From Brachybacterium timonense (GTDB lineage Bacteria; Actinomycetota; Actinomycetes; Actinomycetales; Dermabacteraceae), in assembly GCF_900258505.1 (NCBI RefSeq), contig NZ_LT984895.1, forward strand, positions 2,970,609 through 3,034,608: DNA of 64,000 nt, written 5' to 3'. Below are positions 1-64,000 of this stretch, piece by piece. Below the pieces are notes generated by a model. That model saw only the letters and a program-made list of their open reading frames with translations, did not search any database and was not told the origin of the DNA. The position numbers and the translations under genes are program-made. Every line of letters begins with the position of its first letter. Within the stretch, counting starts at the first letter, position 1.

Positions 1-44
1 CTTCGGGGCGGGGCATGTGGGGGTGAGGGGTTCCTGGTCGAGCG

Positions 45-554
45 TCAGCGGGTCACGAAGTGGGCGACGATCGCGATCGCGAAGGTGAGCGTGGAGCCGA
101 GGGCGAGCACGAGTTCGACGGCGAAGCCGATGCCGAGCGCTTTGATCGCCACCCACGACGTCTTCAGGCCACCGGACCAGTCCTGCTGGCGGATCGATTC
201 GGCCACGTACAGGCCCAGCAGGAATCCGATGATCAGCCCCAGGAAGGGGATCACGAAGATACCGACGATGCCGCTGGCGAGCGCGACGAGGATCGGCCAG
301 GTGGGCACCTCGTGCTTCTTGAGGCTGCGGCCGGTGATGAAGTAGTTCGCGGCCATGCCGGCGATGCCCAGGATCAGGACGATGCCGAAGCAGATCCACC
401 CTGGCGTGGACCCCATGACGATCGCCCAGATGAGGGTGGCGATCACGATCGTGATGGTGCCGGGAAGGATCGGGACGACGATTCCGGCGAGGCCCACGCA
501 GTAGGCGAGGGCGGCCAGCACGGTCACGATGATCTGCATGGTCAGGGAGTCCAC
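45..554 (-). CDS. DUF456 family membrane protein
   Basis: A 169-residue, very hydrophobic protein with about four to five membrane segments spread over its whole length. The Gly/Pro-rich first part (VVPILPGT near residue 30) and a later FLGLIIGFLLGLY segment match the small DUF456 integral membrane family, whose function is not known. The GTG start at 552-554 is supported by a TAGCAT-like -10 element (561-566 on the minus strand) lying exactly six bases upstream, which would give a leaderless transcript; there is no Shine-Dalgarno. It is divergent from the VanZ-like gene. Family assignment is by overall pattern only. Confidence 0.8.
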   Translation of the reverse strand: MDSLTMQIIVTVLAALAYCVGLAGIVVPILPGTITIVIATLIWAIVMGSTPGWICFGIVLILGIAGMAANYFITGRSLKKHEVPTWPILVALASGIVGIFVIPFLGLIIGFLLGLYVAESIRQQDWSGGLKTSWVAIKALGIGFAVELVLALGSTLTFAIAIVAHFVTR

Positions 555-560
555 CGCGCC

Positions 561-566
561 ATGCTA
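561..566 (-). promoter_or_regulatory. candidate -10 element for leaderless DUF456 transcript
   Basis: Reads TAGCAT on the minus strand and lies six bases before the GTG at 554. No convincing -35 box is visible. The same arrangement recurs upstream of several genes in this window. Confidence 0.4.
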
Positions 567-725
567 TCGGCGTCCGAAGAAACTGACCCGGTGGTCAGAC
601 GGTGTGCCCGCGCGGTGGCTGCGGCCCGCGCGCATGGCTGTGTGTCTCGTGGTGTCACGTGCTCGCGAGATCGCGTCGGCGGATGCGCCGCGTGTGGTGC
701 GCATCGGATGGTCATGTGGGCGCGC

Positions 726-731
726 TATCCT
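726..731 (+). promoter_or_regulatory. candidate -10 element for leaderless VanZ-like transcript
   Basis: TATCCT lies seven bases before the GTG at 739. This supports the GTG as the true start over the longer open frame beginning at 529. Confidence 0.4.
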
Positions 732-738
732 CGCGGCC

Positions 739-1386
739 GTGTCAGAGCTCTTGCGCCTGCTGACGGTCGGCCTGCTGGGCGGCGCTGTGCTGTTCGCGGT
801 GCTGCTGGTGCCGGCGATCCTGCATCAGCGCCGACGTTTTGGGCAGGTGCGGCCGCGTCGCCTGCTGGGGCTTGCGATCATCTGCCTGTACTCGATGACG
901 CTCGTGGGCTTGACGCTCGCGCCTGCCTATGACGTGGCTGTGACCTGCCGTCACCGCATCGGTGGGGTGGTGCGGCTGGATCCTGTGGGCACGGTCTCTG
1001 CGGTGATGCAGTTGCGCCGTGAGGGCGCCAGCTGGGCAGCGGTGGCTACCTCGTTCCCGGTGATGCAGGCGGCGATGAACACGGCGCTGTTCGTGCCGAC
1101 GGGGCTGATCCTGCGCGGCATGCTGCGCTGGGATGCGGTGACGTCGGTGGCGGCGGGCATGATGCTGTCGGCAGCGATCGAGGTGACGCAGTACACGGGT
1201 GCGTGGGGGCTGTATCCGTGCGGGGTGCGGATCGCGGATATCGAGGACCTGCTGTGGAACACGGTGGGTGTGGCGATCGGTGCACTGGTGGGGCATCTGC
1301 TGGCTCGCGGAGCACGAGCCCCCTACACGGATCCGGTCGAGGGTGATCTGGCGGGCACGGTCCTGGACAGGCACGACGACATCTGA
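739..1386 (+). CDS. VanZ-like family membrane protein
   Basis: A 215-residue membrane protein of the VanZ-like family, named after the teicoplanin-resistance accessory protein; most members have no proven role. Four to five hydrophobic segments are visible. The family hallmarks are present: FVPTGLILR near residue 113, an IEVTQ motif near residue 143, and DIEDLLWNTVGVAIG near residues 168-182. The frame is open upstream to 529, but that extra part is Arg-rich and non-membrane. The GTG at 739, seven bases after a TATCCT element, gives a protein beginning directly with a membrane helix. It converges on sbcC with only eight bases between the stops. Confidence 0.82.
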   Translation: MSELLRLLTVGLLGGAVLFAVLLVPAILHQRRRFGQVRPRRLLGLAIICLYSMTLVGLTLAPAYDVAVTCRHRIGGVVRLDPVGTVSAVMQLRREGASWAAVATSFPVMQAAMNTALFVPTGLILRGMLRWDAVTSVAAGMMLSAAIEVTQYTGAWGLYPCGVRIADIEDLLWNTVGVAIGALVGHLLARGARAPYTDPVEGDLAGTVLDRHDDI

Positions 1387-1394
1387 GCACCTGC

Positions 1395-4300
1395 TCAGGC
1401 GGTGACGGTCAGGGTGGAGGTGGCGTCGGCCCGACGGCGCACGCTGATGCGGTCAGGGATGCGGGTCTTCAACTCGGCGACGTGACTGACGATGCCGACG
1501 CTGCGGCCGCCCTCAGCGATGCGCGCGATCTCTTCGATGACCCCGTCGAGCCGCTCGGGGTCGAGGCTGCCGAAGCCTTCGTCGATGAACAGGGTCTGCA
1601 TGGTGATGCCACCGGCTTCCGCGCTGACGGTGTCCGCGAGGCCCAGTGCGAGCGCGAGGGAGACGATGAACGTCTCGCCGCCGGAGAGGGTGTCGGGGCG
1701 TCGCGTCTGGTCGGTTCGTCGGTCGATGACCAGGAGGTCCAGGCCGGTTTTGCCGCGACCGCTGAGGTCGTCGTCGCGCACGAGTTCGAGGTGTGCGTCG
1801 CCCATGCGGGCCAGGCGTGCGTTGGCGGCGTCGACCACGTCCTCGAAGCGGCGCATGAGCACGTAGGTGGACAGCCGGACGCGGTCGCCGGCGTTGCCGG
1901 TGGCGAGGTCGGCGACGCGGATGATCGCCCCGGCCTGGTCGGCGACGCTGCGCAGACGGGTGATCGCGTCGGTGAGGTGAGCGCGGGCGCCGCGGGTGCG
2001 CTCGGCACGGTCGGTGGCGGTGCCGGCGGCAGCCTGCGCCTGGGCTGCGGCCTTGTCGGCGCGGGAGACGTTCTCGCGCGCATCGGTGACGGCGGTGCGG
2101 GCAGCCTCGAGCGCTTCGGGGGTGGCGGTGAGGTCAGCGATCCCGGGTTCGGCGAGACCATCAGCGAGGCGGGCCCGATCGACGCGATGCTGATTCACGC
2201 GCTGGTGCAGCCGGGTGCGTTCAGCTGTCTCGAGCACGGCGGCGCGCACGGCGTCATCGGTGGCGAGGGCGGGACTGATAGTGGCGGCCGCGTCGGTGTC
2301 GGGGTCACTGGTGCGGGCAGTGTCACCGTCTCGTGCGCTGGCCTCGCGACCTGCATCGCTCGCGTCACTGTCCGTGTCGACGGCATCGGCGCCGGCGTTT
2401 GCCAGGTGGGCACTCGCCTCAGCGCGGATCCGCTCGGCCTCCTGGCTCAGCTCGTGGTGTGTGGTCGTGGCCTGATCGGCAGCGCTGTGCATGTCGCGCA
2501 GGTGTTGGGCAGCGCTGGCACGGTCACGGTGGGCCTGCATGCGGGCGGTGACGCTCGGGGCGTCACCACGGGCTGCGGCGAGGGTTTCGCGATCCTCGGC
2601 CAGGCGCTGCTCGGCGTCGGTGATCCAGGTGGTCGCCGCGTCGATACGGGCACGCTCGGCCTGTTCCTGTTCACGCAGCGTCTGGCTGGTGCGGTCGTGC
2701 TCAGCGAGGGCGGCTTCCAGGCGCTCGGCGTCGGCCTGTGCGCGGGTTGCTGCGGCCACGGCAGCCTGGGCGTTCTCGAGCTGTGCGCGCGCGGTAGCCA
2801 CGTCGATCCCGCCGGTCTTTTCCTGTGCCTCCGCGAGGCGTTCACGGGCAGTGGCGAGGGCTGCCGCGGCGCGGGCGTGCGCCGTCTCAGCGCTGGAACG
2901 GGCCTGCTCGGCGGCCTCGAGCTCATCCGCGTCGACGTGGTCGGCGCCGGGCGCGGCAGGAGCCGGATGCGTGGTCGAGCCGCAGACTGCGCAGGGTTCA
3001 CCCTCCTCGAGGGCGGTGGCGAGTTCGGCGGCGAGCCCGGCGCGGCGCCGGGTGCGCAGGGCGTGCTCATGGTCGATCGCGCTCTGCGCGGCGGTGGAGG
3101 CTTTCTGCGCGGCGCCTTCGGCACGGGTGACCGCTTTCGCGCGGGTAGCGGCTTCCTGGGCGGCGGTGACAGCGTCAGCCGCGGAGCGTTCGGCGAGCTT
3201 CGCATCTGTGAGGGCGCTCGCTGCCGTCTTCTCGTCCTCCAGCTGGGTCTGGAGCTGCGCGCGGGCGGCGGGTCGCTCGGCGCTCTGAGTGGCGAGCGCA
3301 TCGGCGCGGGTGATCGACTCCTGGCGGGCGGCACGGCGCTGCGTGATGGCGTCGGCGCGCTCGGGCAGCTCCTTTTCGAGATCAACGAGGCTGCTGAGCC
3401 GACCGGCGAGGTCCAGCTGAGTGCTGGCGAGCTCGGTGAGCGCGCTGGCGGGGCTGTCCCCGTCGAGCAGGGCGCCAAGGTCATGGTTGTCGCTGGCCAG
3501 TTCCTGCCGGGCAGCGGCGAGCGCCTGCGCGGCCTGGGCGGCGCGGGCTGCAGCCGCGTCCCGACGCTGCAGGGCATCACGCACGGGTCCGGCGGCCTCG
3601 TGCAGCAGGAGCCGACGGGTGTCGTCGCGGTTCTGCTCGGCTGCGGCGTCGAGCCGTGCCGCGAGCTCATCGAGACTGGCGCGGCGCTGCAGAAGCGTGA
3701 GCGCTGACTCGCGGGACTGCAGGAGGTCACGGGCTGTTGCCAGGTGCTCAGCCTGGGCCGCGGCCTGTTCACGCAGCTGCATCGCGGCCGCATCGACCGC
3801 CGTCGTGATGCGGTCGGCATCCTCGGCGAGCAGGTCCAGGCGTCGCGTCTCGACATGGGCCGTGAGCGGCACCGGCTCGCGATCTGCCTCAGCTTCCGGC
3901 TGGGCATCATCCTCAAGCTGCAGCATCAGCTCGGGCTCGGGATCGGGCGCCTGCTCGGGCTCGTGCTCTGGCTCGCCCTCAGGCTGCGGCGCGGGGGCGG
4001 CGGCGTGAACGGAGGCTTCGGTGAAGCGTTCGACGGCGCGTCCGAGCACACTGCTCGCGTCGGCTTCGTGTGCGCGGGCCTGCTTGCGGCGCATCTCGAG
4101 CTCCCGCTCGATCTCCTCGTACAGCTGCGTGCCGAAGACGCGGGTGAGCACCTGCTGCCGCTCAGCGGTGCGGGCTTTGAGGAAGCGCTGGAACTCGCCC
4201 TGCGGCAGCAGCACCGTCTGCGTGAACTGCTCGCGGGTCAGCCCGATGGCGGACTGGATCTGGGCGCCCACCTCATCCAGGCGGGTAGCGCGAACCTCCA

Positions 4301-4718
4301 CACCAGCACCCTCCCCGAGCGCATCTGCGATCGCGGCGGGGATCAGCGCGGGCGAGTCGAGCCGCCACAGCAGCGCCTTGGCGTGCTGCGTCGTGGTGCC
4401 GTCCCCGCGTTTCTTGGGTCGCTCGTACTGGGGGCTGCGCCGCACACGGAAGATCCCGGCGCCGGTTTCGAACACCAGATCCACGTACGACGGCTCGAAG
4501 GGATCCGCGAACTGGGAGCGGATCCGGTCAGTACCGGACCCCTCCCCCGCCACGCCGCCGTAGAGCGCGAACACGATCGCGTCCAGGACAGTGGATTTGC
4601 CGGAGCCCGTCGGCCCTTCGAGCAGGAACGTGCCGCTGGCGCCGAGCGCCGCGAGGTCGATCGCGGCGTCGTCACGGAACGGCCCGATGCCGCGCAGCCT
4701 CAGGTGGTGGAGTTTCAT
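1395..4718 (-). CDS. sbcC: exonuclease SbcC (Rad50-like ATPase)
   Basis: The 1107-residue SMC-like ATPase subunit of the SbcCD nuclease, which cleaves DNA hairpins and protein-blocked ends. The N-terminal Walker A GPTGSGKST is at residues 35-43. Long Ala/Glu/Arg-rich coiled-coil arms flank a zinc hook CAVC near residue 577. The C-terminal half carries the ABC signature LSGGETF near residue 1011 and Walker B FIDEGFG near 1045. An acidic Pro/Glu insertion of about 45 residues (around 240-285) interrupts the first arm and looks lineage-specific. The start overlaps the sbcD stop by ATGA, so the two are translationally coupled with sbcD first. Confidence 0.96.
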   Translation of the reverse strand: MKLHHLRLRGIGPFRDDAAIDLAALGASGTFLLEGPTGSGKSTVLDAIVFALYGGVAGEGSGTDRIRSQFADPFEPSYVDLVFETGAGIFRVRRSPQYERPKKRGDGTTTQHAKALLWRLDSPALIPAAIADALGEGAGVEVRATRLDEVGAQIQSAIGLTREQFTQTVLLPQGEFQRFLKARTAERQQVLTRVFGTQLYEEIERELEMRRKQARAHEADASSVLGRAVERFTEASVHAAAPAPQPEGEPEHEPEQAPDPEPELMLQLEDDAQPEAEADREPVPLTAHVETRRLDLLAEDADRITTAVDAAAMQLREQAAAQAEHLATARDLLQSRESALTLLQRRASLDELAARLDAAAEQNRDDTRRLLLHEAAGPVRDALQRRDAAAARAAQAAQALAAARQELASDNHDLGALLDGDSPASALTELASTQLDLAGRLSSLVDLEKELPERADAITQRRAARQESITRADALATQSAERPAARAQLQTQLEDEKTAASALTDAKLAERSAADAVTAAQEAATRAKAVTRAEGAAQKASTAAQSAIDHEHALRTRRRAGLAAELATALEEGEPCAVCGSTTHPAPAAPGADHVDADELEAAEQARSSAETAHARAAAALATARERLAEAQEKTGGIDVATARAQLENAQAAVAAATRAQADAERLEAALAEHDRTSQTLREQEQAERARIDAATTWITDAEQRLAEDRETLAAARGDAPSVTARMQAHRDRASAAQHLRDMHSAADQATTTHHELSQEAERIRAEASAHLANAGADAVDTDSDASDAGREASARDGDTARTSDPDTDAAATISPALATDDAVRAAVLETAERTRLHQRVNQHRVDRARLADGLAEPGIADLTATPEALEAARTAVTDARENVSRADKAAAQAQAAAGTATDRAERTRGARAHLTDAITRLRSVADQAGAIIRVADLATGNAGDRVRLSTYVLMRRFEDVVDAANARLARMGDAHLELVRDDDLSGRGKTGLDLLVIDRRTDQTRRPDTLSGGETFIVSLALALGLADTVSAEAGGITMQTLFIDEGFGSLDPERLDGVIEEIARIAEGGRSVGIVSHVAELKTRIPDRISVRRRADATSTLTVTA

Positions 4719-5908
4719 GAGGCCTCCTGTCGACGGATCCGCACCGCACTCAGGGCGTCGTCCAGCACGGCCCGATCGGTATCGGTGGCGTCGCTCCCGG
4801 TGGTGAACGCGAGGAAGTCGCCCATCACATCCACGGGATCCACCTCGCCGCGCACCTGCCGGGCGCGCTGCTCTTCGCCGCGACCCTCCGGTTCGTGGCG
4901 GGCTGTGAGCAGGTGGCCGAACACGGCGCGCAGCTGTTCCTGCAGATGGGCGGGCCGTTCACGATCGGTGACGGTGATCGCCGCCCAGTCGTTCCCGTGG
5001 GTCTGTCCCTGTGCGAGCACCTCGCTGAGGGTGCCGCGCAGCTCGACGATGCGGCGCGGCTGGGTGATCGGCAGACGTTCGACGGTCTCGACCCCCTGTG
5101 CCCCCATGTCGATGAGCAGCATCGACTTCTTCTGATTCTTCTCCGACAGGGAGTACGGCAGCGGCGAGCCGGAGTACCACATGGCGCCGCCCTCATCGCC
5201 AAGCAGCGAGGAGAGGTCCTGGCAGCCGTGCAGGTGGCCGAGCGCGACATAGTCGAAGCCCGCGAAGATCGGGCCGGGCACCGTGTCGACTCCGCCAACG
5301 GTGAGGTCCCGTTCGGACTCCGATTCGGTGCCACCGGCTACGAAGGTGTGGGCGAGAACGACGGAGCGCGGACGCGGCGCCCCGTCGGCGGCGAGAGCGG
5401 AGGTGCGCTCGGCGAGCCGGACCCGCACTCGATCCAGGGCAGCGCGAGTCACCGCCTCGTGGCTGCGTGGCAGTGGCTCCTCCCCCGCCGCGAGGGTGTG
5501 GCGGGCGATATCCGGCTCGAGGAACGGCAGCCCGAAGAACAGCACCTCACCGTGCTCGTCCTGCACGGTGACGGGATGCTCGATGCCGGGAGTGTCGGTG
5601 AGCAGGTGCACGCCGGCGCGCATCATCTCCTTGCCGAAGCCGAGCCGCGCAGCAGAGTCATGGTTGCCAGGGGTGAGCACCACGGTGGCGGTCTGGGCCA
5701 GAGCCGCGAGGGTTCGCGACAGCAGCGTGACTGACTGCACCGGCGGGACGGCACGGTCGTACACATCACCGGCGATCACCACGACGTCCACGTGCTTCTC
5801 GCGGACCGTCTCCAGCAGTTCACGGTGAAACGCCTCATGGTGCTCGTGCAGGTCATGCCCGTGCAGGGTGCGCCCCAGGTGCCAGTCCGAGGTGTGCAGG
5901 ATCTTCAT
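4715..5908 (-). CDS. sbcD: exonuclease SbcD (Mre11-like nuclease)
   Basis: The 397-residue metallophosphoesterase nuclease subunit that pairs with SbcC. Phosphoesterase motifs occur in order: SDWHLG at residues 7-12, GDVYDR at 47-52, TPGNHDS at 79-85, LAHTF further on, and GHLHG in the metal-binding end. The frame stays open ten codons upstream, but the ATG at 5908 gives the canonical MKILHTSDWH N-terminus. On the minus strand TAGCGT lies seven bases upstream (5916-5921), fitting a leaderless start; the region has no purine-rich ribosome site. It is the first gene of the sbcDC operon. Confidence 0.96.
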   Translation of the reverse strand: MKILHTSDWHLGRTLHGHDLHEHHEAFHRELLETVREKHVDVVVIAGDVYDRAVPPVQSVTLLSRTLAALAQTATVVLTPGNHDSAARLGFGKEMMRAGVHLLTDTPGIEHPVTVQDEHGEVLFFGLPFLEPDIARHTLAAGEEPLPRSHEAVTRAALDRVRVRLAERTSALAADGAPRPRSVVLAHTFVAGGTESESERDLTVGGVDTVPGPIFAGFDYVALGHLHGCQDLSSLLGDEGGAMWYSGSPLPYSLSEKNQKKSMLLIDMGAQGVETVERLPITQPRRIVELRGTLSEVLAQGQTHGNDWAAITVTDRERPAHLQEQLRAVFGHLLTARHEPEGRGEEQRARQVRGEVDPVDVMGDFLAFTTGSDATDTDRAVLDDALSAVRIRRQEAS

Positions 5909-5915
5909 ACCGATA

Positions 5916-5921
5916 ACGCTA
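5916..5921 (-). promoter_or_regulatory. candidate -10 element for leaderless sbcDC transcript
   Basis: Reads TAGCGT on the minus strand, seven bases before the sbcD ATG. No -35 match was found. Confidence 0.4.
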
Positions 5922-6103
5922 CGAGGAGGGTCCGACAAACGAGCCCATTGCGCGCGTGATCCCGCGGTAGGCGAGGCCGATCACCCCGCGCCTGCGAGCC
6001 CGAGTCGGCGGTCGAGCGCGGGCATGGTGGGGCTGGCCATGGGGTGATTCTCCCGGAGGTCACGGGCGGTCGCGAACGGGATCAGTCCCCGGTGCCGACA
6101 GCA

Positions 6104-6138
6104 CACGGGTCCGGCACCGAAGCGGTGCCGGACCCGTG
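6104..6138 (-). terminator. hairpin terminator after exeM-like gene
   Basis: A perfect inverted repeat with 15-base arms (cacgggtccggcacc and its complement) around a five-base gaagc loop. It lies about 80 bases past the stop of the nuclease gene in its direction of reading. There is no U-tract, as is usual for actinobacterial terminators. Confidence 0.75.
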
Positions 6139-6220
6139 CGGCGTGAGCGATGGCCGGATCGGAGTCTCGGACGGCTCTGTGAGCGCGCCGGACCCGCGCG
6201 GCGTCAGCGAGGTACCGGGG

Positions 6221-9082
6221 TCAGCCGTCCTCGCGGCGGGCGACGGTGGCTCCGCCGACGATCAGCGCCACGGCCACACCCGCGATGCCCAGCGCGGCCA
6301 CACCGGTGCGGGCCAGGCTCGACGCGCCGCCGAGGGCCGCGAGTCCGCGTCCGGCATGGTCGGGCTTACCCGGCTGCCCGGCGTGCTCCGGCGTGCCGGG
6401 CTGACCAGCATGCTCCGGGGCCTTGCCAGGGTTCTGACCCGGGCGATCGCTGCCTGCGCCAGGGTCCGTGCCCGGCTCAGCGGGGGCGTTGTCCTGTGCC
6501 GGGAACCCGGCGTCGAGGCCGACGATGATCGGGTTGTGGTCGGAGGATCCGTACACGCCCTCCTCGACCAGGTTCACCTCGTTGTTGCGGTAGCGGGAGT
6601 ACTGGGTCATCACGGACTCCGGCCCATTGATCGACCAGCCCGTCGCCCCGGTCACGCGCTCAGCAGCGGCAGCGTTGGCGAGCACGTGGTCAAGGGAGCC
6701 GACCATGCCGCCGAAGCTGTAGGACCACGCCTCGGACTCGTGCTCACGCACGGTGTTGACGAACCCGCCGTCGTAGAACACCTGGAGCGGATCCTCCATG
6801 GTGTAGGCGTTGAAGTCGCCGCCATGCAGCACGGCGTCCACGCCCAGCTCCTTCGCGCGGCCATTCGCCCACGCATTGAGCGCCTTCGCCTGCTTCACGC
6901 GGGACGTGCGAGCGTTGCCCTGCACCGGATCCTCGGGAAGGTTCGCGTCCTCACCATCTTTGGAGCCCTTGGACTTGAAGTGGTTCACGGTGAAGAAGAA
7001 CGGCTTGCCCTCCAGCTTCTTGCCGTCCCGCTCAGTGACCGGCACGAACACCTGCCCGATCGGCTCGCGGGCGTTGTCGAACGCCTGATCGTTCACCAGG
7101 ACCTCGACGCCGCCACGGGGCGTGACCGCTGCCGGCTTGTAGATGATCGCGTTGGTGATGACGTCCTGGCCACCCTCGGCGCCGGCCGCCTTGTACGCGT
7201 CACCGGTGGGGATGTACGCCCAGGTGCCCTCGCCGTCCTTCGCGTTGAGGGCATCGACCAGGGTGGCGGTGGCTTCGTCGGGCGTCTCGCCGAGCCGAGC
7301 GGAGTTCTCGATCTCCATCAGACCCACCACGTCAGCGCCGGTGCCGGAGATCGCCTCGACGATCTTCCCCTGCTGGCGCTGGAAGCTGGCGTCGTCCCAG
7401 GCGCCACGCAGGTCGCAGCCACCGCGCACATTGGTGCCCTCGCCGTCCATGTTCGTGTACGGCGTGCACCCGGGCACGTCCTCGCCCAGGGTGGTGAAGT
7501 AGTTCAGCACGTTGAAGGTGGCCACCTGCAGGTCGCCGCCCACGTCGTTCGGGGTGTCCTGGCGGGTGTTCTCGAAGTCCACGCCGTCGGTGTCATGGGA
7601 GGCCCAGGGGCTGGTGGGGTTCAGCCGCCACTGGTCATGGGAGTAGGCCACCACGACGGGCTGGGTGAAGGTCGCGCCCGCGCCCACCCGCACCGGCTCC
7701 TCGGTGGTGAGCCAGCTCATCGGCTGGTCGGGGTTCTTGGAGAAGTTGGTCGTCTTGCCGTCGTCCAGCAGCACCTTCTTGGTCTGCTGCTCCTCGTAGT
7801 AGGCGGTGGCGTCGGCGCCCGGGGCCATGACGTCGCCGGCCTGGCGCAGCGGCTTGTCGCCGATGGCGAGCGTGACCTCGCCGAACTTGTTCGTCGGGTA
7901 CACGTCGGTGACGGTGAAGTCACCCTTACCCGGCTGGTACAGCATGTGTTCGATGGATTCGCGCTGCGCCTCGTCGGTGGGGAACAGGTCGACGGTGAGG
8001 GGCTTGACGGGATCGAAGGCTTTGTCGGCCTTCGTCAGGCCGTCAGCGGCCACGCTGATCTGGGTGGAGCCGTAGTACTCGGACACCTCACCGGTGACCT
8101 GCACGGAGTCGCCGACTGCCACCTTGTCCATGGTCTCGCTGGAATACACGAACAGGGCGGTGGAGCCTGTGTGGCTGGAGAAGTCGAGTGCACCGCCGGT
8201 GCCGCCGGTCTGGATCACGTAGCCATCCAGCCCGCCGGTGGCGTACACCGCAGTGACCACGCCTTCGGTGGTGACGGTCTTCCCCTGCAGCGGGGATTCA
8301 GCGCCGGTGCCCTGGATCTTCGCGATCGGGGTGATGGCCAACGGGTCTGCGGGATCGTCTGGATCCTCGGGGGCGGGGTCAGCCGGGTCCTCAGGGGCCG
8401 GCTCGGCCGGATCCTCGGGAGCCGGTTCGGAGGCGCCGGACGGCTGCGGCGTGGGGGCGCCCGCCGTGAAGTCCGTCGAGTTCTCGCCGGTGGAGGCCAC
8501 GCGGGCGACACTCGTGTCATTGGATGTGCCAGGCGCGGCCGCGTCACCGGAGAAGGTGGTGGCGCCGCCCCATCCCACCAGGTCCACCACGGCGGGGTCG
8601 CTCGCGCACGTGGCGCCGGTGCAGGTGAGCTTGCCGTCAGCGTTGGACAGGGCGAACACGCCGCCGGTGCCGGAGGCGTTGATGTCGCCGGTGGCGTCCG
8701 CCGTCGGCAACGCTTCGCCGTTGCCGTTGCCCGCGGCGAGCTGGATCAGGAAGGTCTGACCGGCCGGAACGGTGCCGCTCAGGGCGACGGAGTTGTTGAA
8801 CGCGCCCTTCTTGGAGGCGTACTGGAGGGACCAGCCGTCGATGCTGATGTCCTTATCGGAGGTGTTGCGCAGCTCCACGAAGTCGTTCTGGTAGGCGGCG
8901 CCGGAGTTGCCGCCTCCGCCGTACACCTCGTTGATCACGAGGTCGCCGGGGGTGACAACGGCGGCCTGGGCGGGGGTGAGGCCCGCGAGGCCGCTCAGGC
9001 CCAGGGAGGCGATCGCGGCGGCGGCGCCGACGCGGCTGATGCGCGCACGAAGGCCGGCGTGGCCGGTGATGACTGAAGACAT
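6221..9082 (-). CDS. secreted, wall-anchored ExeM/NucH-like nuclease
   Basis: A 953-residue extracellular endonuclease/phosphatase-family protein. A signal peptide (residues 1-40, AQA before the likely cut) is followed by a lamin-tail domain (about 45-160, starting near DLVINEVYGGGG). Next come an acidic Pro-rich linker with repeats of the type PAPEDPA (210-247), an OB-fold-like segment (270-370), and the endonuclease/exonuclease/phosphatase domain (515-850). That last domain shows ATFNVLNYF, GLMEIENS, NHFKSKGS, GGDFNAY and SDHNPI catalytic motifs. The C-terminus has LARTG near residue 924, a hydrophobic helix and RRED, a sortase-type sorting signal. The architecture matches ExeM/NucH nucleases that degrade extracellular DNA. 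GGAAGGA precedes the ATG at 9082. Confidence 0.9.
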   Translation of the reverse strand: MSSVITGHAGLRARISRVGAAAAIASLGLSGLAGLTPAQAAVVTPGDLVINEVYGGGGNSGAAYQNDFVELRNTSDKDISIDGWSLQYASKKGAFNNSVALSGTVPAGQTFLIQLAAGNGNGEALPTADATGDINASGTGGVFALSNADGKLTCTGATCASDPAVVDLVGWGGATTFSGDAAAPGTSNDTSVARVASTGENSTDFTAGAPTPQPSGASEPAPEDPAEPAPEDPADPAPEDPDDPADPLAITPIAKIQGTGAESPLQGKTVTTEGVVTAVYATGGLDGYVIQTGGTGGALDFSSHTGSTALFVYSSETMDKVAVGDSVQVTGEVSEYYGSTQISVAADGLTKADKAFDPVKPLTVDLFPTDEAQRESIEHMLYQPGKGDFTVTDVYPTNKFGEVTLAIGDKPLRQAGDVMAPGADATAYYEEQQTKKVLLDDGKTTNFSKNPDQPMSWLTTEEPVRVGAGATFTQPVVVAYSHDQWRLNPTSPWASHDTDGVDFENTRQDTPNDVGGDLQVATFNVLNYFTTLGEDVPGCTPYTNMDGEGTNVRGGCDLRGAWDDASFQRQQGKIVEAISGTGADVVGLMEIENSARLGETPDEATATLVDALNAKDGEGTWAYIPTGDAYKAAGAEGGQDVITNAIIYKPAAVTPRGGVEVLVNDQAFDNAREPIGQVFVPVTERDGKKLEGKPFFFTVNHFKSKGSKDGEDANLPEDPVQGNARTSRVKQAKALNAWANGRAKELGVDAVLHGGDFNAYTMEDPLQVFYDGGFVNTVREHESEAWSYSFGGMVGSLDHVLANAAAAERVTGATGWSINGPESVMTQYSRYRNNEVNLVEEGVYGSSDHNPIIVGLDAGFPAQDNAPAEPGTDPGAGSDRPGQNPGKAPEHAGQPGTPEHAGQPGKPDHAGRGLAALGGASSLARTGVAALGIAGVAVALIVGGATVARREDG

Positions 9083-9208
9083 CGGTGTGGTCCTTCCGGG
9101 TGAGGGGGTCACTGCAGCAGTGCTGCACGTCAGGGGCAACGGCTTGTCGCTGCCCCGGTGTCACGGCGCGGTGGGGGCACGCCCGGTATCGGATTCTTCT
9201 GAGGACAC

Positions 9209-9244
9209 GGAACGGGGCCGAGCCAAGGGGCTCGACCCCGTTCC
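9209..9244 (-). terminator. hairpin terminator after 5'-nucleotidase gene
   Basis: An inverted repeat with 16-base arms (ggaacggggccgagcc ... ggctcgaccccgttcc) and a four-base loop. The single mismatch becomes a G-U pair only in the minus-strand transcript, which supports that direction. It begins ten bases after the stop codon. Confidence 0.8.
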
Positions 9245-9253
9245 GACAGTGGG

Positions 9254-11623
9254 TCAGTCGCGGCCGACGCGGCTGCGCAGACCGTACGCGCCCAGACCCG
9301 CAAGGGTCAGCAGCAGCGCCGCAGCGCCCAGAGGCGCAGCGTCGGTGCCGGTGCGGGCGATGTCGCTGGACTGAGGAGCGCGGTAGCCCGGATCCTTGGG
9401 GCGGTCGGCGGAACCGTCGTCGCCGCCGGTTCCCTCGCCGTCACCGTCCGTGCCGCCGCCCGTCTGGTCATCGCCGCCCTGGTCGTCGCCATCCTGGTCG
9501 CCGCCCTGGTCATCACCCTGGTCGTCGCCACCCTGGTCGCCACCCTGGTCGTCGCCATCCTGGTCGCCACCACCACACTCGGCCGGAGCGTTGCCGTTCT
9601 CCCAGGTGAAGGCGGGCATGTCGATGACGTACTCGGTGCCGGTATCCGGCACAGCGGTGATGGTCAGCGGCACCTCGGTGCCCTCGGGCACGCAGAGCCA
9701 GTCGGTGAAGGTGACGTCGGCGTACCAGGCGCCGTCGTCGTCCTGCTCATAGGGAGCCTCGAAGGTGCCGTACTCGCCAGCATCGACGATGACCTTCTCG
9801 ATCTTCGGCGCGCCCAGGCTCTGGGACTCCAGGCCCCGGAAGCGCAGCACCGGATCCTGGTCGATGCCCTCCTCGCTGCTGTACTTACCCTGCTCGATGC
9901 TCTGGACCTCGACCTGACGCTGCGAGTAGTCAGGCTGAAGATCCTCGTTCGCCGCGAGGTACTCGGACAGGGCGTCACGGTCGAGCACGCCGGTGTCCTT
10001 GATATCGGTGGCCTTGGCCAGGGTCGCCATGCCATCGCCGCCCTCGAAGAGGAAGGAGGCGCCGACGATGGTGTAGGAGGCCTCGAGGTCGATCGGCTTG
10101 CCATTGACGCGCACGTCGATGAGGCGGGAGCCGGCCTCGGCGGTCGAGTCGTAGGCGTAGCTGATGTTCTCGGAGACCGAGAACGCGAGGAAGCCCTTCT
10201 CGCCCCACTGCTCCTCGAGCATCTGCACGAACTGTGCGCCGGTCACCTTGCCGGAGTACAGGGTGTTGCCGAAGGGCACCATGTTGTTGGCCTCTGCGAG
10301 GGTGACGACGCCATCGCCCTCGGCACCGGACTGGTTGTACCAGAACTCGGCACGGATGCCGCCCGGGTTCATGAAGCCGATGATCTCCTCGCCCTCGTTG
10401 GTGCCCCGCTTCTCGAGGAACCACTTCATGGAGTCAGCGAGCATGTTGCCGGCAGCGCTGTGGCGGGTGCGGTTGTCGCCCTTGGCGACCTCTTGGGTCT
10501 TGGTCCAGACCCCGTCGACGTACTCGGCCTTGTCGGTGTCCCAGGAGGTGGTGATGTCGCCGCCGATGGTGCCGACCTGCTCTGCACCGATGATCTCGGC
10601 CTTGTCCAGGGCGGCGTTCGAGATGGAGGTGGCGCCGGCGTAGACCTTGCTGTCGGCGCAGGCGGCCAGGTCCTTGCCCTCGGTGGCGATGAGCTGGGGC
10701 GCCTCGACGGCGATCCAGTCGGTGCCATCGGCGTTCAGCTTCAGCGTCACGGAGCCGACGAAGGCGCCGCTGGCGCCGGCCTGGATGATCGGGCGGGTCC
10801 GCTCGGTCTCGGCCTCCTGGATCCCTTCGAAGGCGTAGGTCTTGTGGGAGTCACCGTTGATGATCGCCTCGACATCGGGGTGGGTCTCGTTGACGATCCG
10901 GTCGAAGATCGGATCGGAGTTCGGCGGCGAGAGCGTCGAACCGATCTCGGAGGAGCCGGACGCGCCCTCGTGGTAGCTGGCGATCAGCAGATCGTACTGC
11001 TCACCCGACTTCTTGAGCTCCTCGACAGCTTTGTTGACCTCATCGACCGGGTCGCGGAAGCTGAGCCCCTTGATGGCGGCCGGGGAGACCTTGTCGATGG
11101 TCTTGGTGGTGACGGCGCCGACAACAGCCACCTTCAGGCCGTTCTTCTCGACGATGGTCCACGGGGCGCTCAGACGCGAGCCGTCGGCCTTGTAGACATT
11201 GGCGGCCACATGGGGGAACCCGGCGTTCTGCTCGATGCGCCCGGTGAGGTCGTCCTGGCCCTGATCGAACTCGTGGTTGCCCACCGCGGCGGCGTCCGTG
11301 CCGAGGGCGGTGAGGTAGTCCAGCGTGGGCTCGTCGTCCTGGATGGCGGAGGCGAACTCGGAACCGCCGACGTTGTCGCCGCCGGAGATCAGGAAGCTGT
11401 TCTCGTGCTGAGCCTGCTCATCGACGACGGTGCAGGCGAACTCCTCGCCGACGCTGAGGGCGCCGTGGAAGTCGTTGTAGGTCACCAGGTTGATCTCGGT
11501 GCCGGGGGCGGCAGCGGCCTCGGCGGGGGCGACCGGAACGACGGCGACGCCGAACGCCAGGGCGGCTCCCCCGAGCCCGACCGTGGCGCCGCGGGCGATG
11601 CGCCGCGCAGGGGTGGTGAACAT
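9254..11623 (-). CDS. secreted 5'-nucleotidase / UshA-like metallophosphatase
   Basis: A 789-residue bifunctional metallophosphatase/5'-nucleotidase expected to release phosphate and nucleosides from extracellular nucleotides. It has a signal peptide (residues 1-37, AEA before the cut). Metallophosphatase motifs YNDFHG (49-54), GGDNVG, GNHEFDQG and NGDSHKTY precede a 5'-nucleotidase C-terminal domain with RHSAAGNMLADSM, NPGGIRAEF and FEGGDGMATL. A low-complexity Asp/Gly/Gln stretch (coding 9420-9580) leads to IARTG, a hydrophobic helix and a basic tail, a variant sortase signal. AGGAGA precedes the ATG at 11623. It lies immediately upstream of the nuclease gene; together they would take DNA to nucleotides to nucleosides plus phosphate. 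Confidence 0.92.
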   Translation of the reverse strand: MFTTPARRIARGATVGLGGAALAFGVAVVPVAPAEAAAAPGTEINLVTYNDFHGALSVGEEFACTVVDEQAQHENSFLISGGDNVGGSEFASAIQDDEPTLDYLTALGTDAAAVGNHEFDQGQDDLTGRIEQNAGFPHVAANVYKADGSRLSAPWTIVEKNGLKVAVVGAVTTKTIDKVSPAAIKGLSFRDPVDEVNKAVEELKKSGEQYDLLIASYHEGASGSSEIGSTLSPPNSDPIFDRIVNETHPDVEAIINGDSHKTYAFEGIQEAETERTRPIIQAGASGAFVGSVTLKLNADGTDWIAVEAPQLIATEGKDLAACADSKVYAGATSISNAALDKAEIIGAEQVGTIGGDITTSWDTDKAEYVDGVWTKTQEVAKGDNRTRHSAAGNMLADSMKWFLEKRGTNEGEEIIGFMNPGGIRAEFWYNQSGAEGDGVVTLAEANNMVPFGNTLYSGKVTGAQFVQMLEEQWGEKGFLAFSVSENISYAYDSTAEAGSRLIDVRVNGKPIDLEASYTIVGASFLFEGGDGMATLAKATDIKDTGVLDRDALSEYLAANEDLQPDYSQRQVEVQSIEQGKYSSEEGIDQDPVLRFRGLESQSLGAPKIEKVIVDAGEYGTFEAPYEQDDDGAWYADVTFTDWLCVPEGTEVPLTITAVPDTGTEYVIDMPAFTWENGNAPAECGGGDQDGDDQGGDQGGDDQGDDQGGDQDGDDQGGDDQTGGGTDGDGEGTGGDDGSADRPKDPGYRAPQSSDIARTGTDAAPLGAAALLLTLAGLGAYGLRSRVGRD

Positions 11624-11930
11624 GGGTGTCTCCTGGGAACGTGATGTGAGGAGGATGAGTGCGCCCACCATCCTCCCCATGTTCACCACGCTTCACCAGC
11701 GGTGTCGTCGGATCGGTCGCGAGGTGTCACCCGCCGTTCACTTTGAACAGCGTCGGCTGCGCGTGTCGCGACGAATCGTTGACATGGGCTTTGCCTGGGC
11801 TTGACTCGACCGTCCGGGTTCTGACGCTCGTCGGTGCCGGAGGGTACTGTGCCAACCGGCAGTGCGAGGCATTGCGAGCCTGGGCCGCCTGCCGTCTTGC
11901 GCCCGATCACCATCGCCTACAGGAGCACTC
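11624..11930. other. divergent intergenic region, nucleotidase / NDH-2
   Basis: About 307 bases that must contain the promoters of both flanking genes. A TACTGT element (11845-11850) could be a -10 for the NADH dehydrogenase gene, leaving a leader of about 74 bases. A TTGACA occurs at 11779-11784 without a matching -10. No gene is supported. Confidence 0.5.
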
Positions 11931-13469
11931 ATGGCTTTCGGCCTCCTCCGTCGCCGCCGCACGGTTCCCGCGAAGGACGGCGCCTCCTGGCCACACGTCG
12001 TGATCATCGGCGGCGGCTTCGCCGGCGCGAACGCCGTGCTGGGGCTGCGCGACACGCGTGTTCGGGTCACCCTCATCGACCGCAACTTGTACAAGACGTT
12101 CCAGCCACTGCTGTACCAGGTGGCCACCGCGGGCCTGAATCCCGGTGACGTCACCATGATGCTGCGCAGCCTGTCCCTGACAGTGCCCAATATGCGCTAC
12201 CGCCAAGGTGAGGTGGTGGGCGTCGACCCGACAGCCAGGACAGTGCGGATCGACGGCGGCGAGGAGCGGCTCACCGAGATCCCCTACGACTATCTGGTGC
12301 TCGCTGGCGGCGCCACGACCACGTTCTTCGGCACGCCGGGCGCTGAGGAGCATGCGATGCCGATGTATACGCGCTCGCAGGCTCTCGCGATCCGGGAACG
12401 GCTGTTCTCCGAGCTCGAGCGGGCCAGCCGCGAGGCTCCTGCCACGCTGGCCACCGACCCCGCTGCAGTGGGGACAGCCGCAGCTGCGGCGTCCGCGCTC
12501 GGGGCGGCGCCGTCCCCGGCCGGCGCATCGAGCACGGGGAATGACGGCGCCGACGGCCGCCGAGCCACGGCCGGCCATCGTCACACCTTCACCCAGAACC
12601 GCACCGTGGATCGCCTCCACGTGAGCGTCGTCGGCGGCGGACCCACCGGCGTCGAGATCGCCGGCGCGCTCGCAGACTTCCGACAGCAGGAGCTCGACAT
12701 TCTCTACCCGGAGATGGACCCGGGCACCCTGCAGGTCACGCTCGTCCAGCGCGGCACGGAGCTGATCAAGGAGTTCCGGCCGTCCTTCCGCGCGTACGCC
12801 GCCCGCGAGCTGCGCAGCCGAGGTGTCGAGCTGCGGCTCGGGCACGGCGTGAAGTCCGTCGGCTACGACCACATCGAGCTCGACGACGGCACCATCCTCG
12901 AATCCGACATCACCATCTGGGCCGCCGGCGTGGCGATCCCCGAGTCGGTGACAGCCTGGGGCTTCCCACAGGACCGACGCGGCCGCATCGACGTGGACGA
13001 TACCCTGCAGGTCAAGGGGTTCCCCGGGGTGTACGCCGCCGGCGACATGGCCGGCGGGGACAACGCCCAGCCACAGCTCGCGCAGCCCGCGATCCAGACC
13101 GGGTCCTGGGTGGCGAAGATGATTCACGCCGACGTCACAGGCGGTCCGAAGCGGCCGTTCCGTTACGTGAACCTGGGAACCATGGCCACGATCGGGCGCC
13201 GCGCGGCGATCGCGGAGATCCCGCACTTCCCAGACCTGTCCGGCTCCGTGGGGTGGATGGCGTGGATGGGCGTGCATGTGGGCAAGCTGCTCGGTCACCG
13301 CAACCGCCGCGCCGTGGCGATGAACCTGCTCTCGCTGTACGGCGGCACACGGGCCACACATCAGCCGAACCCCGTCATCGGCGAGGTCGACTCGATCTCC
13401 GCCGCACGGCGCTTCCGTGCCGAGGCGGCGAATCGTCGCTTCGGGGAGGGCGCGGGCGGGGCGTTGTGA
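11931..13469 (+). CDS. ndh: type II NADH dehydrogenase (NDH-2)
   Basis: A 512-residue, single-subunit, non-proton-pumping NADH:quinone oxidoreductase of the respiratory chain, membrane-peripheral. The FAD Rossmann motif VIIGGGFAGAN is at about residues 24-34, the NAD motif VVGGGPTGVEIAG near 232-244, and the second flavin motif YAAGDMAG near 367. A Gly/Ala-rich, low-complexity stretch of about 55 residues (165-222) lies just before the NAD-binding domain and is unusual for the family. The ATG at 11931 follows caggag at good spacing. It appears to be monocistronic. Confidence 0.93.
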   Translation: MAFGLLRRRRTVPAKDGASWPHVVIIGGGFAGANAVLGLRDTRVRVTLIDRNLYKTFQPLLYQVATAGLNPGDVTMMLRSLSLTVPNMRYRQGEVVGVDPTARTVRIDGGEERLTEIPYDYLVLAGGATTTFFGTPGAEEHAMPMYTRSQALAIRERLFSELERASREAPATLATDPAAVGTAAAAASALGAAPSPAGASSTGNDGADGRRATAGHRHTFTQNRTVDRLHVSVVGGGPTGVEIAGALADFRQQELDILYPEMDPGTLQVTLVQRGTELIKEFRPSFRAYAARELRSRGVELRLGHGVKSVGYDHIELDDGTILESDITIWAAGVAIPESVTAWGFPQDRRGRIDVDDTLQVKGFPGVYAAGDMAGGDNAQPQLAQPAIQTGSWVAKMIHADVTGGPKRPFRYVNLGTMATIGRRAAIAEIPHFPDLSGSVGWMAWMGVHVGKLLGHRNRRAVAMNLLSLYGGTRATHQPNPVIGEVDSISAARRFRAEAANRRFGEGAGGAL

Positions 13470-13527
13470 TGTCTTTTTATTTTGCTGGCCTCCTTTGTAT
13501 TTTTTGAATTTCTCCAACCTCGGCTGA

Positions 13528-13567
13528 CATCACGAAAACGGTGCGTTTACGCATCAGATCCATGTAC
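13528..13567 (-). repeat. dispersed ~38-bp repeat, copy 1
   Basis: On the minus strand the core reads ATGGATCTGATGCGTAAACG followed by CACCGTTTTCGTGATGTC. It matches copies 2 and 3 (14881-14917, 14973-15008) at most positions. Inside is a small inverted repeat, GGTGCG-TTTA-CGCATC. Confidence 0.6.
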
Positions 13568-13572
13568 TCACC

Positions 13573-13716
13573 GCCGGTGGCGTGCACACCCGGCGATGCG
13601 CACACCCGGCGATGTCCACGCCCGGCGATGTCCACGCCCGGCGATGTCCACGCCCGGCGATGCGCACGACCGGCGATGTGCACGGCCGGCGATGTGCACG
13701 CCCGGCGCCGCCTCCC
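13573..13716. repeat. 16-bp tandem repeat array, about nine units
   Basis: The unit cccggcgatgtccacg recurs with an exact 16-base period at 13589, 13605, 13621, 13637, 13653, 13669 and 13685, with degenerate units at 13573 and 13701. Variation is confined to the first base and to t/g at two inner positions. The period is not a multiple of three and the array is intergenic, so it is not coding. Arrays like this commonly vary in copy number between strains. Confidence 0.9.
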
Positions 13717-13790
13717 GAACTGCTCGGCACAGTCCGAACCGCCATAGCCACGAGGACCCGGTGCACGCACGCGCACCCGCCCGACCCTTC

Positions 13791-14723
13791 TCAGACAAGA
13801 GCGTTCGCCCGGCGCAGCGCGGCCCCCACCCTGCGCACGAAGGCCTTGGGTGCGGCCAGATCCCGTGCCGTGATTCGGTAGACCATCCAGCCGAGCCCTC
13901 GCAGCAACTCATCCTTGTATCGGTCGCGCCGCCAGGGCATCTCTGACTCGTGCCACCAGCCGTCGTACTCGATCGCGATCCGCGCCTCCCGGTAGGCGAG
14001 GTCCAGCCAGTAGCTCTGGCCCGTATCGGGATCCAGGATCCGCAGATTCGTCTCCGGTTCCGGCAGCCCGGCCCGGACCAGGATGAGGCGCGCCCTGGTC
14101 TCCTGCGGCGAGTCAACCCCGTCGCGCGCCTGCACAAGTGCCTCTCGCGCCAGCGCCACGCCTCGTCCGCTGATCGCCGATAAGCGCTGCGCGAACTGCG
14201 CTGTGGTGATACGCGGGAGCCCTTTGCGTTCTCGCAGCCGTGATGTCAACTCATCAATGCAGGCCACGCGCTCAGTAACACTGAGCGACCCCATGAGCGA
14301 GGCCACAACACCGACAGGTTCGGCACACGGCACCCCGTGGACGGTCACGGCCGTGGTCGCCGTGCGCTGGTGGACGGTAAGACCACGCGCTGACGACGTC
14401 CTGTGCTCGGGCGCAACCGCACAGTGGATGGGCTCGCCGTCGGCGTAGCGTCGTCCCCGTGGCAGTGGGAGGCCCAATATCTCGGCCGCTGTGAACGAAC
14501 ACGCCACTGCGGAGGGCCGGAGATGCGCAACAGCTGCTCTGGTCACTGCCTCCACGCCTGCAGGATGCTGAGTGGGTGTGTAGTGACCGGGGAGCACACG
14601 GGTGAACTCCTCCGAGTGGAGACGTCTCGTCCCGACGCCGAGGGCGCGCAGCTCATGCCTGGACAGAACGGAGCCGGGCGGCACCTGTGGTCGGCCACTC
14701 GTCGGTGTGCTTCGGGAGGTCAT
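13791..14723 (-). CDS. DUF559-type endonuclease-like protein
   Basis: A 310-residue protein of a type common in actinobacterial genomes. It has an N-terminal helical part with an AbiEi-like look (GSVLSRHELRALGV near residue 17) and a C-terminal DUF559/Vsr-like PD-(D/E)XK fold. The C-terminal part starts near ETRARLILVRAGLPEPE (about 214) and continues with LDLAYREARIAIEYDG (about 236-251) and LGWMVYRIT. The Asp of LDLAY and the Glu of IEYDG are candidate metal ligands. On the minus strand TACCGT lies six bases before the ATG, again a leaderless arrangement. Proteins of this kind are sometimes linked to defence or mobile DNA; the biological role here is unknown. Confidence 0.8.
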   Translation of the reverse strand: MTSRSTPTSGRPQVPPGSVLSRHELRALGVGTRRLHSEEFTRVLPGHYTPTQHPAGVEAVTRAAVAHLRPSAVACSFTAAEILGLPLPRGRRYADGEPIHCAVAPEHRTSSARGLTVHQRTATTAVTVHGVPCAEPVGVVASLMGSLSVTERVACIDELTSRLRERKGLPRITTAQFAQRLSAISGRGVALAREALVQARDGVDSPQETRARLILVRAGLPEPETNLRILDPDTGQSYWLDLAYREARIAIEYDGWWHESEMPWRRDRYKDELLRGLGWMVYRITARDLAAPKAFVRRVGAALRRANALV

Positions 14724-14729
14724 AGGCCG

Positions 14730-14735
14730 ACGGTA
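14730..14735 (-). promoter_or_regulatory. candidate -10 element for leaderless DUF559 transcript
   Basis: Reads TACCGT on the minus strand and lies six bases before the ATG at 14723. Confidence 0.4.
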
Positions 14736-14880
14736 GGGACCTGCGCCGACTGCGCGCAGGCGAACCTCGACGCCTGGGGATCTGGGCGAATGGGGAGGAC
14801 GCGGCGCGGCCGGCCGAAGTAACGGGCCCGAGGGTGGCCGCGCCTCACGGCTCTAGTGGCGCGCCTCCCGTGCTCGAACT

Positions 14881-14917
14881 CATAGAAATGATGCGTTTGC
14901 GCACCATTTGTATGCAT
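14881..14917 (-). repeat. dispersed ~38-bp repeat, copy 2
   Basis: Minus strand core ATACAAATGGTGCGCAAACG followed by CATCATTTCTATGAGTTC. It aligns with copies 1 and 3 without gaps. Confidence 0.6.
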
Positions 14918-14972
14918 TCGTAGCACAAGGGATCTGCCGCTGCGGTGCAGGCCCGCTTCCCCGCCATGCGAG

Positions 14973-15008
14973 TTCACAGAAACGATGCTTTTTTGCACCA
15001 GATCTATG
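14973..15008 (-). repeat. dispersed ~38-bp repeat, copy 3
   Basis: Minus strand core ATAGATCTGGTGCAAAAAAG followed by CATCGTTTCTGTGAACTC. It is 92 bases from copy 2, in the same orientation. Confidence 0.6.
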
Positions 15009-15106
15009 AAGTGGGCACGGTGGATGGCGCCGGGCCGGGGCGTGGTGGGTAGCGGCGGCGTGGAACGTGAGGGTGAAGAGGTCGCACCGTGACGGCGGTC
15101 CCGTCC

Positions 15107-18100
15107 TCACGGGCGCATGATCGCGTCCCTGAGCAGTGCCACGTCGCGGCGGATACCGTCGACACGCTCCGCATCTGCGCCTGCGGAGGCATCCTCACCA
15201 TCTGAAAGCTCGACGGGTGCGTAGCGCGCACGCGCAACGAGCACTCCGACCCGTTGCGCGGCCACGGCGGCAGCGTCCCAGCAGACCTGGCCGCTCCTCG
15301 CTGCCTCGCTCGCCTCAGCTGCCCCGGCCGCGGCCACCTTGCCGCCTCCGGCCGCAAGCCTCCCAGCGCCGAGGGTGGGGCCCCCGTGCTCCCGTCGGCC
15401 CGGGAACACCGCGCCGCTGCCTGCCGCGCGCCTTTCGGCGCCACCAGCACGGCTGTCGCCATCACGGCTGGCACCGCTTCGAGCGGCACCGTCCGCCGCG
15501 GCCGCTGACCTCACCTGTCGCACGAGTTCGTGCAGCGCCGTCGTGGGGCCGAGCGAGGGGTCGAGCTCGACCGCCACAGCAGGCCGCCCCCAGCGGCCCG
15601 TCATCAACGCACGCAGCGCACCACCACGGCGGCATGGAGCCGGGCGCTCCAGCGCACCCGCGCCGTCTGATCGCTCGGCGCGCCTGGTACGTCCCGCGCC
15701 CATCGAGCGGGCCGACGACTCCTCCGATTCCACACCCGCGCCGTCCGATCCCTCGGCACGCCCGGTACCGCCCGCGCCCTTCGAGCGGGCCGACGGCTCC
15801 TCCGATCCCCCACCCCCGACGCCTGCCGCGGGCCCTGCTCCCCCGGGCAGCCGCACCGCAGCCAGCCCGGCCGGCCAGGTCACGGCTCGTCGGCGTGTCG
15901 GCACTGCAGCCAGCCGGCCCAGCCAGGTCACGGCTCCCCAGGGCAGCCGCACCGCAGCCAGCCAGCCCAGCCAGGTCACGGCCCGTCGGCGGGTACGCAC
16001 AGCCGCCTCGACCTCCGCCCAGGCGAGCTCCGCGACCGCTGCGTCGCCGGCCCGCGCAGCGGCATCCCACCGCGCCTCACGCCAGCGCGCGACAGCCCGT
16101 CGGCCCTGAATCCAAGCGACCACACCTGCCGCGGCTAGCAGGGCGACGGCAAGCGCCACGCCCCACCATCGCGCAGCCTCAGGAGTCTCCTCCCCGACGT
16201 CGCTGCCGTGCTGAGCCTGGGCCGGCGTGGTCGGCTCCTCCGGATCGGCGGAGTCGCCGCGCGCCTCGGATGTCGGCTGTTCCTCGGGCTGGTCAGCGGC
16301 CGTCGGCTCCTGAGCCTGGGGCGTCTCCTGCTCGGGCTCCGTCTGCGGCACAGGCCCGGCGTTCACACCGTTGGCGGCGTCGGCCGGGGTCGGCTCGAAA
16401 GGGATCCAGCCGTAGTCGGGCCCGAACCACACCTCGGGCCAGGCGTGCGCGTTCTTGCTGGTCACCACGTAGCCGTCGCCGGACGGGGCCCCCGCGGTGA
16501 ACCCCACCGCCACCCGGGTGGGGTACCCCTGCGAGTTCATCATCAGCGCGAATGTGGCCGCGAACTGCTCGCAGTACCCCACCTTCTCGGAGAGGAAGGA
16601 GGTGAGCGGATCCTCCCCCGGTGGTGTCGCCACGGTGACCGAGTAGTCGAACTGTGTGCGGAAGTGCTCCTGGAAGGCCATCGCGGTGTCGTAGGCGCCG
16701 CGGGCCCCGGTGCTCTCCACGATCTGGGAGGCCAGCTCGGTGGATGCCTCCGGCAGGTCGCCGACGCTCAGGTACCCGCTGGTGAGCGGGTCGGACAGGC
16801 CCGCTGGATCAACGGCCCGCAGTGCGTCCACGTCGATCTGCGGGCGTTCGTGGCGCACGTCGTAGGTCATGCCGGCAACGGTTGTTCCTGGATCGGTGCG
16901 GGCCACTTCCCCACTCGTGCCGAGCGTGGCGAGGGGAGCGTCCACCGTGTCGTGGCTGCCGTCTCCGGCGGGGCGCTGTGCCTCGGGGGCCTGCTGCCCT
17001 GGCGCGCCGTTGGTGCCCTTCTCGGGGCGCCCCGCGGGTGAGGGGCTCGCGGCCGCCGGGGCTTCGGCGCGGATCGACCGGACGTGGCCTGGCACCGGCA
17101 GGAGGTGCCCGCCGAGCGCCGCGACCTGGACCCGTGTGGTGGCGAGGTCGTGGCCCTCCAGCGCGGTCTCGCCCAGCTGGCGGGAGTCGCTGGGTGAGGC
17201 TGGCATCGCCTGGCCTGCATCACCGCTGCCGGGCTGGAAGGTGTGCCCGTCGAAGCTGGTGAGGGTGCGCAGCCGCAGGTAGCCGGGGTCAGCATCATCG
17301 GTGGTGTAGCTGAGCACCCGGGTGTTGCCCTGGTCGAGCAGGGCGCGGCGCACGGAGACGCTGTCGTCCACCATGACCGCGCCGAGCTGGGCGCCTTGAC
17401 GGCCCTGCCAGGCTTTGACCTGGTCGATGGTGAGCGGGATGCGGGTCTGTGCAAGCGCGGGCAGACGGTCTCCGAGCGGGGCGGCGCTGAGCGCCACCAG
17501 CGTGATCACGGCGAGGGTGGCGAGCGTGGTGCGCAGCGGGCGCTGCAGTGGCCGGGCTTGGGGCCGTTGATCGCCTTCGAGGTATTCGGGGTCGGCGTGC
17601 ACGGTGCGCACAGCCAGCAGCAGCATCGCGGCGCCGACGGGTCCTGCAATGGTCCACCACGGTCCACCGCCGGGGTGTTGCAGTACGGGCAGGAGGCTGA
17701 ATCCGAGCAGGAGCAGCGCAGTGGGGGTGTGCCAGGACAGGTCGATGGCCAGCAGGTCCAGGGCGAGCGTGATGAGGGCGATCATCAGCACGAGCACCAC
17801 GCTGCCGCGGGCGCCCACCACCAGCGGCGGCTTCCCGGCGACGAATTCGCTGAGCCCACCCACGATGGTGGTGCCGAGGATGGTGGGCAGGTCGCCGAGC
17901 ACAGCGTCCGGTGGCACGAGGTTCTGCCGGTATGTGGCGATGATGAGCAGGGCGAGGATCACGAGGATCTGCAGCAGCGGCACGATCACCGTGCCGCGCA
18001 GTCGCAGACGCAGCAGCATCCCGGCGGCGATCACCGGGGTGGCGCCGAGTAGCGGGAACACGATCCACGCGTCGCCCTTCAGCAGCAGGGTGAGCGGCGT

Positions 18101-18190
18101 GGAGGCGAGCAGGATTGCCATAAACAGCACCAGACTGCGCACCGTCGCAGCCCCGGGGGTGAGGGCGGGCCGACCGATGATGCCGCTCAT
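15107..18190 (-). CDS. TgpA-like transglutaminase-domain membrane protein
   Basis: A 1027-residue protein with about six N-terminal membrane helices (DUF3488/TgpA_N type), an extracytoplasmic transglutaminase-core domain and another helix near residues 675-697. The catalytic triad is visible: Cys in GYCEQFAATFALM near 539, His in NAHAWPEVWF near 581, and Asp in DYGWIPFEPTP near 590. The cytoplasmic tail of about 330 residues is far longer than usual. It is built of near-repeats: AVTWLG-LAAVR units (coding about 15840-15996) and Ser/Arg/Gly units (coding about 15650-15800). ATGA overlap with the DUF58 gene places it last in a moxR-DUF58-tgpA operon. Such operons are linked to envelope maturation, but the substrate is unknown. 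Confidence 0.9.
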   Translation of the reverse strand: MSGIIGRPALTPGAATVRSLVLFMAILLASTPLTLLLKGDAWIVFPLLGATPVIAAGMLLRLRLRGTVIVPLLQILVILALLIIATYRQNLVPPDAVLGDLPTILGTTIVGGLSEFVAGKPPLVVGARGSVVLVLMIALITLALDLLAIDLSWHTPTALLLLGFSLLPVLQHPGGGPWWTIAGPVGAAMLLLAVRTVHADPEYLEGDQRPQARPLQRPLRTTLATLAVITLVALSAAPLGDRLPALAQTRIPLTIDQVKAWQGRQGAQLGAVMVDDSVSVRRALLDQGNTRVLSYTTDDADPGYLRLRTLTSFDGHTFQPGSGDAGQAMPASPSDSRQLGETALEGHDLATTRVQVAALGGHLLPVPGHVRSIRAEAPAAASPSPAGRPEKGTNGAPGQQAPEAQRPAGDGSHDTVDAPLATLGTSGEVARTDPGTTVAGMTYDVRHERPQIDVDALRAVDPAGLSDPLTSGYLSVGDLPEASTELASQIVESTGARGAYDTAMAFQEHFRTQFDYSVTVATPPGEDPLTSFLSEKVGYCEQFAATFALMMNSQGYPTRVAVGFTAGAPSGDGYVVTSKNAHAWPEVWFGPDYGWIPFEPTPADAANGVNAGPVPQTEPEQETPQAQEPTAADQPEEQPTSEARGDSADPEEPTTPAQAQHGSDVGEETPEAARWWGVALAVALLAAAGVVAWIQGRRAVARWREARWDAAARAGDAAVAELAWAEVEAAVRTRRRAVTWLGWLAAVRLPWGAVTWLGRLAAVPTRRRAVTWPAGLAAVRLPGGAGPAAGVGGGGSEEPSARSKGAGGTGRAEGSDGAGVESEESSARSMGAGRTRRAERSDGAGALERPAPCRRGGALRALMTGRWGRPAVAVELDPSLGPTTALHELVRQVRSAAAADGAARSGASRDGDSRAGGAERRAAGSGAVFPGRREHGGPTLGAGRLAAGGGKVAAAGAAEASEAARSGQVCWDAAAVAAQRVGVLVARARYAPVELSDGEDASAGADAERVDGIRRDVALLRDAIMRP
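15840..15996 (-). repeat. in-frame tandem repeats in transglutaminase tail
   Basis: Three near-identical segments encode AVTWLG-LAAVRLP-type units of about 16-19 residues. The plus strand shows repeated cagccaggtcacggc and gggcagccgcaccgcagcca phrases. They lie in the same frame and enlarge the cytoplasmic tail. Confidence 0.7.
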
Positions 18191-19737
18191 CGCGGGGCTC
18201 CGTTCGGCGCGGCGCCCTGCGTTCGACCCGGCGCGGAACTCCTCGCGACGCCCGACGCTCCACTCGACGCAGCACCCGGCGCGGCACCGGCGACGGCATT
18301 CGGCGCGGCAGCGCTGAGCAAGTCATCGAGGCTGTCCTCGAGGTCGCCGGTGACGACGGTCCACGCCCCACGGCGGCCTGTGGTGATGCCACCGGTCGGG
18401 TCAGCACGGTCGCGGGTCGGGCCCGCCGGTGCGCTCCGCCGATGCACACCGCGCCGTGCCGCGGGCAAGCCCCGTCGGCGCCTGCCGCGCCCGGCCGCCT
18501 CCGCGTCGTCGGCCTGCCCTCCCCCGCTGCGCAGGGTGGTGGCGGGGTGATCGACGGGATGTGAACCCGACCGATGCCCTTCCCCGCTGCGCAGGGCGAT
18601 GGCGGTGCGTGCCGTGGCGCGGCCGGCGTGACGGTCGAGGTCCAGCCCGTCGAAGGGTGCCGGCTCGGCGCGGCCGACGGCGAGCGCCAGCGCGGTCTGC
18701 GCAGCGCCGTGATCACTCCGCCCGTCACCGGCCGCGTCAGGGTCGTCGAAGCCGACCACGGCGAGTGCTCGCTGTGCCGCACGCGAGGCGATGGCGTCGG
18801 CCTCTCCGCCAACTGCGGAACCGCTGGCCCCGCGGCGTGCAGGGGTGCGGGTGAGTTCGTCGCCGGTGGCGTCCAGCACGCGCACCTCCCAGCCGTGGGC
18901 GCTCAGGCTCTCCAGCAGGGAGGCGACGATCGAGACGAGCCTGTCCTCGAGGGCGAGGTCGGCGGGTCCGTCGGCGCCTGGCCGGGTGTCGAGCAGGATC
19001 GTGGCGGTGCGGGCGGTGGGGGCTTCGTCCTCGCGGGTCATGAGGCGGCCGGTGCGGGCGGAGGCGCGCCAGTGGATGCGGCGGATGTCATCGCCGCTGG
19101 CATAGGGCCGGGCGATGGGTCCGATCTCGCCGATGCCCGTGTGGGCGTGGCTGGGGGCTGCGTCGCCGCGGTCGATGTGTGCGGTGCGGGCGGCTGTGGG
19201 GCCGACGGTTTCGCGCTCAGGCAGCACAGTCACGGCGGCGTGGTCGAGGGTGCGGTGGCGCAGCTGCCACAGACCGAGGACGTCCCGCACGATGATCGTG
19301 GCGGGGGCGAGGCTGTGATGGCCGCGACGGATGGTGGGCAGTGTGTGGGGCATGGCGGGGGCGAGCGCGAGGTCACCGGTGCCGCCCAGGGCGTCGGGCA
19401 GGTGTTCGCGCACGGCGCCGCGGCCCAGGGCGAGGTGGGCGAGCAGGGCGCGGGGCGCAAGGTTCATCTGCACGCGCACACGCTCGCCATGCGGGATGAC
19501 ATCGTCGACAACGGCGCGGTCAAGCCGCAGCCCGAGGCGTGCGAGCAGCATCGCCAGCAGACCCAGCAGCAGGGCGGCCAGCAGCGCGGCGGCGAGTGCC
19601 CTCGGCACCGCGAGAGCGAACAGGTCGCCCAGCAACCACAGTGCGAGGGCGAGTGCGCCGAGCAGCGTGCCGCGCAGGGTGGGGGTGAGGCGTGTGCTGG
19701 TCGTTGCCGTGTTCTCGCCCGCTGGGGCGGTGGTCAC
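18187..19737 (-). CDS. DUF58 domain protein
   Basis: A 516-residue protein with two N-terminal membrane helices (about 23-68) and a DUF58 domain containing the signature YASGDDIRRIHWRASA near residues 207-222. Typical members of 350-450 residues end soon after a VWA-like segment; here a longer C-terminus contains Arg/Gly/Ala-rich low-complexity stretches. It starts at a GTG that overlaps the moxR stop (GTGA, 19734-19737) and ends overlapping the transglutaminase start. DUF58 proteins are usually co-encoded with MoxR ATPases; the molecular role is unsettled. Confidence 0.88.
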   Translation of the reverse strand: MTTAPAGENTATTSTRLTPTLRGTLLGALALALWLLGDLFALAVPRALAAALLAALLLGLLAMLLARLGLRLDRAVVDDVIPHGERVRVQMNLAPRALLAHLALGRGAVREHLPDALGGTGDLALAPAMPHTLPTIRRGHHSLAPATIIVRDVLGLWQLRHRTLDHAAVTVLPERETVGPTAARTAHIDRGDAAPSHAHTGIGEIGPIARPYASGDDIRRIHWRASARTGRLMTREDEAPTARTATILLDTRPGADGPADLALEDRLVSIVASLLESLSAHGWEVRVLDATGDELTRTPARRGASGSAVGGEADAIASRAAQRALAVVGFDDPDAAGDGRSDHGAAQTALALAVGRAEPAPFDGLDLDRHAGRATARTAIALRSGEGHRSGSHPVDHPATTLRSGGGQADDAEAAGRGRRRRGLPAARRGVHRRSAPAGPTRDRADPTGGITTGRRGAWTVVTGDLEDSLDDLLSAAAPNAVAGAAPGAASSGASGVARSSAPGRTQGAAPNGAPR

Positions 19738-20726
19738 GATGGCACCGGGACGGCGGCGAGGACCTCATCGAGCACCCTGGCGGCGTCTGCTCCGCGGGAG
19801 AGCGCCTGGGGGCTGAGGTGCAGACGGTGGCGCCACACGGGCTGGGCGACGGCTCGGATGTCCTCGGGCAGCACGTAGGGGCGGGCCTCGAGCGCGGCGT
19901 GGGTTTTTGCGGCACGCACGAGGTGCACGGCGGCGCGGGGTGAGGCGCCGAGCGTGACCTGCGGGTGGGTGCGGGTGGCGTCTGCGAGGCGCACGGTGTA
20001 CTCGAGCAGGCTGGGCGCGATGTAGAGGTGTCGCAGGGCGCGGATGGCGTGGGCGATCTGCGAGGGGGTCGTGCGGGCGGTGATCGCGTCAACGGTGTCG
20101 CGTTCACCCTCGCGCACGGGGCCGGTCTGGGCGGCGAGCATGCGGGCTTCGGCCGCGGCCACGGGGTATCCCATGGAGGTGTGAGCAAGGAACCTGTCGC
20201 GCTGCGCTTCGGGCAGGCTGTAGGTGCCCTCCATCTCCACGGGGTTGGCGGTGGCGACCACCATGAACGGCTCAGCCAGCGGGTAGGTGACGGAGTCGAT
20301 GCTCACCTGCCGTTCTTCCATGGCCTCCAGCAGGGCGGATTGGGTTTTCGGGGAGGCACGGTTGATCTCGTCGGCCAGCAGGATCTGGGTGAACACGGCG
20401 CCGGGACGGAATTCGAACTGGCCGGTGGCCTGGTTGAACACGCTGGCGCCGGTGACGTCGCCGGGCAGCAGGTCCGGGGTGAATTGGATGCGGTGCCGCT
20501 CGGCGCCGATCGCGGCCGCCAGGCATTTGGCGAGCATGGTCTTGCCCACGCCGGGGATGTCTTCGATCAGCAGGTGGCCACCGGCGAGCAGCACGAGCAC
20601 GGTCAGGCGCACGACATCGGGTTTGCCTTCGACCACGGTGGTGATCTCGTCGATTACGGCGCGGGCGTGCTGGGCGATCTGCTGGGTATCCGGCTCGCTC
20701 AGCCGCTCCGACTGCGTGGTGGTCAC
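19734..20726 (-). CDS. MoxR-family AAA+ ATPase
   Basis: A 330-residue MoxR AAA+ ATPase, a chaperone-like ATPase thought to act on DUF58/VWA partner proteins. Walker A IPGVGKT is at residues 57-63, Walker B LADEINRA near 115-122, and the sensor-type VVATANPVEMEGTYSLPEAQ-like segment follows. The frame continues about 68 codons upstream, but the GTG at 20726 has GGAGG eight to nine bases before it and gives the usual family length. It is the first gene of the operon with DUF58 and the transglutaminase. Confidence 0.92.
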   Translation of the reverse strand: MTTTQSERLSEPDTQQIAQHARAVIDEITTVVEGKPDVVRLTVLVLLAGGHLLIEDIPGVGKTMLAKCLAAAIGAERHRIQFTPDLLPGDVTGASVFNQATGQFEFRPGAVFTQILLADEINRASPKTQSALLEAMEERQVSIDSVTYPLAEPFMVVATANPVEMEGTYSLPEAQRDRFLAHTSMGYPVAAAEARMLAAQTGPVREGERDTVDAITARTTPSQIAHAIRALRHLYIAPSLLEYTVRLADATRTHPQVTLGASPRAAVHLVRAAKTHAALEARPYVLPEDIRAVAQPVWRHRLHLSPQALSRGADAARVLDEVLAAVPVPS

Positions 20727-20932
20727 GGGCGGTGCCTCCTGCTCGGGTGCGGTGGGGTCGGTCCGTCGTTCAGCTGTTCCTCGCTGGCCCTGGGGTGACC
20801 GTACCTGGCCGCCCTGAGCGGCGTCGCTCTGAGCGGCGAAAGGCTCGCCGACCTGGCCGCACGTGGCGGGAAGTTCACGAAGAGTTCGCCTACGACCCGC
20901 CGACACGCCGAGCGATGAACGCATCGTCACTC

Positions 20933-20938
20933 TAAGAT
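20933..20938 (+). promoter_or_regulatory. candidate -10 element for the Asp-rich secreted protein
   Basis: TAAGAT is located about 35 bases before the GTG at 20974, leaving a short leader that carries a GAGGAGA ribosome site. No clear -35 is seen. Confidence 0.35.
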
Positions 20939-20973
20939 GGGCGCGCTGACCACTGCGCTATGAGGAGACTGCT

Positions 20974-22323
20974 GTGCCCACTGTTCGTCGTTCCCCGTCC
21001 GTTCGCCTCGGAGCTGGACTGGCCCTGGCTGGGGCGTGCGTTGCTGCGCCCGCGGCTTTTCCTGCGGCAGCGTTCGCAGAGTCGGTGTGTGGCGGCGCGA
21101 AGGTCGCGGCGTCCGACTCGACGGTGACGGTGGGCGACAAGGTGACGCTGCGCGGCGAGTGCACCGGCGGTGGCTCCGCGAGCTTCGTGGTCGATGGCCA
21201 GGGGATCGGTTCGGCGAGCGCGAACGCCGATGGTGATGTGCGCAAGCGGTTCACGGCGAAGCGCGCTGGCACTCTCACCGTCACGATGTCCACGCAGAAC
21301 GGCCAGGCCGTGACTCGCATCGAGGTGGCCGATGCCAGCGATGGCGGCGGCGACGAAGGCGACGGCAAGGAGAACCCGGGCGAAGGCGACGGCGACGAGA
21401 ACCCGACCGACCCCGACCCCGGCGCCCCCGGGGATGACGACGACGACAACGGCGGGGACGAAGGCGACGACAACGAGGACCCAACCGACCCCGATCCCGG
21501 CGCCCCGGGGGATGACGACGAAGGCGACGGCGGAGACGAGGGCGACGACAACAACCCCGACAACCCCGGCGACGACGGCGACACCCCTGGCGATGATGAC
21601 AACCCCGGCGACGACGGCGACGGCGGAGACAACGGCGAGGACGACCCCGACGACAGCGACGGCGGCGGGGACGAAGACAACGACAACCCTGGTGACGACG
21701 GCAACGACAACGGCGGAGATAACGGCGATGGTTCCGAGCCGCCCAGCGAGGAACAGCCGCCAAGCGACGAGCCGCCCAGCGAGGAGCAGCCCGGAGACAC
21801 GGGCAACGACGACGGCCCGGTGAACGCTGGTCCGGAGAACCCGGGGAAGAAGCCGACGAAGCCGGGTGGGCCCACGCAGAAGCCGCCGCCGAGCAACGAG
21901 CCGGAGCAGGCTCCCACCAAGCCGTTCCCCGGCCGGACCGACGCGGATTCCGGGCAGCGCAAGTCCAAGCCGGCACCGGAGGCGTCGGGGCGGGGCAAGC
22001 GCATGATCGACCCGTCGACCACGCCGAATAAGAGCGGCACGAAGGCGTTCCCGGGTGAAGAGTCGGAGCGTAAGCCCACCGTCAGCGCGCCGGTGTCCGC
22101 CCGCGTGGGCGTGGCTGCGGACCTGCTGGCCCGTGCCTTCGGTGGCGGTGGCGCCCTGGGCTCCGAGTCTGGTTCTGGCACGGACGCCCCGGAGAGCTCC
22201 GACGGTGGCGGCGAACTCGCAGCGACCGGTGCGAACATGCACACCGCCGCGCTGCTGGGTTCGCTGGCCCTGAGCTCCGGCGCCGTGACGATCTGGATGC
22301 AGCGTCGCCGCACGGAGCGCTGA
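20974..22323 (+). CDS. secreted Asp/Gly-rich protein with LAATG sorting signal
   Basis: A 449-residue surface protein of unknown function. A signal peptide (residues 1-35, AFA before the likely cut) is followed by a small Ig-like or beta-sandwich domain (about 36-120, two Cys). Next is a highly acidic Asp/Gly/Asn/Pro repeat region (about 122-270) with a recurring PTDPDPGAPGDD unit, and a Lys/Pro-rich spacer. The end has LAATG near residue 414, a hydrophobic helix and QRRRTER. LAxTG is the motif preferred by class E sortases. The acidic repeats resemble stalks or calcium-binding linkers. The GTG start follows GAGGAGA. No sortase gene lies in this window. Confidence 0.8.
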   Translation: MPTVRRSPSVRLGAGLALAGACVAAPAAFPAAAFAESVCGGAKVAASDSTVTVGDKVTLRGECTGGGSASFVVDGQGIGSASANADGDVRKRFTAKRAGTLTVTMSTQNGQAVTRIEVADASDGGGDEGDGKENPGEGDGDENPTDPDPGAPGDDDDDNGGDEGDDNEDPTDPDPGAPGDDDEGDGGDEGDDNNPDNPGDDGDTPGDDDNPGDDGDGGDNGEDDPDDSDGGGDEDNDNPGDDGNDNGGDNGDGSEPPSEEQPPSDEPPSEEQPGDTGNDDGPVNAGPENPGKKPTKPGGPTQKPPPSNEPEQAPTKPFPGRTDADSGQRKSKPAPEASGRGKRMIDPSTTPNKSGTKAFPGEESERKPTVSAPVSARVGVAADLLARAFGGGGALGSESGSGTDAPESSDGGGELAATGANMHTAALLGSLALSSGAVTIWMQRRRTER

Positions 22324-22395
22324 TCGAGGCCGGGGCCGCGGCGGCACCCGTAGGATGTCGATGTCCTGACCTGCCGCCGCCCCCGGAGGATGCCT

Positions 22396-23904
22396 GTGCC
22401 GTCTGTGTGGAGCACGCCCCTGAAGACCCTGCGCACTGCCGCATGGCATCTGCGTGAGGGTGGCGTGCCGCAGCTGCGGCTGTGGTGGAGCCGTCAGCCT
22501 CCGTTGCTGCCCCGACGGCGGCGGACCGGGCGCCCCAGCACCACCCCGTCGGCCACCACGCGTCCGCAGCCACGCGTGCGGTACGGCTGGCGCGGCGACC
22601 CCAGCGCCGGCATCTCCAACGGCTACCTCGCCGACCACGGCTTCCCCCTGCCCGAACGGGCGGCGGTCCCCGCCTACACGCCCGAACCCCGCCACGTGCT
22701 CTACCTGCTGCACAACGCGCTGCCGCACCACTCCGGCGGCTATGCGACCCGCACGCACGGCCTGCTCACTGAGCTCAACCGGATCGGCTGGGCCGTCGAC
22801 GGCGTGACCAGGCTCGGCTACCCCTACGACATGCCGGGAAAGGCCGATATCCCCGATCTGCCACCGTCCGAGGTTGTCGGCGAGGTCAACTACCACCACC
22901 TGCTCACCGGCCGACAGATCGAGAAGAAGAACCCGATGTTCGACTACACCGAGCGGTACGTCGACGCCCTGCTGCCCCTGGCACAACGCGAACGGCCTGC
23001 GATCCTGCACGGCGCCTCGAACCACTGGAACGGCCTGGCGGCGGTCAAGGCCGGCAATCAGCTCGGCATCCCTTCGGTCTATGAAGTGCGCGGCCTGTGG
23101 GAGGTCACCCGAGCCTCGCGCGATCCCGAATGGGGCGCCGGCGACCAGTACCGGTACATCGCTCGGATGGAGGCCGATACGGCACGCGGCGCCGACCGCG
23201 TCATCGCCATCACCGGGGCACTGCGCGATGAGCTCGTCGCGCGCGGGGTCGACGCCGAGAAGATCACCCTGGTGCCCAACGGCGTGGACACGGAGCGCTT
23301 CGCTCCCCTGCCGCGTGATGAGGAGCTTGCCGAGTCGCTGGGCGTCAGCGGGAAAACCGTGATCGGGTACGTCGGCTCCGTCGTCGACTACGAAGGGCTC
23401 GGGCTGCTCATCGACGCCGCCCGCGCGCTGCGCGCTTGCCGCGAGGACTTCCACGTGCTCATCATCGGCGACGGCGCCGCTCTCGAAGACCTGCAGGCCC
23501 AGGCTGCCGACCTCTCCGATGTGGTCACCTTCCTGGGACGGATCCCCCACGAGGACGTCGAGCGTCACTACTCGATCATCGACATCACCCCCTTCCCACG
23601 CCGCCCACTGCCGGTGTGTGAGATGGTCTCCCCGCTCAAGCCCTTCGAGGCGATGGCGATGGGCAAGGCAGTGGTGGCCTCCGACGTCGCGGCACTGGCA
23701 GAGATCGTGGACGACGGCCACACCGGGCTGCTGCACGCCAAGGGAGACGCGCAGGCGCTGGCCGCCCGGATCGAACAGCTGCTGGACGACTCGGCGCTGC
23801 GGGAGCGACTCGGCGCGCAGGCCCGCGACTGGGTGGTGGCTGAGCGGGACTGGCGTTCGCTGGCTCGGATGGTGGCCGACATTTACGAGGAGATCACTGC
23901 GTGA
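22396..23904 (+). CDS. GT4-type glycosyltransferase (module A)
   Basis: A 502-residue GT-B glycosyltransferase resembling family 4. A basic N-terminal stretch of about 95 residues precedes the first Rossmann domain (YLLHNALPHHSGGYATRTHG near 104-123). The donor domain shows VPNGVDTERF, IGYVGSVVDYEG and PLKPFEAMAMGKAVVASD near 413-430. Residues from about 100 on are closely similar to the second half of the glycosyltransferase at 28264-30438. The GTG at 22396 is preferred over the ATG six bases earlier because GGAGG (22385-22389) abuts that ATG. It overlaps the lyase gene by four bases (GTGA), so the two products probably act on the same polymer. Confidence 0.88.
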   Translation: MPSVWSTPLKTLRTAAWHLREGGVPQLRLWWSRQPPLLPRRRRTGRPSTTPSATTRPQPRVRYGWRGDPSAGISNGYLADHGFPLPERAAVPAYTPEPRHVLYLLHNALPHHSGGYATRTHGLLTELNRIGWAVDGVTRLGYPYDMPGKADIPDLPPSEVVGEVNYHHLLTGRQIEKKNPMFDYTERYVDALLPLAQRERPAILHGASNHWNGLAAVKAGNQLGIPSVYEVRGLWEVTRASRDPEWGAGDQYRYIARMEADTARGADRVIAITGALRDELVARGVDAEKITLVPNGVDTERFAPLPRDEELAESLGVSGKTVIGYVGSVVDYEGLGLLIDAARALRACREDFHVLIIGDGAALEDLQAQAADLSDVVTFLGRIPHEDVERHYSIIDITPFPRRPLPVCEMVSPLKPFEAMAMGKAVVASDVAALAEIVDDGHTGLLHAKGDAQALAARIEQLLDDSALRERLGAQARDWVVAERDWRSLARMVADIYEEITA

Positions 23905-25622
23905 GCCTGGATCTGGATGCGGCACGGCGACAAACGCTCGCCACCTCGTTCCGTCCCGAGGATCTCGACGCGTTGCTGAAAGGGCGGCTGATCATGCCCC
24001 CGCACGAGCAATGGACCCTGCCGGAGCAGCCGACGTGGCAGGAGGACCCGTTCCACGACCGCAACTGGTGCTTCCAGTACCACACGCTGCGCTGGCTGGA
24101 GCCCGTGCGGCGCGCGGCCGCGAAAGGCGATGACACCGCGTACGCGATGTGGCTGCACTGGGTGTTCGACTGGGTGGAGAAGAACCCGCCCGAAGCCCCC
24201 CGCTCCCCCTGGGCGTGGGCCGATATGGCCGACGGTATACGAGCGCTGCATCTGTGCCAGGCGGCGCCGATGGTCGCATCTCGCTCCCACGAGCTCATCG
24301 ATGGGCTCGAGCAGGCGATCCGCACCCATGCCGAGCACCTCGCGGATCCGGCCAACATCGGCCACGCGAACCATGCCCTGCATCAGGCAGAGTCCCTGTT
24401 CGTGTGCGGGAGGGTGCTGCAGGACGAGGGCCTGTGGCGACTCGCCGCGGACCGGATGTCCGCTCTGCTCCTGGAGCAGTATGACACGCAGGGCATGAAC
24501 GCGGAGGGAGCCGTGGCCTATCACCACAACAACGTGCTGTGGTGGGAGCGCGCGCTGAGCCGGATCGACCGCGAGGAGCTGCCACGCCCCCAGGGCGCGG
24601 AGCGCTTGGAGATGGCCCTCGAGGGCCTCACCCATGCCACGCGTCCAGACGGCACGTATGTGACGATCGGAGACACTGACCGGATGAGCCCGGAGACACT
24701 GGATCCGCACCCGGTCACCGACTACGTGCGCTCAAACGGCGCCGACGGATCACCTCCGGACCGGACGACGGCAATCTATGAGGCCGGATGGATCTTCGCG
24801 CGCTCCGGCTGGGGCGATGCCGAGCGTCCCTACCACGACCACACCTACTTCACGGTGCGCTTCGGCCCGTCGAAACGGGTGCACGGTCACGCCGATGGCA
24901 CCTCCCTCACGTACTCGGCGCACGGCGTGAACTGGGTCGTGGACCCCGGGAAGTACGACTATTCGGCCAGCACACCACGGGCACATGTCATTTCACGTGC
25001 CGCCCACTCCGTCTTCTCCCTCGAAGGGCGTCGTGTGAAGAGGGACGCTCGTGTGGACCTGGTCCGACGAGTCATAGCGCCGACTCACCACGACTTCGTG
25101 CTCACGGATTCGAGCTTTGGCCGTATCGCGGTGCGGCGCCGGATCATCTGGTCCGCGTCAGGGGAATACCTGGTGGTGATCGACGAGGCTGCGCGGGCGC
25201 GCCACAACAGAGCTCTGCAGCGGTGGCAGCTCGGCCCGGACGTGGAGGCACAGCTCGACGGGGCGCAGGTGCGCCTGCGCAGCGGAGATCAAAGGGCGCT
25301 GATTGCAGTTCTCTCCCCCACGGTTCGGATCGCAGCGGTCCGCGGGCAGACGGAGCCGTTCGACGGCTGGGTCTCCACAGGATGGCGGACCATGACCGAG
25401 GCGACCGCTGTGCAGGTGCGCGCTGAGATGGCCCGTCCCCGTATGGTGACGGTGCTCGCGGCTGGCACGGAGGCAGATCCGCAGGCGCGCCTGGTCAGCT
25501 ATCGGCTCCTGGGCCCGACGGTGCTGGACGTGTTCACGGGCGCCGCGCATGAGCGGATGAGGATCACCGAGGGCGACGTGCTGATCCGACCCATCACGCA
25601 CGACGCAAGCGAGACGTCATAG
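23901..25622 (+). CDS. heparinase II/III-like polysaccharide lyase (module A)
   Basis: A 573-residue protein with a heparinase II/III-type layout: an N-terminal alpha/alpha toroid and a C-terminal beta-sandwich. Motifs include GHANHALHQ near 151, GMNAEGAVAYHHN near 196, and the central lyase motif RVHGHADGTSLTYSAHG near 326-342. Such lyases cut glycosidic bonds next to uronic acids by beta-elimination, which fits the uronate-making genes nearby. No signal peptide is visible, so it is cytoplasmic or a non-catalytic homologue. It is translationally coupled to the upstream glycosyltransferase. Its 3' end overlaps the convergent membrane protein gene by six bases. Confidence 0.82.
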   Translation: MSLDLDAARRQTLATSFRPEDLDALLKGRLIMPPHEQWTLPEQPTWQEDPFHDRNWCFQYHTLRWLEPVRRAAAKGDDTAYAMWLHWVFDWVEKNPPEAPRSPWAWADMADGIRALHLCQAAPMVASRSHELIDGLEQAIRTHAEHLADPANIGHANHALHQAESLFVCGRVLQDEGLWRLAADRMSALLLEQYDTQGMNAEGAVAYHHNNVLWWERALSRIDREELPRPQGAERLEMALEGLTHATRPDGTYVTIGDTDRMSPETLDPHPVTDYVRSNGADGSPPDRTTAIYEAGWIFARSGWGDAERPYHDHTYFTVRFGPSKRVHGHADGTSLTYSAHGVNWVVDPGKYDYSASTPRAHVISRAAHSVFSLEGRRVKRDARVDLVRRVIAPTHHDFVLTDSSFGRIAVRRRIIWSASGEYLVVIDEAARARHNRALQRWQLGPDVEAQLDGAQVRLRSGDQRALIAVLSPTVRIAAVRGQTEPFDGWVSTGWRTMTEATAVQVRAEMARPRMVTVLAAGTEADPQARLVSYRLLGPTVLDVFTGAAHERMRITEGDVLIRPITHDASETS

Positions 25623-26696
25623 CGAGCGGAGGCTCGTCTCGGTGCTGACTGCGACCAGAGAGCTGTTCTTCCCGTGGACCACGAGGCCGGCGGGGCCGGA
25701 GTTCGTCAGCTGGATGCGCACCCGAGTGGTGGGCGAGCACGGATCGGTCGGCATCGCGGCTGCCTCGTCGAAGGACAGCAGGTCGTGGTGGACCCATTTG
25801 TCGATCCCCACCGTCCGGGTCTCGTCGACGAGGTGGTCGCAGACCTTTCCGCTGCTGTCCACCAGGTCGATGAGCAGCCGTGCCGACACGGTATTGCCAC
25901 GCTCGTCGATCGCGGAGGTCCGGCACCATGTCCGGCCCTGCTCGCGCGAGCCATTGACCCCGGTGCATGTGGTCATGTGCACGGTCGCCAGGGCCGTCAC
26001 GACGCCCTGTGGACGGGCGGGGACTGTCTGTTCGAGCACCACCGAGGATTCATCGGCGGGTAGCAGACGCGGCAGTGTCTGGTCGGCATCCGCCTGTTCG
26101 ACGGCCCCGCCCTTGGCGATCCGATCGATCCGCCAATTTGCGTCCAGCTGCACTGTTGTGTCCTTCGCTCCGACGTTGTCGTAGGGCGCGTTAGCCAAGA
26201 CGTTGCAGCGGTGAACGCCATCCTTGCGGGGCTCAAGGACCAGGGTGTTGCGGTAACTCACGGGCTCGCCCGGCACGAGGTTCTCGGTGCCACCGATGGA
26301 CCCGGCACCGGTGCCGTCCGCAGTGACGCAGCTGAAGGAGACACCCAGGTACATGCCGACCCCGGGGGCTGACCTCGGCTTCACGGTGCTCAGGTCAAAG
26401 CGCACGAGGTAGGACTCTCCCGCCCGCAGGTACATGGTCCCCGCGGCGAGACGGACCTCGTCCGGCAGCGTCAGCGACGCGCGATCCTCGACACCGAGCG
26501 GGGGCTCAGCGGCGGGAAGGAGTGTCGGTGACGGTGGCGCGCTCGACGAGGCTGCCGGCGACTCGATGGACGCGGGCTCCTGCTGCGACCCGCTGATCGT
26601 TGCCCACATGCCGATGGCGAGAAGCATGGTCACCACCACAACGCTGCCGACCCACCAGCCGGGTGCGAGACGGTTGCCGGTCGTGGTTCGAGGCAT
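25617..26696 (-). CDS. membrane-anchored protein of unknown function
   Basis: A 359-residue protein with a short cytoplasmic N-terminus, one membrane helix (about 14-36), a Ser/Pro/Ala linker and an extracytoplasmic domain. That domain has several Cys residues (in FSCV, HRCNV, TTCTG, RTWCRT, KVCDHL and TDPCSP), suggesting disulfides, and a beta-rich composition. I do not recognise the family. GAAGGGAG lies ahead of the ATG at 26696, so this start is preferred over an open extension 13 codons longer. It is convergent with the module A lyase and surrounded by polysaccharide genes, which suggests an envelope role by context only. Confidence 0.75.
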   Translation of the reverse strand: MPRTTTGNRLAPGWWVGSVVVVTMLLAIGMWATISGSQQEPASIESPAASSSAPPSPTLLPAAEPPLGVEDRASLTLPDEVRLAAGTMYLRAGESYLVRFDLSTVKPRSAPGVGMYLGVSFSCVTADGTGAGSIGGTENLVPGEPVSYRNTLVLEPRKDGVHRCNVLANAPYDNVGAKDTTVQLDANWRIDRIAKGGAVEQADADQTLPRLLPADESSVVLEQTVPARPQGVVTALATVHMTTCTGVNGSREQGRTWCRTSAIDERGNTVSARLLIDLVDSSGKVCDHLVDETRTVGIDKWVHHDLLSFDEAAAMPTDPCSPTTRVRIQLTNSGPAGLVVHGKNSSLVAVSTETSLRSL

Positions 26697-27016
26697 CCGG
26701 CTCCCTTCTGCGCCTGGCGCCGCCCAGGTGCACAAACATCGATCAGGCAGGCTCTACAGTACGGGGCGCCTGCGACGGGTACAGCGGCGAAACCGGTGGG
26801 ACTGCAGGGTGGTCGGGATGTGACCAGATCGGTCTGAGTAGGACGACGGGTCTGTGTGCAGGGCCAGACCGGCGACCCCGTTCACCAAGTCACTACGTCC
26901 AGGCCGTCTCGGATTCAATCACTGACTTCCGCACGCATGCCCAGGACGCTACCGTAGGACGTTGACAGGCGTCTTCCCCGACTTTCCCTCCCGACCCCGC
27001 ATCCTCGAGGAGCAGC
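26697..27016. other. divergent intergenic region before wecC-like gene
   Basis: About 320 bases without a supported gene. TACTGT on the minus strand (26756-26761) could serve the membrane protein gene. TTGACA (26962-26967) could be a -35 for the dehydrogenase gene, but no good -10 follows. Confidence 0.45.
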
Positions 27017-28273
27017 GTGAACCCGATCGGATCCTCCATTGACACCGTCTGCGTGATCGGCCTCGGTTACATCGGCCTGCCGACCGCCGTCGTCTTCGCC
27101 CAGGCGGGCAAGCGCGTGATCGGCGTGGACGTCAAGGAAGAGAGCGTCGAACGTATCAATCGCGGAGAACTGCCGTTCGTGGAGGCAGGCCTCGAGGCTG
27201 CACTGAAGGACGTCGTGGACCGCGGCCTGCTCTCCGCCCAGCTGGAGACGCCAGCCGCTCGCGCCTATATCGTCTCGGTGCCCACCCCGTTCAAGGGCGA
27301 CCGCGATCCAGATCTGTCCTACATCGAGGCGGCCGCGCGCGGCATCGCCCCGAATCTCACCGGCGGCGAGCTCGTGGTCTTGGAATCCACTTCCCCGCCC
27401 GGGGCCACCGAGCATATGGGCGAGGTCATACTCACCGAACGCCCCGACCTGACCCTTGAGGTCGGCAAGAAGAACACGCTCTATCTGGCTCACGCCCCCG
27501 AGCGCGTGCTACCCGGCCGCATCATGATCGAGATGGTGGAGAACGACCGCATCATCGGCGGCACCACACCGGAAGCCGCGCAGATGTGCCGCGACCTCTA
27601 CGCTTCCTTCTGCAGCGGCGAGTTGCTGATCACAGATGCGAAGACCGCAGAGATGGCCAAGCTCACCGAGAACGCGTTCCGCGACGTCAACATCGCTTTC
27701 GCCAACGAGCTGTCGATCCTCGCCGAGAACATGAGCATCGACGTGTGGGAGCTCATCGAACTTGCCAACCATCATCCCCGCGTCAACATCCTGCAACCCG
27801 GGCCCGGCGTAGGCGGCCACTGTATCGCCGTGGACCCGTGGTTCATCGTCTCCGCGGACCGTGAGAACGCGAAGCTCATCAACACTGCCCGCAGCGTCAA
27901 CGACAGCAAGCCCCAGCGGGTGATCGCGAACGTGCTCGAGGCCGCGAAGGGCATCGAGCACCCGACCGTCGCCGCGCTCGGGATCACTTTCAAGGCGAAC
28001 ATCGACGATCTGCGCGAGTCACCGTCGAAGAACATCGCCCTGGAGCTGGCCGATCGACTCGATCACGGCACGGTGCTCGTCGTCGAACCGAACGTGGATG
28101 AGCTTCCGCGCGAGTTCGAGGGCAAGGCAAATGCGGAGCTCGCCAGCGTGAACGACGGCATCGAGCGCGCCGACATCGTGCTGCTGCTCGTGGACCACGA
28201 CCCGTTCCGGATGGTCGCTCGCGAGAACCTGGACGGCAAGACCGTCATCGACACGAAGGGGCTGTGGCGTTGA
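27017..28273 (+). CDS. wecC: UDP-N-acetyl-D-mannosaminuronate dehydrogenase
   Basis: A 418-residue NAD-dependent UDP-sugar 6-dehydrogenase that oxidises the C6 hydroxyl of UDP-ManNAc to the carboxylate. The N-terminal NAD motif IGLGYIGLP lies near 14-22. PTPFKGD near 92 and the catalytic-Cys motif GPGVGGHCIAVDPWF near 259-273 are of the WecC subtype. With WecB at 45801 it would make UDP-ManNAcA from UDP-GlcNAc. The GTG start follows gaggagcagc. The stop lies inside the start region of the next glycosyltransferase, so the genes are coupled. Confidence 0.9.
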   Translation: MNPIGSSIDTVCVIGLGYIGLPTAVVFAQAGKRVIGVDVKEESVERINRGELPFVEAGLEAALKDVVDRGLLSAQLETPAARAYIVSVPTPFKGDRDPDLSYIEAAARGIAPNLTGGELVVLESTSPPGATEHMGEVILTERPDLTLEVGKKNTLYLAHAPERVLPGRIMIEMVENDRIIGGTTPEAAQMCRDLYASFCSGELLITDAKTAEMAKLTENAFRDVNIAFANELSILAENMSIDVWELIELANHHPRVNILQPGPGVGGHCIAVDPWFIVSADRENAKLINTARSVNDSKPQRVIANVLEAAKGIEHPTVAALGITFKANIDDLRESPSKNIALELADRLDHGTVLVVEPNVDELPREFEGKANAELASVNDGIERADIVLLLVDHDPFRMVARENLDGKTVIDTKGLWR

Positions 28274-30438
28274 ACGTGCGCCTGCCATGGTCGGCGAACA
28301 AGCCTGCACCCTCCGCATCCGCGCCCCCCGAGCCTGCGCGCTCCGGCGACGCGACGGACGAGGTCGATCTGCGCGTGACGAAACTGCTGCGGGCCGCATC
28401 CGCGCACGCGAAGGATCCCGAACTCACGGAGAAGGCGACCGGGGAGTACCGCGAGGCAGTCACCGCCTCCGGCTTCAATGCGGACGTCCTCATGCAGTAC
28501 GGACGGTTCCTCGTCTCACGAGGCCGGCGCGCCGCCGCCGAGGAGATCCTCGCCATGACGCTCGCCGCCGACGGAACCCGGGTCGACGCGGTCGAGCTCT
28601 ACCTCGATCTTGTCCACGATCTGAAGCTCCCCAACAAACGGGCCGCATGGGCTATCAAGCGGTTGCGCACCGTGATCCATCAGGCACCGGAGCGCTACGA
28701 GGAGGCACTGTTCTACCTCATCGCCCACCAGTGCACCGAGGCGATCGCCGCCATCGCGGACGGACCGGCCGGCCCCGCTCTCGCGATGGTCCAGATCAAC
28801 CGCCTCTACGACGACGAAGCCGTCTCTCCCGAGGCGCTGCGCCGGATTGCAGCGGAGAACCGGCTCACCGATGAGAAGCTCATCCGGTGCCAAATCCGAG
28901 TAGCCCTCGCCCGCGGGAACCGCTCGGTCGCGCGCGAGCTCCTCGAGAGCGCGCCCGACGAGGCGGTGCCTGTGCGCACGCTCCGACGCGCCATCCGACG
29001 CGCCCGAGCGCTGGGACGCAAACCCCAGGTCCTCACGTACCTCGACGCCTACGATCGCGTCCGACCGAAGGACGCGTGGGCACGCCACCTGCGCGCCGAG
29101 ATGACCACATCGGAGAAGGCGGGAAAGGGCACGTCCTCGCCGTCGAACTACCAGCTGGGCAAGACCGGCTTCCCGTTCCCCCCAGCACGGAAGACCCCTG
29201 CCTACGAGGCCGATCCAAAGCGCGTCTTCTACCTCCTACACAACTCGCTCCCCCATCATTCGGCCGGGTATGCGACCCGGACTCATGGCCTCCTGACCGA
29301 GCTCAATAAGCTCGGCTGGGACGTCGACGGTGTCACCCGCCTCGGCTATCCCTACGACATGCCCGGTCGTGAGAACATGCCCGACGTCGACCTGCATGAG
29401 GTCGTCGGTGGCGTCGACTATTACCGGCTCCTCACAGGGCGGCAGATCGAGAAGAAGAACCCTCTCTTCGATTACACCGAGCGCTACGCCCAGGAGCTGC
29501 TTCGCCTGGCGCAGGAGGAGCGTCCCGCCATCATTCACGCGGCCTCAAACCACTGGAACGGTCTCACCGCCGTGAAGACCGCCAACCAGCTGGGCCTCCC
29601 CTCCATCTACGAGGTCCGCGGCCTCTGGGAGGTCACCCGCGGCTCTCGCAACGCCGAGTGGGCCAAGAGCAACATGTACAATTACATCGCTCGGATGGAG
29701 GCGGATGCCGCGAAGAGCGCGACCACGGTCTTCGCGATCACCAAGGCGCTGAAGAACGAGCTGGTGGACCGCGGGGTCGAGGCCGACAAGATCACCGTCG
29801 TGCCCAACGGGGTGGACACCACGCGCTTCACACCGATCGCGCGAGACCAGCAGCTCGCCGCCGAGCTCGGGGTGATTGACAAAACCGTCATCGGGTACGT
29901 CGGCTCTGTCCTCGACTACGAGGGCATCGAATTGATGCTGGAGGCCGCCCGGCAGATGGCGCGCACCCGCGAGGACTTCCACTTCCTCATCGTCGGTGAC
30001 GGAGCAGAGCTCGAGCGCTTCCAGGGCTACGTCGCAGAGAACGGCCTGGAGCACGTCATCACCTTCACCGGCCGCGTGCCGCATGAGGAGGTCGAGCGCT
30101 ACTACTCGCTGATCGACATCACACCCTTCCCGCGCCTTCCCCTTCCCGTGTGCGAGATGGTCTCGCCGCTCAAGCCCTTCGAGGCCATGGCCATGGGCAA
30201 GGCGGTCGTCGCCTCGGATGTCGCGGCGCTCGCGGAGATTGTGACCCCAGGTCTCAACGGCCTGCTGCACGCGAAGGGCTCCATGGAGTCTCTCCTGGAG
30301 CAGCTGACCCGCCTGCTCGACGACCGGGAGCTGCGACAGCGCCTGGGCGCTCAGTCCCGGGACTGGGTCGTGGCCGAGCGCGACTGGGGCAGGCTCGCGA
30401 AGCTCGTCGCGGACACCTACGCCGAACTCACCCGCTGA
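28264..30438 (+). CDS. glycosyltransferase with N-terminal helical (TPR-like) domain (module B)
   Basis: A 724-residue protein. The first ~310 residues are helical and resemble a tandem-repeat scaffold (KLLRAASAHAKD, GRFLVSRGRRAAAEEI). The rest is a GT4-like transferase beginning near YLLHNSLPHHSAGYATRTHG (about 322). It continues through VPNGVDTTRF and IGYVGSVLDYEG to PLKPFEAMAMGKAVVASD near 636. The transferase part is a close paralogue of the protein at 22396-23904. The start is uncertain: GTG at 28264 or TTG at 28270, both overlapping the wecC-like stop (28271-28273). The helical domain may mediate binding to partner proteins or polymer. Confidence 0.86.
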   Translation: MALNVRLPWSANKPAPSASAPPEPARSGDATDEVDLRVTKLLRAASAHAKDPELTEKATGEYREAVTASGFNADVLMQYGRFLVSRGRRAAAEEILAMTLAADGTRVDAVELYLDLVHDLKLPNKRAAWAIKRLRTVIHQAPERYEEALFYLIAHQCTEAIAAIADGPAGPALAMVQINRLYDDEAVSPEALRRIAAENRLTDEKLIRCQIRVALARGNRSVARELLESAPDEAVPVRTLRRAIRRARALGRKPQVLTYLDAYDRVRPKDAWARHLRAEMTTSEKAGKGTSSPSNYQLGKTGFPFPPARKTPAYEADPKRVFYLLHNSLPHHSAGYATRTHGLLTELNKLGWDVDGVTRLGYPYDMPGRENMPDVDLHEVVGGVDYYRLLTGRQIEKKNPLFDYTERYAQELLRLAQEERPAIIHAASNHWNGLTAVKTANQLGLPSIYEVRGLWEVTRGSRNAEWAKSNMYNYIARMEADAAKSATTVFAITKALKNELVDRGVEADKITVVPNGVDTTRFTPIARDQQLAAELGVIDKTVIGYVGSVLDYEGIELMLEAARQMARTREDFHFLIVGDGAELERFQGYVAENGLEHVITFTGRVPHEEVERYYSLIDITPFPRLPLPVCEMVSPLKPFEAMAMGKAVVASDVAALAEIVTPGLNGLLHAKGSMESLLEQLTRLLDDRELRQRLGAQSRDWVVAERDWGRLAKLVADTYAELTR

Positions 30439-30444
30439 TCCGGA

Positions 30445-30480
30445 CGATGTCGTCCCGTTCCCAGGAACGGGACGACATCG
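30445..30480 (+). terminator. perfect 17-bp-arm palindrome between module B genes
   Basis: cgatgtcgtcccgttcc and its exact complement are separated by only two bases, just seven bases past the glycosyltransferase stop and 34 bases before the lyase ATG. It could be a terminator or attenuator that lowers lyase expression. A weaker possibility is a protein-binding palindrome. Confidence 0.7.
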
Positions 30481-30514
30481 CCGTAGCAAGGACATCTCGA
30501 AGGGCTGGAACATC

Positions 30515-33355
30515 ATGCCGCTGGACATCGACGCCGCGACTCGCCAGGCGTTCGGCTATCCTGTTCGCCCGGACGCCCTGCGCAGCGTGCTCGACGGCCG
30601 CATCACCCTGTCTCCGCACCCGACCTGGACGACCCCCGGCATCCCCGACTGGGCGGCCGATCCCTTCGACGACAGGAACTGGCGACACCAGTTCCAGATG
30701 CTCCGGTGGCTGGATCCGGTGCGAAACGCCGCATGCCGTGGCGACGAAGAGGCGTTCCGGCACTGGTTTGCCATCGCCCATGACTGGACCGTGAAGAACC
30801 CGCTATCGCGCCCGCGCTCGAAGTGGGCGTGGCGGGACATGGTGGACGGGATCCGCGCTCTGCACTTCGCACTGGCCGCGCCCGCCGTGTCCCGGTTCCG
30901 CCCGGACGCCCTCGCCTGGCTCGAGGACACCCTCGGGACGCATGTCGACTGGCTGGCGGATCCCGCGCACCTGGGGCACTCGAACCATGCGCTCAACCAG
31001 CACATCGGGCTGTTCGTCGCCGCACGCGTGCTGAACGACCGGCAGAACGTGGAGCTCGCCGTCTCCCGCCTGGATGAGCTGCTCACGGAGCAGTACGACG
31101 ACGAGGGCATCAACGCCGAGGGGGCCATCGCCTACCACTACCGGAACTACCGCTGGTGGACACGAACCCTCGAACGTCTCGACCTCGAGGGGATCGACCG
31201 CCCGTCGCAAGCGGGGCGGCTGGAGGCGAGCCCGACCGCGCTGGCGCACGCGACGCGCCCCGACGGGATGCTCGTGCCGATCGGTGACACCGATGCCGAG
31301 CCGGCGCTCGGGATCAAGCATCCCCATCTCGACTACGTCCGCAGCGCAGGTGCCCAGGGCATGCCGCCGTCGGAGGTGACGGCCGTGTACTCACGGGGGT
31401 ACGCCTTCGGACGGAGTGGATGGGGGGAGACCGAACGGGAGTTCTGCGACGAGACCTTTTACTCCCTGAGCTTCGGCGAGTCAACCCGCGTGCACGGCCA
31501 TGCCGACGGCGGCTCCCTCACCTTCAGCTCTCACGGCGTCAACTGGGTTGTCGACCCGGGCAAGTACCAGTACGGGGACAGCCCGATGCGCGACCATGTG
31601 CTGTCCCGCCGAGCACACAGCCTCGTCGACCTCCCCGGGAGGACTCCGGCTCCAAACAGCACGGTGACGCTCGTTCGCTCCGTGACAGACGCCCGATACC
31701 ACGAGTACCTCCTGGACGACAACTCCTTCGCCCCGATCAGGCTCTCCCGGCGGGTGATCTACTCCGTCACCGGCGATTACCTCGTCGTCGTGGACAGCAT
31801 CGCCGGCGACGAGACGGTCGACGCCGAGCTCCGGTGGCAGCTCGGCCATGAGGTGCGGCTTCCCGAGCAGCCCGGGACCCACCAGGTCCCTCTCGATGCC
31901 GACGGCGCCCACGCTCTCCTCGCATTCTCCGGGACGAAGGGTGCGATCGAGTGCATGCGCGGGTCCGTCGACCCGCTCGACGGCTGGGTATCCAGCGGCT
32001 GGAAGCAGAAGGAGCCCGCGACCACTATCATCCAGAGGAAGTCCGGGACCTCGTTCCGGTTCATCTCGGTCCTCGCCGCGAGCACGAAGGGGCGGCCCAC
32101 AGTGGCGGCCCTACGCGGTGCCCCGGCCGGGGTCGCCCGACTGGAGATCGACACCAGAACCGTCTGCGAGATCATCGAGCTCTCGAACGAACAGGTCGCC
32201 TTCCCCGAGAGCGACGAGCTCACGGGTCCGCCCAAAGCCGATCGGATCGAACTCGACCCAGGCAGGGCCTCCGCAGCCGCACCTGCCCCCGAGACCCGGG
32301 CCAAGGTGTTCGCATCAATCGAGGCTGCACGGGACGCCGCTCGCGGCGCCGCGGCCGACATGCGCCGGCAGCTCGCGGTCTCCCTGCGGGACGAAGCTCA
32401 TCGCCTGGGACTCGGCCCGTCCCGGGACTGCGGTGTCACGGCGGCGCTCTCCGACCTCACCGGAGCGATGCGCGGCAAGGACAACCCGCGCCGCATCGAC
32501 GCCCACCGCACTGCGCTGATCAACTGGGAGGGCGACTCCTCCTGGCGTCCGACCTTCTATCCTCTGCCCGTGGTCAGCCACGACGGGCTCCCCGCGTCGC
32601 TGCCGTCGACGCCGGCACTGCACACCATTCCGGTGGGCCCGTTGGTGCTCCCCTTCGGCCTGGACCCCGCACCGCGTGGAAAGGTGCTGTCCGTCCTCTT
32701 CCATGGCGCGATCGACCGAGCGAAGACCCGAGTCCCCATCCTCCAGCGCTGGCGGCACCACCGTGAGCTGGAACTGGGCCCCACGATGTGCATCGCCGAT
32801 CCGACGCTCGACCTCGACTCCGACCTCCGGCTCGGGTGGTACCTGGGTACGGAGGTCGTCGACCTGCATGCCTGCATCGCAGACCTCGTGCAGCACGTCG
32901 CGGACCGGCTCGGCTGCGAGACCATCCTGCTCACCGGCAGCTCCGGCGGCGGATTCGCGGCGCTCCAGACAGCCGTCTGCGTCGGCGAGCGGGCAGTCGC
33001 CGTGCCCATGAGCCCCCAGGTGGACCTGCGAAACTACCCGCAGCGCTTCAACCGCGCGGCCTACAGCGCCGCCTTCGGGCTGCAGAGCGAACCGCAGGAG
33101 CGCAAGTTCATACGGCGCATCAGTGTCGTGGATCGGATCGTCTCGCGCGGCCAGTTCCCGCGCGTCCATCTGATCTCGAACGTCGGGGACGTCATGCACC
33201 GAGAGCTGCACGAACAGCTGCTACGGGACAAGTACGGGGCGTCGGGGCACGGCACCCTTCTCCGAACCGTCTCGATCGACCTCGGCGCAGGCCACAGAAC
33301 GGTCGGCAACGAGGAGTACACATCCATCCTCACCGCGGTGTTCGACGAGGTCTGA
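30515..33355 (+). CDS. heparinase II/III-like lyase fused to alpha/beta-hydrolase-like domain (module B)
   Basis: A 946-residue two-part protein. Residues 1-560 parallel the lyase of module A: GHSNHALNQ, GINAEGAIAYHYR and RVHGHADGGSLTFSSHG are all present. After a linker, residues about 640-946 form a hydrolase-like domain. It has the nucleophile motif LTGSSGGGFA (Ser near 808), an Asp in SNVGDVMH (near 891) and His in GAGHRT (near 926), a plausible Ser-Asp-His triad. This suggests an esterase or acyltransferase working with the lyase, for example on O-acetyl groups. There is no signal peptide. The ATG at 30515 follows gaaggg. The fusion is unusual among heparinase-like proteins known to me. 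Confidence 0.82.
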   Translation: MPLDIDAATRQAFGYPVRPDALRSVLDGRITLSPHPTWTTPGIPDWAADPFDDRNWRHQFQMLRWLDPVRNAACRGDEEAFRHWFAIAHDWTVKNPLSRPRSKWAWRDMVDGIRALHFALAAPAVSRFRPDALAWLEDTLGTHVDWLADPAHLGHSNHALNQHIGLFVAARVLNDRQNVELAVSRLDELLTEQYDDEGINAEGAIAYHYRNYRWWTRTLERLDLEGIDRPSQAGRLEASPTALAHATRPDGMLVPIGDTDAEPALGIKHPHLDYVRSAGAQGMPPSEVTAVYSRGYAFGRSGWGETEREFCDETFYSLSFGESTRVHGHADGGSLTFSSHGVNWVVDPGKYQYGDSPMRDHVLSRRAHSLVDLPGRTPAPNSTVTLVRSVTDARYHEYLLDDNSFAPIRLSRRVIYSVTGDYLVVVDSIAGDETVDAELRWQLGHEVRLPEQPGTHQVPLDADGAHALLAFSGTKGAIECMRGSVDPLDGWVSSGWKQKEPATTIIQRKSGTSFRFISVLAASTKGRPTVAALRGAPAGVARLEIDTRTVCEIIELSNEQVAFPESDELTGPPKADRIELDPGRASAAAPAPETRAKVFASIEAARDAARGAAADMRRQLAVSLRDEAHRLGLGPSRDCGVTAALSDLTGAMRGKDNPRRIDAHRTALINWEGDSSWRPTFYPLPVVSHDGLPASLPSTPALHTIPVGPLVLPFGLDPAPRGKVLSVLFHGAIDRAKTRVPILQRWRHHRELELGPTMCIADPTLDLDSDLRLGWYLGTEVVDLHACIADLVQHVADRLGCETILLTGSSGGGFAALQTAVCVGERAVAVPMSPQVDLRNYPQRFNRAAYSAAFGLQSEPQERKFIRRISVVDRIVSRGQFPRVHLISNVGDVMHRELHEQLLRDKYGASGHGTLLRTVSIDLGAGHRTVGNEEYTSILTAVFDEV

Positions 33356-33410
33356 ATCCCCTGGCGACTATTGGAGTGACGCCGTCAGGAAACCGCGCCA
33401 AACCTGTGCG

Positions 33411-35132
33411 TCACTCGGCGTACGGAACCCGCTGCGGCTTCTCTGACCGTCCGTACCGGTCGGTGAAGTGGTAGAACTCGGCGTTGCGATTCTTGAGCGG
33501 CTGCGGATTCTCTGAGAAGAAGATCGCCTTCACCGAGATGCCACGGGAGGTCAGCGTGTCCGTGACGCGGAGGAACCGCTGGTAACGGCTCAGGTCTCGG
33601 AAGCCGAGCAGGGTGACTGACGTGGGGTTTCCCAGGAACTCGACCAGTCCGTCCTCAAGGCTATTCCAGGTTACACGACGCCTGGCCTCGATCATCGCCT
33701 CCCGGTACCGCGGCAGGCCGTCCAAAAGCGTTGCGATCCCTGCCCGCCAGGACTCGGCTGTCACGTCCGAGATGGCGATGCCGCAGCCGTGTTCGTCGAT
33801 ATACCTCTTGATCTCGCGCAGGGGCGGAGCGAGAAAGGGCAGTCCTGCCGTGGTGAAGTCGAAGACCCGGTTCGGTAACGAGACCGAGTGATTGGGGTTC
33901 TCGGGGTCGAGAGTAATGATCCCTGCGTCAGCATCAGCCAGCATGCCAGCGAGCTCGTCGTACGGCACGAAGGAGAGTAGATGGACACGGTGCTCCATGC
34001 CGGACCGGATGACATGCTCCCGCACCCGATCGGCGTAGCCGGACGGGCTGAACCGTGCGAATGCCACGAGGTGCACATCCTCCGGGAGCCCTGCGATGGC
34101 GTCCACGATCGCCTCAAACCCATTGACGATGTTCCCCGTGGTGACGAGAACGCGCGCAGCCTCCGGGAGGCCGACTCGCGCTCGCAGGCGACCCGAGGGT
34201 ACCGCCTCTTCGTACCAGCGGTAGTTCGGCTGCAGGCGCACCGGCGGGCCGAACCGTTCCAACGTCTCCGCGACGGCGCTGCTGACCGTCATCATGCCGT
34301 CGACCTGCGACAGCGCCCCGTAGGCCATCAGATTCACCATCTGCAGCGCAGTCGGGTGGATGTTCGGCGCCAGCGAGTGACGCTCAACCTCCACGTTCTC
34401 CACGCAGTCGCAGATCACCCGGCCTCCGTGCCGGCGCTGCAGCGTCATCGCCGCCGGCACCGTGCTGGGCAGGAGGCTCAGGTAGGTGTCAGCACTGAAG
34501 TCCACGTCGAGCTTCTCGATCTCATCGAAGAGGAGACCCTGCCGGAAGACCGTGAAGAACCGACGCGAGTTCCTCCAGAGCGTGTTGAGGTCTGCCGTCC
34601 GATCGCGAAGCGTCGCGATGACCTCACGGTTCTTCTCCTGCTGCGCCGCGGCCCTCTCCCCGCGGTCACGAAGCGCCTCGCGCAGCACGGAGTTGGTGGC
34701 CAGTAGCTTCTCTGCGCGCTCGTTCCTTCGGGCACGTTCCTCGAGCATGCGCTCCCGGCCGGAGAGGATCTCCGTCCGCAGAGAGCTCTTCGTCTCGCGG
34801 AGCTGCTCGCGCAGGGTCTCGTTCGAGTCCCTGAGCTTGTCACGCGCCTCCCTGATGTCATTGGCCCGGGACGCGGAATGGCTCAGCCTCTCGCGGAGGG
34901 CCTCCACTCTCGAGGACAGGACTTCATTACGAGCCCGCAGCGAGGCAACGCGCTCGTCGAGAGTGTCGACCTTGCGGGCCATGAGCTCGTTCTCGCGCTC
35001 GAGCCGGTCGGCGTGTGCCCGCATCGAACTCATCCCGTGCTCACGGCTGCTCGTGACGGCCGCGGCGCGATCCACGTGCTCATTGCCGGCGCCTGTGCGC
35101 TGTGAGAGGTCAGCGGGATGGTCATTGGTCAT
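33411..35132 (-). CDS. glycosyltransferase with long N-terminal coiled coil
   Basis: A 573-residue protein whose residues 35-175 form an uninterrupted Arg/Glu/Leu-rich coiled coil (for example ENELMARKVDTLDERVASLR). A GT-B-type transferase follows, with RVICDCVENVEVERH near 232, VTTGNIVNGFEAIVDAI in the donor half, and SLPNRVFDFTTAGLPFLAPP near 440. An extra C-terminal segment of about 60 residues follows. AGAGGAA precedes the ATG at 35132, which is preferred over a start six codons upstream. The coiled coil suggests oligomerisation or tethering to an assembly complex. It reads leftward with the next two upstream genes. Confidence 0.8.
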   Translation of the reverse strand: MTNDHPADLSQRTGAGNEHVDRAAAVTSSREHGMSSMRAHADRLERENELMARKVDTLDERVASLRARNEVLSSRVEALRERLSHSASRANDIREARDKLRDSNETLREQLRETKSSLRTEILSGRERMLEERARRNERAEKLLATNSVLREALRDRGERAAAQQEKNREVIATLRDRTADLNTLWRNSRRFFTVFRQGLLFDEIEKLDVDFSADTYLSLLPSTVPAAMTLQRRHGGRVICDCVENVEVERHSLAPNIHPTALQMVNLMAYGALSQVDGMMTVSSAVAETLERFGPPVRLQPNYRWYEEAVPSGRLRARVGLPEAARVLVTTGNIVNGFEAIVDAIAGLPEDVHLVAFARFSPSGYADRVREHVIRSGMEHRVHLLSFVPYDELAGMLADADAGIITLDPENPNHSVSLPNRVFDFTTAGLPFLAPPLREIKRYIDEHGCGIAISDVTAESWRAGIATLLDGLPRYREAMIEARRRVTWNSLEDGLVEFLGNPTSVTLLGFRDLSRYQRFLRVTDTLTSRGISVKAIFFSENPQPLKNRNAEFYHFTDRYGRSEKPQRVPYAE

Positions 35133-35273
35133 GTCGGTTCCTCTGATCATGAGCGCTCGTCTCCCGGCCTGATCTGCACTCCAGCCGCCCTGATGGCCAT
35201 CACCTAGGTTACCTGGGCAGGTCTGCGCGAATCACTACTCGAGAAGTGTGAGCCGTGCCCCGAAGACCCCCCA

Positions 35274-36764
35274 TCACGTCTCATCACCGCAGGAGTCCGG
35301 GAGATGAGCGGCGATTTCGGCCGCCGCGAGAAGGGTAGCGCCGAACACACGCTGCGGAGGAGCCTTCGCTGCGATCTCCACCACACTGCGTGCGAGCTCC
35401 GGGCTCCACCAGCTTAGCTCGGCCCAGGCGCCCACGAAGGAGTCCACGAAGCCGTCCCGCGCATTGGGCTCGTCGTCACCGGCACTGAAGCCGACCGACG
35501 GACCGCTCGCGGTCACGCGGATGAACGACTCGACGACCGAGCGGGCCGCCGTCTCCAGAACACTTTCCGTGATGATCTCCGGTGCGAGCCGATGCCAGAG
35601 CGGGAGTGACCGTGCGCGCACCGACGCGTGCGATGCGTCCTCGGGCCGGAGCGCTGCGCGTACACGCCGCTCGGCCAGAGGGTGTTCCCTCGCATGCGCG
35701 ATCCCGGCGTCGCCGTAGCGCGGGTAGTAGTACCAGGCCTGCGGGATATCCCGTGCCTCGTACGCACGGAGTTCCTTCACGAATCCGTGGAGGAGCGATC
35801 GCCCGACATCCGACCGCCGCCGATCTCGCTCCCTGGCACCGAGGAGGAGCTGGGCGCTCGCCACGTCCACGACATGGTTGTGCGGAAGATCGAGGCCGAG
35901 CCGCCTTCCTGGGAAGTCCTCCGGGGTGAAGTACCAGGCACCCCCGTGCGAATCGTGACGGATCTCGCCACTGTGCTCATCGAGAGCTGCCGCGGCAGCG
36001 CCACGTAGCTCCTCGGCACGGTGTCCGTTCGCTGAGCGCGACCCCTCCGGCAGCGCCTCGAGCAGGTCCGCCGCTTCGACGAGCGCGAGGGCGATCGCCC
36101 CGGTGTGGACCAGATGCGGGGCCATCTGGGGTCGCACCTTGAACACGCCCGCGGGGAGCCCCTCGAGCGAGATTGGCCCGGGGAGACCGCGGAACAGAAC
36201 CGCGTGAACAGAGCTCCTGCTGGCCATCAGATCCGGCAGGTAGTCCTCATCCGAGGGGTCGAGCGATCCTTCGGTGCTCGTCCAGACGGCTTCGCCTCCG
36301 CGGTACGCCGTGATCCGAGCACGGCCAGTCGTCGGCAGCTCGATCTCGATGCTGTCAGCAGCAGCCTGGATCCGCAGGGGCACTCCGCCCACGTCCGCGA
36401 GGTCGACCGTCCCGGCCGTGTACCTTGGACCGGATGACCAGCGGTAGCCGCTTCTGCCCCGCCAGTCCACGATGCCCTGCTCGACGTCGGTCCTCTGGAT
36501 GAGGTGCTGGGCCCAGTGCAGTGCCTCCCCGCTGAAGAAGTCATCTCCAGTGGTCCTCCAGCCCAGCACCGCCGCGCGGACGACGTACGAAAGGTCCCAG
36601 GCGAAGTGCCCATCCCCGTTCGACTCGTACTCACGCGCCCCGACCGTAGCGTCACGGAACACTGCCAGCCCGTCACGGAGGAAACGGGCGTAGGCTGCGA
36701 CGATTTCCTTCCTCGCGGCGCTGGCCGGTCGCCTGCACGGAAAGTCGATCGCGTCGTGATCCAC
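35274..36764 (-). CDS. predicted alpha/alpha-barrel protein, function unknown
   Basis: A 496-residue protein rich in Trp, Tyr and His. Helical segments at both ends (DLSYVVRAAVLGWR near 57, and AWYYYPRYGDA with later repeats) flank a beta-rich insert (about 120-195). The pattern recalls (alpha/alpha)6 toroid enzymes such as glucuronyl C5-epimerases or polysaccharide lyases, but I cannot assign a family. The GTG start follows GGAAGGAG. It lies between two leftward glycosyltransferase genes, so action on the same polymer, perhaps on uronate residues, is a reasonable inference. Confidence 0.72.
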   Translation of the reverse strand: MDHDAIDFPCRRPASAARKEIVAAYARFLRDGLAVFRDATVGAREYESNGDGHFAWDLSYVVRAAVLGWRTTGDDFFSGEALHWAQHLIQRTDVEQGIVDWRGRSGYRWSSGPRYTAGTVDLADVGGVPLRIQAAADSIEIELPTTGRARITAYRGGEAVWTSTEGSLDPSDEDYLPDLMASRSSVHAVLFRGLPGPISLEGLPAGVFKVRPQMAPHLVHTGAIALALVEAADLLEALPEGSRSANGHRAEELRGAAAAALDEHSGEIRHDSHGGAWYFTPEDFPGRRLGLDLPHNHVVDVASAQLLLGARERDRRRSDVGRSLLHGFVKELRAYEARDIPQAWYYYPRYGDAGIAHAREHPLAERRVRAALRPEDASHASVRARSLPLWHRLAPEIITESVLETAARSVVESFIRVTASGPSVGFSAGDDEPNARDGFVDSFVGAWAELSWWSPELARSVVEIAAKAPPQRVFGATLLAAAEIAAHLPDSCGDET

Positions 36765-36851
36765 GCCCGCTCCTTCCTGGGTCCACCTTGGTCTGCATGG
36801 TTCTCACAGAGTCGTCGACGATCGCCGACAACGTCCTCAGTGCTGCACCAA

Positions 36852-39800
36852 TCAACGCCGGCGAAGAAGCTCCTCATAGAGTCCGATGAGCCGAGGCACA
36901 TAAGCCTGCCAGTTGTCGCGTGCGGCGAACTGCCTCGCGTTGCGCCTCATCGTTCCGAGATCCGAGTCCGACAGCGCATTGATCGCTGCAGCGATCTCCG
37001 CGGGATCCAGGCTCCGCGGTACCGTGATGCCGATGCCGTTCTCAGTGATGCGCCGGGTCATCTCGGGCATATCCGTTGCGAGGATCGGGACGCCGGCAGC
37101 GGGGTACTCCCACAGCTTGTTGGGCGAGCAATACAGATGGTTGAGGCCGGTGTCCTCATAGGGGATCGCACCGAGATCGGCGCCGGCTGTCCAGCCCAGG
37201 AGCTCGTCGTGAGGGACGGCGGGGATCACGGCGACCGCGGGGCGATCACCCGGTCGCTCCGTGTCCCGGACGGCGTACTCATGGATGAGATCCCCGAGCT
37301 TGCCCCACCCCATGAACACGACCGTCCACTCCTCACCGAGGAGCATCGCGGCCTCCAGCAGCGCCGGGATCCCCCGATGAGGACTAAACCCGCCCTGGAA
37401 GAGGACGACGCGCTGGTCACTCCGGATACCCGCAGCATTGTGGAGCCGTCCGTCGTACACGGCGGGGCCATGGCCCTCGCTCACAGCATTGGGGATCAGC
37501 GTCGCAGGTGGCAGCGCCGGGTAGTTCTCGGTGTAGAAGCGACCGATGGATTCGTTGAGCGTGATGAACCCGTCGACCTCGAAGGAGCCGGCACGCACGA
37601 TCCGAGCGTTGACAGCGGCTCTCGCGGGGTCGAGGTTCGCGAGATCCTCATAGATCTCGTGCGCATCCCAGACGACCCCGCAGCCGAAGGCGGCACGATA
37701 TTTCTCGGCAGCCGTCAGAGCGACGTGATCATGGATATGAACCACATCCGGGATCATCCGTTCGCGAACGGCGCCGAAGAGGGCTTCCCCCTGGATCCTG
37801 AAGGACGCCCGGATCGAGTTCTCCTTCCCCGGCGCCACGCCTTCGCCCTTGACCCTCTCCGAGATCAGGTTGCGGTCCCATGACTCGAGATGGACGGGGA
37901 TCCCGCCGTCGAGGAGGAAATCCTCAGCTTCTCCCTGTGTCAGGCCGAACACGCGGACGTCGAATCCGGCTTCGCGGAGAGAGCCGGCGGTCTTGAGGAC
38001 CCTGGCGTCATGGCGCACACCGTTGTGCACGACCATCGCGACCCGGGGTGAGGCCTGGGAGCCTGCCCTCCCACCGGCGATCCGCAGGCGCCCGGCCGCA
38101 GACGGTCGCTTACGGGCATCCCTGCGTCCGCCGTCGCCGCCCATCAGGCGGTGGACCGTGGTCACGATGATCTCGCGCTCCGTCTCCCACGAGTTCTCAC
38201 GTCCATAGGAGGCCGCATCCGCTCGGAACCGGGAGTGCACGGCCCCGTCGAGGACAGTGCCAACGGCCTCCGCGAGGGATGCCGCGTCGAACGGGTCGTA
38301 CACGACTCCACACCCGCTCGCTCCGGTCACCTTCTGGATCTCCGGGGCGTCAGCGGCGACGAACGGGATCCCCGCGGCTGTGAATTCGAAGAGCTTGTTC
38401 GGCAGCGTCAGACGGTTGTTCTCAGAGACCGGCTGGTACGGGATCACGCCGAGATCCGCACCTGCTGTATATCGCGCCAGTTCGCCGGGGTCGACCTGAG
38501 GGACGAAGTGCACCCTGGCGTCCACGCCCTCGTCCACGGCAAGACGACGAAGGTCCTGCTCGAGCCGACCCTTGCCGATCATCACGAGGTGAACATTCGG
38601 CTCGAGCGACGCCATCGCCTTCACGCAGACGTCGAGGCCCCGGCCCTCAGCCAGTCCTCCCTGGTACAGCAGGATCTTCGAGTCCGCGGGAAGACCCAGC
38701 ATCCCGCGCAGATCACACGGGGCATCTAGAACCGCCTGCGGAACGCGCGGTGCGCAGTTGCGCACGACGCTCCCCATCACCCCGTAGCGCCTCCGGTACT
38801 CGTCCCGGATCGACTCGTTCACGACGATGACGGCATCTGCACGCCTCATGTAGTGCTTCTCGACAGGAGCGAGCAGTTTGCGCTCGAGCGCGCCAATCGT
38901 CGTGCTCTCCAGGTAGAGCTCGTGGCAGTCATGCAGATGCGGCACACCGAGCCGCGCGGCCGCGATGCTCGCGCCGACGAGCCCGGGAAGGTCGGAGCTG
39001 ATGATCAGGTCAGGCTGGTGGGACTGGATCCGATCTGGGCTTAATCGCCAGAACTCGACGAACCTGTTCACCAGATGAGCGTTCTTCAGCGTGTCCCGGA
39101 TCCAGAGATCCCTCTGCTGCCGGGCAGCGTTCCATCGCTTCGTGACGGTCTTGTCGGCCTGGGTCCACTTCTCCCTGACGTCATGCCGCAGAGCCTCGAA
39201 TCCAGGGGTCATCCACGCACGCGCGGCCAGCCCGGTCCCGGGAACGCCGCTCTGGATCCATGCGGGCAGCGGATCGGCATTCCGGGCGGAATCCCCCGCC
39301 TCTTCGAGCCGCTCAAGAGCCCATCGCTCGCGACGCTGTCGGTTCTTGCGGGTCATCCGGCCCTGATACTTCACGGCGAGGGACTCGACGTCGATGAAGT
39401 CGGCGCTGAGATTCGGGTGCTCGAGGCCCTGGAAGAAGCCCGAGCGAGGCCTCATGTTCACGACGACGACCTCTGCTCCGAGATCGAGCATCGTCTGGAT
39501 GTTCCGTCGGATCCGGCCTGCAATCTGCGGTTTCATCGCGACGACCACGACCTTCTTCGGTGTCGGAGCCGCCGTGCCCTCCGCGTTGTCCCGCCGCGTC
39601 AGTGCGGTCGAGGCCCTCGGGGCGCGGTGGACCCGTCGGCGGAGCCCGAGCGTCCTGTAGACACGCTCGTAGGCACGCGCATTGCCCTCCCAGGTCCTGT
39701 TGCCACGGACCCATCGCGCCGCGCTTAGGCTCAGCTCGAGACACCTCGGTTCGTCGTCGACCAGACGACGGAGCTTCTCCGCGAGGTCGTCCACGTCATC

Positions 39801-41951
39801 GGCACGGAAGACGACAGCCGACTCGGAGTCATCAGCGATCTCACGCAGCGCGTCGACGTTCGACATGACGACGGCCCGTCCGGTCGAGAAGGCCTCGAAA
39901 GGCTTCAGCGGGGTCACGATGTCAGCCACCGTCGACTTCGCCCGCGGGACGACGAAGATGTCGATCAGTCCGAAGTACTTCGGCACCTCGTAGTACGGGA
40001 CCGCACCGGTGAACACGACTCGGTCGAGGATCCCGCGTGCCCGCGCGCGGGCCTTCAGAACGTCCAGGATGGGGCCGTCTCCGACCAGGACGAGACGGAT
40101 CGGGAGGTCAGTACGGCCCTCCAGGCGTCCGACCGCATCGATGAGCGTCTCGATCCCCTCGTACGCGACCATCGATGAGACGTACCCGATCGTCACCGCG
40201 CGGCGAGGGATCCCCAGCGACGCTGCAAGGCTCTGGTCCCGCCGCTGCACGGGGAAGTCCTGCGGGTCCACCGCATTGGGGACGACCGCGATTTGATCGC
40301 TGCGAAGATCGTTCGCAGAGCTGCTCAGGATGTGCTGCCGCATGGTCTCGGCAAGGGTGATGTTTCTGTCGACCAGTCCTCGTGCCGTCGCCTCTGCGCT
40401 GCTACGCAGCGCGTAGGCATCCGGGAGACCGTACGCCGTAAACGCTGTGGCCTGGTCGGGACCCCACGCTCCTGCGGCGGACTGGCGCGAGAGCCAGGAC
40501 TCCTCCCAGAACCCCCGGGATTCATAGATCGTCGGGATGCCGTGCGCGAGACCGACAGCATGCACCAGCAGCGCGTTGTGGAAGTCGGAATGCGCATGGA
40601 GGACGCTCGGTCGGAGCCTTTGGACGAGCCGGGACAGCTCCCTGGCGTTGCGCTCGATCCAGCGGGCCGTACGGACCTTCCCGCGTTCCGGCCCGGGGAG
40701 GACGTAATAGTCGACGCCGTCGACGGCGTGCGAGAGCAGCCGGTCCGCCGGCGCACCGCTCGCACCGGAGTGCCCGACGACCGCGACGCGCAGACCGGTT
40801 GCCTTCTGCGCCGCTGCGATCCGATGGGTGCGCAACGTGTACCCGGACTGCGTCGTCGGGAGCGTCTTCCCCACGACATGGAGGACGGGCCCGTCCGGTG
40901 TGTGCGCCGGGGTGCGCTCCAAAGAAGGCAGCGCCGCCACGGGCCTGCGGAAGAACTCGATCTCATCGCCGAGACGCCGAGCAGTCTTCACGTCGTTCGG
41001 GAGGCCGGTCACAGTGGCGATGTGCTGGACGACCTTGTGGGCGAGCACCCAATAGCCGGCATCTCTGAAAGTCCTGTACAGCACCCGGTTCGTGCCGAGC
41101 CTCGTCGTGCCGAGGAGGTCGAAGTCCCGCACCAGCGGTGCGGTCTCCAGGTAGTGCCTGCCCTCGATCAGGCGGCGGAAGAGCTCCGCGGCACCCTCCT
41201 CGTCGAGGACGGCTCGGGGATCGGCTCCGTGCCGGAGCGCCGCTCGGGCGCTCAGGGCCCAGGCCTCATCCCGCTCCTGAGTCTGTGTGCTCAGTGAGGC
41301 CTCAGCCTCGACGAGCTGCCTCGAGAGCTCTGCGAGGCGGGCATCGTATTCGTCGACGCGTGCCGTGAGCGCCTCCATACCAGAGAGCAGTCCCGCGACA
41401 TCCTCGTCGTGCGACGCAGCCTGCTTCACCGACGCATTCTCGACCGCCACCAGATCCGCACGAAGCGCCTCGAGTCCGCTCTCGAGACGCGGGGCCGTCT
41501 CTTCGATGGTCGCCTGCAGCGCCCCGACGGCCTCAGTCAGTTCATGTCGCTGCGCTTCCGCGGCGTCCATCGCTCCTGATGTGGCCACGAGGCCGGCATT
41601 CTGCTGCTCCGCAGTTGCGGCTAGCCGCGCGAGCCCCGTCTGGAGCTGCCGGATGTCATCGGCCATGCCGCGATCGCCTGCCCGATCACGCTCGATGTTG
41701 GCGAGCCGCGTCGCGTTGCGATCACGGGAACGCGCCGCCTTCCCGATCGCGATCCAGGCTCCGATCACGATCGCGCCGATCATCACGATCCACCCGATGT
41801 CGGCGGCGAGGGCCAGAGCTGGAGACTCGTACACGATCCCCACGATGTCGACACAGAGGAGTGCGATCAGCGCCAGTCCCGCGAGAAGCGCACCGGCCTG
41901 AAGGAGACTGCGCAACGACCTGCGAGCGCCCCGTCCACGCTGACCACTCAT
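36852..41951 (-). CDS. giant protein with three glycosyltransferase domains
   Basis: A 1699-residue protein. Two membrane helices (about 19-41 and 50-72) are followed by a predicted coiled coil (90-240). Three complete GT-B transferase domains come next: domain 1 at 355-770 (PTTQSGYTLRTHRIA, VVPNAVDPQDF, PLKPFEAFSTGRAVVMSN); domain 2 at 800-1270 (LLYQGGLAEGRG, LPNKLFEFTAAGIPFVAAD); domain 3 at 1303-1699 (LFQGGFSPHRG, PNKLWEYPAAGVPILATD). Domains 2 and 3 resemble each other more than domain 1. AGGAGG lies just before the ATG at 41951. Such a protein could build a multi-sugar repeat processively at the inner membrane face. Frame and motifs are intact throughout, so it is not an assembly fusion on the face of the sequence. 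Confidence 0.88.
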   Translation of the reverse strand: MSGQRGRGARRSLRSLLQAGALLAGLALIALLCVDIVGIVYESPALALAADIGWIVMIGAIVIGAWIAIGKAARSRDRNATRLANIERDRAGDRGMADDIRQLQTGLARLAATAEQQNAGLVATSGAMDAAEAQRHELTEAVGALQATIEETAPRLESGLEALRADLVAVENASVKQAASHDEDVAGLLSGMEALTARVDEYDARLAELSRQLVEAEASLSTQTQERDEAWALSARAALRHGADPRAVLDEEGAAELFRRLIEGRHYLETAPLVRDFDLLGTTRLGTNRVLYRTFRDAGYWVLAHKVVQHIATVTGLPNDVKTARRLGDEIEFFRRPVAALPSLERTPAHTPDGPVLHVVGKTLPTTQSGYTLRTHRIAAAQKATGLRVAVVGHSGASGAPADRLLSHAVDGVDYYVLPGPERGKVRTARWIERNARELSRLVQRLRPSVLHAHSDFHNALLVHAVGLAHGIPTIYESRGFWEESWLSRQSAAGAWGPDQATAFTAYGLPDAYALRSSAEATARGLVDRNITLAETMRQHILSSSANDLRSDQIAVVPNAVDPQDFPVQRRDQSLAASLGIPRRAVTIGYVSSMVAYEGIETLIDAVGRLEGRTDLPIRLVLVGDGPILDVLKARARARGILDRVVFTGAVPYYEVPKYFGLIDIFVVPRAKSTVADIVTPLKPFEAFSTGRAVVMSNVDALREIADDSESAVVFRADDVDDLAEKLRRLVDDEPRCLELSLSAARWVRGNRTWEGNARAYERVYRTLGLRRRVHRAPRASTALTRRDNAEGTAAPTPKKVVVVAMKPQIAGRIRRNIQTMLDLGAEVVVVNMRPRSGFFQGLEHPNLSADFIDVESLAVKYQGRMTRKNRQRRERWALERLEEAGDSARNADPLPAWIQSGVPGTGLAARAWMTPGFEALRHDVREKWTQADKTVTKRWNAARQQRDLWIRDTLKNAHLVNRFVEFWRLSPDRIQSHQPDLIISSDLPGLVGASIAAARLGVPHLHDCHELYLESTTIGALERKLLAPVEKHYMRRADAVIVVNESIRDEYRRRYGVMGSVVRNCAPRVPQAVLDAPCDLRGMLGLPADSKILLYQGGLAEGRGLDVCVKAMASLEPNVHLVMIGKGRLEQDLRRLAVDEGVDARVHFVPQVDPGELARYTAGADLGVIPYQPVSENNRLTLPNKLFEFTAAGIPFVAADAPEIQKVTGASGCGVVYDPFDAASLAEAVGTVLDGAVHSRFRADAASYGRENSWETEREIIVTTVHRLMGGDGGRRDARKRPSAAGRLRIAGGRAGSQASPRVAMVVHNGVRHDARVLKTAGSLREAGFDVRVFGLTQGEAEDFLLDGGIPVHLESWDRNLISERVKGEGVAPGKENSIRASFRIQGEALFGAVRERMIPDVVHIHDHVALTAAEKYRAAFGCGVVWDAHEIYEDLANLDPARAAVNARIVRAGSFEVDGFITLNESIGRFYTENYPALPPATLIPNAVSEGHGPAVYDGRLHNAAGIRSDQRVVLFQGGFSPHRGIPALLEAAMLLGEEWTVVFMGWGKLGDLIHEYAVRDTERPGDRPAVAVIPAVPHDELLGWTAGADLGAIPYEDTGLNHLYCSPNKLWEYPAAGVPILATDMPEMTRRITENGIGITVPRSLDPAEIAAAINALSDSDLGTMRRNARQFAARDNWQAYVPRLIGLYEELLRRR

Positions 41952-42267
41952 GTGGCGACCTCCTAACCTTCGCTCATCTGGGGAGGAGCTATCCTTCGGG
42001 CCACAGCCCGGTGAATCTGCGGCTTCGCGTCCGCACAGGCAGCAGAACACGGACTCTCATGATCCCATCTGGGTCGCGCAGATGCATGCGTTCGCCCTCT
42101 GCTGTGACGGACGTCCGGGCACCCTCGTCCCGGTCTCCAACGGATTCCGGCAACGATTCGATCACCGGCGCCGTACCATGGTGGCGCGCGTCCGGTGTTT
42201 TCGGGCGCGATGGAGCAGCCGTGGACCCAACCGGACGCTCCTGCTGCATCGCGATGTGAGGACCACT
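41952..42267. other. divergent promoter region between giant GT and uronate operon
   Basis: About 316 bases with no supported gene. The AGGAGG for the leftward gene lies at its left edge. TACCAT at 42174-42179 is a weak -10 candidate for the rightward operon. Frames running through here are extensions of the flanking genes without ribosome sites. Confidence 0.5.
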
Positions 42268-43587
42268 GTGAAGACTGCTGTCGTTGCCCTGGGGAAGATC
42301 GGTCTGCCGCTGGCGGTGCAGTTCGCCGATGCCGGTCACGAAGTGATCGGCGTGGATGTGAATCCGCGTCAGGTCGAGCTGATCAATCAGGCGACCGAGC
42401 CGTTCCCGGGTGAGGCCCACCTCGACGAGAAGCTCAAGGAGCTCGTCCCCGCTGGCAAGCTCAGAGCCACCACCGACTATGCGGAGGCGATCCCCGGCGC
42501 TGACGCGATCGTGATCGTCGTGCCTCTGTTCGTTGATGACGAGACCTGGGAACCCGACTTCGACTGGATGGATGCAGCCACTCGTTCCTTCGCCGAGCAC
42601 ATCACCCCCGGCACCTTGGTCTCCTACGAAACCACCCTGCCTGTGGGCACCCTCCGCGGTCGTTTCGTCCCGATGATCGAAGAGATCTCCGGACTGAAGG
42701 AATCGAAGGACTTCTTCGCCGTCTTCTCCCCCGAGCGCGTGCTGACCGGTCGTGTCTTCGAGGACCTGCGCAAGTACCCCAAGCTGATCGGGGCGATGAG
42801 CGAAGAGTCCACCCGCCGTGCCCGCGAGTTCTACGAGTCCGCCCTCACCTTCGACGAGCGTTCCGACCTGCCGCGCCCCAATGGAGTGTGGGACCTGGGC
42901 TCGCCGGAGGCCAGCGAGCTCGCGAAACTAGCAGAGACCACCTACCGCGACGTGAACATCGGCCTGGCCAATGAGTTCGCCCTGTTCGCCCAAGACAACG
43001 GGATCGACGTGTACGCGGTGATCGAAGCGTCGAACTCCCAGCCCTACTCCCACATCCACCGTCCCGGCATCGCCGTCGGCGGCCACTGCATCCCGGTCTA
43101 CCCGCGTCTGTATCTCTCGGGTGACCCTCACGCCGAGACGGTGCGCACCGCCCGCACCCTGAACGCCTCCGTCCCGGAGCGTCTCGTCGCCCGCGCCACC
43201 GAGCTGCTGGGCGACCTGAAAGACCTGAAGACCGTCGTCCTGGGCGCCTCCTACCGCGCCGGCGTGAAGGAGACCGCGTTCTCCGGCGTGTTCCCGACCA
43301 CCTCGGCGCTGCGCGAGCGCGGCGCCGAGGTCGCCGTCCACGACCCCTTCTACACCGACGAGGAGCTGACCGGATACGGCTGGGAGCCCTACCATCTCGG
43401 CGAGCCCGCGGACCTGGTGATCATCCAGACCGACCACCCCGAGTACAAGGACCTCACCGCCGCCGATACCCCCGGTATCCGCCTGCTCATCGATGGCCGC
43501 AACATGACCGCCCCCGAGAACTGGATCGGCACCCCCCGCCTCGTCCTCGGCGACGGCCAGGGCTCCACCGCCAGCAGCCAGAGCTGA
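42268..43587 (+). CDS. UDP-sugar 6-dehydrogenase (UDP-GlcNAc/UDP-glucose type, WbpA-like)
   Basis: A 439-residue NAD-dependent nucleotide-sugar dehydrogenase. NAD motif ALGKIGLPLA is near 6-15 and the catalytic Cys lies in AVGGHCIPVYP near 270-280. The conserved FSPERVLTGRVF and TTYRDVNIGLANEFA segments are present. It is distinct from the WecC-like protein at 27017. Directly downstream are a DegT aminotransferase and a Gfo/Idh/MocA oxidoreductase, the partners expected for a WbpA-WbpB-WbpE route to a 2,3-diamino-uronic acid. That makes UDP-GlcNAc the likeliest substrate. The GTG start follows TGAGGA at five bases; the longer open frame upstream lacks a ribosome site. Confidence 0.86.
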   Translation: MKTAVVALGKIGLPLAVQFADAGHEVIGVDVNPRQVELINQATEPFPGEAHLDEKLKELVPAGKLRATTDYAEAIPGADAIVIVVPLFVDDETWEPDFDWMDAATRSFAEHITPGTLVSYETTLPVGTLRGRFVPMIEEISGLKESKDFFAVFSPERVLTGRVFEDLRKYPKLIGAMSEESTRRAREFYESALTFDERSDLPRPNGVWDLGSPEASELAKLAETTYRDVNIGLANEFALFAQDNGIDVYAVIEASNSQPYSHIHRPGIAVGGHCIPVYPRLYLSGDPHAETVRTARTLNASVPERLVARATELLGDLKDLKTVVLGASYRAGVKETAFSGVFPTTSALRERGAEVAVHDPFYTDEELTGYGWEPYHLGEPADLVIIQTDHPEYKDLTAADTPGIRLLIDGRNMTAPENWIGTPRLVLGDGQGSTASSQS

Positions 43588-43619
43588 GCATCATCCGCCT
43601 CCACAACGAAGGAAAAGAT

Positions 43620-44723
43620 GTGAGCAGGACATTCATCACGCCCGCCAAGCCGTTGATCGAGCAGGAGGAGCGGGATGCTGTTGATCGTGTGCTGCTCTCG
43701 GGCATGGTCGCTCAGGGGCCTGAGGTGAAGGCTTTCGAGGAGGAGTTCGGTGCTCATCTGGTGGGCGGGCGTGAATGTGTGGCCACGAATTCGGGCACCT
43801 CGTCGCAGCATCTGGGAATGCTCGCGCTGGGGTTGAAGCCGGGGGATGAGGTGATCGTGCCATCGTTCACGTTCGCGGCGACGGCGAACTCGGTGGCGGT
43901 CTCGGGTGCGACGCCGGTGTTCGTGGATGTGGATCCGGAGACGTTCTGCATGGACCCGGTGGCTGTGAAGGCGGCGGTGACGGAGCGGACGGTCGGTATC
44001 CAGCCGGTGCATCTGTACGGGCATCCGGCGCCGATGGGCGCGATCATGGCGATCGCTCGTGAGCATGGTCTGTGGGTGTTCGAGGATGCGGCGCAGGCGC
44101 ATGGTGCGCGTCTGGGTGGGGTGCAGGTGGGCACCTTCGGCAACGGGGCGATGTTCTCCCTCTATCCGACGAAGAACATGACCTCGGCTGAGGGCGGTAT
44201 GACGGCCTGCGCGACGGGTGAGACGGCCCGGAAGGTGCGTCTGCTGCGCAATCAGGGTATGGAGGTGCAGTACGCGAATGAGGTCGCGGGTTTCAACAAT
44301 CGTATGACCGACATCCATGCCGCGATCGGTCGTGAGCAGCTGCGCAAGCTCGATGGGTGGACGGCTCGTCGTCGTCAGATCGCGGCACGGTACGATGCGG
44401 AGCTGGAGAGTGTGCGGGTGCCGGTGGTCCGTGAGGGCGCTGAGCACGTCTACCACCAGTACACGATCCGCATCGCGGGCAGCAGTGGCCTCGAGCGTGA
44501 CCGGTTCCGGGAGACGTTGCGCGAGGAGCACCAGGTGGGGTCCGGTGTCTACTATCCGACGCCGGTGCATCGTCTGCCCTCCTATGGTCTGGACCTGGAT
44601 CTGCCGGTCACGGAGATGCTGAGCCGTGAGGTGCTGTCGCTGCCGGTGCATCCGGCGCTGTCCGACGAAGATGTGGACCGTGTCATCGAGGCGGTCAACA
44701 CGGTGGCGAAGGCAGGTGCGTGA
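43620..44723 (+). CDS. DegT/DnrJ/EryC1-type sugar aminotransferase (WbpE-like)
   Basis: A 367-residue PLP-dependent aminotransferase. The Schiff-base Lys lies in SLYPTKNMTSAEGG near 185; VFEDAAQAHGA, TNSGTSSQHLG and the C-terminal YYPTPVHRLPSY are typical of nucleotide-sugar 3-aminotransferases. In a WbpE role it would convert the 3-keto uronic acid to the 3-amino sugar, using the oxidoreductase encoded next. The GTG start follows GAAGGA. It is 32 bases after the dehydrogenase and 3 bases before the oxidoreductase gene. Confidence 0.88.
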   Translation: MSRTFITPAKPLIEQEERDAVDRVLLSGMVAQGPEVKAFEEEFGAHLVGGRECVATNSGTSSQHLGMLALGLKPGDEVIVPSFTFAATANSVAVSGATPVFVDVDPETFCMDPVAVKAAVTERTVGIQPVHLYGHPAPMGAIMAIAREHGLWVFEDAAQAHGARLGGVQVGTFGNGAMFSLYPTKNMTSAEGGMTACATGETARKVRLLRNQGMEVQYANEVAGFNNRMTDIHAAIGREQLRKLDGWTARRRQIAARYDAELESVRVPVVREGAEHVYHQYTIRIAGSSGLERDRFRETLREEHQVGSGVYYPTPVHRLPSYGLDLDLPVTEMLSREVLSLPVHPALSDEDVDRVIEAVNTVAKAGA

Positions 44724-44726
44724 GAC

Positions 44727-45725
44727 GTGGCGAAGACTCTGCGAGCCGGTCTGATCGGTCTGGGCATGATGGGGCGTCATCACGCCCGCAATCTGCAGGC
44801 GCTGGAGGATGTGGAGCTCGTGGCGGTGGCCGATCCCGGTGGGGACCCGCATCACGCCGCGGACGGCTTCGACATCCTGCCGGATGCTGAGGCGCTGGTG
44901 AAGGCCGGCATCGACTATGCGGTGGTCGCCGTGCCGACCGCGTTCCACCGGGATGTGGCGCTGACCTTCGCGCAGGCGGGCGTGCACTGTCTGGTGGAGA
45001 AGCCGTTGGCGTTCGACCCGGCCGAGGCTGAGGAGATCACGTCGGCCTTCGAGTCGCGGGGCCTGGTCGGAGCGGTCGGTTACATCGAGCGTTACAACCC
45101 TGCACTGCAGGAGATGCGCCGCCGGATCGCTGATGGTCAGCTCGGGGAGATCTATCAGATCGCTACCCGCCGTCAGGGTGGCTTCCCGGCGCGGATCGCG
45201 GACGTCGGCGTCGTCAAAGACCTGGCCACGCATGACCTTGACCTGACTGCGTGGGTCGCCCAGTCGACCTACGCCTGCGTGGCGGCGACCACCACTGGCC
45301 GCTCCGGTCGTGAGGACGAGGACATGGTCTCGATCGCAGGTCGTCTCGCCAACGGCACCATCACCGGGCACCTGGTGAACTGGCTGTCCCCCTTCAAGGA
45401 GCGCGTCACCGTGGTCACCGGTGAGAAAGGCGCCCTGGTGGGCGACACACTGAACGCTGATCTGACCTGGTATGAAAACAAGGCGAACAAGACGAACGTC
45501 TGGGAGTCGATGGCCTCCTTCCGCGGGGTCTCCGAGGGTGACATGGTCCGGTACGCACTCACCCGCACCGAGCCGCTGAAGACCGAGCACGAGGCGTTCC
45601 GCAACGCCGTCAACGGCGACCCCTCCAACATCGTGACCATGCGCGAGGGCCTGAACACCGTCCGCACGATCGAAGCGGTCCTGGAGAGCGCTCGCGCGGG
45701 CATGGTGTCAGCGCCTCAGGCCTGA
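44727..45725 (+). CDS. Gfo/Idh/MocA-family sugar oxidoreductase (WbpB-like)
   Basis: A 332-residue NAD(P)-dependent oxidoreductase. Dinucleotide motif GLIGLGMMGRHHARN is near 7-21, the catalytic-Lys motif VEKPLAFD near 91, and GYIERYNPAL near 120. By neighbourhood it would oxidise C3 of a UDP-GlcNAc-uronate before the aminotransferase acts. The N-acetyltransferase (WbpD type) that normally completes the pathway is not found in this window. It is the last gene of the three-gene operon and converges on wecB. Confidence 0.87.
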   Translation: MAKTLRAGLIGLGMMGRHHARNLQALEDVELVAVADPGGDPHHAADGFDILPDAEALVKAGIDYAVVAVPTAFHRDVALTFAQAGVHCLVEKPLAFDPAEAEEITSAFESRGLVGAVGYIERYNPALQEMRRRIADGQLGEIYQIATRRQGGFPARIADVGVVKDLATHDLDLTAWVAQSTYACVAATTTGRSGREDEDMVSIAGRLANGTITGHLVNWLSPFKERVTVVTGEKGALVGDTLNADLTWYENKANKTNVWESMASFRGVSEGDMVRYALTRTEPLKTEHEAFRNAVNGDPSNIVTMREGLNTVRTIEAVLESARAGMVSAPQA

Positions 45726-45759
45726 TCGGCCGCTGCGCAGATTGCGTGCGAGGTGAAGC

Positions 45760-45782
45760 GGGCACGGGAACCTCCCGGGCCC
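45760..45782. terminator. weak hairpin between convergent genes
   Basis: ggg-ca-cggga acc tcccg-gg-ccc forms a short interrupted stem in the 75-base gap between the oxidoreductase and wecB stops. It could serve either direction. Confidence 0.35.
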
Positions 45783-45800
45783 AATTCATCTCGTCACAGC

Positions 45801-46976
45801 TCAGACGGTGCGATCGTCACCGAAGTCGACCGGACGCGCTCCACCCGCGAACTTCCAGCGGACGGCCTCGATCGTGCGCTCGGCAGCCCTGCCATCGCCA
45901 TACGGGTTCACCGCGTTGGCCATGCCGTTGTAGGCCTCTTCGGAGTCCAGCAGCAGCGAGACCTCATCGACGATCCGCTGGCGGTGCGTGCCGATGAGCT
46001 TCACGGTGCCGGCCACCACGGCCTCGGGACGTTCAGTGTTCTCGCGCATCACGAGCACCGGCTTGCCGAGAGACGGCGCCTCCTCCTGTACACCGCCGGA
46101 GTCGGTGAGGACTACATCGGCGAGGCTGAGAGCCTTGGTGAACTGCGCATAGGCAAGCGGCTCGATGAGCAGCACGTTCTGCAGGCCTTCGACCGCGGGG
46201 CGGATCGCTTCGCGCACCTTCGGGTTGCGGTGGATCGGGAAGACCACCGTGAGGTCGGGATACTTTGTCGCAAGGTCCGCGATGCCCTGACCGATCTGCA
46301 CCATCGCCTCACCGAGGTTCTCGCGACGATGCGCCGTCACCAGCATGATCCGGCCTGCGGTGCCCGCATCCCGCGCAGCACTCAGGGCCTCCAGGCGCTC
46401 ATCGTCGAAGGTCACCTCGAGGTTCTCGGTGGCGAACAACAGAGTGTCGATCACGCTGTTGCCAGTGATCACGATGTCGTTCTCGCTGACGGCCTCACGC
46501 ACCAGGTTGTCCTTGCTGGTCGCCGTCGGGGCCAGGTGCAGCGCGGTGATCTGGGTGGTGAGCTTGCGGTTGGCCTCCTCGGGGAAGGGCGAGCTGATGT
46601 CGCCCGAGCGCAACCCCGCCTCCAGGTGGATCACGGGGATTTGCCGGTTGAAGGAGGCGACCGCCGCCCCCATCACCGTTGAAGTGTCGCCCTGGACGAT
46701 CACGGCGTCGGGCGCCTCGGCTTCGAGGATCCCGTCGATCCCAGTGATCACGCGTGCGACGATCTCGTTGAGGGTCTGGCCGGCGCTCATGATGTTCAGG
46801 TCATAATCGGGCACGATGCTGAACATGGTGTTGACCTGGTCGAGCATCTCGCGATGCTGGCCGGTCACCACGGCAATGCTTTCCATTCCGTCAGCTGTCT
46901 CGATCGCTTTGATTATCGGGGCGACTTTGATCGCTTCCGGGCGGGTGCCGTAGATGGTCATGATGCGCAGGGTCAT
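45801..46976 (-). CDS. wecB: UDP-N-acetylglucosamine 2-epimerase (non-hydrolysing)
   Basis: A 391-residue GT-B-fold epimerase that interconverts UDP-GlcNAc and UDP-ManNAc. All family motifs are present: YGTRPEAIKVAPII near 9-22, VQGDTSTVMGAA, HLEAGLRSGD, PFPEEANRKL, TAHRRENLGE, FPIHRNPKVRE, and TDSGGVQEEAPSLGKPVL near 293-310. The ATG follows AAAGGA. It is the last gene of a leftward operon (glycosyltransferase, ABC permease, ABC ATPase, wecB), 35 bases after the ATPase gene. It supplies the WecC-like enzyme at 27017. Confidence 0.94.
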   Translation of the reverse strand: MTLRIMTIYGTRPEAIKVAPIIKAIETADGMESIAVVTGQHREMLDQVNTMFSIVPDYDLNIMSAGQTLNEIVARVITGIDGILEAEAPDAVIVQGDTSTVMGAAVASFNRQIPVIHLEAGLRSGDISSPFPEEANRKLTTQITALHLAPTATSKDNLVREAVSENDIVITGNSVIDTLLFATENLEVTFDDERLEALSAARDAGTAGRIMLVTAHRRENLGEAMVQIGQGIADLATKYPDLTVVFPIHRNPKVREAIRPAVEGLQNVLLIEPLAYAQFTKALSLADVVLTDSGGVQEEAPSLGKPVLVMRENTERPEAVVAGTVKLIGTHRQRIVDEVSLLLDSEEAYNGMANAVNPYGDGRAAERTIEAVRWKFAGGARPVDFGDDRTV

Positions 46977-47011
46977 GGAGCGTCCTTTCGAGCTGTCAGC
47001 GGCCGAAGATC

Positions 47012-48043
47012 TCAGCTGCGTGCATCCGGGGGAAAAAGGGTGGTGGGGAAACGTCGAGCGTGCATGTCCTGGCTGAAAATCTGCGCGAAGGGGTCTGGCT
47101 CCAGCTCCGGGGTGCGGTCCGGGCGCGCCGGAACGTCCTCGACGCGAGAGGCGAAGGGCGAGTTCGCGGTTCGCTCAGCTTCACCCTCAAGCATGGCCTC
47201 GCGCAACAGCTCCATCGCTTCGCTCTGCCGATCCTTAGCCAACAGGTACGCGAACGAACGGTACCGGGAAGAGACCTCCTTGGTGTCTCCGTCCAGCACG
47301 ATGCGCCCCTTCTCCATCCAGATGACACGTGAACAGATGTTCTCAATGGTACGCGGCGCGTGGTTCACCATGAATACCGTGCCGGCGTTCTCCAGCAGGT
47401 CGTCCATCTTCTTCTTCGACCTCTCGGAGAACGTGGCATCCCCGGTGGACAGCGCCTCATCGATCATGAGGATCTTCGGCTCTGCCATCACGGAGATCGC
47501 GAACTTCAACCGGGAGGACATCCCCGAGGAGTAGGTGCGCATCGGCAGGTCGATCGCCTCCCCCAGCGCGGACAGCTCTGCTGCCTGATCGAACTTCTCG
47601 GCGATCTGCGCCTCGGACATACCCAGCGCCAGAAAGCCCAGCCGGATGTTCTCCGCTCCGGTGAGGTCGCTGATCAGGGCGGCACTCACGCCCAGCAGCT
47701 GCGGGCGATGGCTGGTGAGGACCATGCCCGACGTCGGCGGCTCGACCCCCGCGAGCATACGCAGCAGCGTGGACTTCCCCGAGCCATTACGGCCGATGAT
47801 CCCCACGAACTCGCCTTCGCGCACAGTGAGGTCAACACCCCGCACGGCCGAAACGGACACCATGTGGCGCTTGGGCAGCATCTTGCCCAGAAGCCCCTTG
47901 CGAGGAGTTCGGTCGGTCCGGGGAGCCTTGTAGCGCATGCGGAGCTGACGCGCCACGACAGACAAGGGCGAGTGCTCCGGCGCAACCCAGAGGTCGTCAC
48001 GGTCATCGTCTGTCGGATTCGCCTCAGCGGAGTTCTCGGCCAT
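47012..48043 (-). CDS. polysaccharide/teichoic acid ABC exporter ATPase (TagH/Wzt-like)
   Basis: A 343-residue ABC ATPase. Walker A GRNGSGKST is at 84-92, the signature YSSGMSSRLKF near 171-181, and Walker B ILMIDEALSTGD near 190-201. The N-terminal 60 residues are charged and hydrophilic. The C-terminal extension of about 75 residues is Pro/Glu-rich rather than the carbohydrate-binding domain of some Wzt proteins. This subgroup exports undecaprenyl-linked polymers such as teichoic acid or O-antigen. It overlaps the permease gene by 20 bases. Confidence 0.92.
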   Translation of the reverse strand: MAENSAEANPTDDDRDDLWVAPEHSPLSVVARQLRMRYKAPRTDRTPRKGLLGKMLPKRHMVSVSAVRGVDLTVREGEFVGIIGRNGSGKSTLLRMLAGVEPPTSGMVLTSHRPQLLGVSAALISDLTGAENIRLGFLALGMSEAQIAEKFDQAAELSALGEAIDLPMRTYSSGMSSRLKFAISVMAEPKILMIDEALSTGDATFSERSKKKMDDLLENAGTVFMVNHAPRTIENICSRVIWMEKGRIVLDGDTKEVSSRYRSFAYLLAKDRQSEAMELLREAMLEGEAERTANSPFASRVEDVPARPDRTPELEPDPFAQIFSQDMHARRFPTTLFPPDARS

Positions 48044-48920
48044 AACTCGCCTCCCCGCGCCAGAAGTAGACGAAGCCGAACACGACCAGCACGATGATCC
48101 AGACGATGGTGATCAACCATGAGTCCAGGGCGGGGACCCGACCGTCAATCAACACGGCCCGTGCCATATCGATGATGCGGAACAGCGGATTCAGGGTGAC
48201 AATCCATGCGATCGTCGGGTCACTGATGAATCGCTCGATCGGGAACATGACACCGGATCCGTACATCAGGAACCTGCTTGCCACCGACAGCATGTTCTTC
48301 ATGTCCGGAAAGTGGAAACCGAGTCTGGCAGTGACGAGGGTGATGCCCAGGTTCAGCAGCGTGTGCAGCACAAAGATCGGAATTATCAGCAGCCACGTCA
48401 CCTTCGGGAACGCGTGGGGAGGGACGGCCGCGATCACCACACAGAGCGTGAGGATCGTGAACACCGAAGTCATCGCGCTCTGCAGGACGCTGGCGATCGG
48501 GATCGAAGCTCTCGGAAAACTGAACGCCCTGATGATCGCCTTATTGTTCGGAAGCAGCCCCGCTCCCCCGCCAATCGCGGCGGACGTCGAGCGGAAGAGC
48601 AGCACTCCCACGGCCAAGAACGCCGGGAAATTCTCGACTCCTCGATCCACGCTGAGGAGCAGTCCGAAAATCACGAAATACACGCTGACGTCCACCAACG
48701 GACGAAGCACGAGCCACAGGTTCCCCAATATATTGCGGCTGTTCTGCGTCGCTGCCCGCTGTCGCGAGTCGTACCAGATGAAGCGCCGCCGCTCCCATAG
48801 CTCACGCAGGTACTGGGTGATCGGGGGGCGGACACCAATGGGAGAAAGGGAGCTCGCGTCGAGTCCAGCGTCCTCGAGCTGACGGATCACATCCGCCGTT
48901 CGCGTGGCCTTCTCCGCCAT
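48024..48920 (-). CDS. polysaccharide/teichoic acid ABC exporter permease (TagG/Wzm-like)
   Basis: A 298-residue ABC-2 permease with a cytoplasmic N-terminus and six membrane helices. The WERRRFIWYDSRQR interface region comes first, then hydrophobic segments from about residue 70 to 285. It pairs with the ATPase encoded downstream to flip lipid-linked polymer outward. The ATG at 48918-48920 shares a base with the stop of the upstream glycosyltransferase (TGATG) and follows GGAAGG. Confidence 0.91.
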   Translation of the reverse strand: MAEKATRTADVIRQLEDAGLDASSLSPIGVRPPITQYLRELWERRRFIWYDSRQRAATQNSRNILGNLWLVLRPLVDVSVYFVIFGLLLSVDRGVENFPAFLAVGVLLFRSTSAAIGGGAGLLPNNKAIIRAFSFPRASIPIASVLQSAMTSVFTILTLCVVIAAVPPHAFPKVTWLLIIPIFVLHTLLNLGITLVTARLGFHFPDMKNMLSVASRFLMYGSGVMFPIERFISDPTIAWIVTLNPLFRIIDMARAVLIDGRVPALDSWLITIVWIIVLVVFGFVYFWRGEASYGRELR

Positions 48921-50749
48921 CAGTGAGTGCCTTCCTGCGGAAGCTCTCGCAGTCGTTCGTAGATACAGAGGTAGTTTCTCACCAGCTCGCCCCACAGTCT
49001 CTCTTGCGCGATCGGAGCCGCCGCGGACGTGACCGATCCATCAACGCGCTCGCACTCCTGCACGATCGCCGCCGCCAACGCGTCGGCGTCCTCAGCAGGC
49101 ACAAGACGCGCTCCGGTATCGCCGTTGGCACTCGTGGCAACCTCACGCAGCGCCGGTAGGTCGCTGCAGATCACCGGCCTACCGAGCGCCATCGCCTCGA
49201 TCGGCTTCTGAGGCGTGACCATGCGGGTCACGGCGCGGTCCACGCGCGGGATCACCATCAGATCCATCGCTTCCACCCACCGCCTGGCCTGAGCACGCGG
49301 CACACGGCCAGGCAGAATCACGCGGTCTGCGATCCCCAACTCCCGGGCAAGCTGAGCGAGGCCAGGGGCGGCCACCCCATCGCCCACGAGCACCACCCGC
49401 AGGCGCTGTCGCACCGATCCCGGAACCGTCTCATCGTGCACAATCTGTTCCACGGCGCGCAGCAGAACGTCGAAGCCCTCGTAATCCACCAGGGCGCTCA
49501 CCGCACCCACGATCACGGCCTCCGCGTGGCCGATACCCAGCTCGGCACGCGCCTCGCGTGGGGAGACATGGTCGTTGAGCAGCGAAGCATCCACGCCGTT
49601 CGGCACGATCGTGATCGCAGCACGATCCACACCACGGGACGCAAGCTCATCGGCCATAGTCGCGGACAGCGTTACCACCGCATCCGCGGCCCGCGCCAGC
49701 TCCGCCTCCTTCGCCGAAACCAACTGCACCTTCTGCGCCTGGATCGCCTGCTCACGCGCATCCGGATCAGCATGCGAAGCCACCCACGTCTGTTCCATCA
49801 GGCCGCGCACCTCGAGCACCCACGGGATGCCAGTCGCGCGGCTCACCGCCTGAGCCACCAGGGCATTGCGATAGTCGGTGGTGGTGTGCAGAACGTGCGG
49901 TCGGAGCTCCTCCACCATGCGCAACGCCTCCAGCGCTTCCTGCTGCAGCCGCCCCTCGGGGAGGGCAGCTAGCCGTCTCGGCAGGGTACGACGGTAGCGA
50001 ATGCCGTCTACCACGTCCTCTCGAGCCGCGGCCGCCTTCCCCACCATCACCGGGTAGCCCGTGCGGGTCAGCGCCATCGATGAGACACCAGCATCACGCA
50101 GCGCTGTGAGGATGCGGTGAGAGCGTAGCGAGTAGCCGGACTGGGTGTGCGGGAGAGAATTCGTAAGCAGGTGCAGCACCCGCACGCCAGGGCCGTCGGC
50201 CTCTGACCGTACAGGCAAAGCGTTTCGGCGAGGCGGGAGGTCGAGCACGAAGCCTGGCTCCAGAATCCGTAGTTCACTGCGCAGACGCTGCGCGTACGTG
50301 CTCTCCCCGAGTCCTGCCGCATCGAGGATCGCGACCGCTTCGCTCATTTGTCCACGCGCCCATGCCGCGCGGGCCCGAATCCGCGGTGGATCCTGCGGCC
50401 CCACCAGGTCCATCCGCCCCAACAGCACCGCGACCTCGCCGCACAGGCGCGAACGGTCATGACCTCCCGACTCCTCGACCAGGCCAAGCGCCGCGGAGCG
50501 GTCCCCTGCCATGAACGCCCCGAGCGCCGCCAGTCCATGGCCGGCAGCGATCCGCCTGGCCGCGCCATGCAGCACCCGGCCGGCGAGGACACGTGCGCGG
50601 AACGGCATTCGGCGACTGACCTGCATCACCAGAAGCGCCGGGTCGTCTGCGGCATGCTGGGCGGCAGACTGCAGCAGCAACCGCCCGTTGCGGAGCACAG
50701 CACGCAGATCCGGTGCGACCACTCCGCCTCCCGGGTGACTCGACGACAT
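48920..50749 (-). CDS. GT4-type glycosyltransferase with N-terminal helical domain
   Basis: A 609-residue protein. About 180 N-terminal residues are helical and Ala/Arg-rich, like the scaffold region of the module B transferase. A GT-B domain follows, starting at HLLTNSLPHTQSGYSLRSHR near 195 and running through VPNGVDASLL to TPQKPIEAMALGRPVICSD near 530. It is the first gene of the exporter operon. A TAGAAT -10 candidate lies 15 bases upstream. It belongs to the same transferase subgroup as the 22396 and 28264 proteins and domain 1 of the giant protein (shared HT/TQSGY-LR-H motif). Confidence 0.88.
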   Translation of the reverse strand: MSSSHPGGGVVAPDLRAVLRNGRLLLQSAAQHAADDPALLVMQVSRRMPFRARVLAGRVLHGAARRIAAGHGLAALGAFMAGDRSAALGLVEESGGHDRSRLCGEVAVLLGRMDLVGPQDPPRIRARAAWARGQMSEAVAILDAAGLGESTYAQRLRSELRILEPGFVLDLPPRRNALPVRSEADGPGVRVLHLLTNSLPHTQSGYSLRSHRILTALRDAGVSSMALTRTGYPVMVGKAAAAREDVVDGIRYRRTLPRRLAALPEGRLQQEALEALRMVEELRPHVLHTTTDYRNALVAQAVSRATGIPWVLEVRGLMEQTWVASHADPDAREQAIQAQKVQLVSAKEAELARAADAVVTLSATMADELASRGVDRAAITIVPNGVDASLLNDHVSPREARAELGIGHAEAVIVGAVSALVDYEGFDVLLRAVEQIVHDETVPGSVRQRLRVVLVGDGVAAPGLAQLARELGIADRVILPGRVPRAQARRWVEAMDLMVIPRVDRAVTRMVTPQKPIEAMALGRPVICSDLPALREVATSANGDTGARLVPAEDADALAAAIVQECERVDGSVTSAAAPIAQERLWGELVRNYLCIYERLRELPQEGTH

Positions 50750-50764
50750 GCGCTGGAAAGGCAG

Positions 50765-50793
50765 ATTCTATCCAGCCGCCCAGGGCACTCTCA
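50765..50793 (-). promoter_or_regulatory. candidate promoter of the exporter operon
   Basis: The minus strand reads TAGAAT (50765-50770) with a poor -35 (TGAGAG, 50788-50793) at 17-base spacing. It lies between the rml terminator and the glycosyltransferase start. Confidence 0.45.
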
Positions 50794-50823
50794 GAGAAAC
50801 GTCGAGCGCACACCCGATGGTCC

Positions 50824-50854
50824 CAGATACGGCGAGCACCCCTCGCCGTATCTG
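50824..50854 (-). terminator. hairpin terminator after rmlBCD
   Basis: A perfect 13-base-arm inverted repeat (cagatacggcgag / ctcgccgtatctg) with a five-base loop, 19 bases after the rmlCD stop. It separates the rhamnose operon from the exporter operon. Confidence 0.8.
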
Positions 50855-50872
50855 CCCGGATCCGTGGACCGC

Positions 50873-52297
50873 TCAGCTCGCCGCGAGGTACGCCCCCAGC
50901 GCATCACGCTGATCCCGCGGCAGGAAGCCGGTCGCCTCGATCTTCGCGAGGTCAAGCACGGAGCGGCGCGGCCGCGGAGCCACGGTGCCGTCGCCTTCCG
51001 TCGTCCCCTGCGCGGCGTAGTAGTCGGCGGTCGTGACGGGCATGACGCGCTCAGGTGCATGGCCCGTCATCGTGAACACCTCAGCAGCGATCTGCGCCCA
51101 ACTCATCGGCTCCCCCGCGCAGGTGAGGTTGTACGTCCCAGGCTCGGGCCGCGTGCGGATCAGGTGGTCGATACCGGCGGCGAGGTCCTGGGTGAAGGTG
51201 AGGCGGCCGATCTGGTCATCCACCACGGAGGGGTCCACGCCCTTCTCCGCGAGCGCCGCCATGGTGCGCACAAAGTTCTTCCCCTCGCCCACCACCCAGC
51301 TGGTCCGGACCACGTAATGCTGCGCCAGGGTGCCCACCAGCAGATCGCCAGCGGCCTTCGCCTGCCCGTAGACGCCCAGCGGCGCGAGCGGCTCGTCCTC
51401 GGTGTGCTGCTCGGCCTCACCGTCGAACACGTAGTCGCTCGAGACGTGCACGAGCAGCGCCCGCTGCGCGCGTGCCGCCTCGACCAGGCGCCCCACGCCG
51501 GTGGCGTTCGCTGCCCAGCAGGCCCGTCGGCCCTCCGGGGTCTCGGCGAGATCCACCGCCGTGTACGCGGCGGCATTGACGATCACCCCGTATGGGGAGA
51601 AATCGAAGGCGGCCACAGACTCGGCGGAGGCGATGTCCAGGACGTCACGGTCCACACAGTCAACGTCGGCCCTCCCCTCCCACAGCGCACCGAGCGCGCG
51701 CCCCAGCTGCCCGCGGGCACCCACCACAAGGGTCCGACGGGGAGGAACCGGGGTGACGTCCGCCAGACGCGGATGGGCGAGGTCCTTCGCGGAGCGCTCG
51801 GCCCGCTCGAGCGGGATCGGCCACGGGATCGCGACGGTCTCATCGGCCAGGTTCACAAAGGTGTACCGGGCCTGCTGAGCCTCGGACCAGTGGTCGTTGA
51901 CCAGATAGGTATAGGTGGCGGGCGCCTCGAGGGTCTGGAAGGCATTACCCACCCCGCGCGGCACGTACACCGCGACATCGGGCGTGATCTCGTGCCAGTA
52001 GGCGGCTCCGAACGTCGGCCCCTCACGCAGATCCACCCAGGCGCCGAACACGCGCCCGGTCGCCACCGAAATGTATTTATCCCACGGCTCGGCGTGGATC
52101 CCGCGAGTGACGCCCACTGCCTGGTTGAAGGAGACGTTGTTCTGCACCGGGCCCAGGTCCGGCAGGCCCGCGGCGACCATCTTCTGCCGCTGCCAGTTCT
52201 CCTTAAACCAGCCGCGCGCATCCCCGTGCACTGGCAGGTCGATCACCAGCAGGCCGGGGATCGGGGTCTCATGGATCGCGAGGGGCTTCGTGCTCAC
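50873..52297 (-). CDS. rmlCD: fused dTDP-4-dehydrorhamnose 3,5-epimerase / reductase (RmlC-RmlD)
   Basis: A 474-residue fusion catalysing the last two steps of dTDP-L-rhamnose synthesis. Residues 1-180 are a cupin-fold RmlC-like part (GWFKENWQ, NNVSFNQ, GVTRGIHAEPWDKY). From about 190 an RmlD-type short-chain reductase follows (LVVGARGQLGRALG, AAYTAVDLAE, SSDYVFDG, YGQAKAAGD near 308). The fused form occurs in many actinobacteria. The GTG at 52297 with AGGAG upstream is preferred over an open extension of 18 codons. It lies 81 bases downstream of rmlB, likely co-transcribed. Confidence 0.92.
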   Translation of the reverse strand: MSTKPLAIHETPIPGLLVIDLPVHGDARGWFKENWQRQKMVAAGLPDLGPVQNNVSFNQAVGVTRGIHAEPWDKYISVATGRVFGAWVDLREGPTFGAAYWHEITPDVAVYVPRGVGNAFQTLEAPATYTYLVNDHWSEAQQARYTFVNLADETVAIPWPIPLERAERSAKDLAHPRLADVTPVPPRRTLVVGARGQLGRALGALWEGRADVDCVDRDVLDIASAESVAAFDFSPYGVIVNAAAYTAVDLAETPEGRRACWAANATGVGRLVEAARAQRALLVHVSSDYVFDGEAEQHTEDEPLAPLGVYGQAKAAGDLLVGTLAQHYVVRTSWVVGEGKNFVRTMAALAEKGVDPSVVDDQIGRLTFTQDLAAGIDHLIRTRPEPGTYNLTCAGEPMSWAQIAAEVFTMTGHAPERVMPVTTADYYAAQGTTEGDGTVAPRPRRSVLDLAKIEATGFLPRDQRDALGAYLAAS

Positions 52298-52378
52298 AGG
52301 ACATGCTCCTTCACGGGCAGGACGCCCGGACGACGAGTTGGGCAGGGACACGACGGACGCGGGCCCGTCGCGCTGGGC

Positions 52379-53473
<1,095 letters not shown>

Positions 53474-53506
53474 TCAACAGTTCACATCGCTGCAACGCTC
53501 TGCGTG

Positions 53507-53582
53507 GCTGGATCCGGCTCTCTCCCCCGCGACTGGATCCGTCCCACTCCAGCGTGACTGGATCCGGCGCTCTCCCCCGGCC
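53507..53582. repeat. three 25-bp direct repeats upstream of helicase gene
   Basis: The core tggatccg begins at 53509, 53534 and 53559, an exact 25-base period. Units 1 and 3 share ctggatccggctctctccccc-type sequence; unit 2 is diverged after the core. The array lies in the short gap between rmlB and the helicase gene, so it could be an operator array or an insertion scar. Confidence 0.7.
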
Positions 53583-53605
53583 TGCCCGGTGCCGTCCACG
53601 TGATC

Positions 53606-53611
53606 TAGCAT
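53606..53611 (+). promoter_or_regulatory. candidate -10 element for leaderless helicase transcript
   Basis: TAGCAT lies six bases before the ATG at 53618. There is no ribosome site, so a leaderless transcript fits. Confidence 0.45.
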
Positions 53612-53617
53612 CGCATC

Positions 53618-56569
53618 ATGCAGGTGGGGCAGGGCTCGGCAGCGGAACGCGCTTGGGAGTATCACCGTCGAGCAGCCGTCGTGATGGGAGCCGCGCCCGA
53701 CGGCCCCTCCGTCGCCCGCAGCACTGCGGCCGTCTCCTCCGGTTCCCGCACCGCTGGCAGGCCACCTGACCTCAGATCGCTCACAGAGCTGCAGAAGGAC
53801 CAGGCGAACTACTCCCTCGCCTGGTATTTCGCGGACGATAATGCTCGAGTCAGCGCACTGTCGAATCCACTCGTCGCGGCCTACCTCTCCGAGAGCGAGC
53901 TCTGCTCTCCTGTACCGGCATCGTCACCGTCGAACGGTGCCGCTGAACTCGACTGGCTCGTCAACGACCGCTTGAACGACAGTCAGCGCAGAGCGGTCCA
54001 CGAGGCACTCACCCGCCCGGTCACCATCATTCAGGGCCCACCCGGCACCGGTAAGACGCAGGTGATCCTCGAGCTGATCGCACAGATTGAACGAGCCGGG
54101 AGCACCGCAGCCGTTGTCGCGCAGAACGGTGCTGCTATCGCCAACGTCATCCAGCGCGTCGGTTCCGGCGACGGGCATCTGCGCACCCTCCGCTCGCGCC
54201 TCGCCGAGCTCGGCAATTCGGCGAAGCGACGGCGATTCTCCCAACGCCACCCCCAGTGGACGTTCGCGGCGGGACCGGGCGGCCGCGAGACCGCGATCAG
54301 CGCCGCTCAGTTTCTTGCCGAGTTCCCCATCGTGACAAGCACGATCCATTCGCTGCCGAAACTCGTCACCGACGGCACCCGGCACCTCTACGACTACGTG
54401 ATCGTCGATGAGGCCTCCCAGGTGGACCCGGTCGTCGGGCTCGTGGCGATGGCGTCCGCTCGCCGTCTCATCCTGCTGGGCGACAAGCATCAGCTCCCAC
54501 CCGTGCTCGATCGGACGACGGTCTCACGGGTCAAGCGCCTCACCGACGACCTTACCCACCTGCACGACGCGTCCTGGGTGCTCCGCGAGGAGACGAGCTT
54601 CCTCGAGGCGGTCGAGGCGAGCTCGCGCAGGCTCGGGGCGGGTGCGGTTCTGCTGGACACCCATTACCGCTGCCATCCCGGGATCATCGACTTCTGCAAC
54701 CGGCACGTCTACGGCGAACGGCTGAGCGTCAAGACGGATACGAGTGCGTTCTTCACGAAGGACATTCCGGTGCCCATCCGTGTGCGCTGGTTCCCGGGTG
54801 CGTTCGGCGAGCGCGTCGTCACCGAAGCGGCGGCGCGCCGTGCACGTGCACGCGGCGAGAACCCGACCAGCACGCGGCGCAACCGCAAGCAGGTCGAGGT
54901 GTTCATGCGGGAGGAATGGCCCGCCCTGCACAAGCGGATGGAAGCCGCGAGCGCCGACGCCCCACTCTCGGCATGCATCCTGTCCCCCTACCGTGGCCAG
55001 CTGGAGGAGCTCAGGCAGGCGCTCAGGGAAGCCCTCTCGGCACCGAACCCGATCGACACCGCATCGGACGACCACCCGGGCACGCACGCCGCTGCCGCCC
55101 CCGCTCGGAGCCCGCTGACGGCCGATGCGATCTCGATCGATCCCGTCGAGCCGTCGGCGCAGCGGGAGGAGGACGACGACGCTCCGGTCGATGCTCCCCT
55201 GGCTCTGACGATCCACACGTCCCAAGGGCGGGAGTTCGACATCGTCTACGTCCTGCCCGTGGACGATGGGGCGTGGGAGTTCCCCTGGTCTCAGCACCGA
55301 CGGCTGATCAACGTCGCCGCATCCCGCGCGAAGCAGGAGCTCGTGGTGGTGGTCGGTTCCGACCAGATGTCCGAACCCCTCCAGCAGCGGCTGCTCGGAT
55401 ACTCGATCCCGACACGCCACGCCCCACCTGACCGGGGCCCGTCGAACACGCGCGAGAACGGCGCCGATCAGATGTTCGTGCAGCGTCTGATCGATGACGT
55501 GGCCGAGCGGACCGGCGTCGACACGGCGCAGAGCCACCCGTCGGGCTACGGCCTTCAGCGCAGCGGACTGGTCTCGGTTTTCGACCGGGTCTCGGCGATG
55601 CGTGAGCGGATCCGGCGTGCCGGTCTGCCGGTGGTGGCCGAGAGCGGCGACGGTTTCGCCGCACCCGAGGAGATCGTCGCCCAAGCACTGTTCGATGCCG
55701 GTCGCCGGGTCGGTTCGCGACGCCGCGAGGGCGCTCGCGACACGGGCCGTGCCCCGTGCGAACGGCCGGGCGTGATCGTGATCCGCGAGCTTCCCCTCAG
55801 CTCCTGCCATGGGCTGCAGCACGATGGCGTCGACAGCCGGTCCTTCGACATCGTCATCGTGCACGAGGCGACCCGAAGGCTGCTGGTGGCCATCGAGATC
55901 GACGGTCCCTACCACCGCCACCACGCAGATCCCGCGAGGCTCGAAGCACAGCGCACCGCCGATTTCGTGAAAGATCGGATCGCCCGGGACTCCGGTGCCG
56001 CAGTGATCCACGGCCGGACCATGGTGGCAACGCCCGAGGAGCCTGCCTTCGTCCTGCTGCGGCTGCCCAGCGACGGCAGCGTCTGGGGTGAGTTCGATAA
56101 GCAGCAGACTGCGAGCACCGTGGAGATTCCCTCCGGCGGCCATCCCCTGGCGGGCATGAGCATCGAAGCACTCGTGCAGGCACAGCTCTCCCGCAGCATC
56201 GCCCACCCGATCACAGTCGGCGACTGCACACTGTTCAGCCCCTATCTGGCGCGTATCGGCGCGAGCGGCGTCACCAGCAAACAGCTGCACGACCGCCTCG
56301 CGGACCAGGGGTTTCTGACGTACGGGCCGGCGCTCGACGAGACTCCGTCCACCGCAGCGCCGACGGCGAACGGCGGGAGGCGAGGCCCGCGTCGGCCCAC
56401 GCCACAGGGACGTGACCAGGGCTTGAGGTCATGCATGGCGTTCAATGAAAGCGGCGAGGCCTATTGGGGGGTCCGTGTCCTCACGCCGGGCAGTTCACGG
56501 CTCCGCGACATCGCGCATGATCTCGCCGCTGACCGATCCGTCCCGCACTCGACAGGAGACCGCAGATGA
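53618..56569 (+). CDS. UPF1-like SF1 helicase with C-terminal nuclease-like domain
   Basis: A 983-residue superfamily 1 helicase. Walker A IIQGPPGTGKTQ is near 137-148, Walker B IVDEASQVDP near 262-271, motif III LLGDKHQLPPVL after it, motif V TIHTSQGREFDIVYV near 530, and motif VI NVAASRAKQELVVVV near 565. A region about 735-830 with SFDIVIVHEATRRLLVAIEIDG looks like a DUF2726/PD-(D/E)XK nuclease core (D-x(n)-E-x-D). An unrecognised C-terminal part of about 150 residues follows. It overlaps the next gene by ATGA (56566-56569). Helicase-nuclease fusions of this type are frequent in anti-phage systems, which is how I read it here; the substrate is unknown. Confidence 0.85.
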   Translation: MQVGQGSAAERAWEYHRRAAVVMGAAPDGPSVARSTAAVSSGSRTAGRPPDLRSLTELQKDQANYSLAWYFADDNARVSALSNPLVAAYLSESELCSPVPASSPSNGAAELDWLVNDRLNDSQRRAVHEALTRPVTIIQGPPGTGKTQVILELIAQIERAGSTAAVVAQNGAAIANVIQRVGSGDGHLRTLRSRLAELGNSAKRRRFSQRHPQWTFAAGPGGRETAISAAQFLAEFPIVTSTIHSLPKLVTDGTRHLYDYVIVDEASQVDPVVGLVAMASARRLILLGDKHQLPPVLDRTTVSRVKRLTDDLTHLHDASWVLREETSFLEAVEASSRRLGAGAVLLDTHYRCHPGIIDFCNRHVYGERLSVKTDTSAFFTKDIPVPIRVRWFPGAFGERVVTEAAARRARARGENPTSTRRNRKQVEVFMREEWPALHKRMEAASADAPLSACILSPYRGQLEELRQALREALSAPNPIDTASDDHPGTHAAAAPARSPLTADAISIDPVEPSAQREEDDDAPVDAPLALTIHTSQGREFDIVYVLPVDDGAWEFPWSQHRRLINVAASRAKQELVVVVGSDQMSEPLQQRLLGYSIPTRHAPPDRGPSNTRENGADQMFVQRLIDDVAERTGVDTAQSHPSGYGLQRSGLVSVFDRVSAMRERIRRAGLPVVAESGDGFAAPEEIVAQALFDAGRRVGSRRREGARDTGRAPCERPGVIVIRELPLSSCHGLQHDGVDSRSFDIVIVHEATRRLLVAIEIDGPYHRHHADPARLEAQRTADFVKDRIARDSGAAVIHGRTMVATPEEPAFVLLRLPSDGSVWGEFDKQQTASTVEIPSGGHPLAGMSIEALVQAQLSRSIAHPITVGDCTLFSPYLARIGASGVTSKQLHDRLADQGFLTYGPALDETPSTAAPTANGGRRGPRRPTPQGRDQGLRSCMAFNESGEAYWGVRVLTPGSSRLRDIAHDLAADRSVPHSTGDRR

Positions 56570-58578
56570 CCGGAGACGTTCAGACGAAGCCGAGCAGGGC
56601 CTCGGTGCGGGAGCAGTTCGCGACCGATGCCGGGTTCCAGGAGTGGTTCGAGTGGAAGCTCACGCGCCTTCTGCACGTGCCGAGCCACCATTGGAGTGGT
56701 GTGCACTGGCCGGAGCTCGACCGTGACCGTGATCTTGGCGCAGCCATCCGCGAGTTCCCGGTGTCGCGGTCCACGAGAACGCCCGACCGACTGCTCGTGC
56801 TCGCCGTGCCGACCGCCCTGTCCGATGCCTCGCGCACCGCTGGGGACCCTCTCGATGCCGCCCCCGCCCGGCTCTGGGCGACGGACGATGATGCAGTGTG
56901 GATCCCACGTCACATCCATCGAGCAGCCGGCACCGACGATCACCTGGTCTGCGCCGATGGGAAGGACCTCGCACATCCGTACGAGGGCTCGGCACCTGCT
57001 CGCGACGGTGCGGGAACCCCCTGGGTCCCCCTGATCATCGGGTTGAAGCGGTTCTACGGCTTCACCGACTACGAGTTCGCGGTCACCTACGCCCTCGCCG
57101 CCGAGCTGCGATCAATGCGGGACAACGTCGAGCTCTTCGAGCACATCGAGCGCACCGATCTGGACGAGCGCGTGCTGATGAGAGCGCTGGCGCTGATGAT
57201 CTCCGGCTGGACGGCTGATGGTCAGGCCGACGACTCCCGCATTCGACTCGAGCATGCGTCACGCACGACGCTCGAGACTCTGATGCTCGTGGTCAGGCTC
57301 CTGAAATCCGCTCGTGAAATCACCGTCGAGGGCGATGCCGTCACCCTGTCCATCACGCTCGACGCCGACCCTGAAGCGGAGAGTCTGGGACTGCACCTCA
57401 GCGAGCTCCTGAGCGGTGGCAGCGCCACCTGGCTGTTCCAGACTGCGACCACGACGAACTCCAGCCTCCACCTCACCACATCGGGCCACGTGATCGGCGT
57501 CTTGGAGCACGCGCCCTTCCTCCCTGCTCAGGAGGGAAACCGGTTCATCGCGTCTCTGCCGCGCACACCTGTTCCACAACGGTCGGATCGAGCGACGGTC
57601 AAGAACCTGTGCGTACGCCCGCCCGTCGACTATGGGTGGGCTGTGCGACGGCGCCACATCACCCCCGCGTCATCCCACCGCTCAGCCGGACCCCTGTCTG
57701 GTTCCGGGCGCGCGTCGGATGCCACGCATCCGCACCCGGGCGAGGACCGGTCACAGCCAGAGTGTGCAGACGCGTCGCCATCACCTGCCCAGATCGCTGC
57801 GGCGTTCACCCTGCACCCGGGCAAGGAGATCTCGGTGACGAGCACCGCCACCTGTGTCGCTGCCCATCCCGACGCAACGGGTGATGAAGGCGCCGAGGCC
57901 CTGACCGGTGAAGTCTTCGCGGTGCAGCGCCATGGCGCCTGGTCCCCCTGGTCCAACAGCGCGGTGCGGCGAGGATGGAACGGGATCAACCAGAGGAACG
58001 GTCTCAAACTGGCCATCATGGACTCGCTCGTGGATGCGTCGTTCGGCCCGCATGGCGCTCTCCTGGCTGCCGTCCACCAGAACGATCCCGAGCAGATCCG
58101 CCGGCTCGCTCGCGGGCTCGGCGTCACCGTCGCGGAGGAGTCCATCGACGACTCCGCGCACGCGACCGAAGCCGGGGCGCGTCCCGTCCCGTCGACCTCC
58201 CGCATCTGGTCGCGCCGCCTGCTGGACCTGCAGGATCCCGCACAACCCGCCTCCCAGGTCAGTCTCGACATTCGGCGACATCTCTATGCGGGCGACGCTT
58301 CTACCGAACCGCTCCTCTTCCAGGAGCTGAGTCGACAGCAGCGTCTCGAGCTCCTGAGCCTTGACGGCGCCACGATCGTGGACATCGACACCGGCGAGAT
58401 CCTCGCCGTCGGCGCGATCGTGAACCTTGACGAGAAACAGGAGGCCGGTGGAGGACGGGCCAGCGCCGCCCGCAGCCTCGCCAAGCACGGCGTCGCCTTC
58501 AAGGTGTCCCAGGACGGTGCGATCCATGGCTGGCACCACTGGCGCGGTGTGATACAGGAATGCCTGTTCCTGGGCTGA
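56566..58578 (+). CDS. protein with C-terminal DAC-like domain
   Basis: A 670-residue protein. The first ~450 residues are unrecognised (start FQEWFEWKLTRLLHVPSHHW, then a helical stretch FYGFTDYEFAVTYALAAEL). Residues about 480-665 resemble the DisA/CdaA diadenylate cyclase fold: LVDASFGPHGALLAAV, then LDGATIVDIDTGEILAVGAI near 598-617, then GGGRASAARSLAKHGVAFKV and SQDG. The DGA motif is kept, but the GTRHR motif of active enzymes is GGGRAS, so it is more likely a nucleotide sensor than a synthase. It is coupled to the helicase by ATGA. Its domain is paralogous to that in the convergent neighbour, eight bases beyond its stop. Confidence 0.8.
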   Translation: MTGDVQTKPSRASVREQFATDAGFQEWFEWKLTRLLHVPSHHWSGVHWPELDRDRDLGAAIREFPVSRSTRTPDRLLVLAVPTALSDASRTAGDPLDAAPARLWATDDDAVWIPRHIHRAAGTDDHLVCADGKDLAHPYEGSAPARDGAGTPWVPLIIGLKRFYGFTDYEFAVTYALAAELRSMRDNVELFEHIERTDLDERVLMRALALMISGWTADGQADDSRIRLEHASRTTLETLMLVVRLLKSAREITVEGDAVTLSITLDADPEAESLGLHLSELLSGGSATWLFQTATTTNSSLHLTTSGHVIGVLEHAPFLPAQEGNRFIASLPRTPVPQRSDRATVKNLCVRPPVDYGWAVRRRHITPASSHRSAGPLSGSGRASDATHPHPGEDRSQPECADASPSPAQIAAAFTLHPGKEISVTSTATCVAAHPDATGDEGAEALTGEVFAVQRHGAWSPWSNSAVRRGWNGINQRNGLKLAIMDSLVDASFGPHGALLAAVHQNDPEQIRRLARGLGVTVAEESIDDSAHATEAGARPVPSTSRIWSRRLLDLQDPAQPASQVSLDIRRHLYAGDASTEPLLFQELSRQQRLELLSLDGATIVDIDTGEILAVGAIVNLDEKQEAGGGRASAARSLAKHGVAFKVSQDGAIHGWHHWRGVIQECLFLG

Positions 58579-58586
58579 CGCCCAGC

Positions 58587-60125
58587 TCAACCGAACCCGT
58601 TCAGTACGCGAGCGTCGCTGTCGGCGTCCGGTCGGCTCGGCCCGTACAGGGTCACCTCACCGTCCTGCGACACCTTGAACGCGGCCCCGAACTCGGCGAG
58701 GGCGAGGGCGGCGCTCTTACGGCCCCCGCTGGCGCCACCCCGCACGCGGACGATCGCGCCCGACGCGATGATCCTGCCGCGCCGGTCAATGATGGTGGCG
58801 CCGTCCATGCTGAGCAGTTCGAGCCGCTGTGCACGGGAGAGCTCGGCGAACCGGTACCCCTCGTACTCGTCGCTCAGATCGGTCCGCCCCTGACAGAGCA
58901 GCTGGCATCGAAGGTCGAGCTGATCATCGACACCGTCGGCGGAATACCAGAGCAGGCCGGGATCGATGATCGTCTCGCCGTCGACGCCCCCGCCGATGCT
59001 GTCGACCTCGCACTCGCCGTAGAACTCGACGAAGCCCTGGCTCGACAAGACGGCGAGCACGGCGCCGTGCCCGCTGAAGCTCGCGTCCAGCACACTCTCC
59101 AGGATCGCCGCGCGAACCGTTGAGTTCACCTCGTACGGGCCGGCATCGGGAATGTCCACCTCGAACCTCACCGTGCCGAACTGCTGCCAGCGTATGTTCT
59201 CCGCGATCACACCCCACTCACCGCGACGATGCACACACCGAACCGCCCCATCCTTGAGCACCGCAATGTCGCCGTTACCCGTCACAGCGAAACCCAACGT
59301 CGAACCGTCATACGTCACCGCAGCCAGGTCCTCCAGCTCCACCGGGAAGGCGTGGCTGAGGCGGTTGGTGTCGCCGACCGCATGATCACGAAGATCCCAC
59401 ATCGCCTCGACCAACCCGTCGGCGCTCACCACCGTGGCTGTGCCTCCGCTCGCGCCCAGCAGCGGGGTCCAGGGGTACCGGCCACGCCGGACGTAGTCCG
59501 CGAACGACACCGCTCTGGGAGCCGAGAACGCGAACGCGTCAGCGGCTTCCGCAGCCTTACCCTCCTCATGCGGGACTGTCGTCACGATGAAGCGAGGCGC
59601 GTACCGCTGCCCCTCGTACGTCGAGGCGGCGGCATCCTTCAGATGCTGGAGCAGGGCGACGATCGTTTCGCGAAGCTTTTCCGCCAGATCCTCATCGTCC
59701 ATCGCTGTCGCGGTGGCGAGGAACCGCGCGATCGCCTGCTCGACGAGCGTCGCGCGCAGAACCTGCCAATGCTCTGGCGCGCCGCGGGAGGCCGACACCA
59801 GCTCCGCCGCACTGTGCAGCGCGGTCGCGTAGGACCTCGCCAGCTCCTTCTCATCGGGGGTGAAAGGCTGCGACCGCGACAGAACGAGGAAGTCCGTGTC
59901 CCGTTGGCGCTCACCTGTTCGCGGGAGCCGGAGCTGGATCTCGGTGGCGCTGAAACCGACAAGGCGCTTCTTGTCCCTTTTGAAGATGTCAATGCCGTGC
60001 CGTCGACGGCTCGGATGAATGCCGAGCAGGCGGCCCAGGTCCTCCTCCGCCTGGGCGTAGAACGTCCCGTGGCCCGGCGTTTCATCCTGGGCGTCAGGCA
60101 TCGGGTTCGGATCGATCATGGTCAC
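58587..60125 (-). CDS. second protein with C-terminal DAC-like domain
   Basis: A 512-residue protein whose C-terminal ~175 residues parallel the DAC-like domain of the 56566 gene: VLDASFSGHGAVLAVL near 342, LSRAQRLELLSMDGATIID near 427-445, ASGAIV, GGRKSAALALAEFGAAFKVS near 468-487. Again DGA is kept and RHR is replaced (RKS). The N-terminal ~330 residues differ from the partner and are not recognised; a PRFIVTTVPHEEG-like segment and beta-rich stretches are visible. The GTG at 60125 overlaps the upstream stop (GTGA) and has GAGGAA six bases before it. An ATG two codons later is the alternative. A much longer open frame upstream is the antisense shadow of the next gene. Confidence 0.8.
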   Translation of the reverse strand: MTMIDPNPMPDAQDETPGHGTFYAQAEEDLGRLLGIHPSRRRHGIDIFKRDKKRLVGFSATEIQLRLPRTGERQRDTDFLVLSRSQPFTPDEKELARSYATALHSAAELVSASRGAPEHWQVLRATLVEQAIARFLATATAMDDEDLAEKLRETIVALLQHLKDAAASTYEGQRYAPRFIVTTVPHEEGKAAEAADAFAFSAPRAVSFADYVRRGRYPWTPLLGASGGTATVVSADGLVEAMWDLRDHAVGDTNRLSHAFPVELEDLAAVTYDGSTLGFAVTGNGDIAVLKDGAVRCVHRRGEWGVIAENIRWQQFGTVRFEVDIPDAGPYEVNSTVRAAILESVLDASFSGHGAVLAVLSSQGFVEFYGECEVDSIGGGVDGETIIDPGLLWYSADGVDDQLDLRCQLLCQGRTDLSDEYEGYRFAELSRAQRLELLSMDGATIIDRRGRIIASGAIVRVRGGASGGRKSAALALAEFGAAFKVSQDGEVTLYGPSRPDADSDARVLNGFG

Positions 60126-61660
60126 GGAGCGTTCCTCGGACGAGTGCGAATTCGGTGCCGAAGCCGCTGGGCGGCACGGGACAGGCGGCCGGAGACGCGA
60201 CCGGCGGGCTGCGAATGTGTGGTGTGGGCGCCGAGTGGTGTCAGGCCCACGGTCTCCGGGAAGACGTCGAACAGTGCGAGACCTGGCCGGCCGTCGCGCG
60301 GGGTGGTGGGCGCATCGTAGGTCCCCCACAAGCGCAGTCGCGCGGCCATGTCCGCGGGGAAGAAGCGCGTCGGCGCCGACGTGCTCTGCGGGGGCGGGGC
60401 CCCCGACGGCGCAGGGCGCAGCGACGAGGCCGGGCCTCGCGTCAATGGCTTCCGCGCTGGCCAGTGCGGCGTGTGTGCGAGAGCTGCGCCGAGCATGAAC
60501 GCGATCACCCGCGGCACGCGCGCCGTGAGGTGGATCTGGGCGTTCGGGTACCGAGCCAAGGTCCAGGCGATCACGTCGGCGAAGAAGATCGCGACGGTCT
60601 CCGGGTCGGCGACGAGCGCGTCTCCGGTTGCCTGCTCGCGACGCGACGTCACAGATGCCCTGCCGGTGGACGTCAGCTGCGAGATCTGCACCGAGGCGAA
60701 GCGCCGCACCGGAGCGCCGGTGGGCGTCGAACCGACCCGCGTGTCCGGACCGGTGCCATCGAGCAGAGCCCCAGCCTGGATGAACGGGCCGCTCTCGCCC
60801 CACAGCGGCACCTCAGCGAACGGCATCCAGCACTCGATGCCACCCTTCTTCACCGCCCCCAGGGAGAGACGCACACGTCGAACGGATGGATCCGGGCGGA
60901 ACGTCTCGCGCCAGCGAGGAACGTCCTTCCCGTCGACGGTGACGCGCAGCTGCGCCTGCTCCTCGGCCTGCACGTCGGGATCATGACGCGAGACGATGCG
61001 CCGGTAGGCTTCGGCGTCGAACTCAAGGAACCGTTCACGCTGCTCCCGACTGAACCCACCCCGGCCGGGGGTCGCATTGTCGGGCACCTCGAAGAGTCGA
61101 AAGTCCGACGGCAGGAACGTGAGCGCGCCCATCCCGATGATGGCCGGGATCGGACCCTCCGGCGTGATCCGCACCAGATCCGCATGGTGGGCCTCCAGCA
61201 CGCGATCCAGGCCGCTGACGAGGTCGCCGAGCTGCCCTGTCACGTCGGCGCGGGCCACGGCGTCTCCCGTCCCGTTCCACGGGACGGGCTGCACCGAGAA
61301 GGAGCGGTGCAGCCCGGCGAAGGAGGTCATCACCGTGCGGTCCCATGTCGAGGACCGATCGTCTGCCCGGCCCAGCTGGGTCAGGTGCATATCGACCACA
61401 ACGCCGCTGTCGATCCGTCGCTTATAGACCAAGGCGAGCAGCGCCGCGGCGCCGAAGAGCGCGGCGAACCCACCGAACAGCCACGCAGAGCCCCGATCGC
61501 CCTCCGGCGGCACGAGAACATACTCGCCGAACAGGCCCACCGCGGCGGTGAACAGCGAAAGGGCGGCCGCAATGAAAACGGCCGCGGCCGCATGCCGACG
61601 GCCGGTGTTCTGCCGACCCTCCAGCATCTCGAGCGTCGAGCGCGGCGTGGTCGACGGCAT
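60122..61660 (-). CDS. two-TM protein with SAVED/CARF-like sensor region
   Basis: A 512-residue protein with two N-terminal membrane helices (about 24-49 and 57-80) and a large soluble part. Two similar segments, GPIPAIIGMGALTFLP (169-184) and ARVPRVIAFMLGAALAHTP (380-398), each follow a beta strand (ADLVRIT; AQIHLTA). This is the twofold P-x(3)-A-x(2)-x-L/M-G pattern of SAVED domains, which bind cyclic nucleotides in CBASS effectors. 2TM-SAVED proteins are known membrane-disrupting effectors. Assignment is by pattern only. The ATG follows a strong GAGGAGGAA. It overlaps the downstream DAC-like gene by GTGA, so the pair is an operon. Confidence 0.75.
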   Translation of the reverse strand: MPSTTPRSTLEMLEGRQNTGRRHAAAAVFIAAALSLFTAAVGLFGEYVLVPPEGDRGSAWLFGGFAALFGAAALLALVYKRRIDSGVVVDMHLTQLGRADDRSSTWDRTVMTSFAGLHRSFSVQPVPWNGTGDAVARADVTGQLGDLVSGLDRVLEAHHADLVRITPEGPIPAIIGMGALTFLPSDFRLFEVPDNATPGRGGFSREQRERFLEFDAEAYRRIVSRHDPDVQAEEQAQLRVTVDGKDVPRWRETFRPDPSVRRVRLSLGAVKKGGIECWMPFAEVPLWGESGPFIQAGALLDGTGPDTRVGSTPTGAPVRRFASVQISQLTSTGRASVTSRREQATGDALVADPETVAIFFADVIAWTLARYPNAQIHLTARVPRVIAFMLGAALAHTPHWPARKPLTRGPASSLRPAPSGAPPPQSTSAPTRFFPADMAARLRLWGTYDAPTTPRDGRPGLALFDVFPETVGLTPLGAHTTHSQPAGRVSGRLSRAAQRLRHRIRTRPRNAP

Positions 61661-61713
61661 ATGTATTCCTCCTCTGGCCCGAACGTCAGGATAGGGCGCA
61701 GAGCATGCATCCC

Positions 61714-62595
61714 TCAGCGCTGGCCGGCGCGTTCCCGCTCCAGCACATCGATCAGATACCGTCCGTACCCGGACTTCACCAGCGGCTCAGCCCGCTCACG
61801 CAGCTCATCATCAGAGAGGTAGCCCATCCGCCAGGCGACCTCCTCCGGGGCGCCGATCGAGAGACCCTGCCGCTTCTGCACAGTACGGATGAACTCTCCG
61901 GCTGCAGCGAGATCATCGAACGTGCCGGTATCCAGCCAGGCTGTGCCTCGGGTGAGTACCTCGACATGCAGGGTGCCTTCGTCAAGGTAGCTGCGGTTCA
62001 GGTCCGTGATCTCCAACTCGCCGCGGGCCGACGGCCTCAACGCTCGCGCCCGCTCCACCACGGTCTGGTCGTAGAAGTACAAGCCCGGCACAGCAAGATT
62101 CGAGCGCGGCTGGTCAGGTTTCTCCTCCAGTGACACCGCCCGCCCTGATGCGTCCACCTCCACCACGCCGTAGGCGCTGGGGTTCTTCACCCAGTAACCA
62201 AACACCGCCGCACCGTCGACCTCGGCGTAACGGCGCAACTGCGTACCCATGCCGTAGCCGTAGAACAGGTTGTCGCCCAGGACAAGCGCTGCCCGCTCCC
62301 CCGCCAAGAACTCCTCACCGAGCAGGAACGCCTGCGCCAGACCATCGGGAGACGGCTGCACAACGTACGAGAGGCTCACGCCGAAGCGGCTGCCGTCTCC
62401 CAGTACCCGCTGGAACGCCTCCTGGTCATGCGGCGTGGTGATGACCAGGATGTCCCGGATGCCCGCGAGCATCAGCGTGGACAGCGGATAGTAGATCATC
62501 GGCTTGTCGTACACCGGCATCAGCTGCTTCGAGACACCGATCGTGAGCGGATGCAGGCGCGTACCGGTGCCACCGGCGAGGATGATGCCCTTCAT
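61714..62595 (-). CDS. rmlA: glucose-1-phosphate thymidylyltransferase
   Basis: A 293-residue sugar nucleotidyltransferase that makes dTDP-glucose, the first step of the rhamnose pathway. N-terminal [15 protein letters not shown] (4-18), [20 protein letters not shown] near 26-45, GDNLFYG and [10 protein letters not shown] are all present; the length is normal for RmlA. The ATG at 62595 gives the usual MKGIILAGG start. It is separated from rmlB by the four-gene cassette, and its stop lies 53 bases beyond the start of the 2TM gene, which it precedes in the leftward direction. Confidence 0.95.
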
Positions 62596-62649
62596 GGACG
62601 CCAGTATGTCAAGCACGCGTAGTGTCGTGCGGCATGCTCACGTCGCCGA

Positions 62650-63954
62650 TCAGCGCCGGCCCGACCGCCCGCGCTCGACAACCTTGTGCAGGATCTGCAG
62701 ATACCGCTGGGCCAGCAAATCATCGTCGGCGTGCGCAGCGACCCAGTCGCGGCTCGAGGAGCGCACCCGCACCCGCTCACGATCAGCCGCGCACTGGCGC
62801 CACAGCTCCACCAGGGCGTCCGTGTCCCCGGGCGGCAGCACGTCCCCGGCGCCGCTTTCACGCACCACGTCGGCCGCTTCACCGGCGAGCAGCGCTGTGA
62901 TGTGGCGCCCCACCGCCAGCAGCTCGTACAGCTTCGACGGGATCGTCCACGCGAACGGCTCCCAATCCCGCAGCGAGACGATCACCGTGTCCGCCCATGC
63001 GTACTCGTCCGCCACCGAATGGTGCGGAATCCGTTCATGCACGCTCACCGGGGCGCGCAGCTCCTTCGCGAGGTCCGCGAGCGCTCCAGCCTCCACACCG
63101 TGGCCCACCATTCGCACATGGAGCTTCACACCCTCCGCGTGCAGCTGCGCCGCAGCTCGCACCACCGTCTGAAGCCCCTGCGAACGACCCATATTGCCGA
63201 GGTACAGGCAGCGCAGCTCCTCATGATCGCCCGCCGGGTGATCGTGCTGCAGCTGCACCCGGGAGAGGTCACTGCCATTGCGCACAACTTCCGCAAGTGC
63301 GATACCGCGCATCTGCAGCACGTCGGCGAACCGCTGCGTGGTGGTGACCACCTCAGCGGCACCGCGCTGCCACGACGTCACCGCCCTGTGCACCTGGCCC
63401 TTCGCAATCCCGACCGCCAAACCCAGGGCCCGCTTGGCCGTTGAAGGCCGCGGCGGATGCGCGAGCTCCTTCGGCACAGCAGCCGACGGGCCCACATGCG
63501 TGACCAGATCCGGCCACGCATCCCGCATCTCCGCCACCAACGGCACTCGCCACATGGCAGCCAGCAAAGAGCCCACCATCAGTGAGGGGATCGCCGGTGC
63601 GGTCGCCACGATCACGTCCGGTCGATGGTCACGCCGCTGGAACCGCAGCGCCAGCCGACAGGCCGCGTCGGCCGACGCCACCAGGTGATCAGCGGTGCGG
63701 GAGATGATGTCGGCGCGATGCGGCAGATACGCCGTGCGAAGCACCGTCTCGCCATACTCGCCGCGCTCCACCGCACCGATCGGATGCTCGCGCCGCTCAC
63801 GCGCCGTCGGCAGACCACGCGGGTAATGCGGCACCGGCGCAGACACAGTCACCTGATGCCCCGCAGCGATAAACCGTTGGATCAGAGCCGACCACCGGCG
63901 CTGCGGCGCCCCGAACTCCGGCGCGTAATAGTGCGTGATAAGCAGGATCTTCAC
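62650..63954 (-). CDS. GT4-type glycosyltransferase (WbuB-like)
   Basis: A 434-residue GT-B transferase. It starts KILLITHYYAPEFGAPQRRW (2-21), the N-terminal signature of the WbuB-like group of family 4 that often adds amino-deoxy sugars. The donor half shows CLYLGNMGRSQGL near 242 and TIPSKLYELLAVGRHITALL near 345. The GTG start overlaps the stop of the upstream gene (GTGA, 63951-63954). It lies 54 bases before rmlA in the same direction. Confidence 0.88.
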   Translation of the reverse strand: MKILLITHYYAPEFGAPQRRWSALIQRFIAAGHQVTVSAPVPHYPRGLPTARERREHPIGAVERGEYGETVLRTAYLPHRADIISRTADHLVASADAACRLALRFQRRDHRPDVIVATAPAIPSLMVGSLLAAMWRVPLVAEMRDAWPDLVTHVGPSAAVPKELAHPPRPSTAKRALGLAVGIAKGQVHRAVTSWQRGAAEVVTTTQRFADVLQMRGIALAEVVRNGSDLSRVQLQHDHPAGDHEELRCLYLGNMGRSQGLQTVVRAAAQLHAEGVKLHVRMVGHGVEAGALADLAKELRAPVSVHERIPHHSVADEYAWADTVIVSLRDWEPFAWTIPSKLYELLAVGRHITALLAGEAADVVRESGAGDVLPPGDTDALVELWRQCAADRERVRVRSSSRDWVAAHADDDLLAQRYLQILHKVVERGRSGRR

Positions 63955-64000
63955 AGAGTGGCTGGCTCCTCGATGCCGACGGCGCGGGCCGCCTCCACAA
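63951..64000 (-). CDS. 3' end of an upstream gene (truncated by window edge)
   Basis: Only the last codons are inside the window, ending EAARAVGIEEPATL and a TGA at 63951-63953 that overlaps the next GTG. The overlap pattern and normal codon composition support a real coding end, but the fragment is too short to identify. Confidence 0.5.
   Translation of the reverse strand, partial: VEAARAVGIEEPATL

What the first reader, a model, noticed from the sequence alone, without database searches (positions are those of the whole stretch)
53618..61660. Candidate undescribed nucleotide-signalling conflict system: helicase-nuclease, two DAC-like proteins and a 2TM-SAVED-like protein
Seen: four long genes in two convergent pairs (ATGA overlap in one, GTGA in the other, eight bases between the pairs). 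They encode a UPF1-like SF1 helicase with a nuclease-like domain, two proteins sharing a DAC-like C-terminal domain, and a two-TM protein with a twofold SAVED-like pattern. Known: DAC-like sensor domains and SAVED domains occur in nucleotide-centred conflict systems such as CBASS, and helicase-nuclease fusions are common in anti-phage loci. No CD-NTase/SMODS gene is visible. Inference: either the DAC-like proteins are sensors for a signal made elsewhere, or they make it; the TM protein would be the membrane effector.
Basis: partly seen in the sequence, partly recalled or inferred. Interest (0 to 1): 0.92.

Follow-up and report, generated by a model that had tools for sequence, protein, structure and literature searches.

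The report
Helicase, DAC-like and TM-SAVED defence cassette
A four-gene insert in a bacterial sugar-synthesis cluster looks like an anti-phage system in which relatives of cyclic-di-AMP-making proteins stand where the usual immune signal-making enzyme would be, next to a membrane protein that probably reads the signal.

Summary
Four intact genes at 53618-61660 (A helicase-nuclease, B and C DAC-like, D two-TM SAVED-like) form convergent pairs A>B> <C<D, inserted between rmlA and rmlB. B and C are paralogues homologous to diadenylate cyclases: profile comparison with canonical DACs succeeds while controls fail, and two relatives reach the Pfam DAC cut-off. DGA is kept, but the His and second Arg of RHR are lost. 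D matches PADLOC SAVED_TM (E 1e-15). No search returned another locus with all four genes. The DAC + TM-SAVED pair recurs in another family of the order beside Druantia-type genes; a close relative ends a DISARM operon; a more distant one flanks type II CBASS. No canonical DAC, SMODS or Cas10 was detected in the host. Most likely this is a mobile defence cassette in which DAC-family proteins hold the signal-module place that CD-NTases, Cas10 or mCpol hold elsewhere. Whether they synthesise or only bind a nucleotide is unresolved, and anti-phage function is inferred. A DAC needed for defence is already reported in a CBASS (DS-2, 2026), so this is a new variant of a known kind.

The parts
53618..56569 (+). 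A: SF1 (UPF1/IGHMBP2/DNA2-like) helicase, 983 aa, with C-terminal PD-(D/E)xK-like (DUF2726/MTES_1575-like) nuclease region at residues ~735-800
   Evidence: Pfam AAA_11 6e-28, AAA_12 5e-15; DUF2726 0.02 and MTES_1575 0.07, both below cut-off; PADLOC MkoA 5e-46 over residues 96-584; PDB DNA2/SMUBP-2 E~1e-10; motifs
56566..58578 (+). B: 670-aa DAC-like protein, paralogue of C with extra N-terminal and internal sequence
   Evidence: BLASTP to C 8e-20; its N-terminal half weakly matches the N-domain profile of C/L015/L019 (domain E 1.5e-5 in a 12-sequence search)
57997..58530 (+). DAC-like domain of B; DGA motif at residues 600-602 (58363-58371)
   Evidence: alignment A5; position checked; hhalign of B+C alone against canonical DACs E 8.7e-5, 60%
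58587..60125 (-). C: 512-aa DAC-like protein (GTG 60125 or ATG 60119)
   Evidence: closest relatives L019 (31.8% over 490 aa, E 3e-52) and L015 (30.0% over 424 aa, E 2e-32)
58641..59123 (-). DAC-like domain of C; DGA motif at residues 441-443 (58805-58797)
   Evidence: position checked
60122..61660 (-). D: 512-aa protein with two N-terminal TM segments and a SAVED-type domain
   Evidence: PADLOC SAVED6--SAVED_TM 56 bits, E 9.9e-16; hydropathy; Pfam SAVED 0.19 and NCBIfam SAVED 0.16, both below cut-off
61427..61585 (-). two predicted TM segments of D (residues ~26-44 and ~60-78)
   Evidence: Kyte-Doolittle
53502..53579 (+). three tandem copies of a 28-nt repeat at 25-nt spacing upstream of A (GACTGGATCCG core); possible operator or insertion trace
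   Evidence: the middle copy is only 71% identical; core with up to one mismatch 13 times in the window against 3.46 expected
52379..53473 (-). rmlB (flank; host dTDP-rhamnose cluster, continues in rmlCD 50873-52351)
   Evidence: gene names by reading the sequence
61714..62616 (-). rmlA (other flank)
   Evidence: gene name by reading the sequence

Best explanation
A horizontally acquired anti-phage cassette with a nucleotide second-messenger branch. A (helicase-nuclease) engages or degrades invading nucleic acid. B and C are DAC-family proteins (N-terminal region plus DAC-like domain) that take the position held by the signal-making enzyme in CBASS (CD-NTase), type III CRISPR (Cas10) or Panoptes (mCpol): they make, or hold and release, a cyclic adenylate-type nucleotide. 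D binds that nucleotide with its SAVED domain and gates a two-TM membrane effector, either switched on by the signal or, as in Panoptes, kept off by a tonic signal. Shown here: gene content, homologies, insertion at rmlA|rmlB, one recurrence of the DAC + TM-SAVED pair beside an unrelated helicase system, and no canonical DAC, SMODS or Cas10 detected in the host. Inferred: anti-phage function, horizontal origin, nucleotide synthesis by B/C, the ligand, the coupling of A to B/C, and D as killer.
For: Profile-profile match of the DAC-like domains to 16 canonical DACs: E 8.7e-5 (60%) for B+C alone, 4.9e-5 (67.7%) for six close members, 1.3e-6 (90.6%) for 11; RmlB and SAVED control profiles stay at 0.7% or less. 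PDB profile search: the first four of six hits are DisA/diadenylate cyclase, E 0.04-0.21. Relatives L011 and L012 reach the PF02457 cut-off. D = SAVED_TM. L019 (G494, same order, other family): DAC divergent by 82 bp from a TM-SAVED gene (286 bits) that is convergent with DruE/DruF-type genes. L015: DAC closes drmMI-drmA-drmB-drmC. L020: DAC convergent with a type II CBASS. Tree: B, C, L015, L019 form one group (92/96, just under the starred level); these are three loci, all with a defence-type helicase. Related TM-SAVED proteins sit beside Cas10 (L027) or near a cas2 gene (L026) elsewhere. Own genome: no PF02457, PF18144 or PF22335 hit. Print: a DAC is required for defence in DS-2 (PMC13092281, section 7); some mCpol genes pair with 2TM-SAVED genes (PMC12657218 passages); mCpol makes a c-di-AMP that restrains its 2TM effector (PMC12657230 passage).
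Against: The RHR motif is not kept: Arg in 10 of 11 rows, His 0 of 11, second Arg 0 of 11 (L025, outside that alignment, reads GGRTAAA), so canonical catalysis is doubtful. No locus with all four genes was returned by any search; A and B were never searched in whole genomes on their own. The pair C-D was seen once outside the window. The L015 DISARM stretch held shows no D relative. Seven more distant relatives (L010-L014, L025, L029) lie in stretches where I recognised no defence gene; ten neighbour genes from L010-L014 gave no PADLOC hit at 0.001; L035 was not examined. D is below the Pfam and NCBIfam SAVED cut-offs, and a profile comparison of D+L019 D with two CRISPR-linked TM-SAVED proteins found only a weak TM match (4.9%). 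In the PDB search the next two hits are unrelated proteins at E 0.27 and 0.52, so the DAC E-values there are marginal. No structure could be predicted. No function was tested.
Confidence: 0.5

Rival explanations
1. B and C are non-catalytic DAC-fold receptors: they bind a nucleotide from elsewhere (phage or host nucleotide-pool change) and gate A, while D is a second nucleotide-gated arm.
For: His and second Arg of RHR missing in 11 of 11 rows; N-terminal region plus DAC-like domain would fit a sensor; L020 lies next to its own CD-NTase, so a synthase role is not needed there.
Against: DGA kept in 10 of 12 and DG in 12 of 12; no canonical DAC, SMODS or Cas10 detected in the host to supply a ligand.
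Confidence: 0.3
2. Two independent modules happen to be adjacent: an A-B helicase system and a C-D module, convergent with eight bases between them.
For: Two separate convergent gene pairs; C-D without A-B occurs in L019.
Against: B and C are paralogues in one group with L015 and L019 (92/96); in L019 the D relative is again convergent with helicase-operon genes.
Confidence: 0.12
3. Not immunity: a cell-envelope or nucleotide-homeostasis function linked to the surrounding polysaccharide cluster.
For: The cassette lies in a rhamnose/glycosyltransferase region; several DAC-like relatives have no defence neighbours recognised.
Against: C was not found in 57 of 57 other genomes of genus and order searched, and rmlA close to rmlB is the common state, so it looks like dispensable cargo; relatives in DISARM, Druantia-type and CBASS loci.
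Confidence: 0.08

Closest known systems
DS-2 (DefensePredictor, PMC13092281; section 7 read): phospholipase + cGAS + DAC
   Same: A DAC-family protein in a defence locus; mutating two predicted catalytic DAC residues abolished defence. L020 has a similar layout (CBASS + DAC).
   Different: The window has no cGAS or phospholipase hit, a TM-SAVED protein instead, two DAC-like proteins and a helicase-nuclease. NCBIfam DS2_3_antiphage does not appear for B or C (E up to 10) and touches L020 and L011 only weakly (0.02, 0.05).
Panoptes and mCpol systems (PMC12657218, PMC12657230; passages read)
   Same: A nucleotide-making protein paired with a 2TM effector; a smaller set pairs mCpol with 2TM-SAVED; the mCpol product is a c-di-AMP.
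   Different: DAC-like domain instead of mCpol; added helicase-nuclease; two paralogues.
TM-SAVED proteins at CRISPR loci (L026, L027)
   Same: PADLOC SAVED6--SAVED_TM family (156 and 141 bits).
   Different: In L027 a Cas10 gene is adjacent; none is detected in the window's genome. These proteins are distant from D.
Mokosh (MkoA)
   Same: Helicase core of A matches MkoA (155 bits).
   Different: A aligns only to MkoA positions 594-1078 of 1112; no MkoB/PLD hit in A-D.
Canonical diadenylate cyclases (DisA, CdaA)
   Same: DAC domain with DGA and a G-x-R element in place of GTRHR.
   Different: RHR not kept; N-terminal region matches no Pfam family usefully.

Membership tests
Diadenylate cyclase (DAC, PF02457) | sequence homology to the DAC domain | tested here: met
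   hhalign 60% (B+C alone) to 90.6% (11 rows) against canonical DACs, controls 0.7% or less; direct Pfam scan of B and C negative; relatives L011, L012 at the cut-off
Diadenylate cyclase (DAC, PF02457) | DGA and RHR motifs (role in catalysis recalled) | tested here: not met
   DGA 10 of 12; Arg 10 of 11; His 0 of 11; second Arg 0 of 11
Diadenylate cyclase (DAC, PF02457) | cyclase activity | not testable with these tools
   needs purified protein
SAVED-TM effector | two TM segments plus SAVED domain | tested here: met
   PADLOC SAVED6--SAVED_TM E 9.9e-16, two TM; Pfam/NCBIfam SAVED below cut-off; fold not tested
CBASS | CD-NTase gene | tested here: not met
   none in A-D; no PF18144 in the own genome (the model rang in 5 of 14 controls), though it may miss some CD-NTase groups
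Panoptes | mCpol gene | tested here: inconclusive
   no mCpol-specific model run; Cas10 palm2 PF22335 not found in the own genome
Mokosh | MkoA with MkoB, or MkoC (recalled) | tested here: not met
   helicase core match only; no MkoB or PLD hit in A-D
DS-2 (CBASS + DAC) | phospholipase + cGAS + DAC | tested here: not met
   A-D contain neither phospholipase nor cGAS hits; SMODS not found
Anti-phage defence | protection against phage | not testable with these tools
   bench assay needed

The most novel reading that the evidence does not exclude
A further class of immune second-messenger system: a DAC-fold enzyme with altered active site, rather than a CD-NTase, Cas10 or mCpol, makes the nucleotide that a TM-SAVED effector reads, and this DAC(-SAVED) signalling unit plugs into unrelated helicase defences (Mokosh-like, Druantia, DISARM).
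Probability: 0.38. Interest if true: 0.88.

Novelty: new variant of a known kind. Interest (0 to 1): 0.72.

Why it matters
If B/C make the signal, cyclic-nucleotide immunity has recruited the c-di-AMP synthase fold without a CD-NTase, and SAVED receptors serve one more kind of synthase. If they only bind, DAC folds have become receptors. Either result would help explain why DAC-like proteins turn up in DISARM, Druantia-type and CBASS loci, and it is testable on a compact cassette in a host without a detected canonical c-di-AMP synthase.

Tried and rejected
Direct Pfam, PADLOC and NCBIfam scans of B and C gave nothing useful, which alone would have suggested an orphan family; relatives and profile comparison were needed. 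Searches for the cassette elsewhere failed: C in 57 other genomes; plasmids with C at 1e-3, D at 0.01 and A at 1e-20 (L019 D also negative); phages with the L015 and L029 DAC; viral contigs with C and A. A and B were not searched in whole genomes on their own. The one genome-contig scan used two patterns and gave one locus. In the family of G494 only G494 itself had the DAC (1 of 24); in the class of G240, 3 of 199 (G240, G303, G099). Mokosh, CBASS and DS-2 membership were considered and rejected. Blastn of the L020 DAC gene in E. coli genomes was negative, so DS-2 could not be compared at DNA level. hhalign of D+L019 D against two CRISPR TM-SAVED proteins was not informative (4.9%); against the single L028 protein it gave 69%. 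PDB searches with B, D and a D profile gave no useful match. The idea that rmlA|rmlB is a defence hot spot got little support: of the six rmlB loci without rmlA in the flank, three have it 1.4-4 kb away with other cargo and no DAC or TM-SAVED hit (L097-L099), two have none within 12 kb (L100, L101), and one (L044) is short, probably a contig end.

Limits: counts from the genome search are lower bounds: one search did not ring in the own genome for SAVED6_TM at 1e-8 although hmmscan of D gives 1e-15; the same weakness applies to the absences. In one search only 16 of 30 fetched canonical DAC loci were used, picked because they contain GTRH, so they say nothing about how often that motif is kept; L021 (frame ends before that motif) was left out of the profiles and of the first tree, and L025 and L035 are not in the motif alignment.
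Full report
OBSERVATION. The four genes are as described: A 53618-56569 (+), B 56566-58578 (+), C 58587-60125 (-), D 60122-61660 (-), with ATGA and GTGA overlaps and eight bases between the stops of B and C. The flanks are rmlCD/rmlB on one side and rmlA plus a glycosyltransferase on the other (named by reading). In other genomes of the genus the rmlB search gave 28 loci in 25 genomes (26 of 36 genomes with the own one); rmlA lies within the 1.5-kb flank in 22 of 28, and within 450 bp by aligned ends in 21 of those 22. Of the other six, three have rmlA 1.4-4 kb away with unrelated cargo between, two have none within 12 kb, and one locus is short. The cassette is therefore best read as an insertion.

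PROTEIN A. SF1 helicase (AAA_11 6e-28, AAA_12 5e-15), nearest in PADLOC to MkoA (5e-46, residues 96-584) and in the PDB to DNA2 and SMUBP-2 (about 1e-10). The SF1 motifs searched for are present and an AIEIDGPYH tail resembles PD-(D/E)xK nucleases; DUF2726 and MTES_1575 matches are below cut-off. No MkoB or PLD hit is in A-D.

PROTEINS B AND C. Paralogues (BLASTP 8e-20). No family library named them usefully. A profile of their C-terminal domains found relatives in 5 genomes besides the own one among 396 in the phylum sample; a five-row alignment found 1 besides the own among 396 in the order; a six-row alignment 0 besides the own among 394 in the class. A pattern scan of genome contigs gave one locus in an Acidobacteria MAG (L015), plasmids gave Agrobacterium vitis, Paracoccus albus and Vescimonas, and one IMG/VR contig carries another (L029). 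Of these, L011 and L012 reach the Pfam DAC cut-off; L013 (3e-4), L019 and L020 (0.005 and 0.0008) match it below cut-off; L010, L014, L015 and L021 do not. A 12-row profile searched against the PDB ranks DisA, diadenylate cyclase, DisA, DisA first, with marginal E-values of 0.04-0.21, followed by two unrelated proteins at 0.27 and 0.52. hhalign against 16 canonical DACs: B+C alone 60%, E 8.7e-5; six close members 67.7%, 4.9e-5; 11 rows 90.6%, 1.3e-6; the RmlB and SAVED control profiles reach 0.7% at most. The DAC assignment is therefore well supported by sequence, though not by a fold.

ACTIVE SITE. In the 12-row alignment DG is kept in 12 and DGA in 10. In the 11 rows that reach the next motif, Arg of GxR is kept in 10, but the His of RHR in none and the second Arg in none; L025, not in that alignment, reads DGA and GGRTAAA. 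The four canonical chains aligned have GTRH there. That RHR is needed for catalysis is recalled. So B and C may use altered chemistry or may only bind.

PROTEIN D. Two TM segments and PADLOC SAVED6--SAVED_TM, 56 bits, E 9.9e-16, residues 26-411. Pfam and NCBIfam SAVED are below cut-off. Its relative in L019 scores 286 bits with the same model.

CONTEXTS OF RELATIVES. L015: the C homologue follows drmMI-drmA-drmB-drmC. L020: a DAC-like gene is convergent with JAB, E1-E2, cyclase and phospholipase genes. L010-L014: ten neighbour genes had no PADLOC hit. L025 (plasmid, by annotation) and L029 (prophage-like, by reading): no recognised defence neighbours. L021 is on an IS-rich plasmid and its frame ends early, near an IS3 element. 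L035 was not examined. In the tree B, C, L015 and L019 group together (92/96, just under the starred level), and C with L019 in the full-length tree (86/82; B is a long branch there). These are three loci, each with a large defence-type helicase, of three different kinds.

SIGNAL SOURCES. The own genome (99.98% complete) shows no PF02457, PF18144 or PF22335 match (the models rang in 11, 5 and 7 of 14 control genomes), while 69 of 98 sampled phylum genomes have a canonical DAC. SAVED6_TM was found in 3 of 394 class genomes: beside Cas10 in L027, near a cas2 gene in L026, and with no known system recognised in L028. These are lower bounds, since the same search did not ring in the own genome.

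PRINT. DefensePredictor (PMC13092281, section 7 read) reports DS-2 (phospholipase, cGAS, DAC), with 15 of 30 DAC homologues co-located with CBASS and loss of defence on mutating two predicted catalytic DAC residues. Passages of PMC12657218 report a smaller set of mCpol genes in operons with 2TM-SAVED genes; [quoted passage not shown] passages of PMC11229360 list type III effectors; passages of PMC11090510 held nothing on DACs. Galperin 2023 and Burroughs 2015 are cited in these papers but were not held. In the listings of searches (titles and abstract starts, no full reading beyond the papers named) I saw no report of DAC + TM-SAVED or of DAC with Druantia or DISARM; that library lacks most subscription papers.

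MECHANISM. The cassette most likely joins a nucleic-acid-acting helicase-nuclease (A) to a nucleotide branch (B, C, D). D belongs to a receptor-effector type whose relatives elsewhere stand beside Cas10 or, in print, mCpol; here DAC-family proteins are the only candidate source found. Whether the nucleotide activates D or holds it off is open. Steps from gene content to defence, synthesis and membrane damage are inference.

VERDICT. Because a DAC in a CBASS-type system and 2TM-SAVED with mCpol are already in print, it is a new variant rather than a new category.

Noticed in passing
window 53502-53579: Three tandem copies of a ~28-nt repeat (25-nt spacing, core GACTGGATCCG; middle copy 71% identical) upstream of gene A; may be operators or an insertion trace.
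   Followed up: partly
L029:6592-7944 (IMGVR_UViG_2928543200_000002): A low-GC DAC-like gene sits as cargo among tail-type genes (by reading) of a prophage-like contig; a possible phage-borne member of the family.
   Followed up: partly
L020:8563-9843 (NZ_AP023285.1, Agrobacterium vitis plasmid pRvVAT039d): DAC-like gene annotated hypothetical, convergent with a type II CBASS; may be a DS-2-like two-cyclase arrangement.
   Followed up: partly
L026:9136-10173 and L027:9582-10928: Proteins that match PADLOC SAVED_TM (156 and 141 bits) match the PADLOC 'CorA' model far better (401 and 409 bits); the two labels seem to overlap.
   Followed up: no
L019:1-8997: Next to the Druantia-type/DAC/TM-SAVED locus lie a large helicase-like protein (by reading), a UvrD-like helicase and a KAP NTPase (QatA/PifA hits).
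   Followed up: no
window 36852-42050 (-): 1732-aa protein with three glycosyltransferase group-1 stretches in one chain.
   Followed up: no
window 20932-23925 (-): 997-aa frame without any Pfam hit at 1e-5.
   Followed up: no
L102:205-1005 (genome G029, between rmlA and rmlB): A 266-aa gene that looks NYN-like (recalled motif) lies in the rmlA-rmlB gap of another species, so this junction takes up other cargo.
   Followed up: no
genome G087: Three PF02457 matches in one genome, one of them weak (E 2.8e-8).
   Followed up: no
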